Source of the DNA: Rhizobium sp. L43 | GTDB lineage: Bacteria > Pseudomonadota > Alphaproteobacteria > Rhizobiales > Rhizobiaceae | Direction: 5' to 3' | DNA: 64,000 nt | Assembly (NCBI RefSeq): GCF_002531725.1 | Contig: NZ_NWSQ01000032.1 | Span: forward strand, 1 to 64,000 | Part shown: positions 1 through 64,000 of the stretch, in pieces | Layout of the letters: the number at the start of each line of letters is the position of its first letter | Position numbering within the stretch: the stretch's first letter is position 1 | Notes under the pieces: model-generated | Databases searched by the model: none | What the model saw: only the letters and a program-made list of their open reading frames with translations | Told to the model about the DNA's origin: nothing | Made by a program: the position numbers and the translations under genes

Positions 1-63
1 GGATGAAATCCAAGGGGGGTCAAAATTGGATAAGTATCACCCCGCCAGAGGGGTCAACATTCC
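1..63. mobile_element. Possible IS21-family end remnant
   Basis: Two near-identical words, GGGGTCAAAATT at 16-27 and GGGGTCAACATT at 50-61, lie 34 bases apart in direct orientation, with a CCCC/GGGG inverted pair between them. Repeated GGGGTCAA-type words are typical of the multiple terminal repeats of IS21-family elements. No transposase frame is visible inside the window, so only an outer end would be present. The rest of the stretch up to 297 holds no convincing gene. Confidence 0.35.
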
Positions 64-297
64 ATGCTTAAACACACGGATAGGCACCTTTCAAAGTCTG
101 AGCACTGGATGATAGTTTCGTTGTCTTAAGGTTGGCCCGGGCCGTGCTGAATCCTGCGCGACGGAGAGCGACAAAGAGCTACCAGGAGAGAGACCGGCGC
201 ATCGAAGCGAAATCGTGCGCTGGGGTATGTGACTTTCATTCGATCGAATGGCGGCATGGCCCGCCATCGGCATGCTTCGAATCTCACTACGCCTGCC

Positions 298-2814
298 TTA
301 TGCAGCGAGACTTACCCGATGAGCTGGCCTGTCATCTGTCAACTTGAACCCAGCAAGCCGTTCGCTGAGTTCGACAGTCTGATCAGAAAGCGTCTTCGTT
401 GCAGCGTTTGTCTGCTCAGCCATGGCTGCATTCTGTTGCGTCCCCTGATCAAGAACATTGACGTTGTTATTGATCTCGGCCAGCGAAGTCGCTTGTTCGC
501 GGCTGGAACTCACAATCTGGTCAATGCGATCAGAAATCTGCACGATGGATGCCGCTATACTGTGCAGAGCCTCCCCGGTCTTGCCGACGTAATCCGAACC
601 GACGGCCACCTCTGACGAAGATTCTGAAATCAACTGCCGGATCTCGAGCGCTGCGGCTGACGATCTTTGGGCGAGCTCGCGCACTTCTTGTGCGACTACC
701 GCGAAGCCTTTTCCAGCATCGCCGGCACGAGCTGCTTCAACGCCGGCATTCAGCGCAAGCAAGTTCGTCTGGAATGCAATGGTATCGATCAATCCTATGA
801 TCTGACCGATCTTGTAAGATGCATCCTGAATTCGTGCCATGGCGCTTATAGCATCAGTTACAATGATGGCCGCGCCCTCTGCATGTTCCTTGACTGCAGA
901 AACAAACGCTTGTGTCTCGCAGGCATTCTCCGAAGAGTTCCTCACCGTCGCAGTCACCTGCTCAACGGCTGCTGCGGTTTCTTCGAGAGAAGCAGCTTGT
1001 CGTTCAGTCCGTCGTGACAAATCATCAGAGGCTTTGAAAAGTTCGTCGGTTCCCCATTTGATTTGTTGGGTGTTTTCGTCGATATGGGACACGGTTTCCC
1101 TGAGGACGCACAGTGAGTGGTTGAAGTCACGCCGCAGTTGCTCGAGATTGGGATGGAAGTGGCGGTCGATGGTCTGCGAGATGTCTCCTCGCGCCAATCT
1201 AGAGAGTGCCTCCCCGAGTGTTTGTACAGCGCTGGACACTTCTTTCTCAAGCTGAGCACGTTCAAACTCACGATCCGTTCGCTCCTGATCAGCCGTTTTA
1301 CGGTCGTCTTGCGCGCGGGCTTCAACCTCGAGCTTCGAGACCGCATTTCCGCGAAAAACTTCAAGCGCGCGAGCCATATCGCCAATTTCGTCTTTCCGCT
1401 GGCAGCCAACGATGTCTGATTGAAGATCACCGGTCGCTAGCCCCTGCATGCGCCTTGCGATCCGTTCGATTGGAGCGCGCAATGTCACCATCAGGCCGGC
1501 TCCGGCCAAGAGGGCGACCAAAACACCGGAGACGGTAGCAGCTGCGGACAATAGTCGGGCGAAATCACTTTCCCGGTGAGCGTCATGTTCCTGAGTCGAC
1601 GCGAACGACACGAGATTTTTCCATATCGACTGGACGGTTTTATCCGCCTCTGCGTATTGCGCCTGCCGCCCTTCCGCGATCTTGACCAACTTCTCGGTAT
1701 TCTGTTCGATGGCATCCCCCTGTAAGTAGAGGACCTCCTCCATTTTGGGGAAGTCTGGCAATGAACCGGCTACGCCTCCAACCGCTACGGTGTCACGAGT
1801 CAGTTTCGTAAGCTGCTCAATGAGTCGCTCCTGGTTTTCAGTGCTGGCCGCCCGCAACAGGTTGTTTATCTCAATTTCTATCGAATCGGCATCCTGGCCT
1901 ACCGATGCCACTGCCGCAATGAGCGTCTCCGATTCCGCCAATGGCTTATCCAAGGCTCGAACTGCTTGGGTTCCCTCGATCATATGCTGTATGGCGTCAT
2001 CTCGCAGTCGCGGGGCAAACGCACTAAGGTCGATCCCTAGGCTGTGAAGGAAAGCGCTATCCAGCCCGGAATTGGCGACGACGCTGGAGATTGCCTGTTC
2101 CAAGTTTGCGACTGCTTGTCCACCATCGCCCGTTGCAACGACGCGCTTGACGGTTTTCATCGCCTTTTTGATCATGAGCGCCTGTTGCTGTGCCTCGGGG
2201 GTTTGCATCGCGCTGGCCGGCAGATTCACCAAATTTTCCGACAACCGCTGCATAATTGCCGCCGTGTCGATTGAGCGGGTAGCCTCTCTGAGCATCGTTT
2301 TGCCAGAGTTTTCCTGGTTGCGGACCTGCGCACGGACTTTAACCGCGGCCAGCTTCAGGTCGGCCGCGACCTGCTTGATCTCGGTCAAGCTTGCGGCAAC
2401 GTCACGACGAATGGACAGCTCATCGTTGTGCAGGGACCACATGCGGTCCATGCTGTCAGAAATCGCGGACATTGCGGACTCACTGCTTTCAAGAGCACGA
2501 GTGTCACTACCAACGTCAGTGGCGACTTCCTGAAGCGACAGCATCGTGGCGCCCTGCCCCCTTAGACTTGCCAGGGCCTCATCACGGTTCTCCGTAGAAC
2601 TCTGCGCCAAAAACCGGTTCATGCTCTCAGAGACGTCCCGAAATCCGCTCAAAGTCTCGAGAACTTCGCTCGATAGCCGAAGGCGAGATTGCAGCAATCC
2701 GGTCGCCTGTAGGCTCACGACACCGACGGCCGCCAGGATCATGACCAGCGGCACCAGTACTAATAAGACTTTCGCTCTGATGCTGAAAGCGGATAGCAAG
2801 CGATCGACGAACAT
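298..2814 (-). CDS. Methyl-accepting chemotaxis protein
   Basis: This is an inner-membrane chemoreceptor of 838 residues. A first membrane segment lies near residues 14-36. A long periplasmic, mostly helical sensor region follows, and a second membrane segment lies near 425-447 ([14 protein letters not shown]). A HAMP domain follows, then the cytoplasmic signalling hairpin, with its tip near residue 685 ([20 protein letters not shown]). The tip sequence is the classic CheA/CheW contact region. No NWETF-type CheR/CheB tether is seen at the C terminus, which ends SLAA. GGAGG stands four bases before the ATG at 2814. The roughly 380-residue sensor is not a recognisable Cache or 4HB domain by eye, so the ligand is unknown. 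It stands alone, but a receptor beside sugar importers may sense one of their substrates (inference). Confidence 0.93.
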
Positions 2815-2997
2815 AAAACCTCCAGATGACTAAAGCGGGCACTGCCACCCATTTCTGGAGTTTTAGTTATTCGACCTAAACGAAGAGGAAGAAAGTTCGA
2901 CTGCGGAAATGCAAAGTGCTTTACATCTTGTTAGGATTTCCACGTCGAATTGACGCTCAAACTATCAACCTTAACGACAGGTTAATGTCTTCTCGAA

Positions 2998-3759
2998 TTA
3001 TCGTCGGAAAGGACTATCGTCAGGTTTCAGGTCGATGTGCAGGACGTTCCCCGTGAGCTTTCCAGACAGTTCTGGATTTGCGAGGAATTGGACAGCTTGA
3101 ACAAGTGTCCTAAGCGTCTCACTTTGAACGTAAGATGTAGAACGCGCATTTCTGGTATGAACAGCGTTTATACGAAGCCCCGAGTCGAAATACTTCTTCG
3201 CCATCGCACTCGTCGTAGTTCGTAAGGCCGCTTGGAGCACAGCTTCGCGGTCGGCCTCTAGCAGCGACTTCTCGTCGAACCAGGCGATATTCACAACAGC
3301 GAGTTCCTCTCCCTGGAGGCGGGAGCCGAAAGCACTTGTCACCCTTATCAGGTTGGAGACGGCATCAAGCCCAAGATCCGTAGCGGAAAGCGGTTCGGCG
3401 CATTCACGGCGACGGAAGGCTATGTTCACCAGAATATCGACCCGGCTCCAGCGTAGGTAGACCTGATCGACCATTGAATTGACATACACGTCCCTATTCA
3501 AATTGACCTTAACCGGAAACAAATTCGTCCCCGAGACTGCGGTTAAAGAACTGAAGTCTGAAGGGTCGAGGTCACCTACGGCGACACGGTAGCCAGTTTC
3601 GAGGAAAGACTGCGCAAGACAGAAACCGACCGGGTTTGACGCGCCCACCAACACGCATACTTTGCCTGCATGAGAGCCGGCATCGGTTTGTCCTCCTTCG
3701 ATAAACCCTTCCGTCGGCGGTGTCCGGCAAGCGTTGTGAGTCTTAGATCCTGGTTTCAC
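2998..3759 (-). CDS. SDR-like protein without catalytic Tyr-Lys
   Basis: The 253-residue product has a Rossmann-type N-terminal half after a polar leader of about 30 residues. A beta strand runs into GASNPVG, an altered form of the SDR TGxxxGIG nucleotide loop. The acidic residue after the second strand (GDLDPSD) and a VDILVN stretch in place of the NNAG motif are also visible. The usual YxxxK catalytic pair is missing: the matching helix reads TTSAMAKKYF. SDR family membership is fairly clear, but normal dehydrogenase activity is doubtful. It could be a binding or regulatory homologue. It is followed by the chemoreceptor gene on the same strand after 183 bases, so co-transcription is possible but unproven. 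Confidence 0.72.
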   Translation of the reverse strand: MKPGSKTHNACRTPPTEGFIEGGQTDAGSHAGKVCVLVGASNPVGFCLAQSFLETGYRVAVGDLDPSDFSSLTAVSGTNLFPVKVNLNRDVYVNSMVDQVYLRWSRVDILVNIAFRRRECAEPLSATDLGLDAVSNLIRVTSAFGSRLQGEELAVVNIAWFDEKSLLEADREAVLQAALRTTTSAMAKKYFDSGLRINAVHTRNARSTSYVQSETLRTLVQAVQFLANPELSGKLTGNVLHIDLKPDDSPFRR

Positions 3760-4030
3760 GCGGAAAACGGTCCATGTGTGAAACCGTGAGATCTAGCAAC
3801 TCGTTCGTATCTCAACAGGGAGACCACCACACACTTATCTCCAAATTACGTTGTCTCCCGCCTCTCCGACCCCAAGCCAAGAGGACATGGAAGATGATCG
3901 ACGGACAATCCATCGATCCGGTTTCACGAGGTCTTTGGCGCGCGCCGGTTTGGTCTCGCCGTGCCACAGTTGGACCTTCCATGGAACAGCCCATGGATGT
4001 CTCTGGGGAACGGCATCTTTCCGGAAAGTC

Positions 4031-4216
4031 CTACGCTTTCACACGCGGCTCTCTGACGCGTATGGCATTCGTTTGGCCCTCAACGCTTGCACGCGCAGCA
4101 TCGTCGAGCGCGTCAACGTCTATTGCAGACTGGCCTTCAGATAGGCACTCGCCATTCTCGCGTTCCACGGTCGAGGTCGGTGGAATGATAATGCTGTCTT
4201 TCAAAAACTCGCTCAT
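4031..4216 (-). CDS. Small hypothetical protein (61 aa)
   Basis: A short acidic frame begins MSEFLKDSII with AAGGAACG six bases before the ATG at 4216, which is why this start is chosen over a TTG five codons upstream. The protein is hydrophilic, has no membrane segment or cysteine motif, and resembles nothing I recognise. It lies downstream of the NDH-2-like gene, separated by a hairpin at 4275-4294, so it is probably transcribed separately or by readthrough. It may be a small genuine gene or a chance frame. Confidence 0.4.
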   Translation of the reverse strand: MSEFLKDSIIIPPTSTVERENGECLSEGQSAIDVDALDDAARASVEGQTNAIRVREPRVKA

Positions 4217-4274
4217 GTTTCGTTCCTTCAATAGCTGCAGGTGACAAGGTCGTTCCGCGCAATGCCCACGAAAG

Positions 4275-4294
4275 CGTGGCGTGCTTCCGCCACG
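4275..4294 (-). terminator. Hairpin after the NDH-2-like gene
   Basis: CGTGGCG (4275-4281) pairs perfectly with CGCCACG (4288-4294) across a six-base loop. Reading on the minus strand the stem is followed by CTTTCG, a short T tract. It lies just beyond the stop at 4312 and fits a modest terminator at the end of the operon that starts at 11763. Confidence 0.42.
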
Positions 4295-4311
4295 TCACTG
4301 ATAAATCCCTG

Positions 4312-5574
4312 CTAGACCTCGTCCTTCAGCGTCTCCTTCTGGGTAATAAGGCGGGCAGAGTGGTGTCCGGAGGTAAATGCCCAAAGCCAGCTCAGCGCGA
4401 CCGCCATGCGGCTCCGTGTTCCGATCAAAAAGTAGATGTGGGCAAAGCCCCAGATCCACCAGGCGATGGAGCCCTTGAGCCGAAGCCTGCCGAAATCGAT
4501 CACCGCGGAGCTTGGCCCTATGGTGGCAAGATTACCAAGATGCCTGTACTTGAAGGGAAGCGGCGCTGAGCGCTGCTTAAGGCGGGCCTTGATCACCTGG
4601 GCGACGTATTTTCCCTGCTGCTTTGCGGCAGGAGCGATACCAGGAACCGGCATTCCCTCGCCGGTCTTAACGCTCGCGGTATCGCCGACAACGAAGATCT
4701 CCGGGTGTTCTGAGATCGTGAGGTCGGGCTGCACGATAGCCCGCCCTGCTCGATCTGTCTCCGCCCCGACCCATACGGCGGCCTTGGATGCCTGCACGCC
4801 CGCCGCCCATATGACCGTACGGCTCGGGACGAACTCGTCCCCGATCGATATACCTTCCTCGGTGCAGTCGGTTACCGGCCGTCCCGTGCGAACCTCGACG
4901 CCCATCGACGCAAGGGATCGCTCGGCGTATTGCGATAACGCCTCGTGGAAAACAGGCAGAACACGCGGTCCTGCCTCTACAAGAAGAATACGCGCCAAAG
5001 TCGTATCGATGTTTCTGAATTCCTCGACAAGCGTCCTTTGAGCCAGTTCGGCGATGATCCCGGCCATCTCGACGCCTGTCGGTCCGGCGCCGATTATCGA
5101 GAAGGTCAGCATTGCGGCCCGCGCTTGGGGATCGGTTTCCAGCTCCGCCTTTTCGAACGCCAGGAGAAGACGACGGCGGATGGTGGTGGCGTCTTCCAAC
5201 GCCTTCAGTCCGGGCGCGAAAGGCTCCCATTCATCCCGGCCGAAATACGCGTGACGGGCCCCTGTTGCGAGAACAAGGGTATCGTAGGGAATGGCATGAC
5301 CGCCCTTGAGCGAGACAAGCCGCTTCTCGACATCGACGCCCACGACCTCGCCAAGAAGCGTTGTGACATCTTTCCTTCCACGGAAGACCGCGCGAATGGG
5401 CCAGGCAATCTCGGAGGTTGCCAGGACGGTCGTTGCGACCTGATAGAGCAGCGGCTGGAACAGGTGATGATTGCGTCTGTCGACGATCGTGATCGAAAGG
5501 TTTGGACATTTGAGATCCTTGGCCAATTGGAGGCCGGCGAAACCGCCTCCCACGATGACAACTCGATGCTCCAT
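4312..5574 (-). CDS. ndh: NDH-2-type FAD-dependent NAD(P)H dehydrogenase
   Basis: The 420-residue flavoprotein has the two dinucleotide-binding motifs of type II NADH dehydrogenases. GGGFAG near residue 10 is for FAD and GAGPTGVE near residue 170 is for NAD(P)H. A GDTAS motif closes the FAD site, and a hydrophobic C-terminal region (WWIWGFAHIYFLIG) would anchor it to the inner membrane. The family transfers electrons from NADH to quinone without pumping protons. The frame stays open to 5778, but GGGAGGA stands four bases before the ATG at 5574, and the extra upstream codons overlap the monooxygenase gene, so 5574 is the start. Its place at the end of an operon with an alcohol dehydrogenase suggests it reoxidises NADH made by that pathway (inference). 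Confidence 0.9.
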   Translation of the reverse strand: MEHRVVIVGGGFAGLQLAKDLKCPNLSITIVDRRNHHLFQPLLYQVATTVLATSEIAWPIRAVFRGRKDVTTLLGEVVGVDVEKRLVSLKGGHAIPYDTLVLATGARHAYFGRDEWEPFAPGLKALEDATTIRRRLLLAFEKAELETDPQARAAMLTFSIIGAGPTGVEMAGIIAELAQRTLVEEFRNIDTTLARILLVEAGPRVLPVFHEALSQYAERSLASMGVEVRTGRPVTDCTEEGISIGDEFVPSRTVIWAAGVQASKAAVWVGAETDRAGRAIVQPDLTISEHPEIFVVGDTASVKTGEGMPVPGIAPAAKQQGKYVAQVIKARLKQRSAPLPFKYRHLGNLATIGPSSAVIDFGRLRLKGSIAWWIWGFAHIYFLIGTRSRMAVALSWLWAFTSGHHSARLITQKETLKDEV

Positions 5575-5651
5575 TTCGTCCTCCCGCGAGCCTTTGGAAA
5601 AAAACCCGCCTCGGATCGAAGCGCGTCCTTCGGTGTTGCACGATCGCAAGC

Positions 5652-5963
5652 TCAGTCGCTGATGCGACTGCTCACAATGATGGAAGGGGGGCTTACCAGC
5701 AACGGAAGCAGCGGTTCGAGAACACGCTTGACGTTCGCAGATTCTCCGTGACGCGCGGCTGCCTCCTCGTTTGCCCAACCATCGAGAATGAAGAACGTAT
5801 TCGGCTCGTCGGAGCGCTGGTAGAGATTGTAGTAAAGGCAGCCCTCTTCCTCGCGGGCAGGGCCGACAAACTCCTGGAGCAGTGTGTTGACACGGTCCCG
5901 GTTACGCGTCGATGTTTTAAACTCAACGATGAGATGCTGTTCGTCGGACTTGCTCGATGGCAT
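5652..5963 (-). CDS. ABM-domain monooxygenase-like protein
   Basis: The 103-residue protein matches the small antibiotic-biosynthesis-monooxygenase (YgiN-like) fold. It has an N-terminal strand (LIVEFKT), the turn EEGCLYYNLYQRSDEPNTFF, then DGWANEEAAARHGES leading to the C-terminal helix. Members form dimers and either oxidise quinols or act as dehydration or ring-modifying enzymes; cofactor-free oxygenase activity is common. The start lies inside the end of the upstream alcohol dehydrogenase gene (41-base overlap), which implies translational coupling. The flavoprotein gene follows after 77 bases. Its reaction here is unknown, but a quinol- or phenol-like intermediate would suit both neighbours (inference). 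Confidence 0.82.
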   Translation of the reverse strand: MPSSKSDEQHLIVEFKTSTRNRDRVNTLLQEFVGPAREEEGCLYYNLYQRSDEPNTFFILDGWANEEAAARHGESANVKRVLEPLLPLLVSPPSIIVSSRISD

Positions 5964-7074
5964 GTGGGAAGCTCCTATTGAAGACGATGACGGGCTTGAT
6001 CACGCGGCCAGCTTCGGCATCGGCGATGGCCTCGTTGATTTTCTCGAACGGGTACTTTGTGATCAGCTTCTGGAACGGAAACAGGCCGGCCTGGTTTAGT
6101 TCGACCAGTTGGGGGATGAAGAGCTGCGGGATCTGATCCCCGAGGATGGCACCCTGAATTTTCCGGTTGAAGACCATGAGGTCCAGCGGGATTGGAATAT
6201 CCTTGCCGAGCGCGTCGAGCCCGAGGAGGACGACATGACCCCCTGCCCGCGTGCATTTGATCGTGTTCAGGATGACGGGAACGATACCCACGGCGTCGAT
6301 CGCAAAATCGGCACCGCCGCCCGTCAAGGCGTGGATCTGCTCCACGACGTCTGGGTCCCTGCCGTTGATAGCGTGGGTCGCGCCCAACGTCTCAGCCATG
6401 GCCAAACGCTGCTCGTTCAGGTCGATGATGATGATCTTGCTGCACCGCCGGACCTTGGCGGCCATCACCGCAGCCATGCCGACCGCTCCCGCGCCGAACA
6501 CGGCAATGGTTTGACCGATCTCCGGCTTCATGGCGTTGATGACGGTACCTGCTCCCGTTGCCATGCCGCAACCGAGCGGGGCCGCATTCGTCAGGTCGAA
6601 ATCCTTGGGAAGCTGCGCGGCGTTGTTTTCAGTCGCCAGGACATGGGTCGCGAAGGATGACTGGCCGACAAAGTTGCTGCCGATGCCGACTTCATCACAC
6701 AGCAAGGCCTTCTTGCCGTTCGGACGAAGCCCCGTCAGATTGTACTGGGTGTAGTTCTGGCAGTTCATCGGGTGAGAGCGCCGGCAATCGCCGCAGAAGC
6801 CACATGAACTCTGGCTGAGCGCAACGTGGTCGCCCACCCTTAAACCTTGGACGTCCGCCCCGATGGCCTCGACGATACCAACACCTTCATGTCCTGGTAT
6901 GACCGGGGCGGGAGGCCCAAATATCCCATCACGGAGCAACAGGTCGGTATGGCAGATCCCCGTGGCGACCGTCCGCACGAGAATTTCATTGCCTTCTGGA
7001 TCCGCCAGCTCAAGTTCACGAAACTCAAGCGGAGCTTTCGGTTTTGCGGCCACGGCCGCCGTTATCTTCACCAT
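5923..7074 (-). CDS. Zinc-dependent alcohol dehydrogenase (aryl-alcohol type)
   Basis: This is a 383-residue medium-chain alcohol dehydrogenase. The catalytic-zinc ligands sit in GICHTD (Cys, with the His-Thr relay) and GHEGVG. The structural-zinc cysteines lie in CGFCGDCRRSHPMNC. The NAD-binding loop is FGAGAVGMAA, followed by a strand ending IIDLNEQR, so NAD(H) is likely. The overall pattern is that of benzyl-alcohol/class III-like dehydrogenases of the AdhC type. AGGAG precedes the ATG at 7074 by seven bases, which is preferred to an ATG at 7089 lying almost on top of GGGAGA. It is the first gene after the importer and has a paralogue at 12430-13536 in the same regulon. It probably oxidises the imported alcohol or an early product (inference). 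Confidence 0.92.
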   Translation of the reverse strand: MVKITAAVAAKPKAPLEFRELELADPEGNEILVRTVATGICHTDLLLRDGIFGPPAPVIPGHEGVGIVEAIGADVQGLRVGDHVALSQSSCGFCGDCRRSHPMNCQNYTQYNLTGLRPNGKKALLCDEVGIGSNFVGQSSFATHVLATENNAAQLPKDFDLTNAAPLGCGMATGAGTVINAMKPEIGQTIAVFGAGAVGMAAVMAAKVRRCSKIIIIDLNEQRLAMAETLGATHAINGRDPDVVEQIHALTGGGADFAIDAVGIVPVILNTIKCTRAGGHVVLLGLDALGKDIPIPLDLMVFNRKIQGAILGDQIPQLFIPQLVELNQAGLFPFQKLITKYPFEKINEAIADAEAGRVIKPVIVFNRSFPHAIEQVRRTASHR

Positions 7075-7136
7075 TCTTATCTCCTGCATTCTCCCGCGTT
7101 GACACCGGGAATGACCTGTTTGGCAGATCCTTGCGG

Positions 7137-8135
7137 CTAGACGCGACCGACGCGTGCTCCGTAAATGATCGCAGCAAGCGCGATGATCCCGCCCTGGACG
7201 ATCAGCTTGCCGGGCTCCTGGATGCCGAACACCGTCAACATCGCGAAGAGGAAACTGAAGGCGACGACCGCCACGAAAGGCCCCGCGACGCCACCGCGGT
7301 CGACGCCGAACGTCACCCCACCGAGGATCGTCGCGGCGAGAGCGTTCATGAAGGTGTCGAAGCCGGGCTTGATCGTGCCAACGGCCAGAGCCGACACCTG
7401 AACCAGGGCGGCGATGCCTGTCAGCGTGCCCGCAAGTGTATGGGAGACAAAAATCGTGCGGGCCAGAGGTATGCCTGTTATCTCCGCCGCCCTCGGATTG
7501 TCGCCGACAGCGCGGAAGTAGCGCCCGAGGATCAAGAAGCGGAACGCTAATGCGACGAGAACGGAAATCCCGATCCAGACGATCACGGAGTAAGACAGGC
7601 CGTAGATGTTCCCGCTCGTCAGGACGCGAAGCCAGCTTGGTGTCGAACCCGGTGCACGGCCCGAACTCATGAATTGGATGATCCCGATGAGGATCGCCGA
7701 TACGCTCAGCGTCGCGATGACCGCGGAGGCGCGGACATAGGCCACGAGGGCGCCGTTGATCAGACCGACGGCAAGGCCGATGACGATCGGCATCAGGACC
7801 GTGACGAAGGGCGGGTAACTGTTGAGGAGCCCGGAGCTGGCGAGATAGATCGAAAAAGCAAACACGCCACTGACCGAGAGATCAATAGAACGCACCCGCA
7901 TGACAAGAGATTGCGCCAGCACCGCGATCCCAAGCGGCGCTGACTGTTTCAGGATCACGAACCAATAGTTTGGATTGATCAGCGTCGCGCTTACAGCGGG
8001 GGCCACAGCGATCAGGATTGCGAGCACGTAATATGCCGGGGGCAAACCGAGCACCCAGGAAAGTATGCGCCTGGCGGTGAGAGTGCGCGATGGCGTCTCA
8101 ATTTTCGCATCCGTTGTGGTCATCGAGAGGTCCAT
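7137..8135 (-). CDS. RbsC-type ABC sugar permease 1B
   Basis: The 332-residue integral membrane protein of the BPD_transp_2 family has about nine hydrophobic segments. The family loop IDLSVSGV near residue 85 and the C-terminal glycine stretch ILGGVTFGVDRGG are recognisable. It would pair with the permease encoded immediately upstream (8141-9082) to form the membrane channel of one importer. The start is uncertain: ATG at 8135 or 8123, or a TTG at 8144 overlapping the upstream stop. None has a strong ribosome site, so coupling to the upstream gene is likely. The glycine loop is looser than the GGTSLxGG consensus seen in the other permeases here. Confidence 0.9.
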   Translation of the reverse strand: MDLSMTTTDAKIETPSRTLTARRILSWVLGLPPAYYVLAILIAVAPAVSATLINPNYWFVILKQSAPLGIAVLAQSLVMRVRSIDLSVSGVFAFSIYLASSGLLNSYPPFVTVLMPIVIGLAVGLINGALVAYVRASAVIATLSVSAILIGIIQFMSSGRAPGSTPSWLRVLTSGNIYGLSYSVIVWIGISVLVALAFRFLILGRYFRAVGDNPRAAEITGIPLARTIFVSHTLAGTLTGIAALVQVSALAVGTIKPGFDTFMNALAATILGGVTFGVDRGGVAGPFVAVVAFSFLFAMLTVFGIQEPGKLIVQGGIIALAAIIYGARVGRV

Positions 8136-8140
8136 CTCTT

Positions 8141-9082
8141 TCAAAGTCCGATCGTTTTGCGACGCTGTGAGACGACGAGTGCTAGCAGCAGAAGGCCCTT
8201 CACGACCGACTGGAGGAATGCCGAGACGTTAGCGAGGTTCATCACGTTGTTGACGATGCCGAGGATAGCCGCGCCGGCTACAGTGCCGAGGATGCTGCCG
8301 ATACCGCCAGCCAGGTGAACACCCCCGAGCGCTGCTGCGGTAACGGATTCAATTCCGAATGTGGCGCCCCCCTTGGGATCGCCCGAGGCAAGGCGACCTG
8401 CGAGGAACATCCCGGCAGCGCAAGCAAATAGCGCCGACAGGATGTAGGCCTTGATGACTGTGCGCTCGACCGGGACGCCATTCATGCGGGCATTGAAGTC
8501 GTTACCACCCGAAGCGAACAGGTAAAGGCCAAACGGTCTGCGATAAAGCAACCAGGCAGCAACGAACGTGGCGACGATCAGCCAGAGCAGCGAGTTTGGC
8601 ACGGGCCCAACGGAACCCGCGACTGACGCCGAAAGCCATTCGGGCACCTTCCCGCCGGGGATAGGAAGAATGATAAGCGCCAATCCCTGGCCGATACCCA
8701 TGGTTGCCAGGGTCATGATGATCGGATGGACGTTGAGCCTGGCTACGCCGTAGCCATTCGACAATCCGAATGCGATCGCAACCGCAATGCAAAGCATGAC
8801 ACGGACAACCTCGGGCATGTCGAGTGTCATGATCGTAGTCGTCACGCTGATGATCGAACCAACGGAAACGTCTAGGCCGCCCGTCAGGATCACAAAGGTC
8901 TGGCCTAGCGCAGAAATAACAAGAACAGTGGATTGGGCCAGCAGGTTCGACAGATTCTCCGGCGCCAGAAATTGTGGAAGCAGGATAACCGAGGCGACCA
9001 CCAGCACGAATAGCGTCCCGATCGACAGCCGGATCGCACCCGCCCTATAGGGTGCCTTCAGGAACTTTGCGACGGTATTCAT
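8141..9082 (-). CDS. RbsC-type ABC sugar permease 1A
   Basis: The 313-residue membrane protein has the typical RbsC motifs: GGLDVSVGSIISV near residue 70 and AALGGVHLAGGIGS near residue 250, in a chain of about eight to ten hydrophobic segments. GAGGAGG stands five bases before the ATG at 9082. It lies nine bases after the ATPase gene (stop at 9092) and overlaps or abuts permease 1B, so the four importer genes form one transcript. The pair of different permeases suggests a heterodimeric channel rather than the RbsC homodimer. Confidence 0.93.
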   Translation of the reverse strand: MNTVAKFLKAPYRAGAIRLSIGTLFVLVVASVILLPQFLAPENLSNLLAQSTVLVISALGQTFVILTGGLDVSVGSIISVTTTIMTLDMPEVVRVMLCIAVAIAFGLSNGYGVARLNVHPIIMTLATMGIGQGLALIILPIPGGKVPEWLSASVAGSVGPVPNSLLWLIVATFVAAWLLYRRPFGLYLFASGGNDFNARMNGVPVERTVIKAYILSALFACAAGMFLAGRLASGDPKGGATFGIESVTAAALGGVHLAGGIGSILGTVAGAAILGIVNNVMNLANVSAFLQSVVKGLLLLALVVSQRRKTIGL

Positions 9083-9091
9083 GTATCCTCC

Positions 9092-10618
9092 TCAATGAAC
9101 AGCGGCGCGCGGATCGTGCGCGGAGTTCGAACCGAGTGCGGTTCCCAGGATGGTTTCCTCTGTGGCATCAAGCGCGGGCATCTGTCCGACGATCTTTTTG
9201 TCGTGAACGACCAGGATGTTGTCACAGAGCCCGATCAGTTCGGGGTGCTCGCGTGACGAGACGATCACTGCACCGCCACGATCGGCAAAATCGCGAAGGA
9301 GCTTATAGATTTCCGCTTTAGCGCCGACATCGACGCCACGTGTCGGCTCCTCGATGACAAGGATATCAACCCCCGAAAGCAGCCAGCGGCCAAGAAGGAC
9401 CTTTTGCTGGTTTCCGCCCGAAAGTTTGCCGACGGGCGAGGCTGGGTCGGCAGCCGCAACACGGAGCGACTTTATGACATCGTGAACCCTGGAGATGGAA
9501 CGCCATGCAACGCTCGCCATGTTCCGGTTCAACTGCTTGCCAAGTGCGATGTTATCGTAGATCGGAAGCCGAAGAAATAAGCCTTCCTGCTTGCGGTCTT
9601 CAGGAATGAAACCAATGCCGGCTGAGATCGCACTCGAAAAGCCGGAGGATACGTTCACACCGATCATGCTATCGTCGCGGCGACGCCGGACGGTCACAAC
9701 TGCGGCGGTTTCGACCCCGACGACCGCACGCATGATTTCGCGCTGCCCCTGGCCTTCCAGCCCGGCCAGTCCGATGATCTCGCCCGTGCGTACGGAAAAA
9801 CCGACTGGCGGGCCATGGTCATTGAGACGAAGCCCTGCCACGTCGAGCATCGGCGACCCAATGGTCTGCGCCCTCGGCGGAAAGAAATTCTGAAGCTCGC
9901 GTCCAACCATGTTTGCCACAAGCGTTTGGAGATTGAAGTCTTCTGCCCTGGCTGTCTTTACCCAAGCCCCATCCTTCATGACGGTGATGGTGTCGCACAG
10001 TTCGAACACCTCGTTCATCCGATGCGAGATGTAGACGACAGCCTTCCCTTGCGCCTTCAGATCGCGGATGACCTTGAAGAGATGAGCGACGTCCGTCGAG
10101 TTTAGTGCCGCGGTCGGTTCATCGAAAATGAAGACATCGGCATTGGATGTCAGACCTTTGGCGATTTCCACTGCCTGCTGCTGGGCAACCGTCAGCGTTT
10201 CCACAATCGCCGTGGCGTCCAGTTGAGGGAAAACGTCGACAAGCAGCTTGCGGGATCGCTCGACGACCTCGGCGGTGTCTATCGACCCGTCGGCACGCCG
10301 CGGTTCGTGTCCAAGAAACATGTTTTCGGCGACCGTGAGATTGGGGATGAGGGTGAACTCCTGAAACACTGTCGACACCCCGGCGAGACGCGCTTCCTTG
10401 GGGGAACGGAAGGTCACCTCTTCTCCTCGCAGACGGATGCGTCCAGCGGTCTGTTGATAGACGCCGGCCAGAATTCGCATCAGCGTGGATTTTCCCGCCC
10501 CGTTCTCGCCCATCAATGCGTGGACGGAGCCGCGTTCAAGCGAAAATTGAACATTCGACAGGACTTTGGCCGCACCAAAGGACTTGTTTATGCCGACCAT
10601 CTCGACAAGCATACTCAT
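9092..10618 (-). CDS. RbsA-type dual ATPase of importer 1
   Basis: The 508-residue protein holds two ABC cassettes. The first has Walker A GENGAGKST near residue 40, a signature that departs from consensus (LTVAQQQ) and Walker B VFIFDEP. The second has a degenerate Walker A (GLEGQGQRE), a full LSGGNQQK signature and Walker B VLVIEEP. This asymmetry is normal for RbsA/MglA-type ATPases. I use the ATG at 10618 because GGAAG precedes it by five bases; an ATG at 10630 has no ribosome site. A GC hairpin at 10644-10668 separates it from the binding-protein gene and may lower its expression relative to that protein. Confidence 0.94.
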   Translation of the reverse strand: MSMLVEMVGINKSFGAAKVLSNVQFSLERGSVHALMGENGAGKSTLMRILAGVYQQTAGRIRLRGEEVTFRSPKEARLAGVSTVFQEFTLIPNLTVAENMFLGHEPRRADGSIDTAEVVERSRKLLVDVFPQLDATAIVETLTVAQQQAVEIAKGLTSNADVFIFDEPTAALNSTDVAHLFKVIRDLKAQGKAVVYISHRMNEVFELCDTITVMKDGAWVKTARAEDFNLQTLVANMVGRELQNFFPPRAQTIGSPMLDVAGLRLNDHGPPVGFSVRTGEIIGLAGLEGQGQREIMRAVVGVETAAVVTVRRRRDDSMIGVNVSSGFSSAISAGIGFIPEDRKQEGLFLRLPIYDNIALGKQLNRNMASVAWRSISRVHDVIKSLRVAAADPASPVGKLSGGNQQKVLLGRWLLSGVDILVIEEPTRGVDVGAKAEIYKLLRDFADRGGAVIVSSREHPELIGLCDNILVVHDKKIVGQMPALDATEETILGTALGSNSAHDPRAAVH

Positions 10619-10643
10619 GAACACTTCCATCTGCGAGGGTGAA

Positions 10644-10668
10644 GAGGGCGCGCTTTGTCCGCGCCCTC
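10644..10668 (-). terminator. GC hairpin between binding protein and ATPase (importer 1)
   Basis: GAGGGCGCG (10644-10652) pairs with CGCGCCCTC (10660-10668) across a seven-base loop. No T tract follows on the minus strand, so it more likely stabilises the 3' end of the binding-protein message or attenuates transcription partially than stops it outright. Confidence 0.6.
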
Positions 10669-10674
10669 CATGCG

Positions 10675-11763
10675 TCAGGCCTTGAAGTACTCGAGGAGCT
10701 TCTCATTCGGCATTTCTGTCGGAGCCCAGTAAGCGTCCGTGAGATCGGAGCGGTAAAACTGTGCAAGATTGTCGTCGACGATCGGCTTGGGCCGGTTGGT
10801 CCAGTTGCGCTGGATCGGCTTGCCTTCGAGAAGCGCGAAGGCCGCACGCAGGGCTGCCGTCGAAAGAGCCGGAGGGCAAATGGGCCCAATCGAAGAGAGC
10901 TTTTCGTCATTCCAACGACGCATCCAACCGTTGAGCGCTTCTCCCGTGATCGGTGGAATGGTGGAAGCCCCGGCTTCCTGCAGCGCGTCCAAGACCCCGA
11001 GCGACATGTTCGCGCCGTCAGTCCAGACCCCGGCGACATCCGGATCAGACAGATAGAGGCTTTCGGCTATCTTCTTTGAGTCCTCGTAGGACCAGCTGCC
11101 GTGCTGGGTTGAGGTGATTTGGAGACCGGACTTGCTGAAGACCTCGATCGCCCCGGCGTAACGATCAGCATCGATCGGATGTCCGGCGACGCCACGCAGC
11201 ACCCACACTTTTCCCTTGTTGCCGAGCTTATCGACCAGGAACTGCGCCATCACCCGGCCAAAGTAGAAGTCGTCGCCTTGGACCTGCACCGTGAATTCGT
11301 CGGTGTCGACGCGACCGAGATAGACGACCGTCGGAATGCCGGCAGCCTTCGCCTTCCTGATGCCTTCCACGGCCGAGCCTGTCGTAAGCGGCGCAATGAT
11401 GATTGCATCTACCTTTTGTGCGATCAGATCCTCGATGTCGGCGACCTGTTTTGAGGCGTTGAGGTCGGCGCTTCGGAATTGATAGTCGCCGACACGGGCC
11501 TTGTTCCTGCTGATTTCGTATTCGGCCTCGAATGCGGTTTGATAGGTGTGCGTCGAACCGGCCAGGCCATAGTGGCTGTGACCAATCTTCCAGGGACCTG
11601 ACTTGGCAAACTTACCAGCGTCGACGACGGGGTTTTCCCCTTCGGACGGCCAAGTGTCGGGCAGCAGGGTGATCGTATCCTCTGCCCGCAGGATGCCCGG
11701 TATTCCGAACGCGCCAGCTGCAATCAAGGCACTGCCCGTCTGTAGGAATGTACGTCTTTTCAT
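10675..11763 (-). CDS. Periplasmic sugar-binding protein of importer 1
   Basis: The 362-residue product is a type I periplasmic binding protein (RbsB/Peripla_BP_4 class). It begins MKRRTFLQTGSALIAAG and reaches a cleavage-like GILRAED. The RRTFLQ word resembles a twin-arginine (Tat) signal rather than plain Sec, as in several rhizobial sugar-binding proteins. The mature part has the repeated Rossmann pattern, with DAIIIAPLTTGSAVEGIRKAKAAGIPTV typical of the family's first lobe. The frame stays open to 11946, but AGGAGGAG precedes the ATG at 11763, which also places the signal peptide at the N terminus. The binding site cannot be read by eye, so the ligand is unknown. It heads an operon with an operator-like site about 120 bases upstream. 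Confidence 0.94.
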   Translation of the reverse strand: MKRRTFLQTGSALIAAGAFGIPGILRAEDTITLLPDTWPSEGENPVVDAGKFAKSGPWKIGHSHYGLAGSTHTYQTAFEAEYEISRNKARVGDYQFRSADLNASKQVADIEDLIAQKVDAIIIAPLTTGSAVEGIRKAKAAGIPTVVYLGRVDTDEFTVQVQGDDFYFGRVMAQFLVDKLGNKGKVWVLRGVAGHPIDADRYAGAIEVFSKSGLQITSTQHGSWSYEDSKKIAESLYLSDPDVAGVWTDGANMSLGVLDALQEAGASTIPPITGEALNGWMRRWNDEKLSSIGPICPPALSTAALRAAFALLEGKPIQRNWTNRPKPIVDDNLAQFYRSDLTDAYWAPTEMPNEKLLEYFKA

Positions 11764-11883
11764 CGAAATTCTCCTCCTCTTGCCACCCAACGTGGTCATT
11801 TTGTCTGCGATCTGGAGCGCCGCTATCCTCCAGACATCGCTGAATTCTCCCCACAAACGGCAGATCGCATCATTATGAATAAG

Positions 11884-11896
11884 CAGACAATCTGTC
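11884..11896. promoter_or_regulatory. Operator-like site, GntR-1 regulon
   Basis: CAGACAATCTGTC, followed by A, matches 14 bases of the word TCAGACAATCTGTCA found at the regulator and the other units of the block. It lies about 120 bases before the binding-protein start at 11763, in an AT-rich stretch suitable for a promoter. Confidence 0.6.
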
Positions 11897-12187
11897 AATA
11901 AACTATATTGAATTTCAGCTTTTTGACGTGTCTTCTGTGTTATCATACTGATTTTTTTATTCTTTTATTGCTGCTTGGTTCGATATAGCAATAAGACAAA
12001 GCAGCCGCCCGTCACCTCACCCACGAGCACGCCAACAGGAACCAGAGGAGACCGCGCCTCGCCGGCGAGGTTCATAAAAAGGAAGTTGGGAGCCATAATC
12101 GCTACCATCACCCGGAAAGCGAGGCCGCGAGGCAGGAAATACGGGCACCACCGTCAGCCGGCGCGTTCGATGAATGCCACTTCTGAA

Positions 12188-12202
12188 TCAGTCAATCTGT
12201 CA
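12188..12202. promoter_or_regulatory. Operator-like site, GntR-1 regulon
   Basis: TCAGTCAATCTGTCA differs by one base from TCAGACAATCTGTCA. It lies between the divergent units, about 240 bases before the dehydrogenase at 12430, and may cooperate with the sites at 11884 and 12364. Confidence 0.5.
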
Positions 12203-12363
12203 AGCGAATTCCAGTTTTAAGACAGCCAACAATTCGGACCAAGATCTAGATCGGCCGAATACCCTGAGGAAGCAATTGATATTACATCGATTTTTCTCTT
12301 TACATGTCCGTGTAGCGGGCTGGGATGGCCTCAGCGACCATTTTGGTTCACTGAAGATAATTG

Positions 12364-12375
12364 ACTGATTGTCTG
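12364..12375. promoter_or_regulatory. Operator-like site, GntR-1 regulon
   Basis: ACTGATTGTCTG carries the reverse complement CAGACAATC of the shared word. It sits 55 bases before the dehydrogenase start at 12430, close to where a promoter is expected. Confidence 0.5.
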
Positions 12376-12429
12376 CGAACGCCTACAAGTGTCACCTACC
12401 GGCCGAGCGCGCACTGATGGAGTCATTTT

Positions 12430-13536
12430 ATGAAAGAAGCATACGCTGCAATTTCGCGCGAAAAGGCAAAGCCTCTTGTTCTGGAGTGCATCGGTATCGA
12501 TCAACCTCGCCCCGACGAAATCCTCGTCCGGATCGTGGCGAGCGGTGTCTGCCACACCGACATGGTTGTTCGCGACCAAGGATATGACGTACCGCAGCCC
12601 GTGGTTCTCGGCCATGAAGGCTCCGGCGTCGTGGAAGTGGTCGGGGCCGATGTAAAAGAGCTTTCGCCCGGCGACCACGTGGCTCTAAGCTACGCATATT
12701 GCGGGAAATGCGAGAAGTGCCGGGGAGGCACGCCTTATTATTGTGAAGACTTTTTCGGCAGAAATTTCCGTGGCACCCGGCCGGATGGCAGTTGCCCGCT
12801 ACATGATTCACACGGTACCCAGATCAGCGGGTGCTTCTTCGAGCAGTCTTCTTTCGCCACCTATGCCATCGCCAGCGAGCGCAATGCGGTCAGGGTTTCC
12901 AAAGATGTTCCCCTCGAACTCATGGGACCGCTGGGCTGCGGGCTGCAAACTGGCGCCGGAGCGGTTCTCAACTGCCTCAAGCCCCAACCGGGATCTTCCA
13001 TTGCAGTGTTCGGCGCGGGTGCGGTCGGCATGGCAGCCGTCATGGCGGCGAAGATTGCCGGATGCTCGACCATTATCGTGATCGACCTTAACGATGAACG
13101 TCTCGAACTGGCGATTGAACTGGGTGCAACCCACATCATAAACGCCCGCAATAGGGATAGCGTCAAGGCGATCAGGGAAATCATTCCCGAAGGCGCAGAC
13201 TTCAGTCTCGAATGCACGAGCTCGCCGAAGGTGTTTCGCCAGGCGGTCGATTGCCTCGGCACCCCAGGAACCTGTGGACTGGTCGGATCGTCCGCGCTCG
13301 GAACGGAAGGGATCGTCGATATCGGCAACTTTCTGTTCGGCCGTACGCTCGTCGGTGTGGTCGAAGGCCAGAGCATTCCCTCCAAATTCATACCCGAGCT
13401 CATCGAATACTGGCAGCAGGGACGGTTCCCGTTCGACAAGCTCGTCCAGTTCTACGATCTCAACCAGATCAACGAGGCAATGGCCGATTCCGAGAGCGGC
13501 AAGGTCATCAAGCCAATCCTGCGCATGAAGCACTAA
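12430..13536 (+). CDS. Zinc-dependent alcohol dehydrogenase (aryl-alcohol type), paralogue
   Basis: The 368-residue medium-chain dehydrogenase has catalytic-zinc motifs GVCHTD and GHEGSG and structural-zinc cysteines in CGKCEKCRGGTPYYC. The NAD loop FGAGAVGMAA is followed by VIDLNDER. It is clearly related to the dehydrogenase at 5923-7074: the NAD loop and the flanking PLGCGxxTGAG stretch are shared. A GGAG lies eight bases before the ATG. It is the only plus-strand gene of the block and is divergent from importer 1, with regulon sites in between. The two enzymes may act on different alcohols of the same pathway or as a dehydrogenase/reductase pair (inference). Confidence 0.92.
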   Translation: MKEAYAAISREKAKPLVLECIGIDQPRPDEILVRIVASGVCHTDMVVRDQGYDVPQPVVLGHEGSGVVEVVGADVKELSPGDHVALSYAYCGKCEKCRGGTPYYCEDFFGRNFRGTRPDGSCPLHDSHGTQISGCFFEQSSFATYAIASERNAVRVSKDVPLELMGPLGCGLQTGAGAVLNCLKPQPGSSIAVFGAGAVGMAAVMAAKIAGCSTIIVIDLNDERLELAIELGATHIINARNRDSVKAIREIIPEGADFSLECTSSPKVFRQAVDCLGTPGTCGLVGSSALGTEGIVDIGNFLFGRTLVGVVEGQSIPSKFIPELIEYWQQGRFPFDKLVQFYDLNQINEAMADSESGKVIKPILRMKH

Positions 13537-14275
13537 GCTCTCGTCACGAACATTGTCCAGAAGTCAGCCTCCCAAGGCAACGTCCGGCGGGGCCGTGGTC
13601 GTCACGGTCTCGCCCGGACACTCTGGAACGCAGGTGTGAGGCGCAACCCCGTTTCATCATTGCAACGCGACCAGGTCGCGGTAACGGTAGTGGGCTCTTC
13701 CAGGTCAAAATATTAGTCTGCGACGGCGCAATTTCTCGGCGATCCGTGACCCCCTCATCAAGGCCTTGCGGCAGTTGACGACCGCACGTCATTCAACTGA
13801 TGCTGCCCTTGGGCCATAAGAGCACTCGGGCCGGCAGGCCGAGCGTCCCCCGACACGTGCGCCTTGCGTCGACGTGCCACCAGCAAAATGCCAGACAATC
13901 GGCGATGATCTTGCCAGCGAGTGGCCAGTGGCGCGCTTTCTCCGTCCCGTCGAAAAATACCAACGAAACTTTCGAGATGGGTCATCAGGCGTTGGGCCAA
14001 CGGAAGCCTTAAGCAGACAGACCCACGACAAAGGCGAGTCTCGCCCCTGCCTCTCTCCGCACGTTCCGACGTTCCATTGCCGTTCTGCCCTCGACGTTCG
14101 CCTGGGCAGCGTGATCGGCCGGGTCCTGCTCGCGGTCGGCCGCCTCGTTTTGAAGGCTGTCGGCGCGGTCTTGACCAAGACTCTCCCCGCCTTCTGCAGA
14201 ATGTGTCATCGGGCTTCCGTGACGAGCTCAAACCTTGCTGGTGGCGAGCCTTAAGACCCACCACCAGCCGTTGGA
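13537..14275. other. Gene-free stretch
   Basis: This stretch lies between two convergent genes. Frames of 120-170 codons exist on both strands, but they overlap one another, lack ribosome sites and have low-complexity Arg/Ser/Pro composition. I see nothing supportable except a weak hairpin at 14237-14268. Confidence 0.6.
14237..14268 (-). terminator. Weak hairpin after the dehydrogenase gene
   Basis: GCTGGTGG (14237-14244) pairs with CCACCAGC (14261-14268) across 16 bases. On the minus strand it is followed by AAGGTTTG, a poor T tract. It lies just beyond the stop at 14276 and may end the long operon. Confidence 0.33.
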
Positions 14276-15763
14276 CTATGACTGTATGCCGCCCATGCAG
14301 ACGTATTTCATGGAAAGGAAGTCATCCATGCCGTATTTCGAGCCCTCGCGGCCGAACCCCGACTGCTTGACGCCGCCGAACGGTGCAACCTCCGTGGAGA
14401 TCAGGCCCGTGTTGACGCCGACCATCCCGTACTCCAGGGCCTCCGTAACCTTCCAGACGTTTCGAAGGTCGTTGGCGTAGAAGTAGGCGGCGAGACCGAA
14501 CTCTGTGTCGTTGGCCAGTTCAATGACCTCTTCCGTCGTTTTGAACCTGAAGACAGGAGCGAGCGGCGCAAAGGTCTCCTCTCGTGCGACCTTCATTTCC
14601 TTCGTGGCTTCCGAGAGAAGCGTCGGCTGGACGAAGGTGCCACCACGCTCGTCCCTTGCGCCGCCCACAACGATCTTCGCACCCTTACCGACCGCGTCAT
14701 CGATGTGACTATAGAGCTTCGCCACCGCATCGTCGTTGATCAGCGGACCGATGGTGGCTCCATCCTCGAACCCGTCAAGGACCTTGAGCGCGGAAACCCG
14801 CGCCGCGAGTTTCTCTATGAAGCGGTCGTAGACCCCGCTCTGGACGTAGAGACGGTTGGCGCAAACGCAGGTCTGGCCGGCATTGCGGAACTTGGACAGC
14901 ATCGCTCCTTCCACGGCCTCGTCGAGGTCGGCATCGTCGAAGACGATGAAGGGAGCGTTGCCGCCGAGTTCGAGGCTGAGCTTCATGATCTTTTGTGCGC
15001 CCTGCGCCATCAGGATGCGGCCGACCTCGGTAGACCCTGTGAAGGTCAGCTTCTTGACGACGGGGTTCGAGCAGACTTCTTCACCGAACATCCGGGCGTT
15101 GTCTGTCGGCAGGACGCTGAACAGGCCGCCGGGTATTCCCGCGCGCTCAGCGAGTATGGCAAGAGCAAGGGCCGACAATGGGGTTTCGGCGGCCGGCTTG
15201 AAGATGATGGCGCAGCCGGATGCCAGCGCCGGGGCGATCTTGCGGCAGACCATGGCGGAAGGAAAGTTCCAGGGCGCGATGGCCGCCACCACGCCGACGG
15301 GCTGTTTGATGACTATCAGGCGCTTGTCGGCCTGATGCCCCGGAATGGTGTCGCCGTAAACGCGCTTGGCTTCTTCCCCGAACCATTCAATGTAGGAAGC
15401 GCCGTAGGCGACCTCTCCGCGTGCCTCGGCTAGAGGCTTGCCCATCTCGGACGTCAGGATGATCGCGAGGTCCTCGGTGTTGGCCGTGACGAGGTCGAAG
15501 AACTTCCGCATGACGCCGGCACGTTCCTTGCCCGATCGTGCGGCCCACTTTTTCTGGGCGAGTTTGGCGACGTCGATGGCTTCGCGGACGTCCTGGAGTC
15601 CTGCGCTCGGGAGGCTCGCAATCACGTCCCCGGTCGAGGGATTGTGGACCTGGATCGTCTTGCCGCTCGCGCCCTCTTTTCGCCAGTCGCCTCCTACCAG
15701 CATTTCCTCGCGTACCAGGGAGGGGTCTTTCAGGCGATCCAGTAGAGCGGTGGAGATAGCCAT
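14276..15763 (-). CDS. Succinate-semialdehyde-type NAD(P) aldehyde dehydrogenase
   Basis: The 495-residue enzyme belongs to the aldehyde dehydrogenase superfamily, closest in pattern to GabD. It has the cofactor-lobe words APWNFP and GSTEVG, the general base in LELGGNAPF, and the nucleophile in GQTCVCANR. Such enzymes oxidise short semialdehydes to acids; many GabD homologues in catabolic operons act on other omega-semialdehydes. AAGGA stands seven bases before the ATG at 15763, better than an upstream in-frame start that overlaps the permease stop. It is the last gene of the importer 2 operon and could finish oxidation of the aldehyde made by an alcohol dehydrogenase of the regulon (inference). 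Confidence 0.93.
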   Translation of the reverse strand: MAISTALLDRLKDPSLVREEMLVGGDWRKEGASGKTIQVHNPSTGDVIASLPSAGLQDVREAIDVAKLAQKKWAARSGKERAGVMRKFFDLVTANTEDLAIILTSEMGKPLAEARGEVAYGASYIEWFGEEAKRVYGDTIPGHQADKRLIVIKQPVGVVAAIAPWNFPSAMVCRKIAPALASGCAIIFKPAAETPLSALALAILAERAGIPGGLFSVLPTDNARMFGEEVCSNPVVKKLTFTGSTEVGRILMAQGAQKIMKLSLELGGNAPFIVFDDADLDEAVEGAMLSKFRNAGQTCVCANRLYVQSGVYDRFIEKLAARVSALKVLDGFEDGATIGPLINDDAVAKLYSHIDDAVGKGAKIVVGGARDERGGTFVQPTLLSEATKEMKVAREETFAPLAPVFRFKTTEEVIELANDTEFGLAAYFYANDLRNVWKVTEALEYGMVGVNTGLISTEVAPFGGVKQSGFGREGSKYGMDDFLSMKYVCMGGIQS

Positions 15764-15786
15764 TGGTATTCCTTTCGATGCAACGT

Positions 15787-16806
15787 TCAAATCTGATTAC
15801 GGATGTGTGGTGAGCGGGCGTAGATCGCGACCATGGGGACGATCAGCAGCCCTACGACGGCCTGTTGTGCCGGGAAACTGAGCCCCAGGCCGACGAGAAG
15901 CGAGGTCAGGACAGTAAGGACGAGGACGCCGAGGACCGTCGCTCCATACCCGCCGGCACCGCCTAGAAGAGACGTTCCGCCGATAACGACCGCCGCCACG
16001 GTGGTGAACAGATAGGGATCACCGACCCCGACAAAACCGCCGCCGGAGAAACCGAGGAGCAGCATTCCGGTGAGTGCCGACATCGCCCCGCTGACGCTGT
16101 GAATCACTGTCCAGATCTTGAATTCCGAGATTCCGAGGCGGGCGGCGGCCGTGCGGCTCCCGCCAACAGCATAGAGGCTCCGGCCAAACCAGGTGTTGTG
16201 CATTATCCAGCCCAGAGCGACGGCGATGAAAGCCCATATGACGATAACCGGTGGAAACGGCAGACCGAAGAACCTGCCATTGAACGCCGAAAGGTTGCGA
16301 AGCCATCCGGGGACGGGCGCAAAGACGGTACCGCCGAACTGCGATCCGAGCGAGGTGTAGATCTGGACCGCCCCGACGGCGGCAAAACCAAGACCGAGCG
16401 ACATGATCAGCGCCTGACCCTGCAGCCGGAAGCTGAGGGCGCCGTTGCAAGCCCCGACCAAAATGCCAAGGAGAAGCACGACGATCATGGCGACGGGGGC
16501 GGGAAGACCCGCCACCATGAGGCTTGGAAGCAGGATATTGGCGCCACCGATGATGTATGGGATGGAAAGATCCAGCGCTCCAACGAGCGCGCAGAGCGTC
16601 TGCCCAACAGACGCCAGCCCAAGGAAGGCGGCGAGAAGGAGGATCGATCGCGCGTTCTGCGGCGACACGAAGCCCGGCACGAGCAGGGCTCCAAGAATGA
16701 GCAGACACGCAAGGAGACAGAAGCCGATCGAAATACTCTTGTGCTTGCGCAAAGGGCTGGCGCCACGGGTCGCGCCGATTTCTGTGTTCAAGACAGTGGA
16801 GATCAT
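15787..16806 (-). CDS. RbsC-type ABC sugar permease 2B
   Basis: The 339-residue membrane protein has GALDLSIPYIIGG near residue 85 and the family motif VVIGGTSLLGGAGGYGAT near residue 280, with about nine hydrophobic segments. A GTG at 16821 overlaps the stop of the upstream permease, but AGGAG lies seven bases before the ATG at 16806, so I choose that. It is tightly coupled to permease 2A, giving another heteromeric channel. Confidence 0.92.
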   Translation of the reverse strand: MISTVLNTEIGATRGASPLRKHKSISIGFCLLACLLILGALLVPGFVSPQNARSILLLAAFLGLASVGQTLCALVGALDLSIPYIIGGANILLPSLMVAGLPAPVAMIVVLLLGILVGACNGALSFRLQGQALIMSLGLGFAAVGAVQIYTSLGSQFGGTVFAPVPGWLRNLSAFNGRFFGLPFPPVIVIWAFIAVALGWIMHNTWFGRSLYAVGGSRTAAARLGISEFKIWTVIHSVSGAMSALTGMLLLGFSGGGFVGVGDPYLFTTVAAVVIGGTSLLGGAGGYGATVLGVLVLTVLTSLLVGLGLSFPAQQAVVGLLIVPMVAIYARSPHIRNQI

Positions 16807-16817
16807 TTCCTTACTCC

Positions 16818-17792
16818 TCACGCGACAGTGCGGCGGCTGATGACGAAGACGTTCACGAGAAGTGACCCAACGAGGATCAGGCCAAAGGCCATTTGCGTGA
16901 CGAAGCCGGAAACCGTCCCGAAGTTGAAAGTGGACAGAAGATACGAGATGAGGAACATGTTGATCGCGCCGAGCGTCGAGCCGAGCGCACCGCCGCGGCC
17001 CCCGGAGAGACTAGCTCCGCCAAGGACCAGCGCCGTCACCGCTTGCAGCGTGTAGGTGCTGCCCTGGGTCGGGTCGCCGGATGAGATCAGCGCGGTGTAG
17101 CTCAATGCGGCCAGCCCGGCAAAAACGCCGCCGACCGTATGGGCGATGATGCGCACGACGTCGACCTGCACACCGCTGGTATAGGCCATCCGCTCGTCAG
17201 CGCCTGTCATCCGCAGGTTGCGGTAAAACATCGTGCCCCTCAGGACGCCCCAGATTGCGAAAGCGCCGAGCAGAAGCAACAGGACAGGCGAAAATATGCT
17301 CGTTCCCGCGCCCCAGCTTAGCATCCAGTCTGGAGCGACACCGCCGGGACGCGACATGACCATCAGGTTGACGCCCGACAGAACGAGGAAACCGGAGAGC
17401 GTGACGATGATGGGCGCGACGCGCACATAGATGATCACAAGTGCTTGCACCAGCTGGAACGCTGCTCCCAATCCCACCGCCCAGGCAATGATGGCCAACG
17501 GGTGCGTGATGCCGTTGCCGACCAGCCACGTAATGAGCGTGACGTTGACGAAGCCCATGAGCGGGCCCACGGAAAGGTCCACCGCTCCGCGGCCCGCCAT
17601 GACGATCGGTGTTATCGCGAGCGTGGTCAGGATCAGCGGCGTTGCAACCAGAATGGCTCCGGCCAGACCATTGTTCGTGAACAGACCCTGGCCCCGGAAG
17701 GCGACAGCGCAAAGGAGGACGAGGAAAAGCCCGGCCGGAACGAACAACGAGCGGTCCTGCGTGACTTGACGGAAAGCGGTTACGGACATCAT
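16818..17792 (-). CDS. RbsC-type ABC sugar permease 2A
   Basis: The 324-residue membrane protein has GRGAVDLSVGPLMGFV near residue 70 and LVLGGASLSGGRGGALGS near residue 260, both typical of sugar-family permeases. The ATG at 17792 overlaps the stop of the ATPase gene in the ATGA arrangement, with AAAGGA six bases before it. Together with permease 2B it would make the membrane part of importer 2. Confidence 0.93.
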   Translation of the reverse strand: MMSVTAFRQVTQDRSLFVPAGLFLVLLCAVAFRGQGLFTNNGLAGAILVATPLILTTLAITPIVMAGRGAVDLSVGPLMGFVNVTLITWLVGNGITHPLAIIAWAVGLGAAFQLVQALVIIYVRVAPIIVTLSGFLVLSGVNLMVMSRPGGVAPDWMLSWGAGTSIFSPVLLLLLGAFAIWGVLRGTMFYRNLRMTGADERMAYTSGVQVDVVRIIAHTVGGVFAGLAALSYTALISSGDPTQGSTYTLQAVTALVLGGASLSGGRGGALGSTLGAINMFLISYLLSTFNFGTVSGFVTQMAFGLILVGSLLVNVFVISRRTVA

Positions 17793-19342
17793 GCGGTCCT
17801 TTCCAGATCGAAATCAACGGAAGCGTCCCGGGCTTTCCCGAACATAGCGGCGAGGATTGGTGCCTCGGCGATTTCCTCGCCGGTCAGGGATCGAAACAAC
17901 GTTCCCCCGAAGAACACGTCGACGCGATCGGCAAACCCGATGAACTCCTCGATCTCACTCGAGACGTAGATGACACTGCCGCCTTTTTCAGCGAACAGAC
18001 GTAACTCCCGGTAGAGGTCACGCTTAGTGCCGAGATCGACACCGCGCGCGGGGTCATTCAGGAGGATGACTTGGGGATCGTTTGCGAAGGCGCGCCCGAT
18101 AAGCACCTTCTGCTGGTTGCCGCCCGACAGTGAGGTGATCCTGTTCGACGGGCTGCCGATCTTGATGCGCAGACGATCCACTTCGCGCTTAAACATGGAT
18201 TTCAGCGTGGGCTTGCGGATCACGCCCAGGGGTCCGAGCGTCTTCCTGTAGACACCGATGGCGAGGTTTTCGAAGATGCTTTGTTGCGGGAAGATACCCT
18301 CGCGCTTGCGATCCCCGGAGACGTAGGAAACACCGAGCTTCGCCGCATCGTCGAGCGATTGCAGCGCGATCATCTTGTCCGTATCAACCGAGCGGACCTT
18401 CACCTCGCCACCGAACGGCTGGATGATGCCGGCCAAGACGCGGATAAAAGCGTCCTGCCCCTGCCCATCAAGCCCGGCTACGCCGACGATGCTCCCCTTG
18501 GGAAGGTCGAAATCGAATAGGCGCGCCGACCTGTGCGCGGCGAGACCCGTCGCGGTTAGTATGAGAGGGGCCGATAGCGCCTTCTTTCGGGAGGCGTATT
18601 CTGTCGCATCGCTGGCGCGCCGATCTGCCGGCGTCATCATGGACAGCAGGTTTTCCTCGGTAATCTCATCCTTTCCGAGCGTACCGACAGTTATCCCATC
18701 ACGCAGGATCGTCGCACGGTCGGCGATACGCACGAGTTCCGCGATCCGGTGGGTTACGATGAGGATCGTCGCGCCCTCGGCACGAAGGCGGTCGATTTCC
18801 GCGTGGAGCCGGAGGGTCGAGTCGAGGTCGAGCGCGGCCGAAGATTCGTCGAGGATCAGCACCTGCGGCCTGCGAAGAATAGCCCGTGCGATGACGATCC
18901 ACTGTTTGATGCTGAGCGGCAGGCTGCCTGCCAGTTGATCGAGGTCTACGGATTTTCCAACGAGCCGCGCCAGGATTTCAGCTGCTTCGCTCCGCCGATC
19001 GCCGGTCGACTGCGAACGAAAGACACCGTCACGACCGACATAGAGGTTCTCGAATACGCTAGCCTCGTCAGCAACCAGGACTTCTTGGAAGATGGTGGTC
19101 AGGCCGGCCCGCTTGGCGTCGACGGGCGAGGCAACCTTTTCACCCAGGATCGTGACCTTGCCTGCGTCCGGGTGCAAAACGCCCGACATGATCTTGGCCA
19201 TCGTGCTCTTGCCGCTGCCGTTTTCGCCAACGATGGCGTGCACCTCCCCGGCGCGGGCCTCGAAGTCGCACTTCTTGAGTGCCTTCGTCTCCCCGAACGC
19301 CTTGGCGACATCTACCATTCTGACTGTTATCTCGCTGCCCAT
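17789..19342 (-). CDS. RbsA-type dual ATPase of importer 2
   Basis: The 517-residue protein has two ABC cassettes. The first has Walker A GENGSGKST and Walker B LILDESSAALD, with Ser in place of the usual Pro after the catalytic Glu; its signature helix is degenerate (LPLSIKQ). The second has a degenerate Walker A (GLDGQGQDA), a good LSGGNQQK signature and Walker B VILLNDPARGVD, where the usual Asp-Glu pair reads Asn-Asp. Loss of that Glu suggests the second site does not hydrolyse ATP normally. GGGAGGT precedes the ATG at 19342 by seven bases. A hairpin at 19399-19423 separates it from the binding-protein gene. Confidence 0.92.
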   Translation of the reverse strand: MGSEITVRMVDVAKAFGETKALKKCDFEARAGEVHAIVGENGSGKSTMAKIMSGVLHPDAGKVTILGEKVASPVDAKRAGLTTIFQEVLVADEASVFENLYVGRDGVFRSQSTGDRRSEAAEILARLVGKSVDLDQLAGSLPLSIKQWIVIARAILRRPQVLILDESSAALDLDSTLRLHAEIDRLRAEGATILIVTHRIAELVRIADRATILRDGITVGTLGKDEITEENLLSMMTPADRRASDATEYASRKKALSAPLILTATGLAAHRSARLFDFDLPKGSIVGVAGLDGQGQDAFIRVLAGIIQPFGGEVKVRSVDTDKMIALQSLDDAAKLGVSYVSGDRKREGIFPQQSIFENLAIGVYRKTLGPLGVIRKPTLKSMFKREVDRLRIKIGSPSNRITSLSGGNQQKVLIGRAFANDPQVILLNDPARGVDLGTKRDLYRELRLFAEKGGSVIYVSSEIEEFIGFADRVDVFFGGTLFRSLTGEEIAEAPILAAMFGKARDASVDFDLERTA

Positions 19343-19398
19343 CGCAGACCTCCCACCCGCAACGTCCGCCAAGGCGGCTTTTACGATCTTCCAACGGT

Positions 19399-19423
19399 CG
19401 CCCGGCAGTTAAGCCACCGGGCG
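19399..19423 (-). terminator. GC hairpin between binding protein and ATPase (importer 2)
   Basis: CGCCCGG (19399-19405) pairs with CCGGGCG (19417-19423) across an 11-base loop, starting nine bases after the binding-protein stop. There is no T tract on the minus strand. The position matches that of hairpins after the other four binding-protein genes. Confidence 0.52.
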
Positions 19424-19431
19424 GATCCGGC

Positions 19432-20598
19432 TTACTTGGCTACCGGCTTCCAGGGATCGGCAGGACGCTCGAAGTACTGGTCGGCAATCGCACTTGGGAA
19501 CCATCCGTCCGCCTTCGGTTCGACGAAATCCGTCGAGTTCACATCGCAATCCTCGGGGATCGAAGCGCGAACGTCATCGATGGTGAACGGCAGGACAGGG
19601 CGCAGGAAGGACTGTACCTTCGGCCCCTGCCCTTCGAGCGTGCGAAGCATGATCTCCCACATCTGCTGCATCTCGCGGCGCGGCGGCCAGATATGGAAGC
19701 CAGCATCGACCCATTCTGGATTCTGGCGCCAGTAACATGCCGCCGAAGCCTCGCCGCCCAGCGTAATGGGCACCATGTCACGACCCGACTGGAGCATGGC
19801 ATTCAACACGCCGTTCTCCTGCGCGCCCTGTGTCAGAATACCGTCAATCTGAATGGGGTTCGTCGCCAGAAATTTCTGCACCTCGACCTGTGCTACCTGG
19901 TCGGTCCACTTGCCAGCCACTTCGCCGACAATCTTGATGTCGGGATACTTTGCCAGCGCTTCTTTGGCGGCCTTGTCGAAGCTGTCGGATGAGGCGAAGC
20001 CAGGGATGCCCGACACGAGAAGCACGTTGCCTTTCTTGCCGATCTTGTCTGCGAGCCAGGTCGCCATCTCGCCGCCGCCCTGCGCGTGATTGGCAGCGCC
20101 GTTGATCGCGTAAGGCGACGTCACGTATCCCGAAAACGAGAAAACAGGAACGCCTGCCTTATAGGCGTACTCGATCGTCTGGTTGAGGGCGGTGACGTTC
20201 GAGCAGCAGATGATGATGGCATCGACCCCATCATCAACCATCTGGCGCATCTGCTGAATCTGGACGGCGTCCTTGAGGTCGGACTGAGTGACCACGACTT
20301 CAGATACAAGCCCCGCTTCCTTGGAGCGCGGCAAGAGGTCATTCATGACGGCATCGAGGGCGGCTGCGCGCCACGTGTTGCCGGCATAGCTACTGGCGTA
20401 GCCGATCTTCCACGGCGGTCCTTTCTTTGGCTTGAAGTCCTTATAGGCGCTCGCTCCGAGCGGAACCTGCGGGTCGACGACCTCGTAGATTTTCTTCTCG
20501 TTGGGGGGGAGCTGGTCGACGCCGTCAGCCCAAGCAGTGGTCGTCAGGGCGCTGACCGCGATCAGCGCCCCCATGGTTCCGGTTAAACTCCGTCTCAT
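19432..20598 (-). CDS. Periplasmic sugar-binding protein of importer 2
   Basis: The 388-residue product starts with a Sec signal peptide (MRRSLTGTMGALIAVSA, cleavage near TTAWADG). It continues as a type I sugar-binding protein with the pattern VDAIIICCSNVTALNQTIEYAYKAGVPV in the first lobe. It has an unusually long mature N terminus of about 40 residues before the first Rossmann strand, as does the importer 1 protein, so the two may be related in ligand. GGGAGGAG precedes the ATG at 20598. It follows the hydrolase gene by 25 bases in the same operon. Confidence 0.92.
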   Translation of the reverse strand: MRRSLTGTMGALIAVSALTTTAWADGVDQLPPNEKKIYEVVDPQVPLGASAYKDFKPKKGPPWKIGYASSYAGNTWRAAALDAVMNDLLPRSKEAGLVSEVVVTQSDLKDAVQIQQMRQMVDDGVDAIIICCSNVTALNQTIEYAYKAGVPVFSFSGYVTSPYAINGAANHAQGGGEMATWLADKIGKKGNVLLVSGIPGFASSDSFDKAAKEALAKYPDIKIVGEVAGKWTDQVAQVEVQKFLATNPIQIDGILTQGAQENGVLNAMLQSGRDMVPITLGGEASAACYWRQNPEWVDAGFHIWPPRREMQQMWEIMLRTLEGQGPKVQSFLRPVLPFTIDDVRASIPEDCDVNSTDFVEPKADGWFPSAIADQYFERPADPWKPVAK

Positions 20599-20623
20599 TG
20601 GATGCTCCTCCCAAGAGATTGTT

Positions 20624-21520
20624 TCAGGCGACCTTCGCCCTGGTTGCGGATGCCTGCTGGATTTCCTCGAGGATCGGCAGCAGGTATTTTCTGAACTCGG
20701 TGTAGTCTTCAGTGACCGGGAAATGTCCGAGCTTCTCCATCGTCCAGAACTTGCTGCCCTTGACGAGATCGGCGGCGATCTTGGTGTCGGCCGGGGAGGT
20801 ATTCGGATCGTATTCGCCCGTCAGGAAGTACAGCATGCACTTCGACGTATCGATCTTGCTCGCCTCTTCGGGCGAGACATTGTGGTCATAGTAGTAATAA
20901 TAGAGGTCACCTGCGAAGACGCCCGGACCGCCGCAGCTATATTCCCATTGGATTTCGCGGACATTGGCTTCTGGTGAGTAGGGCGAGATATTGAGCATCA
21001 TGGCCGCGCCGATGGAGGTGCGGTTCACGTTTGGGTTGTCGAATTCTTTCCGAATGCCTGCCATGCCGACATCGACATATTCGGCAGCCGAGCGCAGTGC
21101 GCCTTCGACGGAGATAGTAGCGCGGAAGTTGTCGGGGTAATTCGATGCGAGATCGATAGCAAGATGTCCGCCCATCGAGCTACCCATATAAACGGGGCGG
21201 TCCAGACCAAGGGCCTTAGAGAGTTCCAGTTGGAAATCCATCATGAACTTCTTGGTCATGTTGTACTCTTTCTCCCACCAGCGAACGCCGTGGGGAGGAA
21301 GAGACTTCCCGTGATAGGGCAAGTCGAACGCGATGACGCGGAAGTTCTTGGTCACGTCTTCGTCGCAGAGCGTGTGCCGGTACTGGCGGCCGTCGGAGCC
21401 CGCCGTGTGACCGACAAGCAAGGGAATGCCCTCTCCGGCTTCCTCGTAATAGACGCGATATTCGATGCCTTCGATCGTCAGGTAGACGTAACGGCCCGTG
21501 ATTGGATCATGCCTAGTCAT
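20624..21520 (-). CDS. Alpha/beta hydrolase
   Basis: The 298-residue protein is a single-domain alpha/beta hydrolase. The nucleophile elbow is GSSMGG near residue 115, the oxyanion region HTAGSD lies near residue 38, and the C-terminal parts LTGEYDPNTS and KLGHFPV supply the likely acid and histidine. It has no signal peptide, so it is cytoplasmic. AAGGAG precedes the ATG at 21520, which overlaps the stop of the upstream small gene by four bases. In this operon it would hydrolyse an ester or lactone intermediate, or a C-C bond. The enol-lactone hydrolase PcaD shares this fold and often accompanies carboxymuconolactone decarboxylase (known); that role here is inference. Confidence 0.88.
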   Translation of the reverse strand: MTRHDPITGRYVYLTIEGIEYRVYYEEAGEGIPLLVGHTAGSDGRQYRHTLCDEDVTKNFRVIAFDLPYHGKSLPPHGVRWWEKEYNMTKKFMMDFQLELSKALGLDRPVYMGSSMGGHLAIDLASNYPDNFRATISVEGALRSAAEYVDVGMAGIRKEFDNPNVNRTSIGAAMMLNISPYSPEANVREIQWEYSCGGPGVFAGDLYYYYYDHNVSPEEASKIDTSKCMLYFLTGEYDPNTSPADTKIAADLVKGSKFWTMEKLGHFPVTEDYTEFRKYLLPILEEIQQASATRAKVA

Positions 21521-21900
21521 GCTGCTACTCCTTCCGGGCGGGCTTCGCGCATCAGGTTCGTCATGCGATTGAGCGCAGGGAGATACGCGAAGGTTTCGTT
21601 ATTGTTGCTAAGGTACAGACCGTGTTTGATGTTTGACGACTGCAGGCACTGATAAAACGGCCGCGGCTTCTTCTGGAGAAGCGCATCCCACTGTTCACCC
21701 GTGCCCCGGATGACGATCTTGCACGTCTCGTCGTCGTAGGCGGCTTCTTCGACCTTCACCATCTTGCCGTCTTCGAAGTGGAGTGCGACGCTGCGGGTCG
21801 GAAAATCGCATTTGATAATGCCGTTGAGATAACGGGTTTCGCGCTTGAACTCGAAGTCCTCCAGCGCCAGTTTTTTGAACTTCTCGAGATCGATGGCCAA
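21517..21900 (-). CDS. Small protein with SCP2-like pattern
   Basis: The 127-residue product has no signal peptide. Its C-terminal half (GTGEQWDALLQKKPRPF, then HGLYLSNNNETFAYLPALNRM) recalls SCP2-like lipid-binding domains, but the match is weak and I do not assign a function. Translation most likely starts at a TTG (21898-21900): GGAGGAG stands six bases before it and no ATG lies nearby. It is coupled to the hydrolase gene by a four-base overlap, which points to joint function, for example presenting a hydrophobic substrate. Confidence 0.8.
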   Translation of the reverse strand: MAIDLEKFKKLALEDFEFKRETRYLNGIIKCDFPTRSVALHFEDGKMVKVEEAAYDDETCKIVIRGTGEQWDALLQKKPRPFYQCLQSSNIKHGLYLSNNNETFAYLPALNRMTNLMREARPEGVAA

Positions 21901-21979
21901 GTTCGGCTCCTCCCTAGTTAAAACGGCGCGGCCGATCCACGCCCTTCAAAATTTTCCGCCACGCCTAGCGGCGGCGGCT

Positions 21980-22408
21980 TCAGATGCCCATTTCGTTGAA
22001 GACCTCCTGGGCGTTTCGGAAGCTGTCGATGCCCGCCGGTACGCCGGCGTAGATCGCGACCTGCAGGAAAATCTCCTGGATTTCCTCCTTGCTAAGGCCG
22101 TTGTTGATCGCGCCGCGCACGTGGCCCTTGAGCTCATGCGGACGATTGAGAACAGAGATCATGCCAAGGTTCAGAATGGACCGCGCGCGCCTGTCGAGGC
22201 CTGGTCGATTCCAGATCTCGTTCCAGCAATACTCAGTGACGAGCTGCTGCATAGGCCAGGTGAAGTCGGTCGCCTTACCGAGTGCTGCGTCGACATAGGC
22301 ATCGCCCATGACTTCACGACGCGTCGCCAGCCCTCGAGCGAACTGTTCCGAAGGGACAGGCCGCTCCTTGCCGTGTGTTTTCACTTTCGTTTCTTTCGTG
22401 GCGGTCAT
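21980..22408 (-). CDS. Carboxymuconolactone decarboxylase-like protein
   Basis: The 142-residue protein fits the CMD family. It contains LDRRARSILNLGMISVLNRP followed by ELKGHVRGAINNGLSKEEIQEIFLQVAIYAGVPAG, the pattern seen in PcaC (4-carboxymuconolactone decarboxylase). The CxxC of peroxidase-type (AhpD) members is absent, which favours a decarboxylase/isomerase-like role. AGGAG precedes the ATG at 22408 by nine bases, and a regulon site lies 48 bases upstream, so this may be the first gene of the long importer 2 operon. No other beta-ketoadipate gene is present, so the substrate is probably not protocatechuate. Confidence 0.88.
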   Translation of the reverse strand: MTATKETKVKTHGKERPVPSEQFARGLATRREVMGDAYVDAALGKATDFTWPMQQLVTEYCWNEIWNRPGLDRRARSILNLGMISVLNRPHELKGHVRGAINNGLSKEEIQEIFLQVAIYAGVPAGIDSFRNAQEVFNEMGI

Positions 22409-22455
22409 TCGACAACGCTCCTAGCTCTACTGTCTACGACAAGATAAACTGATTA

Positions 22456-22469
22456 TCAGACAATCTGTC
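22456..22469. promoter_or_regulatory. Operator-like site, GntR-1 regulon
   Basis: TCAGACAATCTGTC forms part of a 19-base stretch (22451-22469) identical to one at 23447-23465. Within it GATTATC-A-GACAATC is a near-perfect palindrome with one mismatch, as expected for a dimeric FCD-type GntR protein. It lies 48 bases before the gene at 22408. Confidence 0.68.
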
Positions 22470-22499
22470 TGTTTCGCCCGAATTCGCGAGTTTCCGAGG

Positions 22500-23387
22500 C
22501 TAATTGTGATCTTCGACGTATCGGATGATGCGGGTGTGGTCCTCGGATGGGCCTAGCGCCTTCTGTGCAGCATCCCAGGCGTCTGCCGTGCTGGCGAGAG
22601 CATCGAGGCGAAGACCAAGCGTCTTGGCGAGATCGGCGGCGATGCGGATATCCTTGGCCATCAGGCCAATGGCAAATCCCGACCCGAACGTCTCAGAGAG
22701 GATGAACTGCTTCATCTTCACTTCGGTGGCGTTGTTCTTTCCAGACGACGAGTTGAGAATATCGACGATCGTCGCCGGCTCCAGGCCGAAGGCACGTCCA
22801 AGAAGGACACCCTCGATCGCCGCCAGCACACCTGCACCGGATACGAAGTTGTTAATCGCTTTCATCGCGTGACCCGAGCCAACTGGCCCCGTCCGGAACA
22901 CCTGTTGTCCCACTGCCTTCAGCAGCGGCTCGGCCTCCTCGATATCAGCATCCTCCCCACCGGCCATGATTGTCAAGGTGCCAGAAACGGCGCGCTTGAC
23001 GCCTCCGGAGACCGGGGCGTCAACCAGCCGAAGGCCACGAGAAGCAAGTTCGAGACCGAGCTCCCTTGTGTCGTTTGGAGCAGACGAACTCATGTCTATG
23101 ACGACGGCATTCTGCTTCAGGCCGCCACAGGCGTTTTCGCCCAGCAGCGCCTCGCGCACGATCTTGCCGTTCGGAAGCATGGTGATCACGAAACTGGCCC
23201 CGACCATGGCGTCAGAAATCGTTTCGGCGGCTCGCCCGCCCGCATCAGCGAGCTTTGTCTTGGCGTCTTTCGAGAGGTCGAAACCGACGACATCGAAGCC
23301 CGCCGAAATGAGATGTTGAGCCATAGGTTGGCCCATCGCGCCCAGCCCTATAAAGGCCACGCGCGTTGCGTTGAGTGTCGATGACAT
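22500..23387 (-). CDS. 3-Hydroxyisobutyrate-dehydrogenase-family oxidoreductase
   Basis: The 295-residue enzyme has the NAD-binding loop GLGAMGQPMA at residue 16, the substrate loop DAPVSGGVKRA near residue 125, and the catalytic lysine in GSGHAMKAINN near residue 173. The family includes 3-hydroxyisobutyrate, tartronate-semialdehyde and L-threonate dehydrogenases, all acting on beta-hydroxy acids. GGAGG stands six bases before the ATG at 23387. Regulon sites lie both upstream (23452) and between it and the next gene (22456), so it may be transcribed alone as well as with the operon. The exact beta-hydroxy acid is not readable. Confidence 0.92.
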   Translation of the reverse strand: MSSTLNATRVAFIGLGAMGQPMAQHLISAGFDVVGFDLSKDAKTKLADAGGRAAETISDAMVGASFVITMLPNGKIVREALLGENACGGLKQNAVVIDMSSSAPNDTRELGLELASRGLRLVDAPVSGGVKRAVSGTLTIMAGGEDADIEEAEPLLKAVGQQVFRTGPVGSGHAMKAINNFVSGAGVLAAIEGVLLGRAFGLEPATIVDILNSSSGKNNATEVKMKQFILSETFGSGFAIGLMAKDIRIAADLAKTLGLRLDALASTADAWDAAQKALGPSEDHTRIIRYVEDHN

Positions 23388-23451
23388 TTTTTCCTCCGGA
23401 CGCGTGCGAGCAATGAAACCCGCCTTCCTTCAGAGAGGATTAAAAAGATTA

Positions 23452-23466
23452 TCAGACAATCTGTCA
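23452..23466. promoter_or_regulatory. Operator-like site, GntR-1 regulon
   Basis: TCAGACAATCTGTCA, inside the 19-base stretch shared with 22451-22469, lies between the regulator's stop (23476) and the start of the 3-hydroxyisobutyrate-dehydrogenase-like gene (23387). Confidence 0.68.
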
Positions 23467-23475
23467 ATCGAAATT

Positions 23476-24159
23476 TTAAGTTTCTAGCGCTGCGTTCTTC
23501 CGGAGGTATTCAAGTGCGACCTTGGCAGCCTGGTCGATATGGAATTTGCAGGCCGCCGCCGCCAACGGCCCGTTGCGATTCTGGATTGCGTTCGCAATAT
23601 CCTTGATTTCGGCAATGCTGTGCGCAAGGCGTCCCGGTTGCGTCATGGTTGTCATTCGAAGGAGATTGATCCGATTGTGCAGAGCTGTCAGCATTTGCCT
23701 TACGAACACGTTTTTGCTGCCGTCCATCAAACAGTTGTAAAATGCGTTTTTCGCATCTATGAGGCGCGCACCGACGCCACTTTCGGCGGCGGCTTCGAAT
23801 TCGACCACCGCGGCTAGAAGTGTCGCTATGTCGGCGGCAGTGCCATGCTCAGCGAACTGCTGGCCCGCGAATCCTTCAAGAAGAGCCCGAACGGTATAGA
23901 GTTGCTGCGCTTCCTCGTAGGTGATCGTACTGACGACCGGTCCCTTATGGGGATAGCTTGTGATAATGCCTTCAGCTTCGAGCTGTCGCATTGCCTCGCG
24001 AACCGAGGTCCTGCCGACGCCCAGCATTTCGCAAAGTTCTCGCTCTACCAGTCGCTGGCCGGGCTTAAATCGCCCACTGGCTATCGCCTGACGTAGAGTC
24101 TCCTCAACTTTTACGCGCAACGTCGCACTTTGTCTGGATATCTGTAGGTCTGTCTGCAT
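23476..24159 (-). CDS. GntR-family (FCD) regulator, GntR-1
   Basis: The 227-residue protein has an N-terminal winged helix (residues 10-75; GQRLVERELCEMLGVGRTSVREAMRQLEAEG is the recognition unit) and an all-helical FCD effector domain (about 80-220). The metal/effector-binding Asp and His residues are only partly recognisable. FCD regulators usually bind carboxylates or sugar acids and repress catabolic operons. It is next to its likely targets, and a copy of the operator-like word (24240-24251) lies upstream of its own gene, so autoregulation is likely. The ATG at 24159 has only a weak GGCGGG ribosome site. Confidence 0.93.
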   Translation of the reverse strand: MQTDLQISRQSATLRVKVEETLRQAIASGRFKPGQRLVERELCEMLGVGRTSVREAMRQLEAEGIITSYPHKGPVVSTITYEEAQQLYTVRALLEGFAGQQFAEHGTAADIATLLAAVVEFEAAAESGVGARLIDAKNAFYNCLMDGSKNVFVRQMLTALHNRINLLRMTTMTQPGRLAHSIAEIKDIANAIQNRNGPLAAAACKFHIDQAAKVALEYLRKNAALET

Positions 24160-24582
24160 CGCCCGCCAACACCTGTAATCGGCTCACGCCGCGCTAAATC
24201 ATTCTCTACATATGGAGGCATTCGCTCTTAATATCAATCCAGATTGTCTGAGAGCTGCCAGTCTCAGTTGATCTCTTCGCGACAGCTTTGCCTGCTCGTC
24301 GTGTCTGACAGCCATAGACTTGCGGGCTCTTAAGTCGCGGATAGCGCCGCCCGGAGCGCGATCTGACACGGTCCTACAGCTATGGCCTTGAAGTTGTCAG
24401 CGCATAGACTGGTGAGAAGGACAGAAGACGGCGCATATCGCGCTCGGTGGCCGCTCCCCTCGCAATCGCAAAAACTTCAAAAAATCTCGAGGCATGGCTA
24501 AGAGAAGGTTGGGCATCACGCATATTGCTGTCTCAGCGTTTCAAAGAACGCCGGACGATCTTGCTGCCCGTCAGAGGTTCGA
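24160..24582. other. Intergenic region upstream of GntR-1
   Basis: The stretch between the regulator and the LysR stop holds one operator-like copy at 24240-24251 and otherwise no supportable gene. Confidence 0.6.
24240..24251. promoter_or_regulatory. Operator-like site upstream of GntR-1
   Basis: CAGATTGTCTGA is the reverse complement of TCAGACAATCTG, the first 12 bases of the regulon word. It lies 80 bases before the regulator start and suggests autoregulation. Confidence 0.55.
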
Positions 24583-25500
24583 TCAGCCTCGCGCCCGCAT
24601 TTCAGCCGAGGCAGCGTCTTCAAGCCATACGTTTTCCAGCCATTGCTTGAACGCGTTGACCTTTTCTGATCTGAGCCGCGAGCGGACATATGTGAGCGTG
24701 TGGCAACGAAGGTTGGGGCCTGTCATCCCGAACGGAAGGACGAGGTTACCTCTTTCCACATCCCGTTCAAGAAGCCGGTAGCTCTCCAGGCACACGCCGC
24801 GTCCTTCGACAGCGGTCGCGATCGCCATAAACGCATCGCGAAATCGAGCGCCGCGATTGACGTCAATCGCCAAGCCGTGGTCCTTCGCCCATTGTTGCCA
24901 GCTGTAAAGCGTCTGCTCCGACTTGATTAAGGTGTGGCCCACCAGATCCGATGGCTTGCGTATGGGCCGCTCGCCATTCGCCACCTCGGGAGAGCAGGCT
25001 ACGACGATTGTCTCAAGGGGGAACTCCTCCGCCGCGATAGAGCCCAGTCGAGGAGCGCTGCCGTAGCAGATATCGACATCGACCGAGCCATCGGACAATT
25101 TTGCAGGATCCGATGTCGACAGAAGCCTGATTTCGATCGAGGGATACAATTCTTCGAACCGAGGCAATCTTGGCATAAGCCATAGCGAAGCCAGACTTGA
25201 AGCACAGCCGACGCTCAGGACGTCGACGCTGTTGCGCCGGCACACCTCATCGGTCGCCTGCTCAATCATCGAAAGCGCTTCTGAAAGATCACGGTGGTAT
25301 CGCTCGCCAATCTCGGTGAGCGACACGTTCCTTCCAATGCGGTGAAAGAGTTTTTCCCCAAGGTCGTCTTCCATCAGCCTGATTTGGTGGCTGATCGCCG
25401 ACGGAGTAAGCTGCAGCTGGGCAGCAGCCTCGAGAAATGAACCCTTTCTGCCGGCTGCGACGAACGACTGTATTGCACGAATGGATGGAAGTGACGTCAT
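24583..25500 (-). CDS. LysR-family regulator (GcvA-like)
   Basis: The 305-residue protein has the LysR winged helix at its N terminus (FVAAGRKGSFLEAAAQLQLTPSAISHQIRLMEDDLG) and a substrate-binding-type effector domain (about 90-295). SHQI in the recognition helix and the LFHRIGR words recall the GcvA subgroup. The ATG at 25500 is preferred to an overlapping GTG at 25503. It lies 44 bases downstream of the araB-like gene on the same strand, so it may be co-transcribed with the operon it regulates; its target site is not identified. Confidence 0.92.
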   Translation of the reverse strand: MTSLPSIRAIQSFVAAGRKGSFLEAAAQLQLTPSAISHQIRLMEDDLGEKLFHRIGRNVSLTEIGERYHRDLSEALSMIEQATDEVCRRNSVDVLSVGCASSLASLWLMPRLPRFEELYPSIEIRLLSTSDPAKLSDGSVDVDICYGSAPRLGSIAAEEFPLETIVVACSPEVANGERPIRKPSDLVGHTLIKSEQTLYSWQQWAKDHGLAIDVNRGARFRDAFMAIATAVEGRGVCLESYRLLERDVERGNLVLPFGMTGPNLRCHTLTYVRSRLRSEKVNAFKQWLENVWLEDAASAEMRARG

Positions 25501-25543
25501 CACGTTCTCGATCCATAGACATCTGATCTAAGAGCACAGCGGG

Positions 25544-27160
25544 TCATAGCAATGCTACCTTGCGCGCGGCACGGTGGCCAAACTCGGACCGAATACTCTC
25601 ACCTGCAGCAATCCGCTTGATGTCTCCGAGAACTTGCGAGAAGTCTGCGAGGCTCGAGGTGCCAAAGCCCATATAGACCTGCTTGAACAGCTGATAGAGG
25701 GTCTCATAACGTCCGCGCGTGCTCGGATCAGGCTCAAACTTTCTGTAGCCCACGCACATGGCTGCCTGAGCGCTCTCGATTGATCCATGATCTTTGGCTG
25801 CAAGAGCGGCGAATATTCCCGAACCGAGACCGGTCGGAATACCGTCGGGGACCAATATCGGCTTGCCTATAACATTGGCGTAGATCTGGTTGAGGATGTC
25901 GTTCCTTTGCGGGATACCTCCCCCATTAATGACGCGGTTCACTGGAACGCCGTGCTGCTCCATCCGCTCCAGGACAACCCGTGTGTGGAAAGCCGTACCT
26001 TCAATCGCGGCATACAGTTCGTCCTGCGCTGTATGGCCGAGATGCCAGCCAAGCGTCATTCCACCAAGGTCGGAGCGGACGAGAACCGTCCGGTCCCCGT
26101 TGTCCCAGGGGAGACGCATCAGACCGGTCTTTCCGCCTTCGATGCTTTCCAGGCCTTCAGCGAGCCTGGACACCGTCGTGCCGGCACGTCGTGCTATTGC
26201 ATCGAACAGGTCGCCTGTCGCAGACAGGCCTGCCTCAACTCCCACAAGGTCTGGATGTGCACTCCCTGGGACGACGCCGCAAACACCGGGGATTAGCTTC
26301 ACACGTTCACTAACGGCAATGATACAGGTCGACGTACCGATCACATTGACGACGTCCCCCAGACGGCAGCCAGCGCCAATTGCATCCCAATGGGCATCAA
26401 ACGCACCCGTGGGAACTGGTATCCCGGAGGTCAGGCCGAGTCGTTCGCCCCAGTATGTGCTGAGCCCACCTGCGATCGAAGCAGAGGTCTGATATGTTCC
26501 GCCAATCTTCTCGCGCACGCCGTCGAAAAGCGGATCGACGCGGGACAAGAAAGCCTGCGAGGGCAAGCCACCCCATTTCGGGTTCCACATCCACTTGTGT
26601 CCCATGGCGCAGACGCTGCGCACCATGCGAGCCGTGTCGGTCACTCCGGTGAGGACCGCGGCCGCCATGTCGCAATGTTCCACGGCGGTCCCAAAGCGCT
26701 CGCGCTGGTCGGGATTGTGGCGCATCCAGTGGAGAAGCTTGGCAAAGCCCCACTCGTGGGAATAGGTTCCGCCGCACCATTCAATTGCTTCAATGTGCAT
26801 GTCGTGCGCCATCGCCGTTATCTCTTCGGCTTCCGCTTTGGCGCGGTGATCACACCAGAGGTAGTAGTCCCCCAAAGGCTGCATATTTTTGTCGACAGGC
26901 AACACCGAGGACCCCGTCGTGTCGACCGCAATCGCACGGATCTCCTTGGAATCTACGCCGCATTCGTCGATCACTCGATGCATCGCCAGCACAAGCGCTT
27001 CCATATGATCTACGTGGGACTGCGTTGCCAGGTCGGGATCGGAACGACGCCGCTCGAGAGGATATTCCGCGACGCAGGTTCCAAGGGAACCCTTCTTGGA
27101 ATCAGCCAGCGTTACCCGCACGCTCAAAGTTCCGAAATCAACTCCTGCTACAATCGACAT
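25544..27160 (-). CDS. araB: FGGY-family L-ribulokinase
   Basis: The 538-residue sugar kinase starts with the FGGY phosphate loop GVDFGTLSVRV. It carries DTTGSSVLPVD, WCDHRAKAEAEEI, and GAFDAHWDAIGAG with the catalytic Asp, and ends with the C-terminal signature region VNRVINGGGIPQRNDILNQIYANVIG. This matches ribulokinase (AraB), which phosphorylates L-ribulose to L-ribulose 5-phosphate. AGGA precedes the ATG at 27160. It follows the araD-like gene by seven bases. No arabinose isomerase gene is present in the operon, so the substrate may be imported as a ketose or isomerised by another enzyme. Confidence 0.93.
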   Translation of the reverse strand: MSIVAGVDFGTLSVRVTLADSKKGSLGTCVAEYPLERRRSDPDLATQSHVDHMEALVLAMHRVIDECGVDSKEIRAIAVDTTGSSVLPVDKNMQPLGDYYLWCDHRAKAEAEEITAMAHDMHIEAIEWCGGTYSHEWGFAKLLHWMRHNPDQRERFGTAVEHCDMAAAVLTGVTDTARMVRSVCAMGHKWMWNPKWGGLPSQAFLSRVDPLFDGVREKIGGTYQTSASIAGGLSTYWGERLGLTSGIPVPTGAFDAHWDAIGAGCRLGDVVNVIGTSTCIIAVSERVKLIPGVCGVVPGSAHPDLVGVEAGLSATGDLFDAIARRAGTTVSRLAEGLESIEGGKTGLMRLPWDNGDRTVLVRSDLGGMTLGWHLGHTAQDELYAAIEGTAFHTRVVLERMEQHGVPVNRVINGGGIPQRNDILNQIYANVIGKPILVPDGIPTGLGSGIFAALAAKDHGSIESAQAAMCVGYRKFEPDPSTRGRYETLYQLFKQVYMGFGTSSLADFSQVLGDIKRIAAGESIRSEFGHRAARKVALL

Positions 27161-27167
27161 GATAATC

Positions 27168-27875
27168 CTACTTGGAACTGTCTGGCTGGCCGTAGGTCGC
27201 CGACTGGCCGTGCTTGCGTTGATAGTGGAGGTCCAGCAAAGCGTCGGAAATTTCTGGATCGTCCTGGTTCAGTTGCCGGGCGTGGAAGGCAATCTTGGCG
27301 ACAGCCTCGAGCATCTCCGCGTTATGAACGGCGTCGGCTGCGTCCTTGCCCCAGCAGAAGGGACCGTGATCGTTAACCAGGGCTGCGGGGACGGAGAGCG
27401 GCGCATTATTTCCGAGTGCCTCGACGATGACCTTGCCCGTGTTGCGGACGTAACCGTCTATGATTTCGTCGTCGCGCAGCTTGCGAGTAACGGGGATCGT
27501 TCCGTTGAAATAGTCGGCATGGGTCGTTCCCATGGCAGGGATACCCCGGCCGGATTGGGCCCACACCGTCGCGAAGAACGAGTGCGTGTGGACCACGGCA
27601 CCGATAGACTTGAAGCTTTTGTAGAGTTCCAGGTGCGTATCGAGATCAGACGATGGTCGCAGCGTGCCCTCTAGGATATTGCCATCGAGGTCGGTTACAA
27701 CGATATCTGCGACCTGCATTGCCTTATAGGAAACGCCACTCGGTTTGATGGCGACAACACGCTTCTCGCGGTCGATAGCGCTGACGTTACCGAACGTCGA
27801 GATGACAAGGCCGCTATCGTAGAGCGCGGCATTTGCATCAAGAACGGACTTGCGGAGCTCGGAATATTTAATCAT
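27168..27875 (-). CDS. araD: L-ribulose-5-phosphate 4-epimerase
   Basis: The 235-residue class II aldolase-like epimerase has the zinc-binding histidines in VVHTHSFFATVWA near residue 95 and a further His in LVNDHGPFCWG near residue 168, with GTTHADYF in between. It interconverts L-ribulose 5-phosphate and D-xylulose 5-phosphate, which enters the pentose phosphate pathway. GAGGAG precedes the ATG at 27875. It lies between the permease and kinase genes of the operon. Confidence 0.92.
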   Translation of the reverse strand: MIKYSELRKSVLDANAALYDSGLVISTFGNVSAIDREKRVVAIKPSGVSYKAMQVADIVVTDLDGNILEGTLRPSSDLDTHLELYKSFKSIGAVVHTHSFFATVWAQSGRGIPAMGTTHADYFNGTIPVTRKLRDDEIIDGYVRNTGKVIVEALGNNAPLSVPAALVNDHGPFCWGKDAADAVHNAEMLEAVAKIAFHARQLNQDDPEISDALLDLHYQRKHGQSATYGQPDSSK

Positions 27876-27882
27876 CGTCTCC

Positions 27883-28857
27883 TCAGGCCTTTTGGCGGCG
27901 ACTGAAACGATCGGCTGCCACGGCGATCAGGATGATCGTGCCGATGACGACCTGGTGCCAGAAGGTGTTCACGTTGAGCAGGTTGAGCGCGTTGCGGACG
28001 ACCGCCATCAAAACGGCACCTACGGCGGTTCCAAAAAGAGTGGCGCGCCCGCCGGACAAACCCGTTCCGCCGATAACCACGGCAGCTATGACATCCAGCT
28101 CGTACCCCTGGCCGGCTTCAGGCATGGCGGCTTCAAGGCGCGAGGTGAGCAGAACGCCCGCGAAGGCCGACAGGACCCCGACCAGCACGTAAACGGCGAT
28201 CTTGACCTTGTCCGTGGGGATGCCGACCAGCCGGGCAGCGTCCGGATTGCTGCCGATCGAGAGAACGAAACGGCCGAAACGCGTGTAATAGAGAAGGTAG
28301 AAGGCGATCGCGAAGACGATGGCGGTCAGAATGACCGGAACAGGAACACCGCCGGCATAGCTCTGGCCGATCATTCGGAAGGCGGGGTCGGAGGCTCCGA
28401 CGATCGGAATACCCTGAGTGTAGACCATCACGATACCGCGGCTGATGACCATGATGGCCATTGTGGCGATAAAGTCCGTGATCCCGACCTTGGTGATCAG
28501 GATGCCGTTCACCAGTCCGATCACCGCACCGACCGCAATCCCCCCTGCGCATGCCAGAGGAACGGGATAGCCAAGCACAATCAGGTTTGCGGTCACAAGA
28601 CCGCTCAGCGCAAGTGTCGAACCGACGGAGAGGTCGATGCCCCGCATCCCGATCACAAAGGTCGCTCCAAACGCGGTCACGGCAATGGGGACCGCCTGAC
28701 GAAGAACGTCAGTCAAGTTGCCGAAGGTGAAAAACCGCGGAGCGGCAAAGCCGAGCGCCACCAGAAGAACGACGAAGGCCAGATAAACGCCGGCATTGCC
28801 GCCGCTGCGTGCGAGCGTAAGGGGCGAGCGCGGGCGTGTAGCTGCAATATCAGCCAT
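27883..28857 (-). CDS. RbsC/AraH-type ABC sugar permease 3
   Basis: The 324-residue membrane protein has GMRGIDLSVGSTLALSG near residue 75 and VVIGGTGLSGGRATLFG near residue 270, with about nine hydrophobic segments. GGGAGG lies six bases before the ATG at 28857. This importer has a single permease, so a homodimer is expected. The gene overlaps the end of the ATPase gene by eight bases. Confidence 0.93.
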   Translation of the reverse strand: MADIAATRPRSPLTLARSGGNAGVYLAFVVLLVALGFAAPRFFTFGNLTDVLRQAVPIAVTAFGATFVIGMRGIDLSVGSTLALSGLVTANLIVLGYPVPLACAGGIAVGAVIGLVNGILITKVGITDFIATMAIMVISRGIVMVYTQGIPIVGASDPAFRMIGQSYAGGVPVPVILTAIVFAIAFYLLYYTRFGRFVLSIGSNPDAARLVGIPTDKVKIAVYVLVGVLSAFAGVLLTSRLEAAMPEAGQGYELDVIAAVVIGGTGLSGGRATLFGTAVGAVLMAVVRNALNLLNVNTFWHQVVIGTIILIAVAADRFSRRQKA

Positions 28858-30385
28858 GGATACCTCCCTGAAGATGATGGCCTTGCGGCGGCCTCACCGA
28901 ATGAAGAGCGAGTGTTTCTTCCTTGGAGGTCGCCGCATCGACGACCGCCGAGATCCGTCCTTCGAACATGACCGCGACCCGGTGACACAGTCCAAGAAGT
29001 TCCGCGTTGTCGGCGGACACCACGATGACAGCACAGCCGTCCTTCGCAGCAGCCTGGATGAGGGTGTAGACCTCGGCCTTGGCACGCACGTCGACGCCAC
29101 GCGTTGGCTCCTCAAGCATGAGCACCTTTGGCTGGGTGAGCAGCCAGCGAGCAAGCATGACTTTTTGCTGGTTACCGCCGCTCAGCGATGTGATGTCGGC
29201 ACCGGGGCCGTCGCATTTCACGCCGAGCTTGGCGATGTAGCCGGAGGCAATCTCGCGCTCCTTTTTCGGCATCAACGTGATTTTGCCGAGCGTTCGAAGG
29301 TTGGCGATAGAGAGGTTCCAGGCGACATTGTGTTGTGGAAAAATCCCCTCGGTTTTACGTTCGGCGGGCAAGAAGGCGACGTGTTGACGAATAGCGTCCG
29401 TCGGGTCCGAAATCGCCGCTTGCTTTCCGTCGATCAGAATCGAGCCGGTCTCATGCGGGATCTGCCCGAAGATCGCCCGCAGGAGCGCGCTCTTGCCTGA
29501 TCCTTCGAGACCCGTGACGCCGAGGATTTCACCCTGGGCTACCGAGAAGGTGATGTCTTCGAAGACACCCCTTTTCGTCAAACCGCGAACGTCCAACGAG
29601 GGTTCGGACCTTGCCGGGACGCGGGGAGGAAACTGTTTTGCGAGAGAGCCGCCGATCATCGCACTGACGACCTTGTCTACGTCGAGCTCCGATACGGGCA
29701 GGTCTGCGACCGCGCTGCCATCGCGCAAGACCATCACGCGGCTGACGATGCCGAGGAGTTCCTGGATCCGGTGAGACACATATATGAGAGCTTTACCGGC
29801 CTGCTGAAGCTTCTTGATGATGGCGAACAGCTGTTTGCGTTCGACCTCCTCGAGCGCTTCGGTCGGCTCGTCCATGATGATGATGTCGGCGTTGCTGCTA
29901 ATGGCTTTGGCGATCTCGATCATCTGCCGATGCGAGAGGCTAAGCTCTCGAACTGGCCTGTCGAGAGGTACGTCGACGCCTAACTCGCCCTTCAGGATAC
30001 GCGAGGCGGCTGCCCGCATGGCCGAATGGTCAAGCGGTGATGCACTTGCACGCCCGTGCCGCAGCTCCCTGCCCGCGAATATATTTTCGGCGGCGTCAAA
30101 GTCCGGAAACAGGCTCAGCTCCTGGTAGATGATCGCGATGCCGGCCCTGGACCCGTCTTTGGGATTGTTCAGATCGACCCCCTTACCTCTGACAGCAATG
30201 GTGCCTTCGTCGCGTGCATATGCACCAGAGAGGATTTTCATGAGCGTCGACTTGCCTGCGCCGTTCTCACCGACCAGGCCGAGAACCTCGCCGGGATTGA
30301 GTACGAGCTCGATGCCATCAAGCGCCTTCGTGTTGCCGAAGCGTTTGGCAATGCCTTTCATCTCGAGCAGCGGAGCGTTTGTCAT
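28850..30385 (-). CDS. RbsA/AraG-type dual ATPase of importer 3
   Basis: The 511-residue protein has two ABC cassettes. The first has Walker A GENGAGKST and Walker B IIIMDEP with a weak signature (LSLSHRQ). The second has GLEGSGKSA, which is closer to a true P-loop than in the other ATPases here, signature LSGGNQQK and Walker B VLMLEEP. It lies between the binding-protein and permease genes. The ATG at 30385 has only a weak ribosome site (GGGCGA), and a strong hairpin precedes it, which fits lower expression than the binding protein. Confidence 0.93.
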   Translation of the reverse strand: MTNAPLLEMKGIAKRFGNTKALDGIELVLNPGEVLGLVGENGAGKSTLMKILSGAYARDEGTIAVRGKGVDLNNPKDGSRAGIAIIYQELSLFPDFDAAENIFAGRELRHGRASASPLDHSAMRAAASRILKGELGVDVPLDRPVRELSLSHRQMIEIAKAISSNADIIIMDEPTEALEEVERKQLFAIIKKLQQAGKALIYVSHRIQELLGIVSRVMVLRDGSAVADLPVSELDVDKVVSAMIGGSLAKQFPPRVPARSEPSLDVRGLTKRGVFEDITFSVAQGEILGVTGLEGSGKSALLRAIFGQIPHETGSILIDGKQAAISDPTDAIRQHVAFLPAERKTEGIFPQHNVAWNLSIANLRTLGKITLMPKKEREIASGYIAKLGVKCDGPGADITSLSGGNQQKVMLARWLLTQPKVLMLEEPTRGVDVRAKAEVYTLIQAAAKDGCAVIVVSADNAELLGLCHRVAVMFEGRISAVVDAATSKEETLALHSVRPPQGHHLQGGIHG

Positions 30386-30407
30386 TCAGGTCGCCCTTTT
30401 TGAGTGG

Positions 30408-30432
30408 GCGGCCCCGCGCGAGGCGGGGCCGC
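30408..30432 (-). terminator. GC hairpin between binding protein and ATPase (importer 3)
   Basis: GCGGCCCCGC (30408-30417) pairs perfectly with GCGGGGCCGC (30423-30432) across five bases. On the minus strand an A-rich rather than T-rich run follows, so it is more likely a message stabiliser or partial attenuator than a full terminator. Confidence 0.65.
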
Positions 30433-30444
30433 GTACTGTCACAT

Positions 30445-31515
30445 CTACTTCTGCTGGACGTAGACGTAGTCGTTCTGATCGAAGGTCTTGATGTTCTTCG
30501 CATCGTAGGTTTTGGGCGCCACGAAGATCTTCTTCGGCAGGGCGGTGCCCTTCATCACGAACTCATCCACCGCTCGAATGATGTTGCGACCTTCTTCCTT
30601 GGCCCCGGTGTCGACCGTTGCTGCAAAGTCGCCGGTGAGGATCGCGTCGTTGGCTTCCTTCATATTTTCGTAGCCGACGATTGCCACCTTGCCGTTCAGC
30701 CCCTTAGCCTTGAGGGCCTGCAGACCGCCAAGGGCCATCTCGTCGTAGAGCGCGACGAGGACTTCGATATCGGGGTTGGCGGTGAACATGTTTTCAGTCA
30801 CCGACAGGCCTTGGGCACGCACCCAGCCAGCCGGCTGCTGAGCGACGATTTTGAAGTTGGGGTGCTTCGAGATGACCTCATTGAAACCCTTCATGCGCTG
30901 GCTCGTATGCGGACCGGGCAGGCCCTCCAGGATCCCGAGCTTGACTTCCTTGTCGCCATAGGTGTCAACCAGCCATTGCGCCTGCGCACGACCACCGTCA
31001 CTCTGGTCGTAGCCGATATCGCTGACATAATATGGGTTGTCGGCGACGGGTGAATTGAAGAGGAAGATCGGAATGCCCGCCTCGGTGGCGCGCCGGATGG
31101 AGGGCAGCAACGCGCCTTCGTTGTATAAGGCAACCGCGATCGCATCCACACCGTCGTTGATCCAGGCTTCCATGGTCCTGATCTGGTCGTCCGTGGCAGA
31201 CTGGCTGCTCGGAGCTTGCACGAGAAGCTGGATAGTGCCGTCGCCACCGCGCTTATCGATTTCTTCTTTCACGCCAGCCAGAACACGCTGATAGTAGGTG
31301 TCCATCGCCGTCGGCAGGAAGCCGACCTTGAGCGGGCGGTTATCCTTCTTAGCGGGTTTGACTTCCTGGCCTGTGGGCTTGATGTCCTTGTCCATCAAGA
31401 TGCCAGGAAACACCTTCGAATAATCCAACTGCTGTGCAAGCGCTGGGCTGAAGGAAAGCGAAGCGGTGAGCCCGAGAGCAGCACCGAAGATTAACGTCCG
31501 TCTGAAAATTGTCAC
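30445..31515 (-). CDS. Periplasmic sugar-binding protein of importer 3
   Basis: The 356-residue product begins VTIFRRTLIFGAALGLTAS with a Sec cleavage region SPALAQQ. It then shows the type I binding-protein pattern (VDAIAVALYNEGALLPSIRRATEAGIPIF in the first lobe, VLVALYDEMALGGLQALKAKG in the second). The start is a GTG at 31515: GGGAGGA lies four bases before it, an ATG overlapping it is out of frame, and an upstream in-frame extension would bury the signal peptide. The gene context (AraB, AraD) suggests a pentose or pentulose ligand. Confidence 0.92.
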   Translation of the reverse strand: MTIFRRTLIFGAALGLTASLSFSPALAQQLDYSKVFPGILMDKDIKPTGQEVKPAKKDNRPLKVGFLPTAMDTYYQRVLAGVKEEIDKRGGDGTIQLLVQAPSSQSATDDQIRTMEAWINDGVDAIAVALYNEGALLPSIRRATEAGIPIFLFNSPVADNPYYVSDIGYDQSDGGRAQAQWLVDTYGDKEVKLGILEGLPGPHTSQRMKGFNEVISKHPNFKIVAQQPAGWVRAQGLSVTENMFTANPDIEVLVALYDEMALGGLQALKAKGLNGKVAIVGYENMKEANDAILTGDFAATVDTGAKEEGRNIIRAVDEFVMKGTALPKKIFVAPKTYDAKNIKTFDQNDYVYVQQK

Positions 31516-31607
31516 ATGATCCTCCCTGGTGGTGACAAGACAAAGTTTTCCCAACCGCGGAACGGGTCCGCGGCGAAGCTTGGCAATCTGAGATTCAAAT
31601 CTTCGGC

Positions 31608-32012
31608 TTACAGTCCCGGTGCGATCGTGAAGACCATCCGGATCGGGTTGGAGCCGTAGTTTAGGCACTGGTAGCTGATGCCGCCGGGCAGGAAGAAAGA
31701 CTCGCCGTCACGGATGTGAAAGGTTTCGTCGGTATCCGCCAAATAGAAGGTTGCGGGGCCTTGCAGAACGTAGAAGACTGCGTCCCCTCCATGGCTGTCG
31801 GGTTCGCTCGCGCGCGGTCCAACGCCACCCACAGGGATAGTCAGCTCTCCGACGTGCATGTAATCGTTGCTGACGCAGAACTGGACGAGAACGGGATGAT
31901 CGCGGCCGGAGACGATGTTCAGACGATCGCTTTTTGCGACCTTCACCAGGTCGCCCCTCTTGCGCGCCTGAGCGCCGTCTACTGGATAGGCTCCGAGTTT
32001 CTCAAGGCTCAT
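31608..32012 (-). CDS. Cupin-domain protein B
   Basis: The 134-residue single-cupin protein has the first cupin motif as GPRASEPDSHGGDAVFYVLQG and the second as GESFFLPGGISYQCLNYG. One expected metal-binding His of motif 1 is replaced, since only SHGGD is seen, so its metal site may differ. GGGAG lies six bases before the ATG at 32012, which overlaps the stop of the upstream cupin gene. Such small cupins serve as sugar isomerases, sugar-binding sensors or dioxygenase-like enzymes. The role is not determined. Confidence 0.85.
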   Translation of the reverse strand: MSLEKLGAYPVDGAQARKRGDLVKVAKSDRLNIVSGRDHPVLVQFCVSNDYMHVGELTIPVGGVGPRASEPDSHGGDAVFYVLQGPATFYLADTDETFHIRDGESFFLPGGISYQCLNYGSNPIRMVFTIAPGL

Positions 32013-32479
32013 CACGCTCTCCCTTCGTGCTTATAGAGGCGCGTCGGCCCGTCATAGCCGGTCGGAGGGCCATTCTCGTCCCAGATACGCGGTGCGATGC
32101 AAAACAGGATAACTGCAGCCTTGTCGCTGAAGTTATAGCCGCGATGCGGAGCGCCCTTGGGGATAAGCACCGCGTCACCGGGTCCGAGTTCCTCTGTCTG
32201 CCCGGTTTCGGGGTTTAGGAGATGCACAACACCTTCGAGGACATAGTACACCTCGTCACCCGCGTGAATGTCGGCCGGGTCGAAGTTGCTTCCCGGCGCG
32301 AGCTGATAGATGCCAGTGGTCTGCTGGTCCGTGCTGGCGAGCAGGTAGTTGAGGTCGCTCGAGTACGGCTTCGTCCCCGTATAGATGAACATCTTGTAGC
32401 TATCGCGCGTCAGATGGACCGGCTTCTTTTCGCTGGGCGGATGTGGGAAATTGCCGAAGTAGCTTGGCAGTTTTGGCAT
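32012..32479 (-). CDS. Cupin-domain protein A
   Basis: The 155-residue single-cupin protein has motif 1 as FDPADIHAGDEVYYVLEG and motif 2 as GDAVLIPKGAPHRGYNF, where His residues for metal binding are present (IHAGDE and PHRG). It resembles cupin B and is translationally coupled to it, so the two may form a heteromer or be duplicated copies. In an operon that has a ribulokinase and a 4-epimerase but no aldose isomerase, a cupin-type isomerase is a reasonable candidate (inference). Confidence 0.87.
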   Translation of the reverse strand: MPKLPSYFGNFPHPPSEKKPVHLTRDSYKMFIYTGTKPYSSDLNYLLASTDQQTTGIYQLAPGSNFDPADIHAGDEVYYVLEGVVHLLNPETGQTEELGPGDAVLIPKGAPHRGYNFSDKAAVILFCIAPRIWDENGPPTGYDGPTRLYKHEGRA

Positions 32480-32488
32480 TTTAGTACC

Positions 32489-33991
32489 TTAGGTCCGGAG
32501 TTCGCGGAGCAGCGACTTGAGAAGCCGCCAGGTCGGATCGACTGTCGTGTGGTTGAGGCGCTCGCGCGTGGTGTGGACGTCGAACGCTTCCGGTCCGATC
32601 GACAGCATGTCAATGTCAGGAACCTTCTTTCGAAAAAGGCCGAGCTCGAGACTGGAGTGAGAGACTTCCACATGTGGCTGCTCGCCGAACTCGCGCTCGT
32701 AAGCGGCTTTGGCGGCGTTGAGCATTCGCGAATGAGGATTGTATGGCCATTCCGGGCAATCCGCGAATGTCTCCACGCTCGCGCCGTTGCCGATGAGTTC
32801 TGACAGCTGCCGGATTTTGTCGACGATGTTGTAGCGACGGGAGCTGACGGCGCTTGGGACCGTATTGACGATTTCGATGGCCTCTTTATCGCTTGAAAGC
32901 AACGCCACGGTGTTGGAGCTCTCGACGAGGCCCTCGACTTGAAGGCTCTTGCTCTGGACGCCGTTGGGAAGCAGGTTCAGGGCATCGACCAGCGCCCGGG
33001 CGGACTGAGCCGAGAAGACTTCAGTAATCTGCCTCCCTGACTCGCTGACTGTGACCTTGAGGTTGGGATCGCTTGCTTTGTACTCAAGCGCAATCGAAGC
33101 CGCTTCCGCTTCAATTCTCTGTCTGAGATCGACAATCCGCGAGGCATCGATCGAAATGATCGCCTCCGCCTCACCCGGGATAACGTAACGGTTCACGCCA
33201 CCCTTGACTTCGGCTACGCTGGCCCCAGCATCCCGGATGGCAATCCGGAGCAGCCGTCCGAGCTGGACGATCGCGTTAGCGCGTTCAAGATGGATGTCGA
33301 ATTCGGAATGACCGCTGCTCAGGCCGGAGATCCGCAGCGAAAGGGCGGCCTGCCCCGAAACGCGCGGTTCCCACTGAACCGGAATCTTGAAGCGCACTGA
33401 AATATCGCCAGCGCAGCCTGCGAAAAGCGACTTGGGATCGTGCCAGTTCATGTCGAGAAGGCGCTTACCGCTAAGCTTTGTGCCGTCGAAGTGTTGTGCG
33501 CCGCCCTTGCCGACTTCTTCTTGAACCGTCAGGATGACTTCAAGCGGCGGATGCGAGATATCGTCGGATGCCAGCAACGACATTGCGAAAGCCACACCAA
33601 CGGTGTTGTCCGCCCCAAGGGTTGTCCCCGTCCCATGGATGAAATCGCCGATAACCTGAAGTTTGATGCCTTCGTTCTCAAAGTCGTGGTCAACACCCTC
33701 GTCGCTCTCGCAGACGATGTCGGTATGCCCATGAAGAATGACGGTCGGCGAGTTTTCGTAGCCGGGTGTGCCCGGCTTCTTGATGAGGAGATTGTAGATC
33801 TCGTCCTGGTAAACCTCGAAGCCGCGTGCCCGGGCAAAATCGGCGATGTGATCGCTGACCTGCTTTTCGTTGTAAGAACCGCGCGGGATCGCACTCAGCT
33901 CTTCGAAAAAGCCAAAGAAGATCGCCGGTTCGAGACCAGCAAGAATAGAATTGTCGCGTTTATCTACAGTTTTTCCAGCGGGGAAACTCAT
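32489..33991 (-). CDS. pepD: Aminoacyl-histidine dipeptidase-like M20 peptidase
   Basis: The 500-residue enzyme fits the PepD group of M20 metallopeptidases. The first metal motif is LHGHTDIVCE near residue 85. A bridging Asp lies in GADNTVGVA and the catalytic Glu in VQEEVGKGGAQ. A lid domain follows, and the final metal His is probably in the C-terminal SIGPEAFDVHTTRERL. Family members cleave Xaa-His dipeptides such as carnosine. AGGAGGA precedes the ATG at 33991. It lies ten bases ahead of the cupins at the head of the sugar operon, an odd partner; it may act on an amide-linked conjugate of the imported sugar, or be unrelated. Confidence 0.9.
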   Translation of the reverse strand: MSFPAGKTVDKRDNSILAGLEPAIFFGFFEELSAIPRGSYNEKQVSDHIADFARARGFEVYQDEIYNLLIKKPGTPGYENSPTVILHGHTDIVCESDEGVDHDFENEGIKLQVIGDFIHGTGTTLGADNTVGVAFAMSLLASDDISHPPLEVILTVQEEVGKGGAQHFDGTKLSGKRLLDMNWHDPKSLFAGCAGDISVRFKIPVQWEPRVSGQAALSLRISGLSSGHSEFDIHLERANAIVQLGRLLRIAIRDAGASVAEVKGGVNRYVIPGEAEAIISIDASRIVDLRQRIEAEAASIALEYKASDPNLKVTVSESGRQITEVFSAQSARALVDALNLLPNGVQSKSLQVEGLVESSNTVALLSSDKEAIEIVNTVPSAVSSRRYNIVDKIRQLSELIGNGASVETFADCPEWPYNPHSRMLNAAKAAYEREFGEQPHVEVSHSSLELGLFRKKVPDIDMLSIGPEAFDVHTTRERLNHTTVDPTWRLLKSLLRELRT

Positions 33992-34306
33992 TCGGCCCTC
34001 CTCCTAATACGGCATCTGCGCAATACTTCTTCCCTCGCCGAACATAGTCCGGCGACCTCGTAAACCGTATTGCATCTCATCTTACGCGCTAAGGCGATCC
34101 AGGTTCAGATGCCCTCCACGCATCGAACCATCTCTGCTTTCAGCTCCTATTTCAAACGCAATATTTCATAAAATAGATGAGCTTTTTTCATCTGAATTCG
34201 TTATAGTATAAGCTAACGCATCCATTGAAGCGCAGGCCGAAACCTCTACGAGTTTCGGATACCATGTAGGCATCTGCGTAATTTGGAGCTGGCTCGCGAG
34301 GTCGCT
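33992..34306. other. Control region of the peptidase/cupin/importer 3 operon
   Basis: This 315-base gene-free stretch is AT-rich around 34160-34220. AGATGA (34175-34180) and TCATCT (34188-34193) form an inverted repeat of LysR-box size. Two near-copies of GGCATCTGCG occur at its two ends. No small gene is seen. Confidence 0.5.
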
Positions 34307-35212
34307 TCAATCGTCCGGAAGCGGCGCCTTAAGGTGGTCGAGAAACGTCCGGAGCGCGGACGGCACCTGTCGGTGCGAAACGTAGTATGCATGAAAACCC
34401 GGCCCAGTAGACGACCAGTCCGGCAGCACCACTTCGAGCAGACCAGCCGCCAGTTTGTCCTCGACGCGTGCGCGCAGGCAGTAAAAGAGACCGCCCCCCT
34501 CCTGCGCCATGCGGATGGACAGTTCTGAATCCCCGAGCGTGAGCAGTCCAGGGACGTCTAGGGTAACCATGCGGTCTCCGTCGCCAAGTTCCCATTTGCA
34601 GACGTGGTCTGTACCGGTTCGGATCCGGATGCACTCGTGCGTCAAGAGATCTTCCGGCCGCTCCGGCCGCCCTCGTTCGTTGAGATAGGTTGGAGAGCCG
34701 ACGACGATCCATTCAAGTTCGGCAGTCAGACGCGACGCGATCATCCCCTCGGGAACTGTTCCTCCATAGCGGATGCCCGCGTCGAAACCCTCGGCGACCA
34801 TATCGATAAAGCGATCCTCGACGCTGACTTCGATCTCGACATCTGGGTAGTTGCTGCGAAAACTGTGCAGTCGAGGAGCGATCAACAGCTCGGCGGCGTC
34901 ACGCAGCGTGGTCACTCTCACCCTGCCCGTAGGACCGCTCCTGAAACTGTCCAGGAGATCCATCGCAGCCTGGATGCCGAGGAAACGGGGCTCTAGTTCG
35001 GCAAGCAGTACTTCGCCGGCGGCGGTGAGACTGATGCTCCTGCTTGTCCGATGAAACAGACGGACGCCGAGACGGGCCTCCAAACCCCTGATCGAGTGGC
35101 TGAGAGCGGAGCCGGAAACGCCGCGAAGCGCGGCCGCCTTTCGGAACCCCCCCGCCCTCGCGATCGCGACGAAAGTTTCAAGGTCGGCCAGATCGGCCCG
35201 CGTGGATACCAT
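34307..35212 (-). CDS. LysR-family regulator
   Basis: The 301-residue protein has the LysR winged helix (FVAIARAGGFRKAAALRGVSGSALSHSIRGLEARLGVRLFHRTSR) and an effector domain (about 90-290) containing FDAGIRYGGTVPEGMIA, the usual ligand-cleft region of the DsdC/AaeR-like group. It lies downstream of two SDR genes on the same strand and upstream of the peptidase operon, so either set could be its target. The ATG at 35212 has no strong ribosome site. Confidence 0.92.
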   Translation of the reverse strand: MVSTRADLADLETFVAIARAGGFRKAAALRGVSGSALSHSIRGLEARLGVRLFHRTSRSISLTAAGEVLLAELEPRFLGIQAAMDLLDSFRSGPTGRVRVTTLRDAAELLIAPRLHSFRSNYPDVEIEVSVEDRFIDMVAEGFDAGIRYGGTVPEGMIASRLTAELEWIVVGSPTYLNERGRPERPEDLLTHECIRIRTGTDHVCKWELGDGDRMVTLDVPGLLTLGDSELSIRMAQEGGGLFYCLRARVEDKLAAGLLEVVLPDWSSTGPGFHAYYVSHRQVPSALRTFLDHLKAPLPDD

Positions 35213-35561
35213 GAGTTATGGATACTCCCACTTCGACTGAATAAGATCGCCCTGGCCGACGCCGACCTTGCTTCAGACGGCTGGTATCTTCAATCCTTAT
35301 TCATCTAACCTGGCTTTGGTATGTGATGACCACGGAAGCAGTCAAAAATTTGACATTAGTTGATCCATGTCGGATCCGGGGAGCTACGACGGGAGATGGG
35401 CCGGGTCGCTGAATAATAGCACCTCCGGGATTAATCGTCATGCAATGAAGATCATCTTGTCCACAGCCACGAGAGACGGCACCGGTTGGAACGGATACCA
35501 CCTCCGCGCGGGCGGCCTGACGGTCCCGGAGGTTCAAGTTCTGAGCTTTCGAAAACGCCGG
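35213..35561. other. Gene-free stretch upstream of LysR
   Basis: This 349-base stretch between the LysR gene and an SDR gene holds overlapping short frames on both strands without ribosome sites. I see no supportable gene or clear operator. Confidence 0.55.
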
Positions 35562-36305
35562 CTACCAGTCCTGCCGGGTTGGATGGACGACAATGTCGTT
35601 GATCGTGATCTCCGGGGGCTGATCTAGGGCATAGACCACGGCTTCAGCCACCGACGACGGCGGAATACCTTGCTTGTTGAGCTCTCCGGCGATCTTTCTG
35701 CCCGTCTCGTCATGAACCTTGTCGGCCCAGCCGGTATCGATCACGCCAGGGCTGATCATAGACACCTGGATCCCACTTCCCACGCCCACCTCCTTTCTGA
35801 GGCTTTCGGTGATACCGCGTATAAAGAACTTCGTGGCTCCATAAACGCCTGCCGCCTCGCCGACATGAACGCCGGCGATAGAGCTCATATTCAGGATGCG
35901 GCCGGACCGGCGCTCCAACATCGACGGCAGCACGGCGGCAATCGCATGTAGATAGCCACGCAGGTTGGTATCGATCATCTTGTTCCAATCGCCGACCGCG
36001 GCATCCTTCCAATAGGAAAAGAGCATGAGGCCCGCATTGTTGACCAATATATCGACCGGGCCGTACGTCGTCGTGGCGAACGGGACGAGGGCCTTGGTAC
36101 TCTCAAAATCCGTGGCATCGGCAACCTTGTAGCTGGCAATACCTCCGGAACCGGCGATGTCTTCGACAATCTGACTGAGGCGTTCCTCATTGCGGCCGGC
36201 AAGGACGACGCGCGCACCTTTTTCCGCCAATCCTTTGGCGGTCGCTGCTCCAATGCCCGAGGAAGCTCCCGTGACGATTGCGACCTTGTCTTTCAGATGT
36301 GCCAT
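35562..36305 (-). CDS. SDR-family oxidoreductase
   Basis: The 247-residue classical SDR has TGASSGIG at residue 12, NNAG near residue 87, the catalytic Ser region MSSIAGV and YGATK near residue 152, so the active site is intact. The Arg after the first loop (AGRNEERL) favours NADPH. GGAG stands six bases before the ATG at 36305. It follows another SDR gene by eleven bases. The substrate is not readable; similar proteins reduce small aldehydes and ketones. Confidence 0.92.
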   Translation of the reverse strand: MAHLKDKVAIVTGASSGIGAATAKGLAEKGARVVLAGRNEERLSQIVEDIAGSGGIASYKVADATDFESTKALVPFATTTYGPVDILVNNAGLMLFSYWKDAAVGDWNKMIDTNLRGYLHAIAAVLPSMLERRSGRILNMSSIAGVHVGEAAGVYGATKFFIRGITESLRKEVGVGSGIQVSMISPGVIDTGWADKVHDETGRKIAGELNKQGIPPSSVAEAVVYALDQPPEITINDIVVHPTRQDW

Positions 36306-36316
36306 GATGTGCTCCT

Positions 36317-37099
36317 TCACTGCGGTTGGGTCAGTTCGGCTTGCCGGGCGGCTTTAACAGGCTCCGGGGTCGTCCGGTTTTCCAACACCTGCCGCTTGGT
36401 TTTCTGGTCTCCGCCGACGACATGGTCGATGTCGTTCATGAGGGCCTCGAAGCCCTGCTTGGCGACGAGCGTCTTGTCGTTTTTCTGCTGGCCACCGAGC
36501 TTAGTATCGCCCATCCCAGCGTTCGCGTGGAAGTCGCTGTTGGTGGCGCCCGGAAGGAGTGCCGTCACCGTGACCCCGGTCGAGCGCAACTCCTCGCGCA
36601 GAGATTCCGCGAACATGTAACCGAATGCCTTCGACGGGCCGTAGACGGTTTCGTATGGCGTGGGCAGGGTCGCCGAAACCGAGGAGGTGATGAGGATCCT
36701 GCCGCGGCCGTTCTTGACCATATGTTGGACGACGCGTTTGGCCATATGGACGGTCCCAGTGACATTGATTGCAAGCAGGCGAAACTCATCCTCGAGATCG
36801 TTATCGACGAAGGCGCCGCCGATACCGATACCCACGTTCAGAGCCGCGGCTTCCAGTGGGCGCCCCAGCCCCTGCGTGAAGGTCCAGAACCCCTCAACGC
36901 CATCGTATGTCGAGGCATCCGCTTTGAACGGATACGCTTCGGCGTCAAGGCTTCGTAGCGCATCGGCGGCCTCGTTTACCTTGTCGCTTGAGCCTGAAAT
37001 AGCGACGTCAAATCCATTCTTGGCGAATTGTTTGGCAAGCTCGAAGCCTATTCCAGATGAGCCGCCCGTGACCATTGCGAGTGGTTTATTACCAGTCAT
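36317..37099 (-). CDS. SDR-family oxidoreductase
   Basis: The 260-residue SDR has TGGSSGIG at residue 11, TSSVSATLP with the catalytic Ser, and YGPSK as the Tyr-Lys motif. The NNAG word is replaced by ALNVGIG. A C-terminal tail of about 30 polar residues is longer than usual. AAAGGAG precedes the ATG at 37099. It is the first gene of a two-gene unit with the next SDR and diverges from a third SDR at 37548. Confidence 0.9.
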   Translation of the reverse strand: MTGNKPLAMVTGGSSGIGFELAKQFAKNGFDVAISGSSDKVNEAADALRSLDAEAYPFKADASTYDGVEGFWTFTQGLGRPLEAAALNVGIGIGGAFVDNDLEDEFRLLAINVTGTVHMAKRVVQHMVKNGRGRILITSSVSATLPTPYETVYGPSKAFGYMFAESLREELRSTGVTVTALLPGATNSDFHANAGMGDTKLGGQQKNDKTLVAKQGFEALMNDIDHVVGGDQKTKRQVLENRTTPEPVKAARQAELTQPQ

Positions 37100-37547
37100 G
37101 ATTTCACTCCTTTGGTTTTATCAGCACCTCGATCGCCTCGAGGCGCTGGTGACCTAATGCCCGTGGAGCCGGTTGGTTACATGAGCAAAATCGATCGGGG
37201 CGGTGAGCAAAAATCAACCACCGATCTGGCAGACACCAGAAGTGAGGGACCTTTTGGTCGCGTCCGCAGCCAAATTGACGAGGCATTCCCGACGTCACGA
37301 AGGCACCCAAGAGTGAACACGGCTCATCGGTGCGTGCGATCCAGCTCACTTCAAGTGGTCGGCGGAGTGCCCTATGTTGTTAGGGAGGTTGAGCTGTCGT
37401 TCGCAGCCAGCAGATATGGTCCGAGCACACAAGCGCCCGCGTAGCGCTGACGCACTTCTTGCGATGGTGCCGTCGGCCGAGAAAATCCACGCGACGGCGT
37501 GTCCGGCCCACCTTCCAGCGGTGACGGCCAATGACGGGAAGACAATG
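37100..37547. other. Divergent promoter region between SDR genes
   Basis: The stretch separates the minus-strand SDR pair from the plus-strand SDR. The plus-strand frame is open upstream from 37374, but the extra residues have no SDR similarity, so I treat it as non-coding. No clear operator is visible. Confidence 0.5.
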
Positions 37548-38399
37548 ATGAGCGAGAGAATGAACAGCATCGTTGCTCCTGGCCGCGTTGCGGTCATCAC
37601 GGGAGCTGCGAAGGGCATCGGCTTGGCGATCGCGAGGGCTCTCGCGGCCCGCGGCATGAAGCTCGCATTGCTGGATCTCGACGCCGACGCACTTGAGGAT
37701 GTTGCCTCGGCACTCGATACGGACATCCTGATCGTGAGCGGCGACGTATCAGATCTGTCGGCACTAACTAGGTTGCGGGACAAAACGATTTCGCGGTTTG
37801 CTGACGTCGCCGTCCTTGTCAACAACGCGGGCATTACGCAAGGAGCCGGCCCCTGGGATGATCCTGCAAAGTGGCGACGCCAAATCGATGTAAACTTCGG
37901 AGGTGTTTTAGCCGCACAACACGTCTTCGTGCCCCACATGATCAAGGCAGCCCGACCATCGGCGGTCGTCAACCTCGGCTCCAAGGAAGGAATTACAACT
38001 CCTCCGGGCAATGCCGCCTATTCGGTGGCAAAGGCAGCTGTCAAGGTCCTGACCGAACAGCTGTCGCACGCGCTTTTGAAGGAGACGGGAGGTCGTGTAT
38101 CGGCTCATCTCCTCGTCCCTGGCTACACGTGGACGCCCATGAACATCGCACTCAAGCCGCATGGCGCTGCCAAGCCCGATGAGGCATGGACCGCTGAGCA
38201 GTTGGTGGAATACTTCCTGGCCCGTCTGCTCGAGGAGGACTTTTACATCATTTGTCCCGATAATGCGGTTACGTCGGAGATAGATGCCAGACGGATCCGC
38301 TGGGCGGCCGACGACATGATCCTGAACCGGCCGGCGCTTTCACGTTGGCACCCCGACTGGATGGATAAATTCGCAGCCTGGTTGAAGGCAGACCACTGA
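37548..38399 (+). CDS. SDR-family oxidoreductase
   Basis: The 283-residue SDR has TGAAKGIG near residue 17, NNAGITQG near residue 93, LGSKEGI at the Ser position and YSVAK near residue 157. A C-terminal extension of about 40 residues follows (WTAEQLVEYFLARLLEEDFYIICPDN), typical of a known SDR subgroup with epimerase-like length. GGGAAG precedes the ATG at 37548 by six bases; neighbouring ATGs at 37545 and 37560 are alternatives. It is followed after 29 bases by the RibD-like gene, so the two are probably one transcript. Confidence 0.88.
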   Translation: MSERMNSIVAPGRVAVITGAAKGIGLAIARALAARGMKLALLDLDADALEDVASALDTDILIVSGDVSDLSALTRLRDKTISRFADVAVLVNNAGITQGAGPWDDPAKWRRQIDVNFGGVLAAQHVFVPHMIKAARPSAVVNLGSKEGITTPPGNAAYSVAKAAVKVLTEQLSHALLKETGGRVSAHLLVPGYTWTPMNIALKPHGAAKPDEAWTAEQLVEYFLARLLEEDFYIICPDNAVTSEIDARRIRWAADDMILNRPALSRWHPDWMDKFAAWLKADH

Positions 38400-38428
38400 C
38401 GGTGGAATGTTTGTAGAGGAGTAATCCA

Positions 38429-39130
38429 ATGCCCAGACCCCATGTAATCTGTCACATGATGTCGCCACTGGACGGTCGATTGATCGTCAATGATTGGGCT
38501 GAGGCGACCGGCCATTCGGTGGAGGAACTCGTGAAGGTCTATGACGACCTGCATGAGAAGATTGGTGCCGACGCCTGGCTTTCGGGAAGAGCGACAGGCG
38601 AGGAATTCGCAGACGCCGTCGACCGTCCCTATGAAACAACCGGCACAGTACCGCGGCCGATCCATAACGCCAACCCGGATGCCAACGAGTTCGCTGTTAT
38701 CGTTGATAAGGACGGTCGGCTACGCTGGGACAAGAACGACATTGAGGGTGCTCAACTTATCGTCCTGACAGGATCTGACGTGGATGATGCTTACCTGGCG
38801 GGCCTCACCCAGGCTGGCGTTTCCTATATCGTATCCGAGAAAGATGGCGTCGATCTGAAAAACGCGCTCGATGTTCTCGGCACCGAATTCGGTGTGAAGC
38901 GCTTGATGCTGGAAGGCGGGGCGCAAACCAATGGCCATTTCTTGAATGAGGGTCTTGTTGACGAGGTCAGCCTAGTCATCTTCCCTGCGATCGGAGGCAA
39001 GTCGGATACACCGGCCATATTTGAGGGCGGCGAGGATGGGCTTGCCGGCGGGGCGAGGCTCACGTTTATGAGCGCCGAAGCCGCTGGCCTCGGCTCCGTC
39101 CATCTGAGATATCGCGTTGAACGTCCATAG
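38429..39130 (+). CDS. RibD C-terminal-domain reductase
   Basis: The 233-residue protein matches the dihydrofolate-reductase-like RibD C-terminal domain. It begins RPHVICHMMSPLDGRL, the family N-terminal strand and substrate loop. It then has GADAWLSGRAT and the NADPH-binding LMLEGGAQTNGHFLNEGLVDEVSLVIFPAIGG. Stand-alone members reduce riboflavin precursors or unrelated ketone-like compounds. No riboflavin gene is nearby, so an accessory reductase is likelier than a biosynthetic role. Confidence 0.9.
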   Translation: MPRPHVICHMMSPLDGRLIVNDWAEATGHSVEELVKVYDDLHEKIGADAWLSGRATGEEFADAVDRPYETTGTVPRPIHNANPDANEFAVIVDKDGRLRWDKNDIEGAQLIVLTGSDVDDAYLAGLTQAGVSYIVSEKDGVDLKNALDVLGTEFGVKRLMLEGGAQTNGHFLNEGLVDEVSLVIFPAIGGKSDTPAIFEGGEDGLAGGARLTFMSAEAAGLGSVHLRYRVERP

Positions 39131-39244
39131 GAGAAGCCCACAGGAGAAGATTGTGGAAGGGCTCCCCCCATCAAGGGCCGAACTTGAGATTCGGGGACGG
39201 GTGCCGCCTTGCGCGGCATCTACCCGAAGGATCGTTGGCCATAT

Positions 39245-40018
39245 TCACTTCCTCTCCTGCGATGCCACTCTAAGCTGCACATTGGATCCTTCCAAAGCCG
39301 CGCGGACGTCGATTGTCGGTTCCTGGTCGGTGATGATAACTTCGAACTCGTCAATGGTGGCCAGGACATGAAGAGCAGTATGATTGAAGCGCTTATGGTT
39401 TAAGAGCAAGCAGCGACGCGCGGCGCTTGCAATCATCGCTCGCTTCGAGCGGACAACGTCATCATCCATATGGTAGACGCGCAATCCAGAAACTGCCGGC
39501 GTTGAGATAAAGGCGATGTCGGCGCTGAGACGCGACAATGCCTGTTCGGCGACGACGCCGAAAAAACCATTGAACTTCATCGAATAGCGTCCACCGACCG
39601 CAATCAGGTTGATCCCTGATTCCGTCTTGAGCCGATCGATGACCGCCGCATTGTTGGTGATCACCGTCAGCGGTCTCCTCTGTGGCAGCAATTCCCCGAG
39701 CACCGACGCCATAGATCCGTCGTTGACCATCACCGTCATGCCGGGCTCGACGAGTTCAAGGGCGGCCTCTGCCATCCGGCGCTTGGCCTCGCCCTCCTGC
39801 TGCTGGCGAAACCGGAAATCGCTTTCGAAATGGCCTCCTGCCTCGATCGTTGCCCCGCCGCGGACCTTGCGAAGCATCCCTGCCTGCTCAAGATCATCCA
39901 GATCCCGGTGGATGGTCATCTTGGATACAGCGAACCGATCGGATAGGTCGTCCAGATCCACTACCCTCTGCGCGACCAACAGGTCCATAATGGCCTGCCT
40001 CCGATCATCTCTCTTCAT
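39245..40018 (-). CDS. DeoR-family regulator
   Basis: The 257-residue protein has the DeoR winged helix (RRQAIMDLLVAQRVVDLDDLSDRFAVSKMTIHRDLDDLEQAG, residues 6-48) and the sugar-phosphate-sensing domain. The latter contains VNDGSMASVLGELLP and TVITNNAAVIDRL, the family effector loop. GGAGG precedes the ATG at 40018. It converges with the RibD-like gene and may act on either the SDR block or the metallohydrolase side; its operator is not identified. Confidence 0.93.
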   Translation of the reverse strand: MKRDDRRQAIMDLLVAQRVVDLDDLSDRFAVSKMTIHRDLDDLEQAGMLRKVRGGATIEAGGHFESDFRFRQQQEGEAKRRMAEAALELVEPGMTVMVNDGSMASVLGELLPQRRPLTVITNNAAVIDRLKTESGINLIAVGGRYSMKFNGFFGVVAEQALSRLSADIAFISTPAVSGLRVYHMDDDVVRSKRAMIASAARRCLLLNHKRFNHTALHVLATIDEFEVIITDQEPTIDVRAALEGSNVQLRVASQERK

Positions 40019-40521
40019 ATTCTAGTCCTCCGGCGCACTAATCCGATCCTTTAACATCAAGATCCGACGCTACAAATCACATGCAAACATCATTTTTCGT
40101 TAGTTTGTGTTGCTCTATTCGACAACGCCCCTGACGCTGCTGGCATGATGGGACACGTGAAGACGCATGATGGTGCGATTGCACCACTCCATGCATGGCC
40201 GAAGGCGCTCATTTTCTAACGAAACAAGGATGGTTTGGAGGTTCAAGCGCAAATGTCGTCGCCATGGAGAATGGTCCCGCGCGTCAGCCGCGCACGGAAG
40301 ATGGAGGCCTTGTCCTCCAGGGTGAACATCGCGGACTACCGGGCCGTCATCAAAGCGGGCGCGAATATAGGGCTTCTTCACCGGGCAGATCACCGTAGCG
40401 GGCAAGGTGTTTGGAAAAGGCCGGAGTCACTGTGAACTGACACCCGGCCTTTTCTCTGCTTATCGCCTTGGGAGGACGATTGTGAACGATGCAGCTTGGC
40501 GTTCGCGCTGCTTCAAATCGA
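40019..40521. other. Intergenic stretch upstream of DeoR
   Basis: This 503-base gene-free region must hold the DeoR promoter; an AT-rich part lies at 40080-40115. Its right end carries a strong hairpin at 40415-40453. Short frames here have no ribosome sites. Confidence 0.55.
40415..40453 (-). terminator. Terminator after the metallohydrolase operon
   Basis: AAAAGGCCGG (40415-40424) pairs perfectly with CCGGCCTTTT (40444-40453) across 19 bases. The stem ends in a T tract on either strand, so it can stop transcription both ways. It lies 70 bases beyond the stop at 40522. Confidence 0.72.
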
Positions 40522-41388
40522 TCAAACTCTTGATACGTCTCCGTCGGCCACACAAATCTCGACGAGCATGAGCTGGCGAGCCGTCAGACGCGACGGATAG
40601 ATTTTTGACAGCTGCTCCTCGTGCATGGGAACAATTCGTCGTTCGTCCATACCAACGATTTTGAGCATCTCCTCGGCGGACTCGATCAGACGTGTCTGGC
40701 TGCCATTGGCAAGGCCCGGCGGCACAAAGCAGGGATCGGTGGCGTCCTCACCCGTGAGGTTGCTGTAGGTGTAGATGACGTCGCCGGACAGGATAAACTT
40801 GCCGTCTCCACCGCCGGTCTCCACCACCACATATTGCGATCCTGCGGTATGGGTGTCGAATGCCGGATAGACGTGAACGCCTGGCACCAGGTTTTCCCGC
40901 TCTCCCTCCACCAGCTCCAGGCGGCCTTCGATATTTGCCTGGGTCAGATAGAGGATATCCGCCGGATTCAGTCCGGCCTGCAATGAACGGAAGCGCCGAC
41001 CCTTTGCCAGAATCCACATCCAGGATTCCAATTCTTTCTTCTGAATGAAAATCTTAGCATTTGGGAAGAACTTTAGGCCGCCAATGTGATCGAAGTGCGC
41101 GTGCGTGAGGATGACATGCGTGACGTCCTGGGGCCTGATCCCGCATTCCCCGAGAACGATTTCCGGAGGCGTCCAACCGGTAACGCCAATCGAATTGGCG
41201 ATCTGGCCTCCGAAATCGGCGGCGTCGTGACCGGCATCAACCAGAACGACTGCATCTCCTGTCTTGATGAGAATGTATGCGAACGGCAGGTTCATCGTGC
41301 CCTGATTATGGGCGCCGTAAAAAACCCCGCTGACCGGGTGCACCGGGCTTCGAGAGTATTCAAGCACCCAGATCGAATGCGTTCCCAT
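40522..41388 (-). CDS. MBL-fold hydrolase, lactonase-like
   Basis: The 288-residue metallo-beta-lactamase-fold protein has the dizinc motif THAHFDHIGG near residue 108, an earlier strand VLVDAGHDAADFGG, and the later metal residues in PAFDTHTAGSQ and ILSGDVIY. Its length and layout match the N-acyl-homoserine-lactonase (AttM/AhlD) group, whose members open lactone rings. GGGGAGGA precedes the ATG at 41388. It ends an operon that starts with an aldose-dehydrogenase-like aldo/keto reductase; such an enzyme would produce a sugar lactone, so opening that lactone is the most economical role (inference). Confidence 0.85.
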   Translation of the reverse strand: MGTHSIWVLEYSRSPVHPVSGVFYGAHNQGTMNLPFAYILIKTGDAVVLVDAGHDAADFGGQIANSIGVTGWTPPEIVLGECGIRPQDVTHVILTHAHFDHIGGLKFFPNAKIFIQKKELESWMWILAKGRRFRSLQAGLNPADILYLTQANIEGRLELVEGERENLVPGVHVYPAFDTHTAGSQYVVVETGGGDGKFILSGDVIYTYSNLTGEDATDPCFVPPGLANGSQTRLIESAEEMLKIVGMDERRIVPMHEEQLSKIYPSRLTARQLMLVEICVADGDVSRV

Positions 41389-41863
41389 GGTCTTCCTCCC
41401 CATGTCCAAGGGACCCTCCACAGCATGCTGTCGTGTCGAAGGTCGACGTGCCTAAGATGGCGGCCGATCGTTTCAGCTGGATCGCCGCATTTGAAAGCAG
41501 CCCCAGCAGGGATGCATCTGAAACCAGGACACCGCGCTGCAGGTGCTCCTCCGCCTCGACAAGCAGGCCATCTGCCCGTCCAAGATGGTAGACTGCGTGG
41601 CCCTGTCCTGCGAGAAAGCGCGAGCCCGCAAGCGAGGAACGGACGGATCGCTTTATCTCTGTGGCGCGATCGGCGAGTTCTCCAATCAAGAGGCGCATGC
41701 TCTTCTCCCTCAATGCCATATGCATGAAGGAGTAGATCGCGAGAAGCTCGCCATAAGTCCTGACGAGCGCCTCGAGGCATGCGCGCGCCTCCGGCGATGG
41801 AACCGAACCCACGAGCGCTTCGCAGCGGAAGCCGCCGAAAACGGTGCCTCCGCGGGCCATCAT
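41360..41863 (-). CDS. Hypothetical protein (167 aa)
   Basis: The protein is largely alpha-helical by composition (repeated Leu, Ala, Arg, Glu). It has no signal peptide and an odd Gly-rich tail with a Cys pair (FDTTACCGGSLGHG). I recognise no family. It overlaps the upstream reductase gene by four bases and the downstream lactonase-like gene by 29 bases, and such tight packing supports a real, co-translated gene. No strong ribosome site is seen, consistent with coupling. Confidence 0.62.
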   Translation of the reverse strand: MMARGGTVFGGFRCEALVGSVPSPEARACLEALVRTYGELLAIYSFMHMALREKSMRLLIGELADRATEIKRSVRSSLAGSRFLAGQGHAVYHLGRADGLLVEAEEHLQRGVLVSDASLLGLLSNAAIQLKRSAAILGTSTFDTTACCGGSLGHGEEDHGNAFDLGA

Positions 41864-42903
41864 CGTACAGCCGTCGGCAGCGGAGCGTTTGACGGAAGAA
41901 GGCTCGCTTCAGTCAAAGCGTCCCAAAATGCAGGGGGTATTGTCTCGTTGATCGCCTTGACGTTCTGCTCGACTTCCAATGCGCTCTTTGCACCCATGAC
42001 CAGCGTGGCCACTGCCGGATGCGCATAAACGAATTGCATCGCCGCTGCAGGCAAGCTCACCGCAAATCTCGAGCAAATGCTCTCGATGGCCTTGACCTTT
42101 TCGACGACGGCCGCAGGAACCTTGCCGTAATCGTAAGTGGCCGCGGGACCGCCGACGCCTGTCGCCAGAATTCCGGAATTGAAGATCCCGCCGGCGATCA
42201 CGGAGACGTTCCGCTGGAGCAACTCGTCGAACGCGGCCTCAAGCGGGGCATGATTCAAAAGGGTGTAGCGGCCGGCGATCAACGAGCAGTCGATCGGAAA
42301 TTCACGAGCGACACCGACCACGGAGTCGGTTTCGTTGACCCCCAAGCCGATGGCTGAGACGGCTCCGCTGGAGCGAAGCTCGTCCAGTGCCTTATAACCG
42401 GAGGCCCGCAGCTGATTCCAATAGAACTCGCTTTGGTCGCCGTGCCATGCCCGACCAACGTCATGCACGAGAAGAACGTCGATATAGTCCAATCCGAGGC
42501 GCTGCTGGCTGTCTTCGAATGCGCGCATCACGCCATCATAGGTGTAATCGTAGGTATCGAGAAACGGAAGCGGGTCGATCCACTCGATGCCGTAGACGGT
42601 TTCAAGCTTCTTTGTCCTGCTGGCGGGCTTCAATACACGACCAACCTTGGTGCTCACCACCACGTTTTCGCGCAGCTTGTTCGCCCTGAGGGCATGGCCA
42701 AGATAATGCTCCGATTTCCCAAAGCCATACATTGGCGCGCAATCGAAGTAGCGGATTCCGACCGCGTAGCCAGCGAGGATCGTCGCTTCGAATTCGCCGT
42801 AGGAGACATCGGCGTTGAAGCCAGAGAGCGGCACCGTGCCTAGCCCCAGCGAAGTTACCCGCACTTTGCTTTTTCCGAGCGGTCTAGTTTCAAGTTCGGT
42901 CAT
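41860..42903 (-). CDS. Aldo/keto reductase, aldose 1-dehydrogenase type
   Basis: The 347-residue TIM-barrel oxidoreductase has the AKR tetrad in context. IRYFDCAPMYGFGKSEHYLG holds the catalytic Asp and Tyr, STKVGRVL the Lys, and LLVHDV the His. It closely resembles the D-threo-aldose/L-fucose 1-dehydrogenase-like subgroup, which oxidises sugars at C1 to lactones with NAD(P). An RBS-like AGGGAT precedes the ATG at 42903, preferred to an upstream in-frame start. A paralogue lies at 46502-47536. It heads the operon with the unknown 167-aa protein and the lactonase-like enzyme, and a heptamer operator lies 160 bases upstream. Confidence 0.9.
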   Translation of the reverse strand: MTELETRPLGKSKVRVTSLGLGTVPLSGFNADVSYGEFEATILAGYAVGIRYFDCAPMYGFGKSEHYLGHALRANKLRENVVVSTKVGRVLKPASRTKKLETVYGIEWIDPLPFLDTYDYTYDGVMRAFEDSQQRLGLDYIDVLLVHDVGRAWHGDQSEFYWNQLRASGYKALDELRSSGAVSAIGLGVNETDSVVGVAREFPIDCSLIAGRYTLLNHAPLEAAFDELLQRNVSVIAGGIFNSGILATGVGGPAATYDYGKVPAAVVEKVKAIESICSRFAVSLPAAAMQFVYAHPAVATLVMGAKSALEVEQNVKAINETIPPAFWDALTEASLLPSNAPLPTAVR

Positions 42904-43066
42904 GTGATCATCCCTAGATGTCGGTAGGAGGCGTCGAAGCGATGTAGCTTCCGCCATGCCGTCATTGTTTGATTAAAGCCCGTGCCCCAATGCGTGCCAG
43001 GTCGCGCCGGCGTCTGCCGCCAACCTCACCAGAAGGACCTCCGTGGCCTGACTCCTCAATCAGCAA

Positions 43067-43089
43067 GGTGTAAGGTATAAGGTCATACC
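43067..43089. promoter_or_regulatory. Heptamer operator upstream of AKR operon
   Basis: GGTGTAA, GGTATAA, a GG spacer and TCATACC follow in order (43067-43089). The last two heptamers are an inverted pair with a two-base gap, GGTATAA-GG-TCATACC. The same arrangement occurs at 51229 and 54549, which links this operon to the GntR-2 regulator. Confidence 0.68.
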
Positions 43090-43152
43090 TATAGAGGCAA
43101 GCGTTTTTTGCATGCCGCCATCCGCATTTGGCGAATCGCTTAAAAATGCCGC

Positions 43153-44109
43153 CTACGCGCAACGGGGCGCGGCAGCTCGTCTCAGCCGATCGTTGATTGC
43201 CCTGCCAAGGCCAATCAGAGGCACAGGGGCGAATGCAATCACGTCACCCGCGCCGGCCAAGGCGTCGGCTTCACTCATGGCGGTGTAGAGGTTGCGGGCA
43301 GCTTCCTGAAGGTCACCGGAAGAAGACAGCGTCATTTGACAGCCCTCGCACCCCGGTCCGAAACCGACCCAGACCATATTGGCGGCAGGACGGTCGACAT
43401 TCATCTGAACGGCGGCTTCCGGAGCATAATGGCTCTTTAGCTGGCCTGGTGCCGAGACCTTTTGGGGGCCAGTGTCCTCGTCAATCGGGCCGAGTAACGC
43501 TTCCAGTGCCTCCCGCGGAACTGACCCGTGGCGTAGAATGATCGGAGATCCGACCAAAGACAGAATAGTCGATTCCAGGCCGTGATCACATATGTCTTCT
43601 TCCACGATTCCCGAAATCCGTCCGTCCAACTGGCGGACAACTTCCACGAAGCGGGTCGAGGTGACCTTCCCGGAACGATTGGCTGAAGGCGCTGCCACCG
43701 GAAATCCGACGGCCCGGATCAGCCGTTGGGCGACACTCGACGAGGGAAATCGGATTGCGACATTTTTCATGCCCGCGGTAACTGCGGTTGCGAGCCCCGC
43801 GTCTTCCCGCTTTGGCAGGAGCAATGTCAGAGGTCCCGGCCAAAAGCTGGCAGCAGCCAACTCTGCCTCCGGATTGAAATGTGCCATCCTGCGCGCCATT
43901 TCCACGTCCGAAACGTGGATAATCAGGGGATTATGCCGCGGGCGTCCTTTGGCTTCATAGATGCGCTCGATCCCGGCGGGGCTGCTGGCGTCCGCGCCGA
44001 GCCCGTAAACCGTCTCCGTCGGAAACGCGACAACTTCGCCATTTCGCATGAGCCGGGCGGCAGCTTCAATCGCGCTGTCGCTGACGTCAAAATGACGGGT
44101 GGTGGTCAT
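43153..44109 (-). CDS. Sua5/YrdC-type threonylcarbamoyl-AMP synthase
   Basis: The 318-residue protein has the YrdC domain (residues 8-200: FPTETVYGLGADA, KGRPRHNPL and SANRSGK are the nucleotide and substrate loops). It also has the C-terminal Sua5 domain (from about 225, SHYAPEAAVQM). It makes L-threonylcarbamoyl-adenylate for the t6A37 tRNA modification. GAGGAAAAAG precedes the ATG at 44109. Its place behind sugar genes is unusual for an essential tRNA-modification enzyme; it may be a second copy. The preceding AKR gene ends 120 bases upstream, so readthrough is possible. Confidence 0.9.
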   Translation of the reverse strand: MTTTRHFDVSDSAIEAAARLMRNGEVVAFPTETVYGLGADASSPAGIERIYEAKGRPRHNPLIIHVSDVEMARRMAHFNPEAELAAASFWPGPLTLLLPKREDAGLATAVTAGMKNVAIRFPSSSVAQRLIRAVGFPVAAPSANRSGKVTSTRFVEVVRQLDGRISGIVEEDICDHGLESTILSLVGSPIILRHGSVPREALEALLGPIDEDTGPQKVSAPGQLKSHYAPEAAVQMNVDRPAANMVWVGFGPGCEGCQMTLSSSGDLQEAARNLYTAMSEADALAGAGDVIAFAPVPLIGLGRAINDRLRRAAAPRCA

Positions 44110-44228
44110 CTTTTTCCTCGCGCTGGTTCTGGAAGGGAGCAGAGATCGATAGACCAAAGCCATTGGCTCAGGAGGCCCGGTTCGGCGTGCCTCCTGACAG
44201 CCTCAACGTCGTCCCCGCTGAGCCAAAC

Positions 44229-45209
44229 TCAGTTCAAGCCGACTACGCTATGCGGCACGTATGGCTCCTCGAGTTCGCGGACCTCGTCGTCGCTTAGCTT
44301 GACGGCCAAGGAAGCGACGGCATCCTTCAGATGCTGTAGCTTCGTTGCGCCGATTATAGGAGCCGTCACGCCCGCCTTTGTGTTAAGCCACGCCATCGCA
44401 ACGAGGGATCGCGGGACGTTCTTGTCGTCTGCAATCTTTGCGACGACGTCTACGACGCGGCGATCCGCCTCGTCCGCGTGACCGTAGAACCGAGCGGTGA
44501 CATTGTCGGTCTCGGACCTCAAACTGCTTTCCTCCCAAGGCCGGCTGAGGCGCCCGCGAGCCAGCGGACTGAACGCGATGATCCCCACCCCTTCAGCTTT
44601 ACAGAGCGGCAACATCTCCCGCTCTTCCTCGCGATAAAGGAGGTTCATCTGAGCTTGCATCGAAACGAAACGCGACCATCCGGCAGCGTCCGACTTGTAG
44701 AGCGCGCGCGCAAATTGCCATGCGTAACAATTGCTGGCTCCGATGTAGCGAACCTTGCCGCTTCGAACGAGATCGGTCAGCGCTTCCAGCGTCTCTTCGA
44801 TCGGGGTCGAATTGTCCCAGAAATGAATTTGGTAGAGGTCGATGTAGTCGGTCGCCAGCCGCTTGAGGCTGGCCTCAGCCTCCGCGATGATTGCCTTGCG
44901 GGAAAGTCCGACCGCATTCGCTCCGTTGCGCATCTTGCCGTAGACCTTGGTGGCAATGACAACCTCATCACGCTGCACCATCTCCCTGAGCAGCTTGCCG
45001 ATGATCTCCTCGCTGGTGCCGTCCGAGTAGGCATTGGCCGTGTCGAAGCAGTTTATGCCCTGTTCGAGTGCCTCTTTGATAAATGGCCTACTGTCGTCTT
45101 CGGACAATGTCCAAGCATGGTTGCCGCGATCGGCGACGCCGAAACTCATGCAACCGAGAACCAGTTGCGAAATTTTGAGACCTGACCGGCCAAGCTGACG
45201 ATATTCCAT
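44229..45209 (-). CDS. Aldo/keto reductase (YajO/Tas-like)
   Basis: The 326-residue AKR has MEYRQLGRSGLKIS at the N terminus and the tetrad context CFDTANAYSDGTSEE (Asp, Tyr), ATKVYGKM (Lys) and YQIHFWD (His). IIAFSPLARGRLS follows in the cofactor-binding region, suggesting NADPH. It belongs to a different AKR branch from the two aldose-dehydrogenase-like paralogues. It starts three bases after the RuBisCO-like gene and is thus in the same operon; AAGGA precedes the ATG. It may reduce a by-product aldehyde or act on the sugar itself. Confidence 0.9.
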   Translation of the reverse strand: MEYRQLGRSGLKISQLVLGCMSFGVADRGNHAWTLSEDDSRPFIKEALEQGINCFDTANAYSDGTSEEIIGKLLREMVQRDEVVIATKVYGKMRNGANAVGLSRKAIIAEAEASLKRLATDYIDLYQIHFWDNSTPIEETLEALTDLVRSGKVRYIGASNCYAWQFARALYKSDAAGWSRFVSMQAQMNLLYREEEREMLPLCKAEGVGIIAFSPLARGRLSRPWEESSLRSETDNVTARFYGHADEADRRVVDVVAKIADDKNVPRSLVAMAWLNTKAGVTAPIIGATKLQHLKDAVASLAVKLSDDEVRELEEPYVPHSVVGLN

Positions 45210-45212
45210 CTG

Positions 45213-46505
45213 TCATCTTCCTTCTGATACGGTTTTAGAGCCGAACTTGGCGAGCGACTGCGCCAGCTCTGGATGAGATTTGGCATATTCATGGAGATCG
45301 ATCCCGGCGACCGCGGCATCCCAGGCCGCACGAACCGCTCTGACACCCGCCGACGGCCCGCCGGGATGGCTGACGACGCCACCACCACAAAGGTAAAGGT
45401 GGTCAAGCGTCTGCTCCGTCCTTCGATAGGTCTCAGGCGCCTGTCCACCCCATTGACCCGAACAAACGACCGGTAACGGGCGGTCGGCATCACTGAAGAT
45501 CGGTTTCTGGAGATCATGGAACGACTGAACGAAAGACGCGTCCGGCTCCCAGTATTTGGCGGCAATGCCGTTGATCTGGAATTGGTCGACGCCGAGAAGT
45601 CGCCAAAGCTGTTGGTAGACCGAGAAATCGAACCCAAGACCAGGATGTCGGGTGAGAAGATCCCAGCCGTTGCGATGGGCGTGCAAGACAAGGGACGACC
45701 GCCGACGCAGGAACAGAAAAGCGCCCTTGCCGATCGAATTGATGTTGATGACGGCGGCGTTTCCACCCTCGCGCACGACCAGGTCGTGCTTGCGAACCAT
45801 CTCGTCGGGATCGACGTCGGAAATGCCGAAGGCATACATCACCTTCTTGCCGGTGCGCTGCTCCTGATCCCGGACGATCGGCATGATCGCTTTCACCCGC
45901 GCCTCCAACGAGGAGTACGGTGGCGACATCAGTTTCTCGTCGTCCTTGATGAAGTCGACACCGGACGCGACGAGTTCAGCAACCACCTGCGCCGTTTCGT
46001 CCGGGGTGAGGCCGAGCGCGGGCTTGATGATCGTGCCGATGATTGGCCTATTGTAGACGCCGGTCAGACGCCGGGAGCCTTCGATCCCAAATTGAGGCCC
46101 CGGGTAGACGCCTTCAAACTCTGGAGGCAGCTGCAGGCCGACGACCCTCAGCCCGGTGAATTCCTTGATCGACCAGACCCCGCCCAATGCAACCGTGGTG
46201 ACTGCCGCGAGGTCAGTTCCGACGGCCTCCAGGGGATAGGCGATTGTTGTCTCCGCTCGGTTGAAGACTTCGCCCGCTGCAGGGAGCGAGGGAACCTCGA
46301 CAGAGTCCAGTTTCTCGAAAGCGACCACGCGCGCGGCCGCGCGCGCCTTCAGTTGCGGCGTCTCTCCGGGCAGGTCAACAAATGTACCCGTCGACTGGTC
46401 GCTTCCGATCTTGACCGCCAAGGCCTCAGCGCTCCCGGCGGTCTCAATCCGATAGGTGACCAGAATGTCCGAGGGCCTGCGCTGAGCCAGATCCATCGCG
46501 ATCAT
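45213..46505 (-). CDS. RuBisCO-like protein (form IV)
   Basis: The 430-residue protein is a clear RuBisCO large-subunit homologue. TIIKPALGL (Lys161) corresponds to the KPKLGL region, with the second lysine replaced by Ala. VDFIKDDE holds the carbamylated-Lys equivalent (Lys187) and metal ligands Asp189 and Glu190. LHAHRNG, CSGQWGG and LCGGGVVSHPGGPSAG match the C-terminal phosphate-binding loops. The loop-6 lysine needed for carboxylation is absent (INGIAAKYWEPD), so it cannot be true RuBisCO. Known relatives in D-apionate catabolism are 3-oxo-isoapionate-4-phosphate decarboxylase or transcarboxylase/hydrolase. The DUF1537 kinase and TPI/RpiB isomerases nearby favour the decarboxylase role here (inference). 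It overlaps the upstream AKR gene by four bases; an ATG at 46496 is an alternative start. Confidence 0.92.
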   Translation of the reverse strand: MIAMDLAQRRPSDILVTYRIETAGSAEALAVKIGSDQSTGTFVDLPGETPQLKARAAARVVAFEKLDSVEVPSLPAAGEVFNRAETTIAYPLEAVGTDLAAVTTVALGGVWSIKEFTGLRVVGLQLPPEFEGVYPGPQFGIEGSRRLTGVYNRPIIGTIIKPALGLTPDETAQVVAELVASGVDFIKDDEKLMSPPYSSLEARVKAIMPIVRDQEQRTGKKVMYAFGISDVDPDEMVRKHDLVVREGGNAAVININSIGKGAFLFLRRRSSLVLHAHRNGWDLLTRHPGLGFDFSVYQQLWRLLGVDQFQINGIAAKYWEPDASFVQSFHDLQKPIFSDADRPLPVVCSGQWGGQAPETYRRTEQTLDHLYLCGGGVVSHPGGPSAGVRAVRAAWDAAVAGIDLHEYAKSHPELAQSLAKFGSKTVSEGR

Positions 46506-47536
46506 GCCTCCGGAACTGGCGCGGCTTCAGGGATGAGGCCGGACGACTTCAGGTCGGCCCAGAACGCAGCCGGAACCGGCGTCGAGATCGCGGCGACGTT
46601 TGCGACGACGTGTTCGGGCGCCAGCGCTCCCTGTACCACCGCGGTCACTGCAGGATGTGCGTAGACAAATTGTGTCGCTGCAGTCGCAAGCGAGACGCCA
46701 TGGCGCTCGCAGACGGCTTCGAGCGCCTCGACCTTGCGGACGATCGCTTCAGGCGCGGGCTGGCAATCGTAGGTGCGGGTGGTTGTCATCGACTTGCTAC
46801 CCTCGGCGAGGATGCCGGAGTTGTAGATGCCAGCCGCAATGATACCGATGCCGCGACGCTGCATTTCTGGATAGAAATGGTCGAGAGCGCCGTGGTTGAG
46901 CAGGGTGTAGCGCCCGGCGACCATGGAGCAGTCGAGATCAAATTCCTCTGCCACCTGCAGGACCGACGCGGTTTCATTGACGCCGAGGCCGATGGCCTTC
47001 ACGGAGCCTGTGCTGCGCAGCTCGTCACACGCCTTGTAACCGCTCGATCTCAGCGCCGAAAGGTGGGTGCTATACGCCTCGCGGTGCCATTCGCCGCTCA
47101 CGTCGTGGAGATAGAGGATGTCAATGTGGTCCATACCCAGGCGCTGCTGGCTATCTTCGAAAGCGCGCATGATGCCGTCATAGGAATAGTCGTAGTCATC
47201 GACGAATGGCAGCGCCTTCACCCAGTCGATGCCGTAAAGGCTCTCGGCGCGCTTTGCGCGGCTTTCCGGCTTGAGTATCCGCCCCGCCTTGGTGCTGACC
47301 ACGACCTTGCCGATGAGATCGTTGTTGCGAAGGACATGGCCGAGGGAATGCTCGGACTTTCCAAGGCCGTAAAGGGGCGCGGTGTCGAAATAGCGGACAC
47401 CCAAGTCGTATGCCTTGAGGACGACCGCTTCGAAAGTCTGGAAGCTCACATCGACATTGCACCCACCGAGCGGCGAGGTACCCAGCCCTAGCGAGGTCAG
47501 CGTCACATCGGTCTTTCCAACTTTTCTCTTCAACAT
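46502..47536 (-). CDS. Aldo/keto reductase, aldose 1-dehydrogenase type, paralogue
   Basis: The 344-residue AKR parallels the protein at 41860-42903 along its whole length. The tetrad context is VRYFDTAPLYGLGKSEHSLG, STKAGRIL and LYLHDV, and both proteins share YDGxMRAFEDSQQRLG. An upstream in-frame start lies inside the hairpin after the binding-protein gene, so I use the ATG at 47536 (AGGA eleven bases before). It is the first enzyme gene after the importer, ahead of the RuBisCO-like gene, and would oxidise the imported sugar at C1 (inference). Confidence 0.9.
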   Translation of the reverse strand: MLKRKVGKTDVTLTSLGLGTSPLGGCNVDVSFQTFEAVVLKAYDLGVRYFDTAPLYGLGKSEHSLGHVLRNNDLIGKVVVSTKAGRILKPESRAKRAESLYGIDWVKALPFVDDYDYSYDGIMRAFEDSQQRLGMDHIDILYLHDVSGEWHREAYSTHLSALRSSGYKACDELRSTGSVKAIGLGVNETASVLQVAEEFDLDCSMVAGRYTLLNHGALDHFYPEMQRRGIGIIAAGIYNSGILAEGSKSMTTTRTYDCQPAPEAIVRKVEALEAVCERHGVSLATAATQFVYAHPAVTAVVQGALAPEHVVANVAAISTPVPAAFWADLKSSGLIPEAAPVPEA

Positions 47537-47564
47537 GATGGTCGATCCTATTTCCCTGGTGTAA

Positions 47565-47591
47565 GGCGGACGGCCGTACGGGCCGTCCGCC
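47565..47591 (-). terminator. GC hairpin after binding protein of importer 4
   Basis: GGCGGACGGCC (47565-47575) and GGCCGTCCGCC (47581-47591) form a perfect 11-base stem with a five-base loop, starting ten bases after the binding-protein stop. On the minus strand no T tract follows, so it probably stabilises the message or attenuates partially. Confidence 0.68.
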
Positions 47592-47600
47592 GTTGTCCGA

Positions 47601-48599
47601 TTACATGTACTTCTCGACATTGGTGGAATCGAGCACGAGCCACGGCACGACGTAGTCCTTCTCGGTGCCGCCCTTCCATTCCATCAGCGAGCCCCAGATT
47701 TCGGACTGCGGCTTGTAGCTCTCGCCCTTGATCGCCCGCAGTGCGAGGTCGACCGCGCCCTGGCCTTCGGCGCGGGCGTACTTGTAGAGGCTGACCGCCA
47801 TCTCGCCCTTCTTCACGGCGCGCTTTGCGTCCGGAATGCCGTCGATCGCAAGAACGGGAACGGTCTTGAGATCGATGCCGGCGCTCTTCATGGCTTCGAT
47901 CGCGCCAAGCGCCATCTCGTCGTTTTCCGCAAGGACGCCGTTGATCTCACCCGGGTGTGCGAGCAACCAGTTCTCCATGAGCGCCTGACCCTCGGCGCGG
48001 CTCCAGTTGCCTGTCTTGTCTTCGATGAGCTTGAGGTTCGGGAACTTGGCGAGACCAGCGTCTATGCCTGCGCGGCGCTCGATCTGGGCCGACTGGCCGA
48101 TCGGACCCTCCATGAGGACGACGTTGCCGCCGTTCGGAAGGCGCTTGGCGAGTTCCTCAGCGATGATCCGGCCGCCTTCGGTATCGTTAACGATGATGGA
48201 CGCGGTGTATTTCGTCGACTTGGTCTTGAGCGCCGACACGATAAGCGGGATTTTCGCTTCGGCGGCCTTTTCGATCGGCGGCGCCGAGGCCTCGAGGTCG
48301 AAGGGTGACATGATGATCGCGTTGAATTGTTGGGTGATCGCTGTGTCGATCTGGTTCGCCTGTGTCAGTGGATCATACTTGCCGTCGAAAACGGTGATCT
48401 CGACCTCGCCCGATTTGACGGCGGGATGGTTCTGGATTTCCGTCGACCAAGCCTTCATGTACTCGCCGGACTCACCGAACGAGAGAGCCGCGATCCGAAT
48501 TTTGTCCTGCGCGAAGGCGAAGTTCCCGCCAGCCAACGTCGCTACGGCGATTGCCATACCCACACCCGCATTGAGCAGGTTCCTCCTAGACATCTGCAT
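47601..48599 (-). CDS. Periplasmic sugar-binding protein of importer 4
   Basis: The 332-residue product begins MQMSRRNLLNAGVGMAIAVA with a cleavage region NFAFAQD; SRRNLL resembles a Tat motif. Type I binding-protein lobes follow (FNAIIMSPFDLEASAPPIEKAAEAKIPLI and GVLAENDEMALGAIEAMKSAG). AGAGGAG lies eight bases before the ATG at 48599. It is encoded last among the importer genes and directly before the sugar dehydrogenase and RuBisCO-like genes, which is the strongest clue that its ligand is the pathway substrate. Confidence 0.93.
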   Translation of the reverse strand: MQMSRRNLLNAGVGMAIAVATLAGGNFAFAQDKIRIAALSFGESGEYMKAWSTEIQNHPAVKSGEVEITVFDGKYDPLTQANQIDTAITQQFNAIIMSPFDLEASAPPIEKAAEAKIPLIVSALKTKSTKYTASIIVNDTEGGRIIAEELAKRLPNGGNVVLMEGPIGQSAQIERRAGIDAGLAKFPNLKLIEDKTGNWSRAEGQALMENWLLAHPGEINGVLAENDEMALGAIEAMKSAGIDLKTVPVLAIDGIPDAKRAVKKGEMAVSLYKYARAEGQGAVDLALRAIKGESYKPQSEIWGSLMEWKGGTEKDYVVPWLVLDSTNVEKYM

Positions 48600-48694
48600 T
48601 TCATATTCTCCTCTGGTTTAAGATACGTCCGGACGCGACACGCTGGGCCGGACATTGTCGCCGGCCTTCCCCGGCGGCAATTTCGGGATTGGTC

Positions 48695-49657
48695 TTATTT
48701 GCGGATTTGGTCGGCGATGACCGCGACCACGATGATCGTGCCCTTGAGGACCTGCTGGTAGTATGAAGACACGCCCATGAGGTCCATGCCGTTGTTGATC
48801 GTGCCGATGATGAGCGCGCCGATCAGTGTGCCGAGCAGCGATCCGCGGCCGCCCGCAAGGCTCGTCCCGCCGATCACGACGGCGGCGATCGCGTCAAGCT
48901 CATAACCGATGCCCGCTTGCGGCAGCGCAGCGGTGGTGCGAGCCGTCAGGACAAGCCCCGCAAGACCAGCCAGGAGGCCCGAGATCACATAGGTCGCACC
49001 GACGATCACCTTGGTGGAAATGCCGCTCGTGCGAGCCGCCTTCTCGTTGCCGCCAACTGCGTACACATAACGGCCGAAAGTCGTATAGTTTAAAACGGTC
49101 CATCCAATCAGGAAGACGACGAACAGGATGACGATCGGTACCGGGATATACATGATCTGCCCGGAGCCGATCCACTTGAAGGGATCCGACAGATTCGGGA
49201 TGGGGCGTCCTTCCGAAAAGATCAAGGTGAGACCGCGGGCCACGCTCAACATGCCAAGCGTCACTACGAACGGCGGGACCTTGACCGCGGCAACAAGCAC
49301 GCCGTTCACCAAGCCGAGGCCGGCTCCCGCCGCGAGGCCCGCAAAGATACCGAAAAGCACGAACTGCTCGTTGGTCTCCGTTACGAGGCTGGCGGCGATC
49401 ATGCCCGCGAGCGCCATTACGGAGCCGACCGATAGGTCGATGCCCTTAGTAAGGATGACGAAGGTCACTCCGATCGCCAGAATGCCGTTGATCGACGACT
49501 GGCGAACGAGATTCAGCCAATTCAACCATGTCATGAAGTACTGGTTCGCGAACGCGAAGAACGCGACGATCAGGAAAAACACGAGAACGATGCTGAACTG
49601 CCTGATCATTTCCCCGGCGCGGAAGTTTCCGGGCTTCGCCGCAGCGATGGTATTCAT
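48695..49657 (-). CDS. RbsC-type ABC sugar permease 4
   Basis: The 320-residue membrane protein has LTKGIDLSVGSVMALAG near residue 70 and VVIGGTSLAGGRGSLLG near residue 270, with about nine hydrophobic segments. It is the only permease of this importer. It lies between the ATPase and binding-protein genes, spaced 38 and 95 bases. Confidence 0.93.
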   Translation of the reverse strand: MNTIAAAKPGNFRAGEMIRQFSIVLVFFLIVAFFAFANQYFMTWLNWLNLVRQSSINGILAIGVTFVILTKGIDLSVGSVMALAGMIAASLVTETNEQFVLFGIFAGLAAGAGLGLVNGVLVAAVKVPPFVVTLGMLSVARGLTLIFSEGRPIPNLSDPFKWIGSGQIMYIPVPIVILFVVFLIGWTVLNYTTFGRYVYAVGGNEKAARTSGISTKVIVGATYVISGLLAGLAGLVLTARTTAALPQAGIGYELDAIAAVVIGGTSLAGGRGSLLGTLIGALIIGTINNGMDLMGVSSYYQQVLKGTIIVVAVIADQIRK

Positions 49658-49695
49658 TACTCAAGTCCTCCCGTGAATGGGGCTATGACCGCTCA

Positions 49696-51228
49696 TCAGC
49701 TCGCCATGTCCATAAGCGTCTGTTGCGTTGCTTCGGCACCGTCGATGATGCTGAGGAGCTGCCCCTGTTTGAAAATCGCGATCCTGTCGCTGAGCTGCAT
49801 GATCTCCGGTGCCTCCGAGGAGACCACGAGGACGCCGTTGCCCTTTGCCGCGAAGTCTCGCAGGAACGCGTAGATCTCCTGCTTGGAACCTTCGTCGATG
49901 CCACGCGTCGGTTCGTCGCAAATGAGAAGCTTTGGATTTGTCAGAAGGCACCGGGCCAGCACGACTTTTTGTTGGTTGCCCCCTGACAGAGTTTCGACGG
50001 CAACATCTGGCGACGCCGACTTGATCCTCTGTGAGACGATCATGTCTTGAACTGCGCTGCGCTCTTTGTCCCCGCGGATGAAACCGCTGATGGCCATCAA
50101 GGCCAGCGATGAAAGCGTGATGTTGTGGGCGATCGATGCCGAGAGCACGAGACCACTGTCCTTGCGATCCTCGGTCACCATCGCCATTCCACGTTGAATT
50201 GCGTCCTTAGGACTGCCTGGCTTGACCTTACCGCCGTTGAAGACAACTTCGCCTCCCGTTGGTGAGTGCAGCCCGAATATTGTCTCGAGGAACTCGGTTC
50301 GTCCGGACCCAAGCAGCCCGTAGATTCCGACCACTTCGCCGGACGCCACGTCTAGCGAGATGTCTCGGAAATGAGGCCCGCGCGCCAAGTTCGAGACCGA
50401 AAGCAGGATTGGCGCGTCTTCGAGAGGCTTGCCCTTCTCGACCAGCTTGACTTCACGGCCGACGATCTGTGTCACAAGATGACGGCGGTCGATGTCTTTG
50501 ATGTTTCCAGTCTCGATGAAACGGCCGTCGCGGAAGACTGTGTACTCATCCGCGATCTCGAAGATTTCGGTGAGTTTGTGAGACACGTAGATAATTGCGG
50601 AACCGCGCGCGGTGATCTTGCGGAGCGCGTTGAACAAGACATGGACTTCGTGTTCGCCGATAGCAGATGTCGGCTCGTCCATGATGACGATATGTGCCCG
50701 ATAGCTGAGAGCCTTCGCAATTTCGACGAGCTGAATCTGGGCGAGGCTCAGCTCCCCCATCTTCTTGGCAGCGTCGACTTCAAAGCCGAGTTCATCGAGG
50801 AATGCCTGGGCGTCCCTGCGCATCTGGCTAAAATCGACGAGCACGCCAAGTCGCTTCGGCTCGCGGCCAAGGTAAAGGTTCTCGGCGACGGTCATCTCGG
50901 GGACGGGGGAAAGCTCCTGCGTGATGATCGCGATGCCGTGACGCAAGGCGTCAGCGGCGCTTTTGAAGTCGACCTGCTCGCCATCGATCTCCACTATCCC
51001 TCCATCGCGGCGGAGCAGTCCCATCGTGATGTTGAGGAATGTCGACTTGCCGGCGCCGTTACCGCCGCACAAGGCATGGACGGTCCCGGCCTTTAGAGTT
51101 AGTCGGCCATCAACGAGCGCTGGGACGCCGTTGAACGACTTTTCCACGCCCTCGGCCCGCAGAAGCACGCGTGCCGAAGACGACTGCGCGGTTCCCTGAA
51201 CTGTTATCTTCTCAGTTGCGTTGACCAT
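49696..51228 (-). CDS. RbsA-type dual ATPase of importer 4
   Basis: The 510-residue protein has two ABC cassettes. The first has Walker A GGNGAGKST, a weak signature LSLAQIQ and Walker B IVIMDEP. The second has GLLGSGRTE in place of Walker A, signature LSGGNQQK and Walker B LLICDEP. It is the first gene of the importer/RuBisCO-like operon. The ATG at 51228 has no near ribosome site, since GAGG is 14 bases upstream. Instead the operator palindrome 51229-51244 abuts the start codon, so a bound repressor would sit at the transcript start or over the leader. Confidence 0.92.
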   Translation of the reverse strand: MVNATEKITVQGTAQSSSARVLLRAEGVEKSFNGVPALVDGRLTLKAGTVHALCGGNGAGKSTFLNITMGLLRRDGGIVEIDGEQVDFKSAADALRHGIAIITQELSPVPEMTVAENLYLGREPKRLGVLVDFSQMRRDAQAFLDELGFEVDAAKKMGELSLAQIQLVEIAKALSYRAHIVIMDEPTSAIGEHEVHVLFNALRKITARGSAIIYVSHKLTEIFEIADEYTVFRDGRFIETGNIKDIDRRHLVTQIVGREVKLVEKGKPLEDAPILLSVSNLARGPHFRDISLDVASGEVVGIYGLLGSGRTEFLETIFGLHSPTGGEVVFNGGKVKPGSPKDAIQRGMAMVTEDRKDSGLVLSASIAHNITLSSLALMAISGFIRGDKERSAVQDMIVSQRIKSASPDVAVETLSGGNQQKVVLARCLLTNPKLLICDEPTRGIDEGSKQEIYAFLRDFAAKGNGVLVVSSEAPEIMQLSDRIAIFKQGQLLSIIDGAEATQQTLMDMAS

Positions 51229-51244
51229 GATATGACGTCATACC
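51229..51244. promoter_or_regulatory. Heptamer operator upstream of importer 4
   Basis: GATATGA-CG-TCATACC is an inverted heptamer pair with a two-base gap; its core TATGACGTCATA (51231-51242) is a perfect palindrome. It directly precedes the ATPase start codon. Confidence 0.72.
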
Positions 51245-51298
51245 TCGTAAAAATCCAAATCTATGCCTCGTGTGTGCGGATCGCATGCCTTATTGGAT

Positions 51299-52186
51299 CT
51301 ACGCGGCGTCCAGTTCGAGGATCGCGCGTGCCTCCTGGGGTGTAGCGGGCTCACGTCCGACCTTTTGGGCAATCTCAACAGCGCGCGATATGACTTCCGC
51401 GTTCGTGGGTGTGCCGAACTCGCGATAGGGATAGTCGCCTATTCCAATAGCCATGTGGCCGCCCAGACGGCAGATCGCAGGAGCAATGTTCAACAGATTG
51501 CCCCCAAGGCAATTGACCGTCCATTCGATCGGCCGGTCGTCGGGCAGAAATGCAAGATGCGCCATGAGACCCGCCTCGGTCGGCGGATGCCCGGTAATGT
51601 ATCGCCCTCCCGTTAGGTGCAGGAGAAAGTAGGCGGGCCCCCTCACAAGGCCCGCGTCCATCAGAGCGATCGCGCGGCGCGTGAACCCGACAGACCAGGA
51701 AACCAGCTTCGGCTTTACGCCCTTTTCGGCCAAGGTACGCGCGTAGTGCGCGAGACTTTCGGTCGTGTTGAGATACAAACGTTCTGGATTTTCGAACCTG
51801 CGCGTCTCGGCATCCCAAAGCTCGAGATTGGCCGAACCGGTATCGATGGGCGCAATATCGGGCTTCGTAGCAGGGTCCAATGCCAGGGTTGCGACCGTGT
51901 CGATGCGCTTCATGGCGTCGGCATCATTCGAGATAAAGCCGAGCGTGGGAAGGATGAGTAGATCGGTCGCCTGCCTGACTTCGCGGATGATTTCGGCGTT
52001 TGCCTCAACGGTGTTTGTCGCACCGCCGTCGGCTGTCCTGGCATGATAGTGGAGAATCGCCGCTCCCGCCTTGCGGGCTGCAACGGCGGCCTCAACGATC
52101 TCGTCGGCGGTGTATGGGATATTAGGGTTGGATGTGCGCGGCGCGTACTCGTTGACCCTGGCTTCGAGGATGATTTTCTTTTGCAT
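51299..52186 (-). CDS. BKACE (DUF849) beta-keto acid cleavage enzyme
   Basis: The 295-residue TIM-barrel protein has the family hallmarks. LEARVNE at the N terminus contains the catalytic Glu context. LHYHART holds the His-x-His zinc ligands near residue 50. Later come WSVGFTRRA and IAPAICRLGGHMAIGIGDYPY. BKACE enzymes cleave a beta-keto acid using acetyl-CoA, giving acetoacetate and a CoA ester. AAGGAG precedes the ATG at 52186. It follows the DUF1537 kinase gene by ten bases, so the two belong together. Here it would act on a 3-oxo sugar acid (inference), perhaps as an alternative branch to the RuBisCO-like route. Confidence 0.88.
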   Translation of the reverse strand: MQKKIILEARVNEYAPRTSNPNIPYTADEIVEAAVAARKAGAAILHYHARTADGGATNTVEANAEIIREVRQATDLLILPTLGFISNDADAMKRIDTVATLALDPATKPDIAPIDTGSANLELWDAETRRFENPERLYLNTTESLAHYARTLAEKGVKPKLVSWSVGFTRRAIALMDAGLVRGPAYFLLHLTGGRYITGHPPTEAGLMAHLAFLPDDRPIEWTVNCLGGNLLNIAPAICRLGGHMAIGIGDYPYREFGTPTNAEVISRAVEIAQKVGREPATPQEARAILELDAA

Positions 52187-52196
52187 CTTTCGCTCC

Positions 52197-53549
52197 TTAC
52201 GCCGCCAGATAACCCGAGGTGCCCGCCTTTGCCCGCAGGAAGAAGTCATCGGCACCAATCTGCCCGCCCTTCAGCATGACTTCGAGGCCATCGACTTCGG
52301 CGTCGCCCGGCGCATCCAGGCGGCAGACATGGCAATTTTGAACTTCGTCAAAAACGGCGATCTCGAGCGCTTCGGCGCCGATTGTCCGCACCGCATAGCT
52401 CGAACTGTCACCGCCCGAAAACACGATCCGCGGCAAGGAAACCGCGCGGCGCACGGCACGCGCAACGTCACAGTAGATGGCGCCCAAGCGTTCCGCGGGA
52501 ACATCGCCGCCGGCCAGACGGCCGGTTTCCCCGCGAGCCGTGTAGATGATTGTAGATCGACCGCGCACAAGGCTCTCGATCGCCTTCAAAGCAGCCTCCC
52601 GCGCAACTGCCTCAGCATCATCATCGGACCGGACTGTCGAGACATCCAAGTGGACAAGGTTCCACCCGGAAGCTTCGGCCACCGCAATCTGGCGCCCGGT
52701 TTGCAGGGCGCAACTACCTGATAAGACGAGTAGATTTTCGACGCCGGCAATCTCCGTCTTGACGGGCTCCGCCGACGATAGCAGGCCCAAGCGGGCCCAA
52801 AGAGCGCCGAGTTGTTGCGCCAAGCCTTGAGCTGCTAGCGCGAACATCGGACGTGTCGGATACCGCGCCCAGAGCAGATCGGCGACAGCCGCAAGATCCG
52901 CATTTTCGAGCCCATCGAAAATGACCCCTGCCCCCTCTTGGAAGGCCTTGAAGACACGCTCCTCCATTGCCGAGCGGTTCCGGATTGCGGGAAGCGTGAC
53001 GTTGACGAATTCCTTATCTGTCTGCCCAGCCAGATGCATGCGCAGATCCGCCTCGTGCATCGGCGTCCTGGGGTGGCGCGACATGCTCGGGTGCCGGTCG
53101 AGCCGCTCAATCCTGTCGGCAAAGCGCGCGAAATGATTTCCGAAACAGGTGTAGCGCCCGAAGTCCGGGGTCGCGGCGAGGACTGGAACGTCCCTCTTGC
53201 CGAAGTGAGCCGCAGCGCGCGCCAGAACAGCACCATAGCTTCCAACGGTGGGCGACGAGTCGAACGTCGAACAGATCTTGTATTGGATAAGCGGACTGTT
53301 GAGGGTGCGCATGATCGAAAACGCGCTGTCAAGCTCCTCGTCGAGCTCGACGCCGGACAACGCCCTTGCGGTACCGGCGAAGCCAAGCACATCATAAGAC
53401 AGAGCATCTGTTGACGCCGTCTGTGCTGAAGGGCGTGCGAGATAGAGTTTTCCCTTCACACCACTGCGATGGAACTGCGCCAGGTTTTCGGAAGAACCCG
53501 TGAAGTCGTCGCCGTAAAACACGGCCTTGAGCTTGCCAGCTGATGTCAT
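52197..53549 (-). CDS. DUF1537 sugar-acid kinase
   Basis: The 450-residue protein matches the DUF1537 kinase family. It has the N-terminal substrate domain with YGDDFTGSSENL near residue 11. Its C-terminal nucleotide domain has VFSGGDSSSYAVRTIGAEALEI and KGGQIGADDFF, the usual GGD and GxFG-type motifs. Family members phosphorylate four- to six-carbon acid sugars, including 3-oxo-tetronate and 3-oxo-isoapionate. GGGAGGA precedes the ATG at 53549. The gene diverges from the SDR at 53701, and the heptamer array lies between. Confidence 0.9.
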   Translation of the reverse strand: MTSAGKLKAVFYGDDFTGSSENLAQFHRSGVKGKLYLARPSAQTASTDALSYDVLGFAGTARALSGVELDEELDSAFSIMRTLNSPLIQYKICSTFDSSPTVGSYGAVLARAAAHFGKRDVPVLAATPDFGRYTCFGNHFARFADRIERLDRHPSMSRHPRTPMHEADLRMHLAGQTDKEFVNVTLPAIRNRSAMEERVFKAFQEGAGVIFDGLENADLAAVADLLWARYPTRPMFALAAQGLAQQLGALWARLGLLSSAEPVKTEIAGVENLLVLSGSCALQTGRQIAVAEASGWNLVHLDVSTVRSDDDAEAVAREAALKAIESLVRGRSTIIYTARGETGRLAGGDVPAERLGAIYCDVARAVRRAVSLPRIVFSGGDSSSYAVRTIGAEALEIAVFDEVQNCHVCRLDAPGDAEVDGLEVMLKGGQIGADDFFLRAKAGTSGYLAA

Positions 53550-53700
53550 CGGATCCTCCCAATATCCCGGCCGAGGATATCTTCCTCCATACATCAGCCG
53601 GGCTTCACTCTTGACAATACTCATAGAAGCAGCTCATAACTCTGTCAAGGTCATACCTTATACCTTATACCTCATATCGAGAAAATTGGAGGACGACGAG
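53550..53700. promoter_or_regulatory. Divergent promoter region, kinase / SDR
   Basis: This gene-free region carries a plus-strand promoter-like pair, TTGACA (53611-53616) and TCATAA (53634-53639) with a 17-base gap. The heptamer array at 53651-53678 lies just downstream of it, and repression of both directions would be possible. Confidence 0.62.
53651..53678. promoter_or_regulatory. Tandem heptamer array (four units)
   Basis: TCATACC, TTATACC, TTATACC and TCATATC follow one another without gaps (53651-53678). The first three have the TYATACC form and the fourth varies. The array begins about a dozen bases after the likely -10 box, a typical repressor position. Confidence 0.7.
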
Positions 53701-54495
53701 ATGAGACTTTCTGGACGCACTGCCGTGGTGACGGGCGCTGGCCGGGGCATCGGACTGGCAATCGCTGAAGCCTATGTTCGCGAAGGCGCGAATGTCGTTA
53801 TCGTCGACCGCGATCTGGAAGTGGCGAACGAAGCCGCCGAGCGGCTTGGGGAGCGGGCTTTGGCCGTCCGCGCCGATATTTCCGTCAACGAAGACGTTGA
53901 GACGATCGTTAAGGAAACGATTGGCCGATTCGGCACGGTCGACATACTCGTGAACAACGCGGGCGTGGGCGCAACCACTCTGTTTCTCGAAAGCTCACGG
54001 GAGGAATTCGAACGCGTCGTCCGGATCAATCTGACCGGAACATTCCTCGTGGCGCAAGCCTTTGCTCGGATCATGGCCGCCAAAGGCTATGGGCGGATCA
54101 TCAATATCGCTTCGCTGTCCGGTCAGAAGGGAGGTGTCGGGCGTTCGGCCTATGGAGCCTCAAAGGCCGGCGTCGAACTCCTCACGAAGGTTATGGCGGT
54201 CGAACTCGCGGAATCGGGAATCAATGTGAATAACATCGCACCGGGCCCGATATTGACCGAGGTCTCGAAAGTCATGCACACGGTCGAAACGCGTGACGCC
54301 TATCATCGGCTCGTTCCGCAACGCCGTTATGGCGAACCATCGGAAATCGCTGATGCCGCGGTGTTCCTGGCGAGCGACGATGCTGCCTATATTACGGGGC
54401 ACACCCTGAACGTCGACGGCGGCTTCCTGGCCGCTGGCCTCATGTTCCCATTCGATCCAAAAGCCTCGAAGCGGCTGGGACAAATCAGCGAATAA
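53701..54495 (+). CDS. SDR-family dehydrogenase
   Basis: The 264-residue classical SDR has TGAGRGIG at residue 12, NNAGVGAT near residue 88, ASLSGQKGG at the Ser position and YGASK near residue 156. The Asp in IVDRDLE after the second strand favours NAD(H), as for a catabolic dehydrogenase. GGAGG precedes the ATG at 53701 by eight bases, and the promoter array confirms this start over an upstream in-frame one. It is the best candidate for oxidising the acid sugar to a 3-oxo acid before the kinase (inference). The regulator gene follows after 100 bases. Confidence 0.92.
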   Translation: MRLSGRTAVVTGAGRGIGLAIAEAYVREGANVVIVDRDLEVANEAAERLGERALAVRADISVNEDVETIVKETIGRFGTVDILVNNAGVGATTLFLESSREEFERVVRINLTGTFLVAQAFARIMAAKGYGRIINIASLSGQKGGVGRSAYGASKAGVELLTKVMAVELAESGINVNNIAPGPILTEVSKVMHTVETRDAYHRLVPQRRYGEPSEIADAAVFLASDDAAYITGHTLNVDGGFLAAGLMFPFDPKASKRLGQISE

Positions 54496-54548
54496 CCTGG
54501 AGAGGTGGCCAGTTCGACGTTCGGCATTTGTCGCAAGCGGGAAAACGC

Positions 54549-54564
54549 GGTATGACCTCGTACC
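54549..54564. promoter_or_regulatory. Heptamer operator upstream of GntR-2
   Basis: GGTATGA-CC-TCGTACC is an inverted heptamer pair with a two-base gap, 32 bases before the GntR-2 start at 54596, consistent with autoregulation. Confidence 0.66.
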
Positions 54565-54595
54565 TTTTCGATTTCTGATTGGAGCGTGACCAGGA

Positions 54596-55297
54596 ATGCT
54601 GTCTGTTGACCCAAAGAAAATCCCAAGCCGGCTGGACATAGCGCTCGACTACATTACGGGCGAAATTGCCAAAGGCAACCTCGGGCCTGGTGACAAACTT
54701 CCCAATGAAAAAGAGCTGGCCCAGCTTCTCGGGATCAGTCGCACTCCAATCAGAGAGGCGATCAAAACGCTCGCGGTCTCGGGTCTTGTCGAGACGCGTC
54801 ATGGCTTTGGAAATTACATCCGTAAGGACGAAGGCCTTCCGGCGATGCCGCTCGCGATGTTTCAGCTCTATCTTCAGAGCTCGACGCCTGAGATGCTGAT
54901 GGAACTGCGATACATTTTCGACCGCAACTGTTCAGAACTCGCGTCGCTGCGGCGTACGGACGAAGACCTCGCCACGATGAGAGAGTGCATCGACCGACTA
55001 AAAAGGCTGTCGGAGGATGCGAACTCCGCGATCGAAGATCTCCTCAAGGCCGATCTCGATTTCCACCGAGCAATATACAAAGCCGCCGGAAACCCGTTGA
55101 TCGTCGTGATCGCCGACTTCGTGCTGACGATGGTCGCGCCTTGGGTGCAAAAATCGCTAGAGGTCAGTGGCAAATGGCGCGCAGTCGATCTCCACGAACA
55201 CATGTTTCAGATGATCCGGGACAGAAAGACCGGTGACCTCAGCCGCGAGAGCGTCGAGGAAAACATGGAACACTTCCGCACATCCCTGCTGAAATGA
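54596..55297 (+). CDS. GntR-family (FCD) regulator, GntR-2
   Basis: The 233-residue protein has the GntR winged helix (residues 10-75; KLPNEKELAQLLGISRTPIREAIKTLAVSG) and an FCD effector domain (about 85-225) with LKADLDFHRAIYKAAGNPL, the usual metal/ligand-binding helix. FCD proteins respond to sugar acids or other carboxylates, as expected for an acid-sugar pathway. Five sites of one heptamer family lie at the pathway's promoters and at its own, so it is the presumptive repressor of the whole block. Confidence 0.93.
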   Translation: MLSVDPKKIPSRLDIALDYITGEIAKGNLGPGDKLPNEKELAQLLGISRTPIREAIKTLAVSGLVETRHGFGNYIRKDEGLPAMPLAMFQLYLQSSTPEMLMELRYIFDRNCSELASLRRTDEDLATMRECIDRLKRLSEDANSAIEDLLKADLDFHRAIYKAAGNPLIVVIADFVLTMVAPWVQKSLEVSGKWRAVDLHEHMFQMIRDRKTGDLSRESVEENMEHFRTSLLK

Positions 55298-55452
55298 CAG
55301 CCAGGGCATCACGTCAAGGCGTGGCGCATCTTACATTTCCCGCAGGTCGCACTGCGATCATCACCGGCGGCATCTGAAGGCGGACGCGAAGCCCGGATAC
55401 CGTATGCCGCCCGGCCTATTCGCCGGGTTCTGAAAATTGCCAGAAAACGATA

Positions 55453-55481
55453 ATGCGCCAGGCTGATTGCGCCTGGCGCAT
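55453..55481 (-). terminator. Terminator of the transketolase-RpiB operon
   Basis: ATGCGCCAGGC (55453-55463) pairs perfectly with GCCTGGCGCAT (55471-55481) across seven bases. On the minus strand it is followed by TATCGTTTTC, a partial T tract. It lies just beyond the RpiB-like stop at 55514. Confidence 0.7.
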
Positions 55482-55513
55482 CGACCGCGAGCAATGCATG
55501 CCCAGCCTTCCAA

Positions 55514-55978
55514 CTAGCGGGCGTGGTATTTCGTATCGACCTCGTCGATGGCGGCAACATTGCTGGCCGAGCGACCGTTCTCGTCGAACCTCTGGGCGAG
55601 GAATGAGTCGACGATCGTCTTCGCAAGTTCCGATCCAATGACGCGGGCGCCCATGGTAATGATCTGGGCGTTGTTCGACAACGCCGCCCGCTCGGCGGAA
55701 TAAGTATCGTGTGTGAGGGCTGCCCTAATACCCGGCACCTTGTTTGCCGAAATGCAGACGCCGATCCCGGTGCCGCACACCAGGATGGCCTTGTCATAGG
55801 TGCCGTCGAGCACGCCGTTGGCGACCCTGTCGGAGAGGTTCGCATAGAAATCGTCGAGACCGGCGTCCGTCCGGGAGACCTCGAACACCTCAAAACGGTC
55901 CTTGAGATAATCGGCGAGGACCTTGGCGAGGCCCTCGCCCGCGCTGTCGCCTGCTACTGCAATTTTCATCTTCATCAC
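55514..55978 (-). CDS. rpiB: RpiB-family sugar-phosphate isomerase
   Basis: The 154-residue protein has the RpiB/LacAB fold: [21 protein letters not shown] at the N terminus, and [30 protein letters not shown] with the catalytic Cys in [23 protein letters not shown] follows. RpiB isomerises ribose and ribulose 5-phosphates, and a homologue (EryI) interconverts D-erythrulose 4-phosphate and D-erythrose 4-phosphate in erythritol catabolism. The TPI-like gene beside it (three-base gap) strongly recalls that erythritol pair. I infer the erythrose role. Confidence 0.92.
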
Positions 55979-55981
55979 TCC

Positions 55982-56752
55982 TCAGATTTTGGCCGCGCAC
56001 TTTTCGAGGATGTCGAGGTAGCCCTCGATCTTCCAGGCCGAGCGGCCGATGAACAGCCCATCGACATGAGGGCAGGATATGAGCTCTTCGCAGTTGTCTG
56101 CGTTGACCGAACCGCCGTAGAGGCAGGGAATGCGCCGGCCGAGCACGGCTTCCGCGAACGCGATGATCTCGGCCTGGCGGGCGTCGGCGTAGTCCGCTGT
56201 CGCGGGGATCCCATCGACGCCAATGGCCCAAACAGGCTCGTAGGCAAGCAGTATCGGTTTGTGCTTCTGGTCGGTAGAAAGGCTTCCCAACGCGCCACGA
56301 ACCTGGCGCTCGAGGACGTCGCGGGCTCGCCCGGCCTCGCGTTCGGAAAGTGTCTCCCCTATGCAGATGAGCGGGATCAAGCCGTGGCGAACCGCCGCCT
56401 CGACTTTCAGTCCTACCGTCACGTCCGTCTCACCGAAATGTTCACGCCTCTCGGAGTGACCAAGCTCGACGATGTCGAGGTTGCAGTCTGTAAGCATCAA
56501 GGCCGAAATCTCGCCCGTCCAGGCGCCCTCCTCGTCCCAGTGCATGTTCTGCGCGCCGACCTTTACCGACGTGCCCGCCAATGTGGTCTTCACTTCCCGG
56601 ACAACAGTGAAAGGAGGGATGACAAAGCGCTGGATGCGCGGATGGGACGTGATGTCTGCGGCCCTGAGACCGTGCGCAAATTGCGCGGCATCGGCAAGCG
56701 TCTTGTTCATCTTCCAGCTGGTGCCAATCCAGAGGGTTTTCTTCTCGGTCAT
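55982..56752 (-). CDS. Triosephosphate-isomerase-family protein
   Basis: The 256-residue TIM barrel has the catalytic residues of TPI: Lys in SWKMNKTL near residue 13, His in ELGHSERREHFG near residue 96, and Glu in YEPVWAIG near residue 165. The phosphate loop CLYGGSVNADN lies near residue 210. A TPI homologue (EryH) interconverts L-erythrulose 1-phosphate and D-erythrulose 4-phosphate in erythritol catabolism. A second TPI in a catabolic operon next to RpiB suggests that function over glycolysis (inference). The ATG at 56752 is taken, with only a weak ribosome site, over a GTG at 56767. Confidence 0.9.
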   Translation of the reverse strand: MTEKKTLWIGTSWKMNKTLADAAQFAHGLRAADITSHPRIQRFVIPPFTVVREVKTTLAGTSVKVGAQNMHWDEEGAWTGEISALMLTDCNLDIVELGHSERREHFGETDVTVGLKVEAAVRHGLIPLICIGETLSEREAGRARDVLERQVRGALGSLSTDQKHKPILLAYEPVWAIGVDGIPATADYADARQAEIIAFAEAVLGRRIPCLYGGSVNADNCEELISCPHVDGLFIGRSAWKIEGYLDILEKCAAKI

Positions 56753-56794
56753 GTCCCGCTTCACCACGTTTGCGTTCGAACTGCTGTGACCTAC

Positions 56795-57844
56795 CTAGAG
56801 CGAGCCGGCTCGATACCGCTTCGCCATTTCCGCGAGTGGCACGACGTTGATAGAGCTTGCGCGCCCTGCCGTTCCGAAAGCTTCGAATCTTTCGCGACAA
56901 AGCTTCGAAAGCGCCGTCATTGCGGGCTTCAAATATTTGCGAGGGTCGAATTCTGTCGGATCTTCGGACAGCACTCGGCGCACCTGCCCGGTCATTGCCA
57001 TGCGGCAATCCGTGTCGATGTTGACCTTTCGCACACCATGCCGAATGCCGCGCAGGATTTCCTCGAGCGGCACGCCCCAGGTGGGCTTCATCCGCCCGCC
57101 GAAGCGATTGAAGATTTCCTGCAACTCCTCCGGCACGCTTGACGAACCGTGCATGACGAGATGGGTATTCGGAAGTTTCCGGTGGATCGCCTCGATAACA
57201 TCCATTGCCAGCACGTCACCGTCCGGCCGGCGTGAGAACTTGTAGGCGCCATGGCTGGTGCCCATTGCGACGGCAAGCGCATCCACCTTGGTCTCCGCGA
57301 CAAATTTCGCCGCCTCCTCCGGATCGGTCAGAAGCTGATGCGGATCGAGCTTGCCTTCGACGCCGTGACCGTCTTCCGCCTCGCCCGCACCGGTCTCAAG
57401 CGAGCCCAGAACGCCAAGCTCCCCTTCCACCGAAACCCCTGCCCAATGGGCCGTGTCGCTGACGCTTCTCGTGACCTTGACGTTGTAGTCCCAATCCGCC
57501 GCGGTTTTCCCGTCAGCAAGGATCGATCCGTCCATCATTACGGACGTAAAACCATGCTGGATCGCGGTGACGCAGGTGCTCGGTTCGTTTCCGTGGTCAA
57601 GATGGACGCAAACGGGGATATGCGGATAGATTTCCGTCACCGCCTCCATCATGTGCTTGAGCATGATGTCGTTGACATAGGCTCGCGCCCCACGGCTCGC
57701 CTGGAGGATGACAGGCGAATCCGTTCCGTCGGCCGCTTCCATGATGGCAAGCGCCTGTTCCATGTTGTTAATGTTGAACGCCGGGACGCCGTAGCCGTGT
57801 TCGGCGGCATCATCCAGCAGCTGGCGGAGAGTAATCCTGGCCAT
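56795..57844 (-). CDS. fba: Class II fructose-bisphosphate aldolase
   Basis: The 349-residue zinc aldolase has [10 protein letters not shown] near residue 80, GTSHGAYKF near residue 200 and VMHGSSSVP near residue 235, the metal and phosphate sites of class II FBP aldolases of the Calvin-cycle (CbbA) type. It condenses DHAP with glyceraldehyde 3-phosphate; such aldolases also accept erythrose 4-phosphate to make sedoheptulose 1,7-bisphosphate. It stands six bases after the FBPase gene in the same operon. Confidence 0.94.
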
Positions 57845-57850
57845 GACATG

Positions 57851-58873
57851 TTACTCGCTGGTTGGATTGGAATTGAGATAGCTTGCGATCACGTCGACCT
57901 CCGTCGCCGAACCGAAAACCAGCGGCGTGCGGCAATGGTGAGAGGTCGGGATCTTGTCCAGGATGGCGGTCGTGCCGTCGGTGGCCCGCCCCCCGGCCTG
58001 CTCCATCAGGAACGCGATCGGATTCGCTTCATACACCAGTCGAAGGCGCCCATTTTCAAAGCCGGGTCGCTTGTCGCCGGCGTAGAAGAACACACCGCCC
58101 CTGATCAGGATCCGGTGGAGCTCTCCGACTGCCGATCCGAGCCAACGCATGTTGAAATCACGGCCGCGCGTTCCCTCCTTGCCGGTCAGACAATCCTGAA
58201 GATACAGGCTCATGGCAGGGTGAAGGTGACGGTGGTTGGAAGCGTTATATGCAAGCTCGGACGTGTCGCAAGGTATCAGAACCTGCCTTTTGACGATCAG
58301 GAACTCGCCGGTTTGGGGATGCATCGTCGCCAGCAGCACACCCTCACCGACCGAAAAGCCCAAATCGACGGTGTTGCCGAATGAGACATAACCGGCCGCG
58401 GCCTGGCGCTTTCCAGGGGTTAAAAAGGGATCTTCAGCTTCGCAGAAAGGCATGATCGAGAAGATCGTGCCGACGGGCGTGCCCAGCCCGACATTGCCTG
58501 AACCGTCGATCGGGTCGATTGCGACCGCAAAATGCTGGCCATTGAGCATAACTGGCGCGTCGGCCTCCTCGGACAGGACCCTGGCAGCGCCTGCGCGTGC
58601 GAGTATTTCGATGAACAACTCGTGCGACGCGATGTCGATTGCCTTTTGCGCATCACCGTCGGTATTTGATCCGACAAGGTGGGCCAGATCGCCCTCCAGG
58701 GAACCGGCTGCGATGCGTGCGGATAAAAGACAGGCGGCATCCAACACACCGTTGATTAGAGCCGCCACCCCCTGACGGGACAAATCTTCACCAGCCCAGG
58801 TCGAGAGGTACTCATCGACAGAACCATACTGGACGCCCGCTTCGTCATTTCCGGGTGTCGCCGGCGCGCTCAT
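57851..58873 (-). CDS. fbp: Class I fructose-1,6-bisphosphatase
   Basis: The 340-residue class I FBPase has the metal-binding signature [22 protein letters not shown] near residue 115 and the sugar-phosphate motif with [13 protein letters not shown] near residue 290. Calvin-cycle homologues (CbbF) also dephosphorylate sedoheptulose 1,7-bisphosphate. It overlaps the transketolase gene by four bases. With the aldolase and transketolase it can recycle erythrose 4-phosphate without a transaldolase (inference). Confidence 0.93.
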
Positions 58874-60864
58874 TGCTTGCCCCTTATCCTTGCTAGGGCG
58901 CGCGTGACGATTGCGTCACGCGTGATCCCAAATTGCTCGTACAGCGTCTCGGCCGGCGCAGACGCTCCGAAGCCGGACATCCCGATCACGTCGTCTTCGC
59001 TGTCGACATACCTAGTCCAGCCGAACTTCGAGAGCGCTTCCACGGCAATGCGCGGCGCGTTGCCGAGGACCGAGCTGCGGTAATCCTTGGGCTGCTTTTC
59101 GAAGAGATCCCAGCTCGGCATCGAGACGACAGCGGCGGGAACGTTTCTCGCCTCAAGCTCGTCGGCAGCCTGGATCGCAAGCGCGACTTCCGTTCCAGTG
59201 GCGATGATTGTGACGGCACGTTCGCTGCTCGCTTCCCGCAGCACATAGGCTCCCCGTGCGCAGCGATTGATGCCGTCACGCTGGGCGCGCAGTTGCGGGA
59301 CATTCTGCCGCGAGAGCGCCAAAACCGACGGCGTGTTCTTGCTGGTTATTGCAAGATCCCAGCATTCCAGCGTCTCGATGGTGTCGGCGGGCCGGAATAC
59401 ATGCAAGTTCGGCATTGCCCTGAGGCTGGCAAGATGCTCGACCGGCTGGTGCGTCGGACCGTCTTCGCCAAGACCGATCGAGTCATGCGTCATCACGAAG
59501 ATAGAGCGGACGCCCATCAGAGCCGCCACACGAATGGCATTGCGGCAATAATCCGAGAAGACGAGGAACGTGCCACCATAGGGTATGACGCCGCCGTGAG
59601 CCGCCATACCGTTCATCGCGGCGGCCATGGCAAACTCTCTAACGCCATAGCTGACATACCGCCCGCTTGCAGCGGCGGTGAAATCGCTGTCGACGGCCGG
59701 AACCCGGGTCAAGTTTGAGTGGGTGAGGTCAGCGGACCCGCCGATCATTTCCGGAAGCAGCTCCGTCAGCGCTTCCAGTGCGATCTGGCTTGCCTTACGC
59801 GTTGCCACTGATTGCGGCTTGTCGAGCAGCTTTGCCTTGGCGGCGTTGACCGCTTCCTCATATCGCGCTGGCAATGAGCCGGCGGTGCGGCGTTCAAACT
59901 CACTTCTGACATCTGCGCCCGCTGCTTCGAGCCGCGCTTGCCAGTCCTTGCGCGCCTTGGCGCCCTTCGCGCCGACTTCGCGCCAAGTTTTGAGGATTGG
60001 AGCAGGAATCTCGAAAGTGTCCGCCGTCCAGCCATAGACTGCCTTCGTCGCGGCGGCTTCGCTGGCGCCGAGCGGTGCACCATGTACGGAGCTTGTTCCT
60101 GCCCTTGACGGAGAGCCGTATCCAATGATGGTTTTCAGGGCTATGAGGGATGGTCTGGATGCTTCCGCCTTCGCCTGCGAGATCGCCGCGTCGATCGCAT
60201 CCGGATCATGACCGTCAACGCGCTGCGTGTGCCATCCGTACGCGTCGAACCTCGCGAGCACATCTTCTGAAAACGCGATTGCGGTCGAGCCGTCGATGGT
60301 GATGGAGTTGTCGTCGTAAAGGACGATCAACTTGCCGAGCTGCAGGTGGCCGGCCAGCGAAGCAGCTTCCTGACCAACACCTTCCATGAGACACCCATCT
60401 CCACAGAAAACGTACGTCCGGTGATCGACAAGCGCTGCGCCAAATTCGGTTGATAGGCGCCGCTCCGCAATAGCCATTCCGACAGCCGACGCGATCCCCT
60501 GTCCGAGCGGCCCGGTGGTCGTCTCGACGCCAGCGGTGTGCCCATATTCGGGATGACCTGGCGTTTTGGAGCCCCATTGGCGGAAGTTGCGAACCTGCTC
60601 AATGGTCATGTCTTTGTACCCGGTGAGGTGCAGAAGGCTGTAGAGCAGCATCGAGCCATGGCCGTTCGACAGGACGAAACGATCGCGGTCCGGCCAGCCA
60701 GGTTCGCTTGAATCGAACTTGAGGTGCCGGCCGAACAGCACCGCCGCCGCATCAGCCATGCCCATGGGCATTCCGGGGTGCCCGGACTTTGCGGCCTCAA
60801 CCGCGTCGATCGACAGGACACGGATAGCGTTCGCGAGATCGCGGATCGAAACTGCTGCTGTCAA
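58870..60864 (-). CDS. tkt: Transketolase
   Basis: The 664-residue thiamine-diphosphate enzyme has the N-terminal [15 protein letters not shown]. The cofactor motif [32 protein letters not shown] lies near residue 150. The pyrimidine-domain region [24 protein letters not shown] is near residue 400. It transfers two-carbon units between sugar phosphates. No ATG is in place: a TTG at 60862-60864 with GGGGAGGA five bases before it is the likely start. It heads the five-gene operon, with a heptamer array 140 bases upstream. Confidence 0.94.
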
Positions 60865-61004
60865 TTCTTCCTCCCCATAAACCGCGACCAATGTGGCGCA
60901 TTTTTCTGGACATCACAATATCAGAACACAAAATAACGCAATACACACGATAAACATAACAATATCACATTCCGCTGCGACTGCGAAGAGTCTGCCCATC
61001 GACA

Positions 61005-61025
61005 TCATACCTCATACCTTATACC
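61005..61025. promoter_or_regulatory. Tandem heptamer array (three units)
   Basis: TCATACC, TCATACC and TTATACC follow without gaps (61005-61025), the same unit as at 53651-53678. It lies 140 bases upstream of the transketolase operon and 295 bases before the binding-protein gene. Confidence 0.7.
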
Positions 61026-61272
61026 TCTGTATTTGCGCAATAGCTTTTATTTGGCTACCGCGTCCATCGGGAGCCGGAAGGATCGTCCCGGGTCGCTTTC
61101 ACGGGGGCGGTCTGCCTCGATCCGTTTGGTGGCAAACGGACAAGACGACCACCGTGATGACTACCGCGTTGGGCACTCACGGGTGGTTGAAACCATTCCA
61201 AATGCGGAATGCTCGATGCGGCTCGCCGATGTTTCCCGACATTTCTTCAGTTGACAGCTTTTACAAATGCAT

Positions 61273-61286
61273 TAACGTATACGTTA
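61273..61286. promoter_or_regulatory. Perfect palindrome upstream of binding protein 5
   Basis: TAACGTATACGTTA is a perfect 14-base palindrome, 35 bases before the start codon. It fits the size and symmetry of LacI- or GntR-type operators and differs from the heptamer class, so another regulator may control importer 5. Confidence 0.55.
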
Positions 61287-61320
61287 TTGAACTCAATAGG
61301 CCTTAAAGGGAGGAACCGAA

Positions 61321-62451
61321 ATGCCTTTGACGATGCGCAAGTCCTTACAGATGATCGCCCTTGCCACTGCCCTCGGCGGTAGCGCTGCCTATGCGCCGAG
61401 CGCCTTCGCGGTCGATATCGATAAACAGATCAAGGATATTGAAAGTCACCCGGCAAGCGGGCCCAACGGCGAAAAAGCGACCCTCGCGAGCGACCTGAAG
61501 CTATCCGCCGAAGAGATCGAAAAGATCAAGGCGAAGCATGCCAAAGCGGCCATTGTGATGCACTACACGGCGTCTGACTGGGCCAAGGCCCAGATGGCCG
61601 GGCAAAAGAAGGCCCTGGAAGAGCTCGGCGTCGAAATCGTTGCGACGACTGATGCTGGATATCGCGCGGAGCAGCAAGTTTCAGACATCGAAAGCGTCAT
61701 GGCGCTCAAACCTGACGTCATGATTACCGTTCCCGCCGAGCAGTCAGCCACGGCCGCAGCATACAAGAAAGCTGCTGCCGCTGGCATTAAGATCATCTTC
61801 CTTGACCAGACCGGCGCCGGGATGAAGGCTGGCAAAGACTATGTGAGCCTCGTCTCTTCCGACAACCGCGGGATGGGAAAGGTCGCCGCACTGCTCATGG
61901 CCAAGGCGCTCGACGGCAAGGGCGAAATTGGTCTCATCCCGCATGCGTCCGACCTTTTTGCCACCAAAGAACGCGTGGTCGGCTTCGAGGAAGCGATCAA
62001 GGATTATCCGGATATTAAGGTCGTCCAGGAGACCGGTGTCGGAGGCCCTGATTTCTCAAGCGAATCCGAGCGCGTCGCCTCCGCAATGCTGACGGCCCAC
62101 CCCAACCTCAATGGCATCTGGGCCGTGTGGGACGTGCCAACAGAAGGCGTCCTGTCAGCGGCGCGCGCAGCGGGCGCGTCCAAGAGCCTCGTCATCACCA
62201 CTTGCGACCTTGGCGTCAACATCTCGATCGACATGGCTAAGAAGGGTTACGTCAAGGGAACCGGATCCCAGCGTCCGTACGGCGCCGGTTATGCCGAGGG
62301 CATCCTTGCCGGATACGCCCTTCTCGGAAAGGACGCACCTCCCTACGTCGTGCTCCCGGCCCTTGCGGTGACCCGCGATAACCTGATCGAGGCGTGGCCG
62401 CAGTCGAACGGCGACCAGGCACCGAAGATTCTCACCGACGCAATGAACTAA
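61321..62451 (+). CDS. Periplasmic sugar-binding protein of importer 5
   Basis: The 376-residue product begins MPLTMRKSLQMIALATALGG with a Sec cleavage region APSAFAVD. It has an N-terminal charged segment of about 40 residues before the first strand (KAAIVMHYTASDWAKAQMAGQKKAL). Type I binding-protein lobes follow, including VMITVPAEQSATAAAYKKAAAAGIKII. GGGAGGA lies seven bases before the ATG. It diverges from the transketolase operon, and an ATPase gene follows after 55 bases. Confidence 0.93.
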   Translation: MPLTMRKSLQMIALATALGGSAAYAPSAFAVDIDKQIKDIESHPASGPNGEKATLASDLKLSAEEIEKIKAKHAKAAIVMHYTASDWAKAQMAGQKKALEELGVEIVATTDAGYRAEQQVSDIESVMALKPDVMITVPAEQSATAAAYKKAAAAGIKIIFLDQTGAGMKAGKDYVSLVSSDNRGMGKVAALLMAKALDGKGEIGLIPHASDLFATKERVVGFEEAIKDYPDIKVVQETGVGGPDFSSESERVASAMLTAHPNLNGIWAVWDVPTEGVLSAARAAGASKSLVITTCDLGVNISIDMAKKGYVKGTGSQRPYGAGYAEGILAGYALLGKDAPPYVVLPALAVTRDNLIEAWPQSNGDQAPKILTDAMN

Positions 62452-62459
62452 CGGTGCGC

Positions 62460-62481
62460 GGGAGCGGCTCCGACCGCTCCC
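62460..62481 (+). terminator. GC hairpin between binding protein and ATPase (importer 5)
   Basis: GGGAGCGG (62460-62467) pairs with CCGCTCCC (62474-62481) across six bases, starting nine bases after the binding-protein stop. No T tract follows. Confidence 0.6.
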
Positions 62482-62506
62482 CGTGCCCCAGCGGCGGACA
62501 ACGACC

Positions 62507-64000
62507 ATGAACACTCAAGCAGTCACCGAAACCCTCGCCGCCGTCAGGATGAGCAACGTGAGGAAATCGTTTGGCGGCGTGCACGCATTGCGCGGTGTCA
62601 GCCTGACGATCCAACCCGGGACAATCCATGCGCTGGTCGGCGAAAATGGCGCCGGCAAGTCTACGCTGTTGAAGATCCTGCAGGGCGTGGTCACACCCAC
62701 GGAGGGATCCATCGAGGTTTTTGGCGAGCACATGTCGTCCAGCTCTCCGGAGAATTCCCGCAGGCTCGGCATTGAGATGATCTTCCAGGACCTCAGCCTG
62801 ATCCCCACCCTCTCGGTCGCCCAGAACATTTTCCTGAACCGGGAGCCCCGCCGCCTGTCGATCTTGGTCGACGAACGCAGGGAAATCGCACAGGCAGCCG
62901 AGATCATCGGCCAGCTCAACCTCAGGGTTGATCCGAGGACGCCTGTTTTTGAACTCAGCCCCGGCCAGGCCCAGCTGACCGAGATCGCCAAGGCCATCCA
63001 CCAAGACGCCAGGATCCTTATCCTTGACGAACCAACCTCGTCGCTGAGCGCACAGGAAGCCGACACTCTGTTCGGCATGTTGAAGAAGCTCACTGCGGCG
63101 GGAACAGCCGTGATCTACGTTTCCCATCGCATGACCGAGATCATGACGATCGCCGACGAGATTACAATTCTCCGCGACGGTCAGAACGTGACCTCCGGGA
63201 AGACATCCGAATTCACGCTCGACTCGATCGTGCAGCACATGGTCGGCAAGCGTGTCACCGGCTTCCAATACCAGGCGCGCGCCATTGATCGCAGCGGCAA
63301 ACCCGCGCTGAGCGTACGTGGCCTTTCGGGCCCTTCGGGAAAACCCAGCGATGTCAGCTTCGACGTCCACAAGGGCGAGATTGTGGGAATAGCAGGCCTC
63401 ATGGGCGCTGGCCGGAGCGAGCTTGCCCGCCTTCTTTTCGGCGTCGATAAGAAAACTGCGGGAACCGTAGAACTCGGCGACACTGCCGTTGAGTTCAAGT
63501 CACCTTCGGATGCGATCAAGGCAGGCATCGTCCTTGTTCCGGAGAGCCGCCACGAGGAAGGTCTGGTTGTCGAGCACAGCGTCGGCGACAATCTTGGACT
63601 GCCGCAGATCGGTCAGCTCGTCCGCGGTCCCTTCATCGATCGTCGACGCGAGGGAACACTGACCTCCGATCTCATCAAGCAACTGAGGATCAAGACGCCG
63701 TCCGCTGACAACAAGGTCAGGAACCTTTCCGGCGGCAACCAGCAGAAGATCGTTATTGCCAAATGGCTAGCGATTGATCCTTCGGTTGTCATTCTCGACG
63801 AACCGACAGCAGGCGTAGACATCGGTTCAAAGGCCGAGATCGTAGAACTCATTCGGAGCGTCGCCTCCTCCGGAAAGTCCGTCATCGTCATCTCGTCGGA
63901 ACCAGCCGAGCTTCTGGCAACGAGCGACCGCATCCTGGTCATGAACAACGGACGTCTCGCGCGCGAAATCGAGCGCGACGAAATCGAAAGCTGGGCCACG
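62507..64000 (+). CDS. RbsA-type dual ATPase of importer 5 (cut by window end)
   Basis: An open frame of 498 codons runs from the ATG at 62507 off the right edge. The first cassette has Walker A GENGAGKST, a changed signature (LSPGQAQ) and Walker B ILILDEP. The second has GLMGAGRSE, the signature LSGGNQQK and Walker B VVILDEP followed by TAGVDIG. Nearly the whole protein is present; only the last few residues are missing. The permease gene is expected just beyond the window. The upstream sequence lacks a strong ribosome site, so lower expression than the binding protein is likely. Confidence 0.93.
   Translation, partial: MNTQAVTETLAAVRMSNVRKSFGGVHALRGVSLTIQPGTIHALVGENGAGKSTLLKILQGVVTPTEGSIEVFGEHMSSSSPENSRRLGIEMIFQDLSLIPTLSVAQNIFLNREPRRLSILVDERREIAQAAEIIGQLNLRVDPRTPVFELSPGQAQLTEIAKAIHQDARILILDEPTSSLSAQEADTLFGMLKKLTAAGTAVIYVSHRMTEIMTIADEITILRDGQNVTSGKTSEFTLDSIVQHMVGKRVTGFQYQARAIDRSGKPALSVRGLSGPSGKPSDVSFDVHKGEIVGIAGLMGAGRSELARLLFGVDKKTAGTVELGDTAVEFKSPSDAIKAGIVLVPESRHEEGLVVEHSVGDNLGLPQIGQLVRGPFIDRRREGTLTSDLIKQLRIKTPSADNKVRNLSGGNQQKIVIAKWLAIDPSVVILDEPTAGVDIGSKAEIVELIRSVASSGKSVIVISSEPAELLATSDRILVMNNGRLAREIERDEIESWAT

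Follow-up and report, generated by a model that had tools for sequence, protein, structure and literature searches.

We propose that five clustered genes of Rhizobium sp. L43 form a dedicated operon for the recycling of tetrose phosphates, and that this operon quite probably serves a catabolic pathway keyed on an OiaX-type RuBisCO-like protein (RLP). The genes lie on the minus strand of a 64,000-nucleotide stretch of DNA (the window, meaning the whole stretch that was analyzed), running from 60891 to 55514 in the order transketolase (TKT), class I fructose-bisphosphatase (FBPase or FBP), class II aldolase (FBA), TPI, and RpiB. From gene content, family membership, phylogeny, linkage, and a shared motif we infer each of the reactions, the substrate, and the flux direction.

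Organization of the operon

The operon is tightly packed, TKT and FBP overlapping by 4 bp and the remaining gaps being 6, 27, and 3 bp, and each of the five proteins scores above the cut-off of the curated model for its own family (Table 1), which bears out the genes, order, and position given by an earlier sequence-only reading of this DNA. The TKT shares 56% identity with the second transketolase of the genome (contig C14). The FBPase, proposed to act as a sedoheptulose-1,7-bisphosphatase, has an altered phosphate/metal motif, DPxDGSG, compared with mostly DPLDGSS in the cbb rows, and the aldolase is proposed to condense erythrose 4-phosphate (E4P) with DHAP. The TPI-family protein, which we take to be of the type named LerI or EryH and propose to be an L-erythrulose-1-phosphate isomerase, is 73–78% identical to TPIs from sampled erythritol operons, and the RpiB passes the cut-off of the DerI model. 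A terminator-like hairpin follows RpiB, such hairpins being no more frequent in the region than in shuffles, and sigma-70 promoter matches occur only in chance-level number.

Table 1. Features of the tetrose-phosphate operon, the OiaX operon, and their surroundings in the window
Feature	Coordinates	Strand	Evidence
Transketolase (TKT), operon gene 1	58870..60891	-	TIGR00232, 863 bits (cut-off 682)
Class I fructose-bisphosphatase	57851..58873	-	NF006780, 471 bits (cut-off 358)
Class II fructose-bisphosphate aldolase, Calvin-type subfamily	56795..57844	-	TIGR01521, 600 bits (cut-off 496)
TPI-family isomerase	55982..56767	-	NF000722, 425 bits (cut-off 293)
RpiB-family D-erythrulose-4-phosphate isomerase, DerI/EryI type	55514..55978	-	NF051858, 257 bits (cut-off 240)
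Terminator-like hairpin after RpiB, at operon end	55452..55482	-	12 pairs, then T-rich tail
Operator-like motif between SDR and kinase operons	53653..53676	.	matches to ATACCTNATACCTTATA
Motif copy between TKT operon and divergent sugar-binding-protein gene	61007..61024	.	0 mismatches
Weaker motif copy upstream of AKR3-lactonase (dehydrogenase–lactonase) operon	43068..43085	.	3 mismatches
Four-carbon acid sugar kinase family (DUF1537), gene 1 of kinase-BKACE-ABC-AKR-OiaX operon	52197..53549	-	PF07005/PF17042
BKACE-family enzyme	51299..52186	-	PF05853, 202 bits
Sugar ABC transporter (ATPase, permease, binding protein), within OiaX operon	47601..51228	-	ORFs
Aldo/keto reductase AKR1	46502..47536	-	PF00248; occurs in OiaX loci of the window's type
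RuBisCO-like protein, OiaX-type decarboxylase (predicted)	45213..46505	-	NF042437, 757.7 bits (cut-off 700)
Aldo/keto reductase AKR2	44229..45209	-	PF00248
SDR dehydrogenase, divergent from kinase operon	53701..54495	+	PF13561/PF00106 (searched from 53698)
GntR/FCD regulator	54596..55297	+	PF00392 and PF07729
Aldo/keto reductase AKR3	41860..42903	-	PF00248
Metallo-beta-lactamase (MBL)-fold protein	40522..41388	-	PF00753
Sugar-binding protein of second ABC transporter, divergent from TKT operon	61321..62451	+	ORF

The RuBisCO-like protein and its operon

The RLP passes NF042437, the NCBIfam model for OiaX (3-oxo-isoapionate-4-phosphate decarboxylase), and is likely an OiaX-type protein with predicted decarboxylase activity; the start annotated for its R. 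phaseoli relative falls near 46496 in the window. It had been described as the only RuBisCO homologue and as one lacking the loop-6 lysine. The former is true within the window, but a second homologue, on contig C21, passes the OiaX model too, and the latter is incorrect. Specifically, with intermediate relatives included, three MAFFT modes each place K317 in the same column as the loop-6 lysine of CbbL (lysine in 20/20, 19/19, and 22/22 sequences), and K317 is invariant in 102/102 distinct rows of the OiaX group; a gapped pairwise profile alignment without intermediates had placed the lysine one residue off. The alignment that includes intermediates rules out a defective RuBisCO without this lysine. 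Fourteen of the 15 active-site positions compared are invariant in all 102 rows (the equivalents of K175, K201, D203, E204, H294, R295, K334, S379, G403, and G404 are invariant in the group), and the K177 equivalent is A in 95 and S in seven. In its active-site equivalents the window's OiaX group does not differ from the remaining OiaX rows, and the columns conserved in both show no group-specific substitution.

The kinase that heads this operon reaches 284 bits against the OiaK cut-off of 700, a threshold likewise missed by the kinases from the apiose-type operons in R. etli (473) and on C21 (482). No NCBIfam model reaches its cut-off with the BKACE protein. The sugar ABC transporter bears the same annotation in the R. 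phaseoli relative, and the sugar-binding protein divergent from the TKT operon is annotated as a substrate-binding protein in relatives. AKR1 is a candidate sugar 1-dehydrogenase and the MBL-fold protein a candidate sugar lactonase. Starts of the kinase, BKACE, AKR3, and MBL-fold genes were adopted from an annotated relative.

A motif shared by the two operons

With up to three mismatches, ATACCTNATACCTTATA is matched four times in the 64 kb against 0.07 expected. The site between the SDR and kinase operons comprises two overlapping matches (mismatches 0 and 1), and the copy before the TKT operon precedes the TKT start by ~116 bp; A. salinitolerans, R. acidisoli, and Ensifer also have the motif upstream of TKT. 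The motif is present in 14/16 loci of the window's type and 0/66 others; the 16 loci represent 12 records (same-record pairs L090/L300, L021/L295, L023/L296, and L016/L294), 10 of which have the motif, and one of the loci, L043, has no BKACE match. The GntR/FCD protein is a candidate regulator acting at this motif. Its relatives, at 65–99% identity, are encoded in the other motif-bearing records; they are absent from the stretches L295 and L296 and present in the records of these as L021 and L023. The recycling and OiaX operons apparently belong to one regulon.

Phylogeny and distribution

TKT copies from OiaX loci and erythritol operons form a clade of 14 rows (support 100/100) that holds no cbb rows, in a tree that is a careful rerun superseding an initial quick one. 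The corresponding FBP clade of 25 rows (support 100/100) is also free of cbb rows, and five of its rows have neither TPI/RpiB nor PRK within the stretch seen. The FBA tree is less clean, the 26-row group to which the module belongs also taking in three cbb rows. Many sampled Rhizobium loci are near-identical copies, and L292–L296, L298, and L299 are labeled as OiaX loci in the trees, since their contigs carry OiaX beyond the fetched stretch. The suggestion that a Calvin module had been reused for sugar breakdown does not survive for TKT and FBPase, which are not a recent loan from cbb operons but belong to clades of their own with the erythritol copies.

The genes for TKT, FBP, FBA, TPI, and RpiB lie beside OiaX in Rhizobium and Agrobacterium salinitolerans, and in further Rhizobium genomes and one Ensifer the module is on the OiaX contig, about 9–12 kb apart. 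Several relatives carry the module on plasmids; A. tumefaciens HAMBI 105 and L296 have the module set with no TKT match nearby; and Roseibium, Labrenzia, Roseinatronobacter, and Thalassospira have the same enzyme families alongside eryABC. Relatives of the tetrose-phosphate isomerases occur within about 10 kb of OiaX at 8/20 sampled loci, compared with 0/20 for the next RLP type (Fisher p = 0.003), whose 20 loci have ApnO-like genes in 17 and OiaK-like genes in 18. The module is nevertheless not obligatory for OiaX and is not tied to every copy of it, because in R. etli p42f and on C21 the apiose-type operon has TPI and RpiB and no TKT/FBP/FBA match in the stretches examined; in addition, five Mesorhizobium genomes have OiaX, TPI, RpiB, and aldolase clustered and lack an FBPase match. 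The window FBPase had no match in three of the 15 genomes searched that have window-type or near loci (L013, L020, and L043).

Source of the tetrose phosphate

A link to erythritol catabolism had been suggested, but the window locus is not an erythritol locus. It has no eryA, eryB, or eryC, and erythritol is thus ruled out as its substrate; across the whole contig, window included, EryB and EryC had no match at E 1e-5, and the best EryA match there has 24% identity (26935–25685). OiaX, and not erythritol, is the probable source of the tetrose phosphate, since the OiaX and DerI models are passed and eryABC is absent from the locus, making the RuBisCO-like decarboxylase the likely feeder. Nor is the locus a canonical D-apiose operon. 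R. etli p42f is an apiose-type example whose ApnL and OiaX pass their models; its ApnL and its PGDH-C and Gfo/Idh proteins, presumably ApnO and ApsD, were not matched anywhere on the window's contig, the window itself included, at the thresholds used, and the ApnO and ApsD matches in this genome are on C21 (L244). Across 110 stretches scanned, BKACE was found in 22, ApnO in 67, and both in none. The best reading is that the window locus represents a second OiaX pathway, of a BKACE/SDR/aldo-keto reductase type, distinct from the genome's apiose-type operon.

Proposed pathway

The essence of our proposal is that the RLP would catalyze the decarboxylating equivalent of RuBisCO's carboxylation, converting a branched 2-carboxy-3-oxo sugar-acid phosphate, which would be 3-oxo-isoapionate 4-phosphate or a close analogue, to erythrulose phosphate and CO2. 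The TPI-family and RpiB-family isomerases would convert erythrulose phosphate to D-erythrose 4-phosphate, the aldolase would join this with DHAP to give sedoheptulose 1,7-bisphosphate, and FBPase would irreversibly remove one phosphate. Transketolase would then form pentose phosphates from S7P and GAP, and F6P and GAP from these pentose phosphates and more E4P. By our own arithmetic, with housekeeping pentose isomerases assumed, three E4P would give two F6P and Pi. This route through sedoheptulose 1,7-bisphosphate, put forward in the sequence-only reading, draws good support from the presence of the same five families in eryABCD-type operons and from Brucella growth genetics (PMC11005471, available sections), although the genome encodes a transaldolase that could process E4P without the bypass, which counts against a need for the module. 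A more tentative and rather doubtful extension is a hitherto undescribed branched-sugar pathway where the SDR and a BKACE-fold metalloenzyme replace ApnO and feed OiaX, the co-regulated Calvin-like module recycling the tetrose product. Oxidation followed by a metal-dependent ketol rearrangement would then stand in for the oxidoisomerase ApnO, and the Calvin-like module, common to erythritol operons, would have evolved for tetrose phosphates.

Alternative explanations

The resemblance to a cbb operon is genuine at the level of enzyme families: the TKT-FBP-FBA composition and the TIGR01521 subfamily of the aldolase are cbb-like, and plasmid record CP002245.1 of S. fredii GR64 labels its module copies cbbF and cbbT. 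Nevertheless, a remnant or cryptic Calvin cycle, that is, a cbb operon minus RuBisCO and phosphoribulokinase (PRK) or one whose partners are encoded elsewhere, is highly improbable. No PRK was found in the 7.1-Mb genome, which is rated 100% complete; of its two PRK-Pfam hits, one is a pantothenate kinase and the other a nucleotidyltransferase/HAD fusion without a match to any PRK model, and S. meliloti PRK as query gave no match to the genome in a search without its own positive control. The genome's two RuBisCO_large hits both pass the OiaX model and include no form I–III RuBisCO. In these searches the claimed absence of a true RuBisCO and PRK is borne out for the genome. PRK/CbbL accompanies 51/73 sampled FBP contexts (13 plasmid stretches hand-picked from 227 records plus 60 stretches hand-picked from listed places), and none of these 51 cbb contexts has TPI and RpiB, in which respect the window does not look like a cbb operon; conversely, PRK is present in 0/13 sampled FBPase loci having TPI/RpiB. 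TKT and FBP branch away from the cbb rows, and in Ensifer sp. MPMI2T a cbb operon (with PRK and CbbLS) coexists with the tetrose module, the two being separate lineages. With no PRK or RuBisCO found and the clades lying apart, we reject a hidden Calvin cycle. The pSfr64a plasmid paper (PMC3224233) never mentions cbb, transketolase, fructose, RuBisCO, Calvin, or catabol-.

It is unlikely that the operon is a general gluconeogenic helper, the replicon supplying FBPase and aldolase for C3/C4 acids and the link to OiaX being incidental. The window FBPase is the genome's only class I FBPase above cut-off, no GlpX was found in the genome, the aldolase is the sole PF01116 match and class II aldolase found in it, and the available sections of PMC11005471 describe a Brucella Fbp that works on both bisphosphates, all of which would fit such a role. 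However, the window FBPase is unmatched in 5/5 other same-genus genomes listed, so the genus does not depend on it; in addition, tetrose-phosphate isomerase families are represented in the operon, and the OiaX operon carries the same motif. We also think it improbable that the substrate is a C6 branched acid, e.g., hamamelonate (2-carboxyarabinitol), from which the RLP would yield a pentulose phosphate, RpiB and TKT processing pentoses. Bean leaves are rich in 2-carboxyarabinitol, and Phaseolus is given as the source for 10 of the 11 plasmid records whose FBP identity is 80% or higher, a host bias that may reflect sampling. The kinase and upstream enzymes are unlike the apiose-type set, and an RLP-containing D-hamamelose pathway is cited in the available part of PMC10176493. 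Yet the RpiB passes the D-erythrulose-4-phosphate model, the module is common to erythritol operons, and the active-site positions of the RLP agree with those of other OiaX rows.

Implications and comparison with known systems

If our proposal of tetrose-phosphate recycling is correct, a RuBisCO relative and Calvin-type regeneration enzymes would cooperate catabolically, with CO2 released and the RuBisCO fold serving sugar breakdown in place of carbon fixation. The passage of E4P via sedoheptulose bisphosphate seen in Brucella genetics would become a recognizable cassette in which FBPase and transketolase have lineages of their own, annotation could distinguish modules for tetrose phosphates from Calvin cycles (the names cbbF/cbbT are used in one GenBank record), and the second OiaX pathway would become directly testable.

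With the cbb operon of S. meliloti pSymB the window operon shares the TKT, FBP, and FBA families and the predicted E4P-to-S7P chemistry, but it lacks PRK and RuBisCO, has TPI and RpiB, and its TKT and FBP fall in separate clades. The likeness to the apiose pathway lies in the OiaX decarboxylase, the DUF1537 kinase, the TPI and RpiB isomerases, and the sugar ABC transporter; unlike an apiose operon, the window locus has BKACE, an SDR, three aldo/keto reductases, and an MBL-fold protein. The oxidative D-apiose/D-apionate pathway uses OiaK and OiaX (Carter et al., 2018, as cited in the available part of PMC6302742).

The eryABCD operons with tpi/rpiB of Brucella, Sinorhizobium, and Roseibium have the same E4P endpoint and the same two isomerase families, and eryABCD-type operons of Roseibium, Labrenzia, Roseinatronobacter, and Thalassospira also hold TKT, FBP, and FBA. 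In contrast to these, the window locus has no eryA, eryB, or eryC, and entry would be through the OiaX-type decarboxylase. An aldolase gene was noted in Mesorhizobium and Brucella erythritol loci by Geddes (2013; PMC3599248), the main text of which, as available, does not contain the word transketolase. According to the available sections of PMC11005471, the Fba/Fbp-Bbp bypass of Brucella likewise turns E4P and DHAP into sedoheptulose 1,7-bisphosphate and then S7P on a tetrose source; Fbp, termed a canonical FBPase, hydrolyzes sedoheptulose bisphosphate, Bbp is a phosphatase of another group, either bypass or transaldolase alone supports growth on erythritol, and fba tal double mutants do not grow on it. 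Unlike the Brucella bypass, the aldolase, FBPase, and transketolase of the window share one operon with the isomerases.

Results

ORF analysis of the window places the genes for transketolase (TKT), class I FBPase (FBP), class II aldolase (FBA), TPI and RpiB, overlapping or abutting, on one strand. All five products pass curated NCBIfam models, and the Calvin-like set recognized in the sequence-only reading is thus real and lies where that reading placed it. The hairpin behind the RpiB gene serves as position evidence only, because such hairpins are no commoner than in shuffles.

Features of the module and of the OiaX locus in the window
Feature	Positions	Strand	Basis or setting
Transketolase	60891-58870	-	passes curated NCBIfam model
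Class I FBPase	58873-57851	-	passes curated NCBIfam model
Class II aldolase	57844-56795	-	passes curated NCBIfam model
TPI-family isomerase	56767-55982	-	passes curated NCBIfam model
RpiB-family isomerase	55978-55514	-	NCBIfam NF051858, D-erythrulose-4-phosphate isomerase, 257 bits (cut-off 240)
Terminator-like hairpin, 12 pairs	55482-55452	-	3' of RpiB gene
RuBisCO-like protein, OiaX-type	45213-46505	-	NCBIfam OiaX, 757.7 bits (cut-off 700)
GntR/FCD protein	54596-55297
BKACE	51299-52186
ABC-transporter binding protein	47601-48599
ABC-transporter binding protein	61321-62451
ATACCTNATACCTTATA motif, one copy	61007-61023		upstream of TKT
ATACCTNATACCTTATA motif, two overlapping copies	53653-53676		between SDR and kinase-BKACE-ABC-AKR-OiaX operon
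ATACCTNATACCTTATA motif, three mismatches	43069-43085		upstream of AKR3-lactonase operon
L-threonylcarbamoyladenylate synthase (TsaC/Sua5) counterpart	43153-44163		assigned by position

The claim that the set lacks both phosphoribulokinase and a true RuBisCO was borne out when these were looked for throughout the genome (7.1 Mb in 99 contigs, with a completeness rating of 100%). RuBisCO_large matches two proteins, the window homologue and another on contig C21, and both pass the model for OiaX, the RuBisCO-like protein (RLP) 3-oxo-isoapionate-4-phosphate decarboxylase. Of the two PRK-Pfam matches, NCBIfam identifies one as a type I pantothenate kinase; the other was rejected as a phosphoribulokinase, being a nucleotidyltransferase and HAD fusion that fits no phosphoribulokinase model. 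The true S. meliloti phosphoribulokinase found no match in the genome, in a search run without its own positive control. The window FBPase is the sole class I FBPase over cut-off, the window aldolase is the sole class II aldolase found, and the genome search found no GlpX; a second transketolase, 56% identical to the window copy, lies on contig C14 and a single transaldolase on contig C59. None of the five same-genus genomes compared has a match to the window FBPase. The housekeeping FBPase in these rhizobia may belong to another family, like Bbp in Brucella.

The RuBisCO-like protein

The sequence-only reading was wrong on one residue, in holding that the RuBisCO homologue lacks the loop-6 lysine. 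With the next RLP type added as intermediates to the alignment of OiaX with CbbL, K317 aligns with the CbbL loop-6 lysine in three MAFFT modes, and this column is K in all 20 OiaX, 19 intermediate and 22 CbbL rows. An OiaX-CbbL profile alignment had put the lysine one residue off, a result superseded once the intermediates were added. The equivalents of K175, K201, D203, E204, H294, R295, K334, S379, G403 and G404 (RuBisCO numbering) are invariant in 102 distinct OiaX-group rows, and among the same rows no conserved column sets window-type OiaX apart from the others. Decarboxylation of 3-oxo-isoapionate 4-phosphate yields L-erythrulose 1-phosphate. RLPs of the apiose-type pathway are described as decarboxylating or transcarboxylating this substrate in PMC6302742 (citing Carter et al. 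2018). The observation of the set stands. The core of the earlier interpretation, recycling of erythrose 4-phosphate (E4P), was correct but its entry point was not, the RuBisCO relative being the likely feeder of the tetrose-phosphate module.

The genes around OiaX were compared with those around the next RLP type, using stretches at 20 of the 27 places of at least 60% identity (all but the window's own and the six lowest) and 20 hand-picked places at 40-47% identity. A TPI or RpiB relative lies within ~10 kb at 8/20 of the former and 0/20 of the latter (Fisher p = 0.003, the places not being independent), so that in this sample the tetrose-phosphate isomerases go with the OiaX type. At the 40-47% places an ApnO-like gene was found in 17/20 and an OiaK-like kinase gene in 18/20. 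In three stretches (L238, L040 and L048) OiaX lies near ery-type genes with common erythrulose-phosphate isomerase families, and the two from Mesorhizobium (L040, L048) have an aldolase gene between TPI and eryC.

Occurrence and phylogeny of the module

The module set adjoins OiaX on annotated plasmids of R. phaseoli, R. acidisoli, Agrobacterium salinitolerans and A. tumefaciens HAMBI 105, in the last without a nearby transketolase. The same set is annotated within erythritol-type operons of Roseibium, Labrenzia, Roseinatronobacter and Thalassospira, which encode an FGGY kinase, a glycerol-3-phosphate-dehydrogenase-like protein, a TIM-barrel or isomerase/epimerase protein and a sugar-binding regulator. 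We assembled 73 FBPase contexts, 13 being plasmid stretches picked from 227 records and 60 coming from other genomes, hand-picked from search listings and mostly best-scoring places. PRK or CbbL accompanies FBPase in 51/73, none of these 51 with TPI and RpiB; TPI and/or RpiB does so in 13/73 (6 erythritol, 4 OiaX and 3 other loci), none of these with PRK; and 9/73 have neither partner set. The 60 genome contexts alone give 50 with PRK/CbbL, 3 with TPI/RpiB, 0 with both and 7 with neither (Fisher p = 0.0035). Ensifer sp. MPMI2T has, in one genome, the module plus a cbb operon that includes PRK and CbbLS.

Matches to the window FBPase occur in 12/20 genomes searched via their OiaX loci: 10/11 with near-identical loci (the exception is that of L013) and 2/3 with more distant BKACE loci (the exception is that of L020), with none in the genome of L043 or in the five Mesorhizobium searched. 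On a single contig of Rhizobium sp. R634, two near-identical OiaX loci (L007, L017) are separated by ~280 kb, and both have a 99% FBPase match. Phaseolus is the listed source of 10/11 plasmid records with the window FBPase at ≥80% identity, an excess that could reflect a host link or sampling bias.

In the FBPase tree the copies from OiaX and erythritol loci fall into a single clade of 25/81 rows (support 100/100) that has no cbb row inside it. Its members are 11 OiaX rows, 7 erythritol rows, 2 rows accompanied by just TPI or RpiB, and 5 for which the stretch examined shows neither partner set. The phosphate/metal motif reads DPxDGSG in module FBPases and DPLDGSS in cbb FBPases, this glycine/serine position being one of three columns at which at least 90% of the 18 module rows differ from at least 90% of the 52 cbb rows. 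In the careful tree the module transketolases form a clade of 14/47 rows (100/100; 9 OiaX, 4 erythritol and one Pararhizobium), outside which the genome's other transketolase falls in the quick tree. The aldolase tree is less clean than these two: 11 OiaX-locus rows and a Pararhizobium row form a clade (100/98), and the wider group of 26 (100/99) takes in three cbb rows as well as aldolases of Mesorhizobium that lie beside OiaX/ery loci. In a quick tree with long branches, the window TPI groups (support 92) with TPIs of erythritol type and some from other OiaX loci and not with the copy on C21.

A shared upstream motif

The motif ATACCTNATACCTTATA or close variants (up to 3 mismatches) occurs 4 times in the 64-kb window against 0.07 expected. 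Relaxed slightly to ATACCTNATACCTNATA and allowing up to two mismatches, it is present in 14/16 loci of the window type (10/12 distinct records), being absent from A. tumefaciens L301 and from L020, and was found in 0/20 canonical OiaX, 0/19 cbb, 0/7 erythritol and 0/20 other-RLP loci. By coordinates, A. salinitolerans (L090), R. acidisoli (L089) and Ensifer (L295) each have one site no more than ~200 bp upstream of TKT, and L296 has one upstream of FBP. Relatives of the GntR/FCD protein (65-99% identity) occur in the motif-bearing records tested and also in motif-free L020, the best match in motif-free L301 being only 34%. We infer that this protein may act on the shared motif.

A proposed route and its relation to known systems

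The same genome holds a second OiaX pathway on C21, with OiaX, an OiaK-like kinase, TPI, RpiB and matches to the R. etli p42f proteins that we take to be ApnO and ApsD; ApnL of the p42f operon scores 1049.7 bits against its model's cut-off of 750. In contrast to this apiose-type operon, the window locus has BKACE, an SDR, three aldo/keto reductases, an MBL-fold protein and a divergent kinase. Among 110 stretches scanned, which overlap and are in many cases near-identical, BKACE is found in 22, ApnO in 67 and both in 0, and on the sole basis of this exclusion SDR and BKACE may replace ApnO. The TsaC/Sua5-annotated gene, whose family modifies tRNA and has no evident part in a sugar cluster, is retained in the clusters of Rhizobium and Agrobacterium relatives (L088, L090, L091). 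In the Bradyrhizobium elkanii pS15H stretch L302 the BKACE/SDR/AKR/lactonase set comes with a different RLP, which scores 481 bits on the OiaX model (cut-off 700), and with genes for an OiaK-like kinase and a pyruvate kinase; TPI, RpiB, TKT, FBP and FBA gave no match there. This gene set would fit an RLP yielding 3-phosphoglycerate.

We put forward as the most likely working model of the window locus that a sugar would be imported by ABC transport and oxidized to a lactone and then an acid, from which a branched 3-oxo acid would be formed and phosphorylated. The RLP would decarboxylate this phosphate to erythrulose phosphate, two isomerizations would give E4P, and E4P would pass through aldolase, phosphatase and transketolase, the phosphatase step making the removal of tetrose irreversible and sparing it any need for transaldolase.

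The aldolase-phosphatase-transketolase part has genetic support in Brucella on erythritol, where PMC11005471 describes growth of a tal mutant and of mutants affected only in the bypass, and no growth of an fba tal double mutant. In the literature searched we found no erythritol or apiose locus described as combining transketolase, FBPase and aldolase, which is weak evidence of absence given slight coverage of the subscription literature. Some erythritol loci do carry an aldolase gene (Geddes 2013, PMC3599248), the word transketolase being absent from the main text of that paper. The five-gene module and the OiaX locus appear to join two known systems, a reading with good comparative support.
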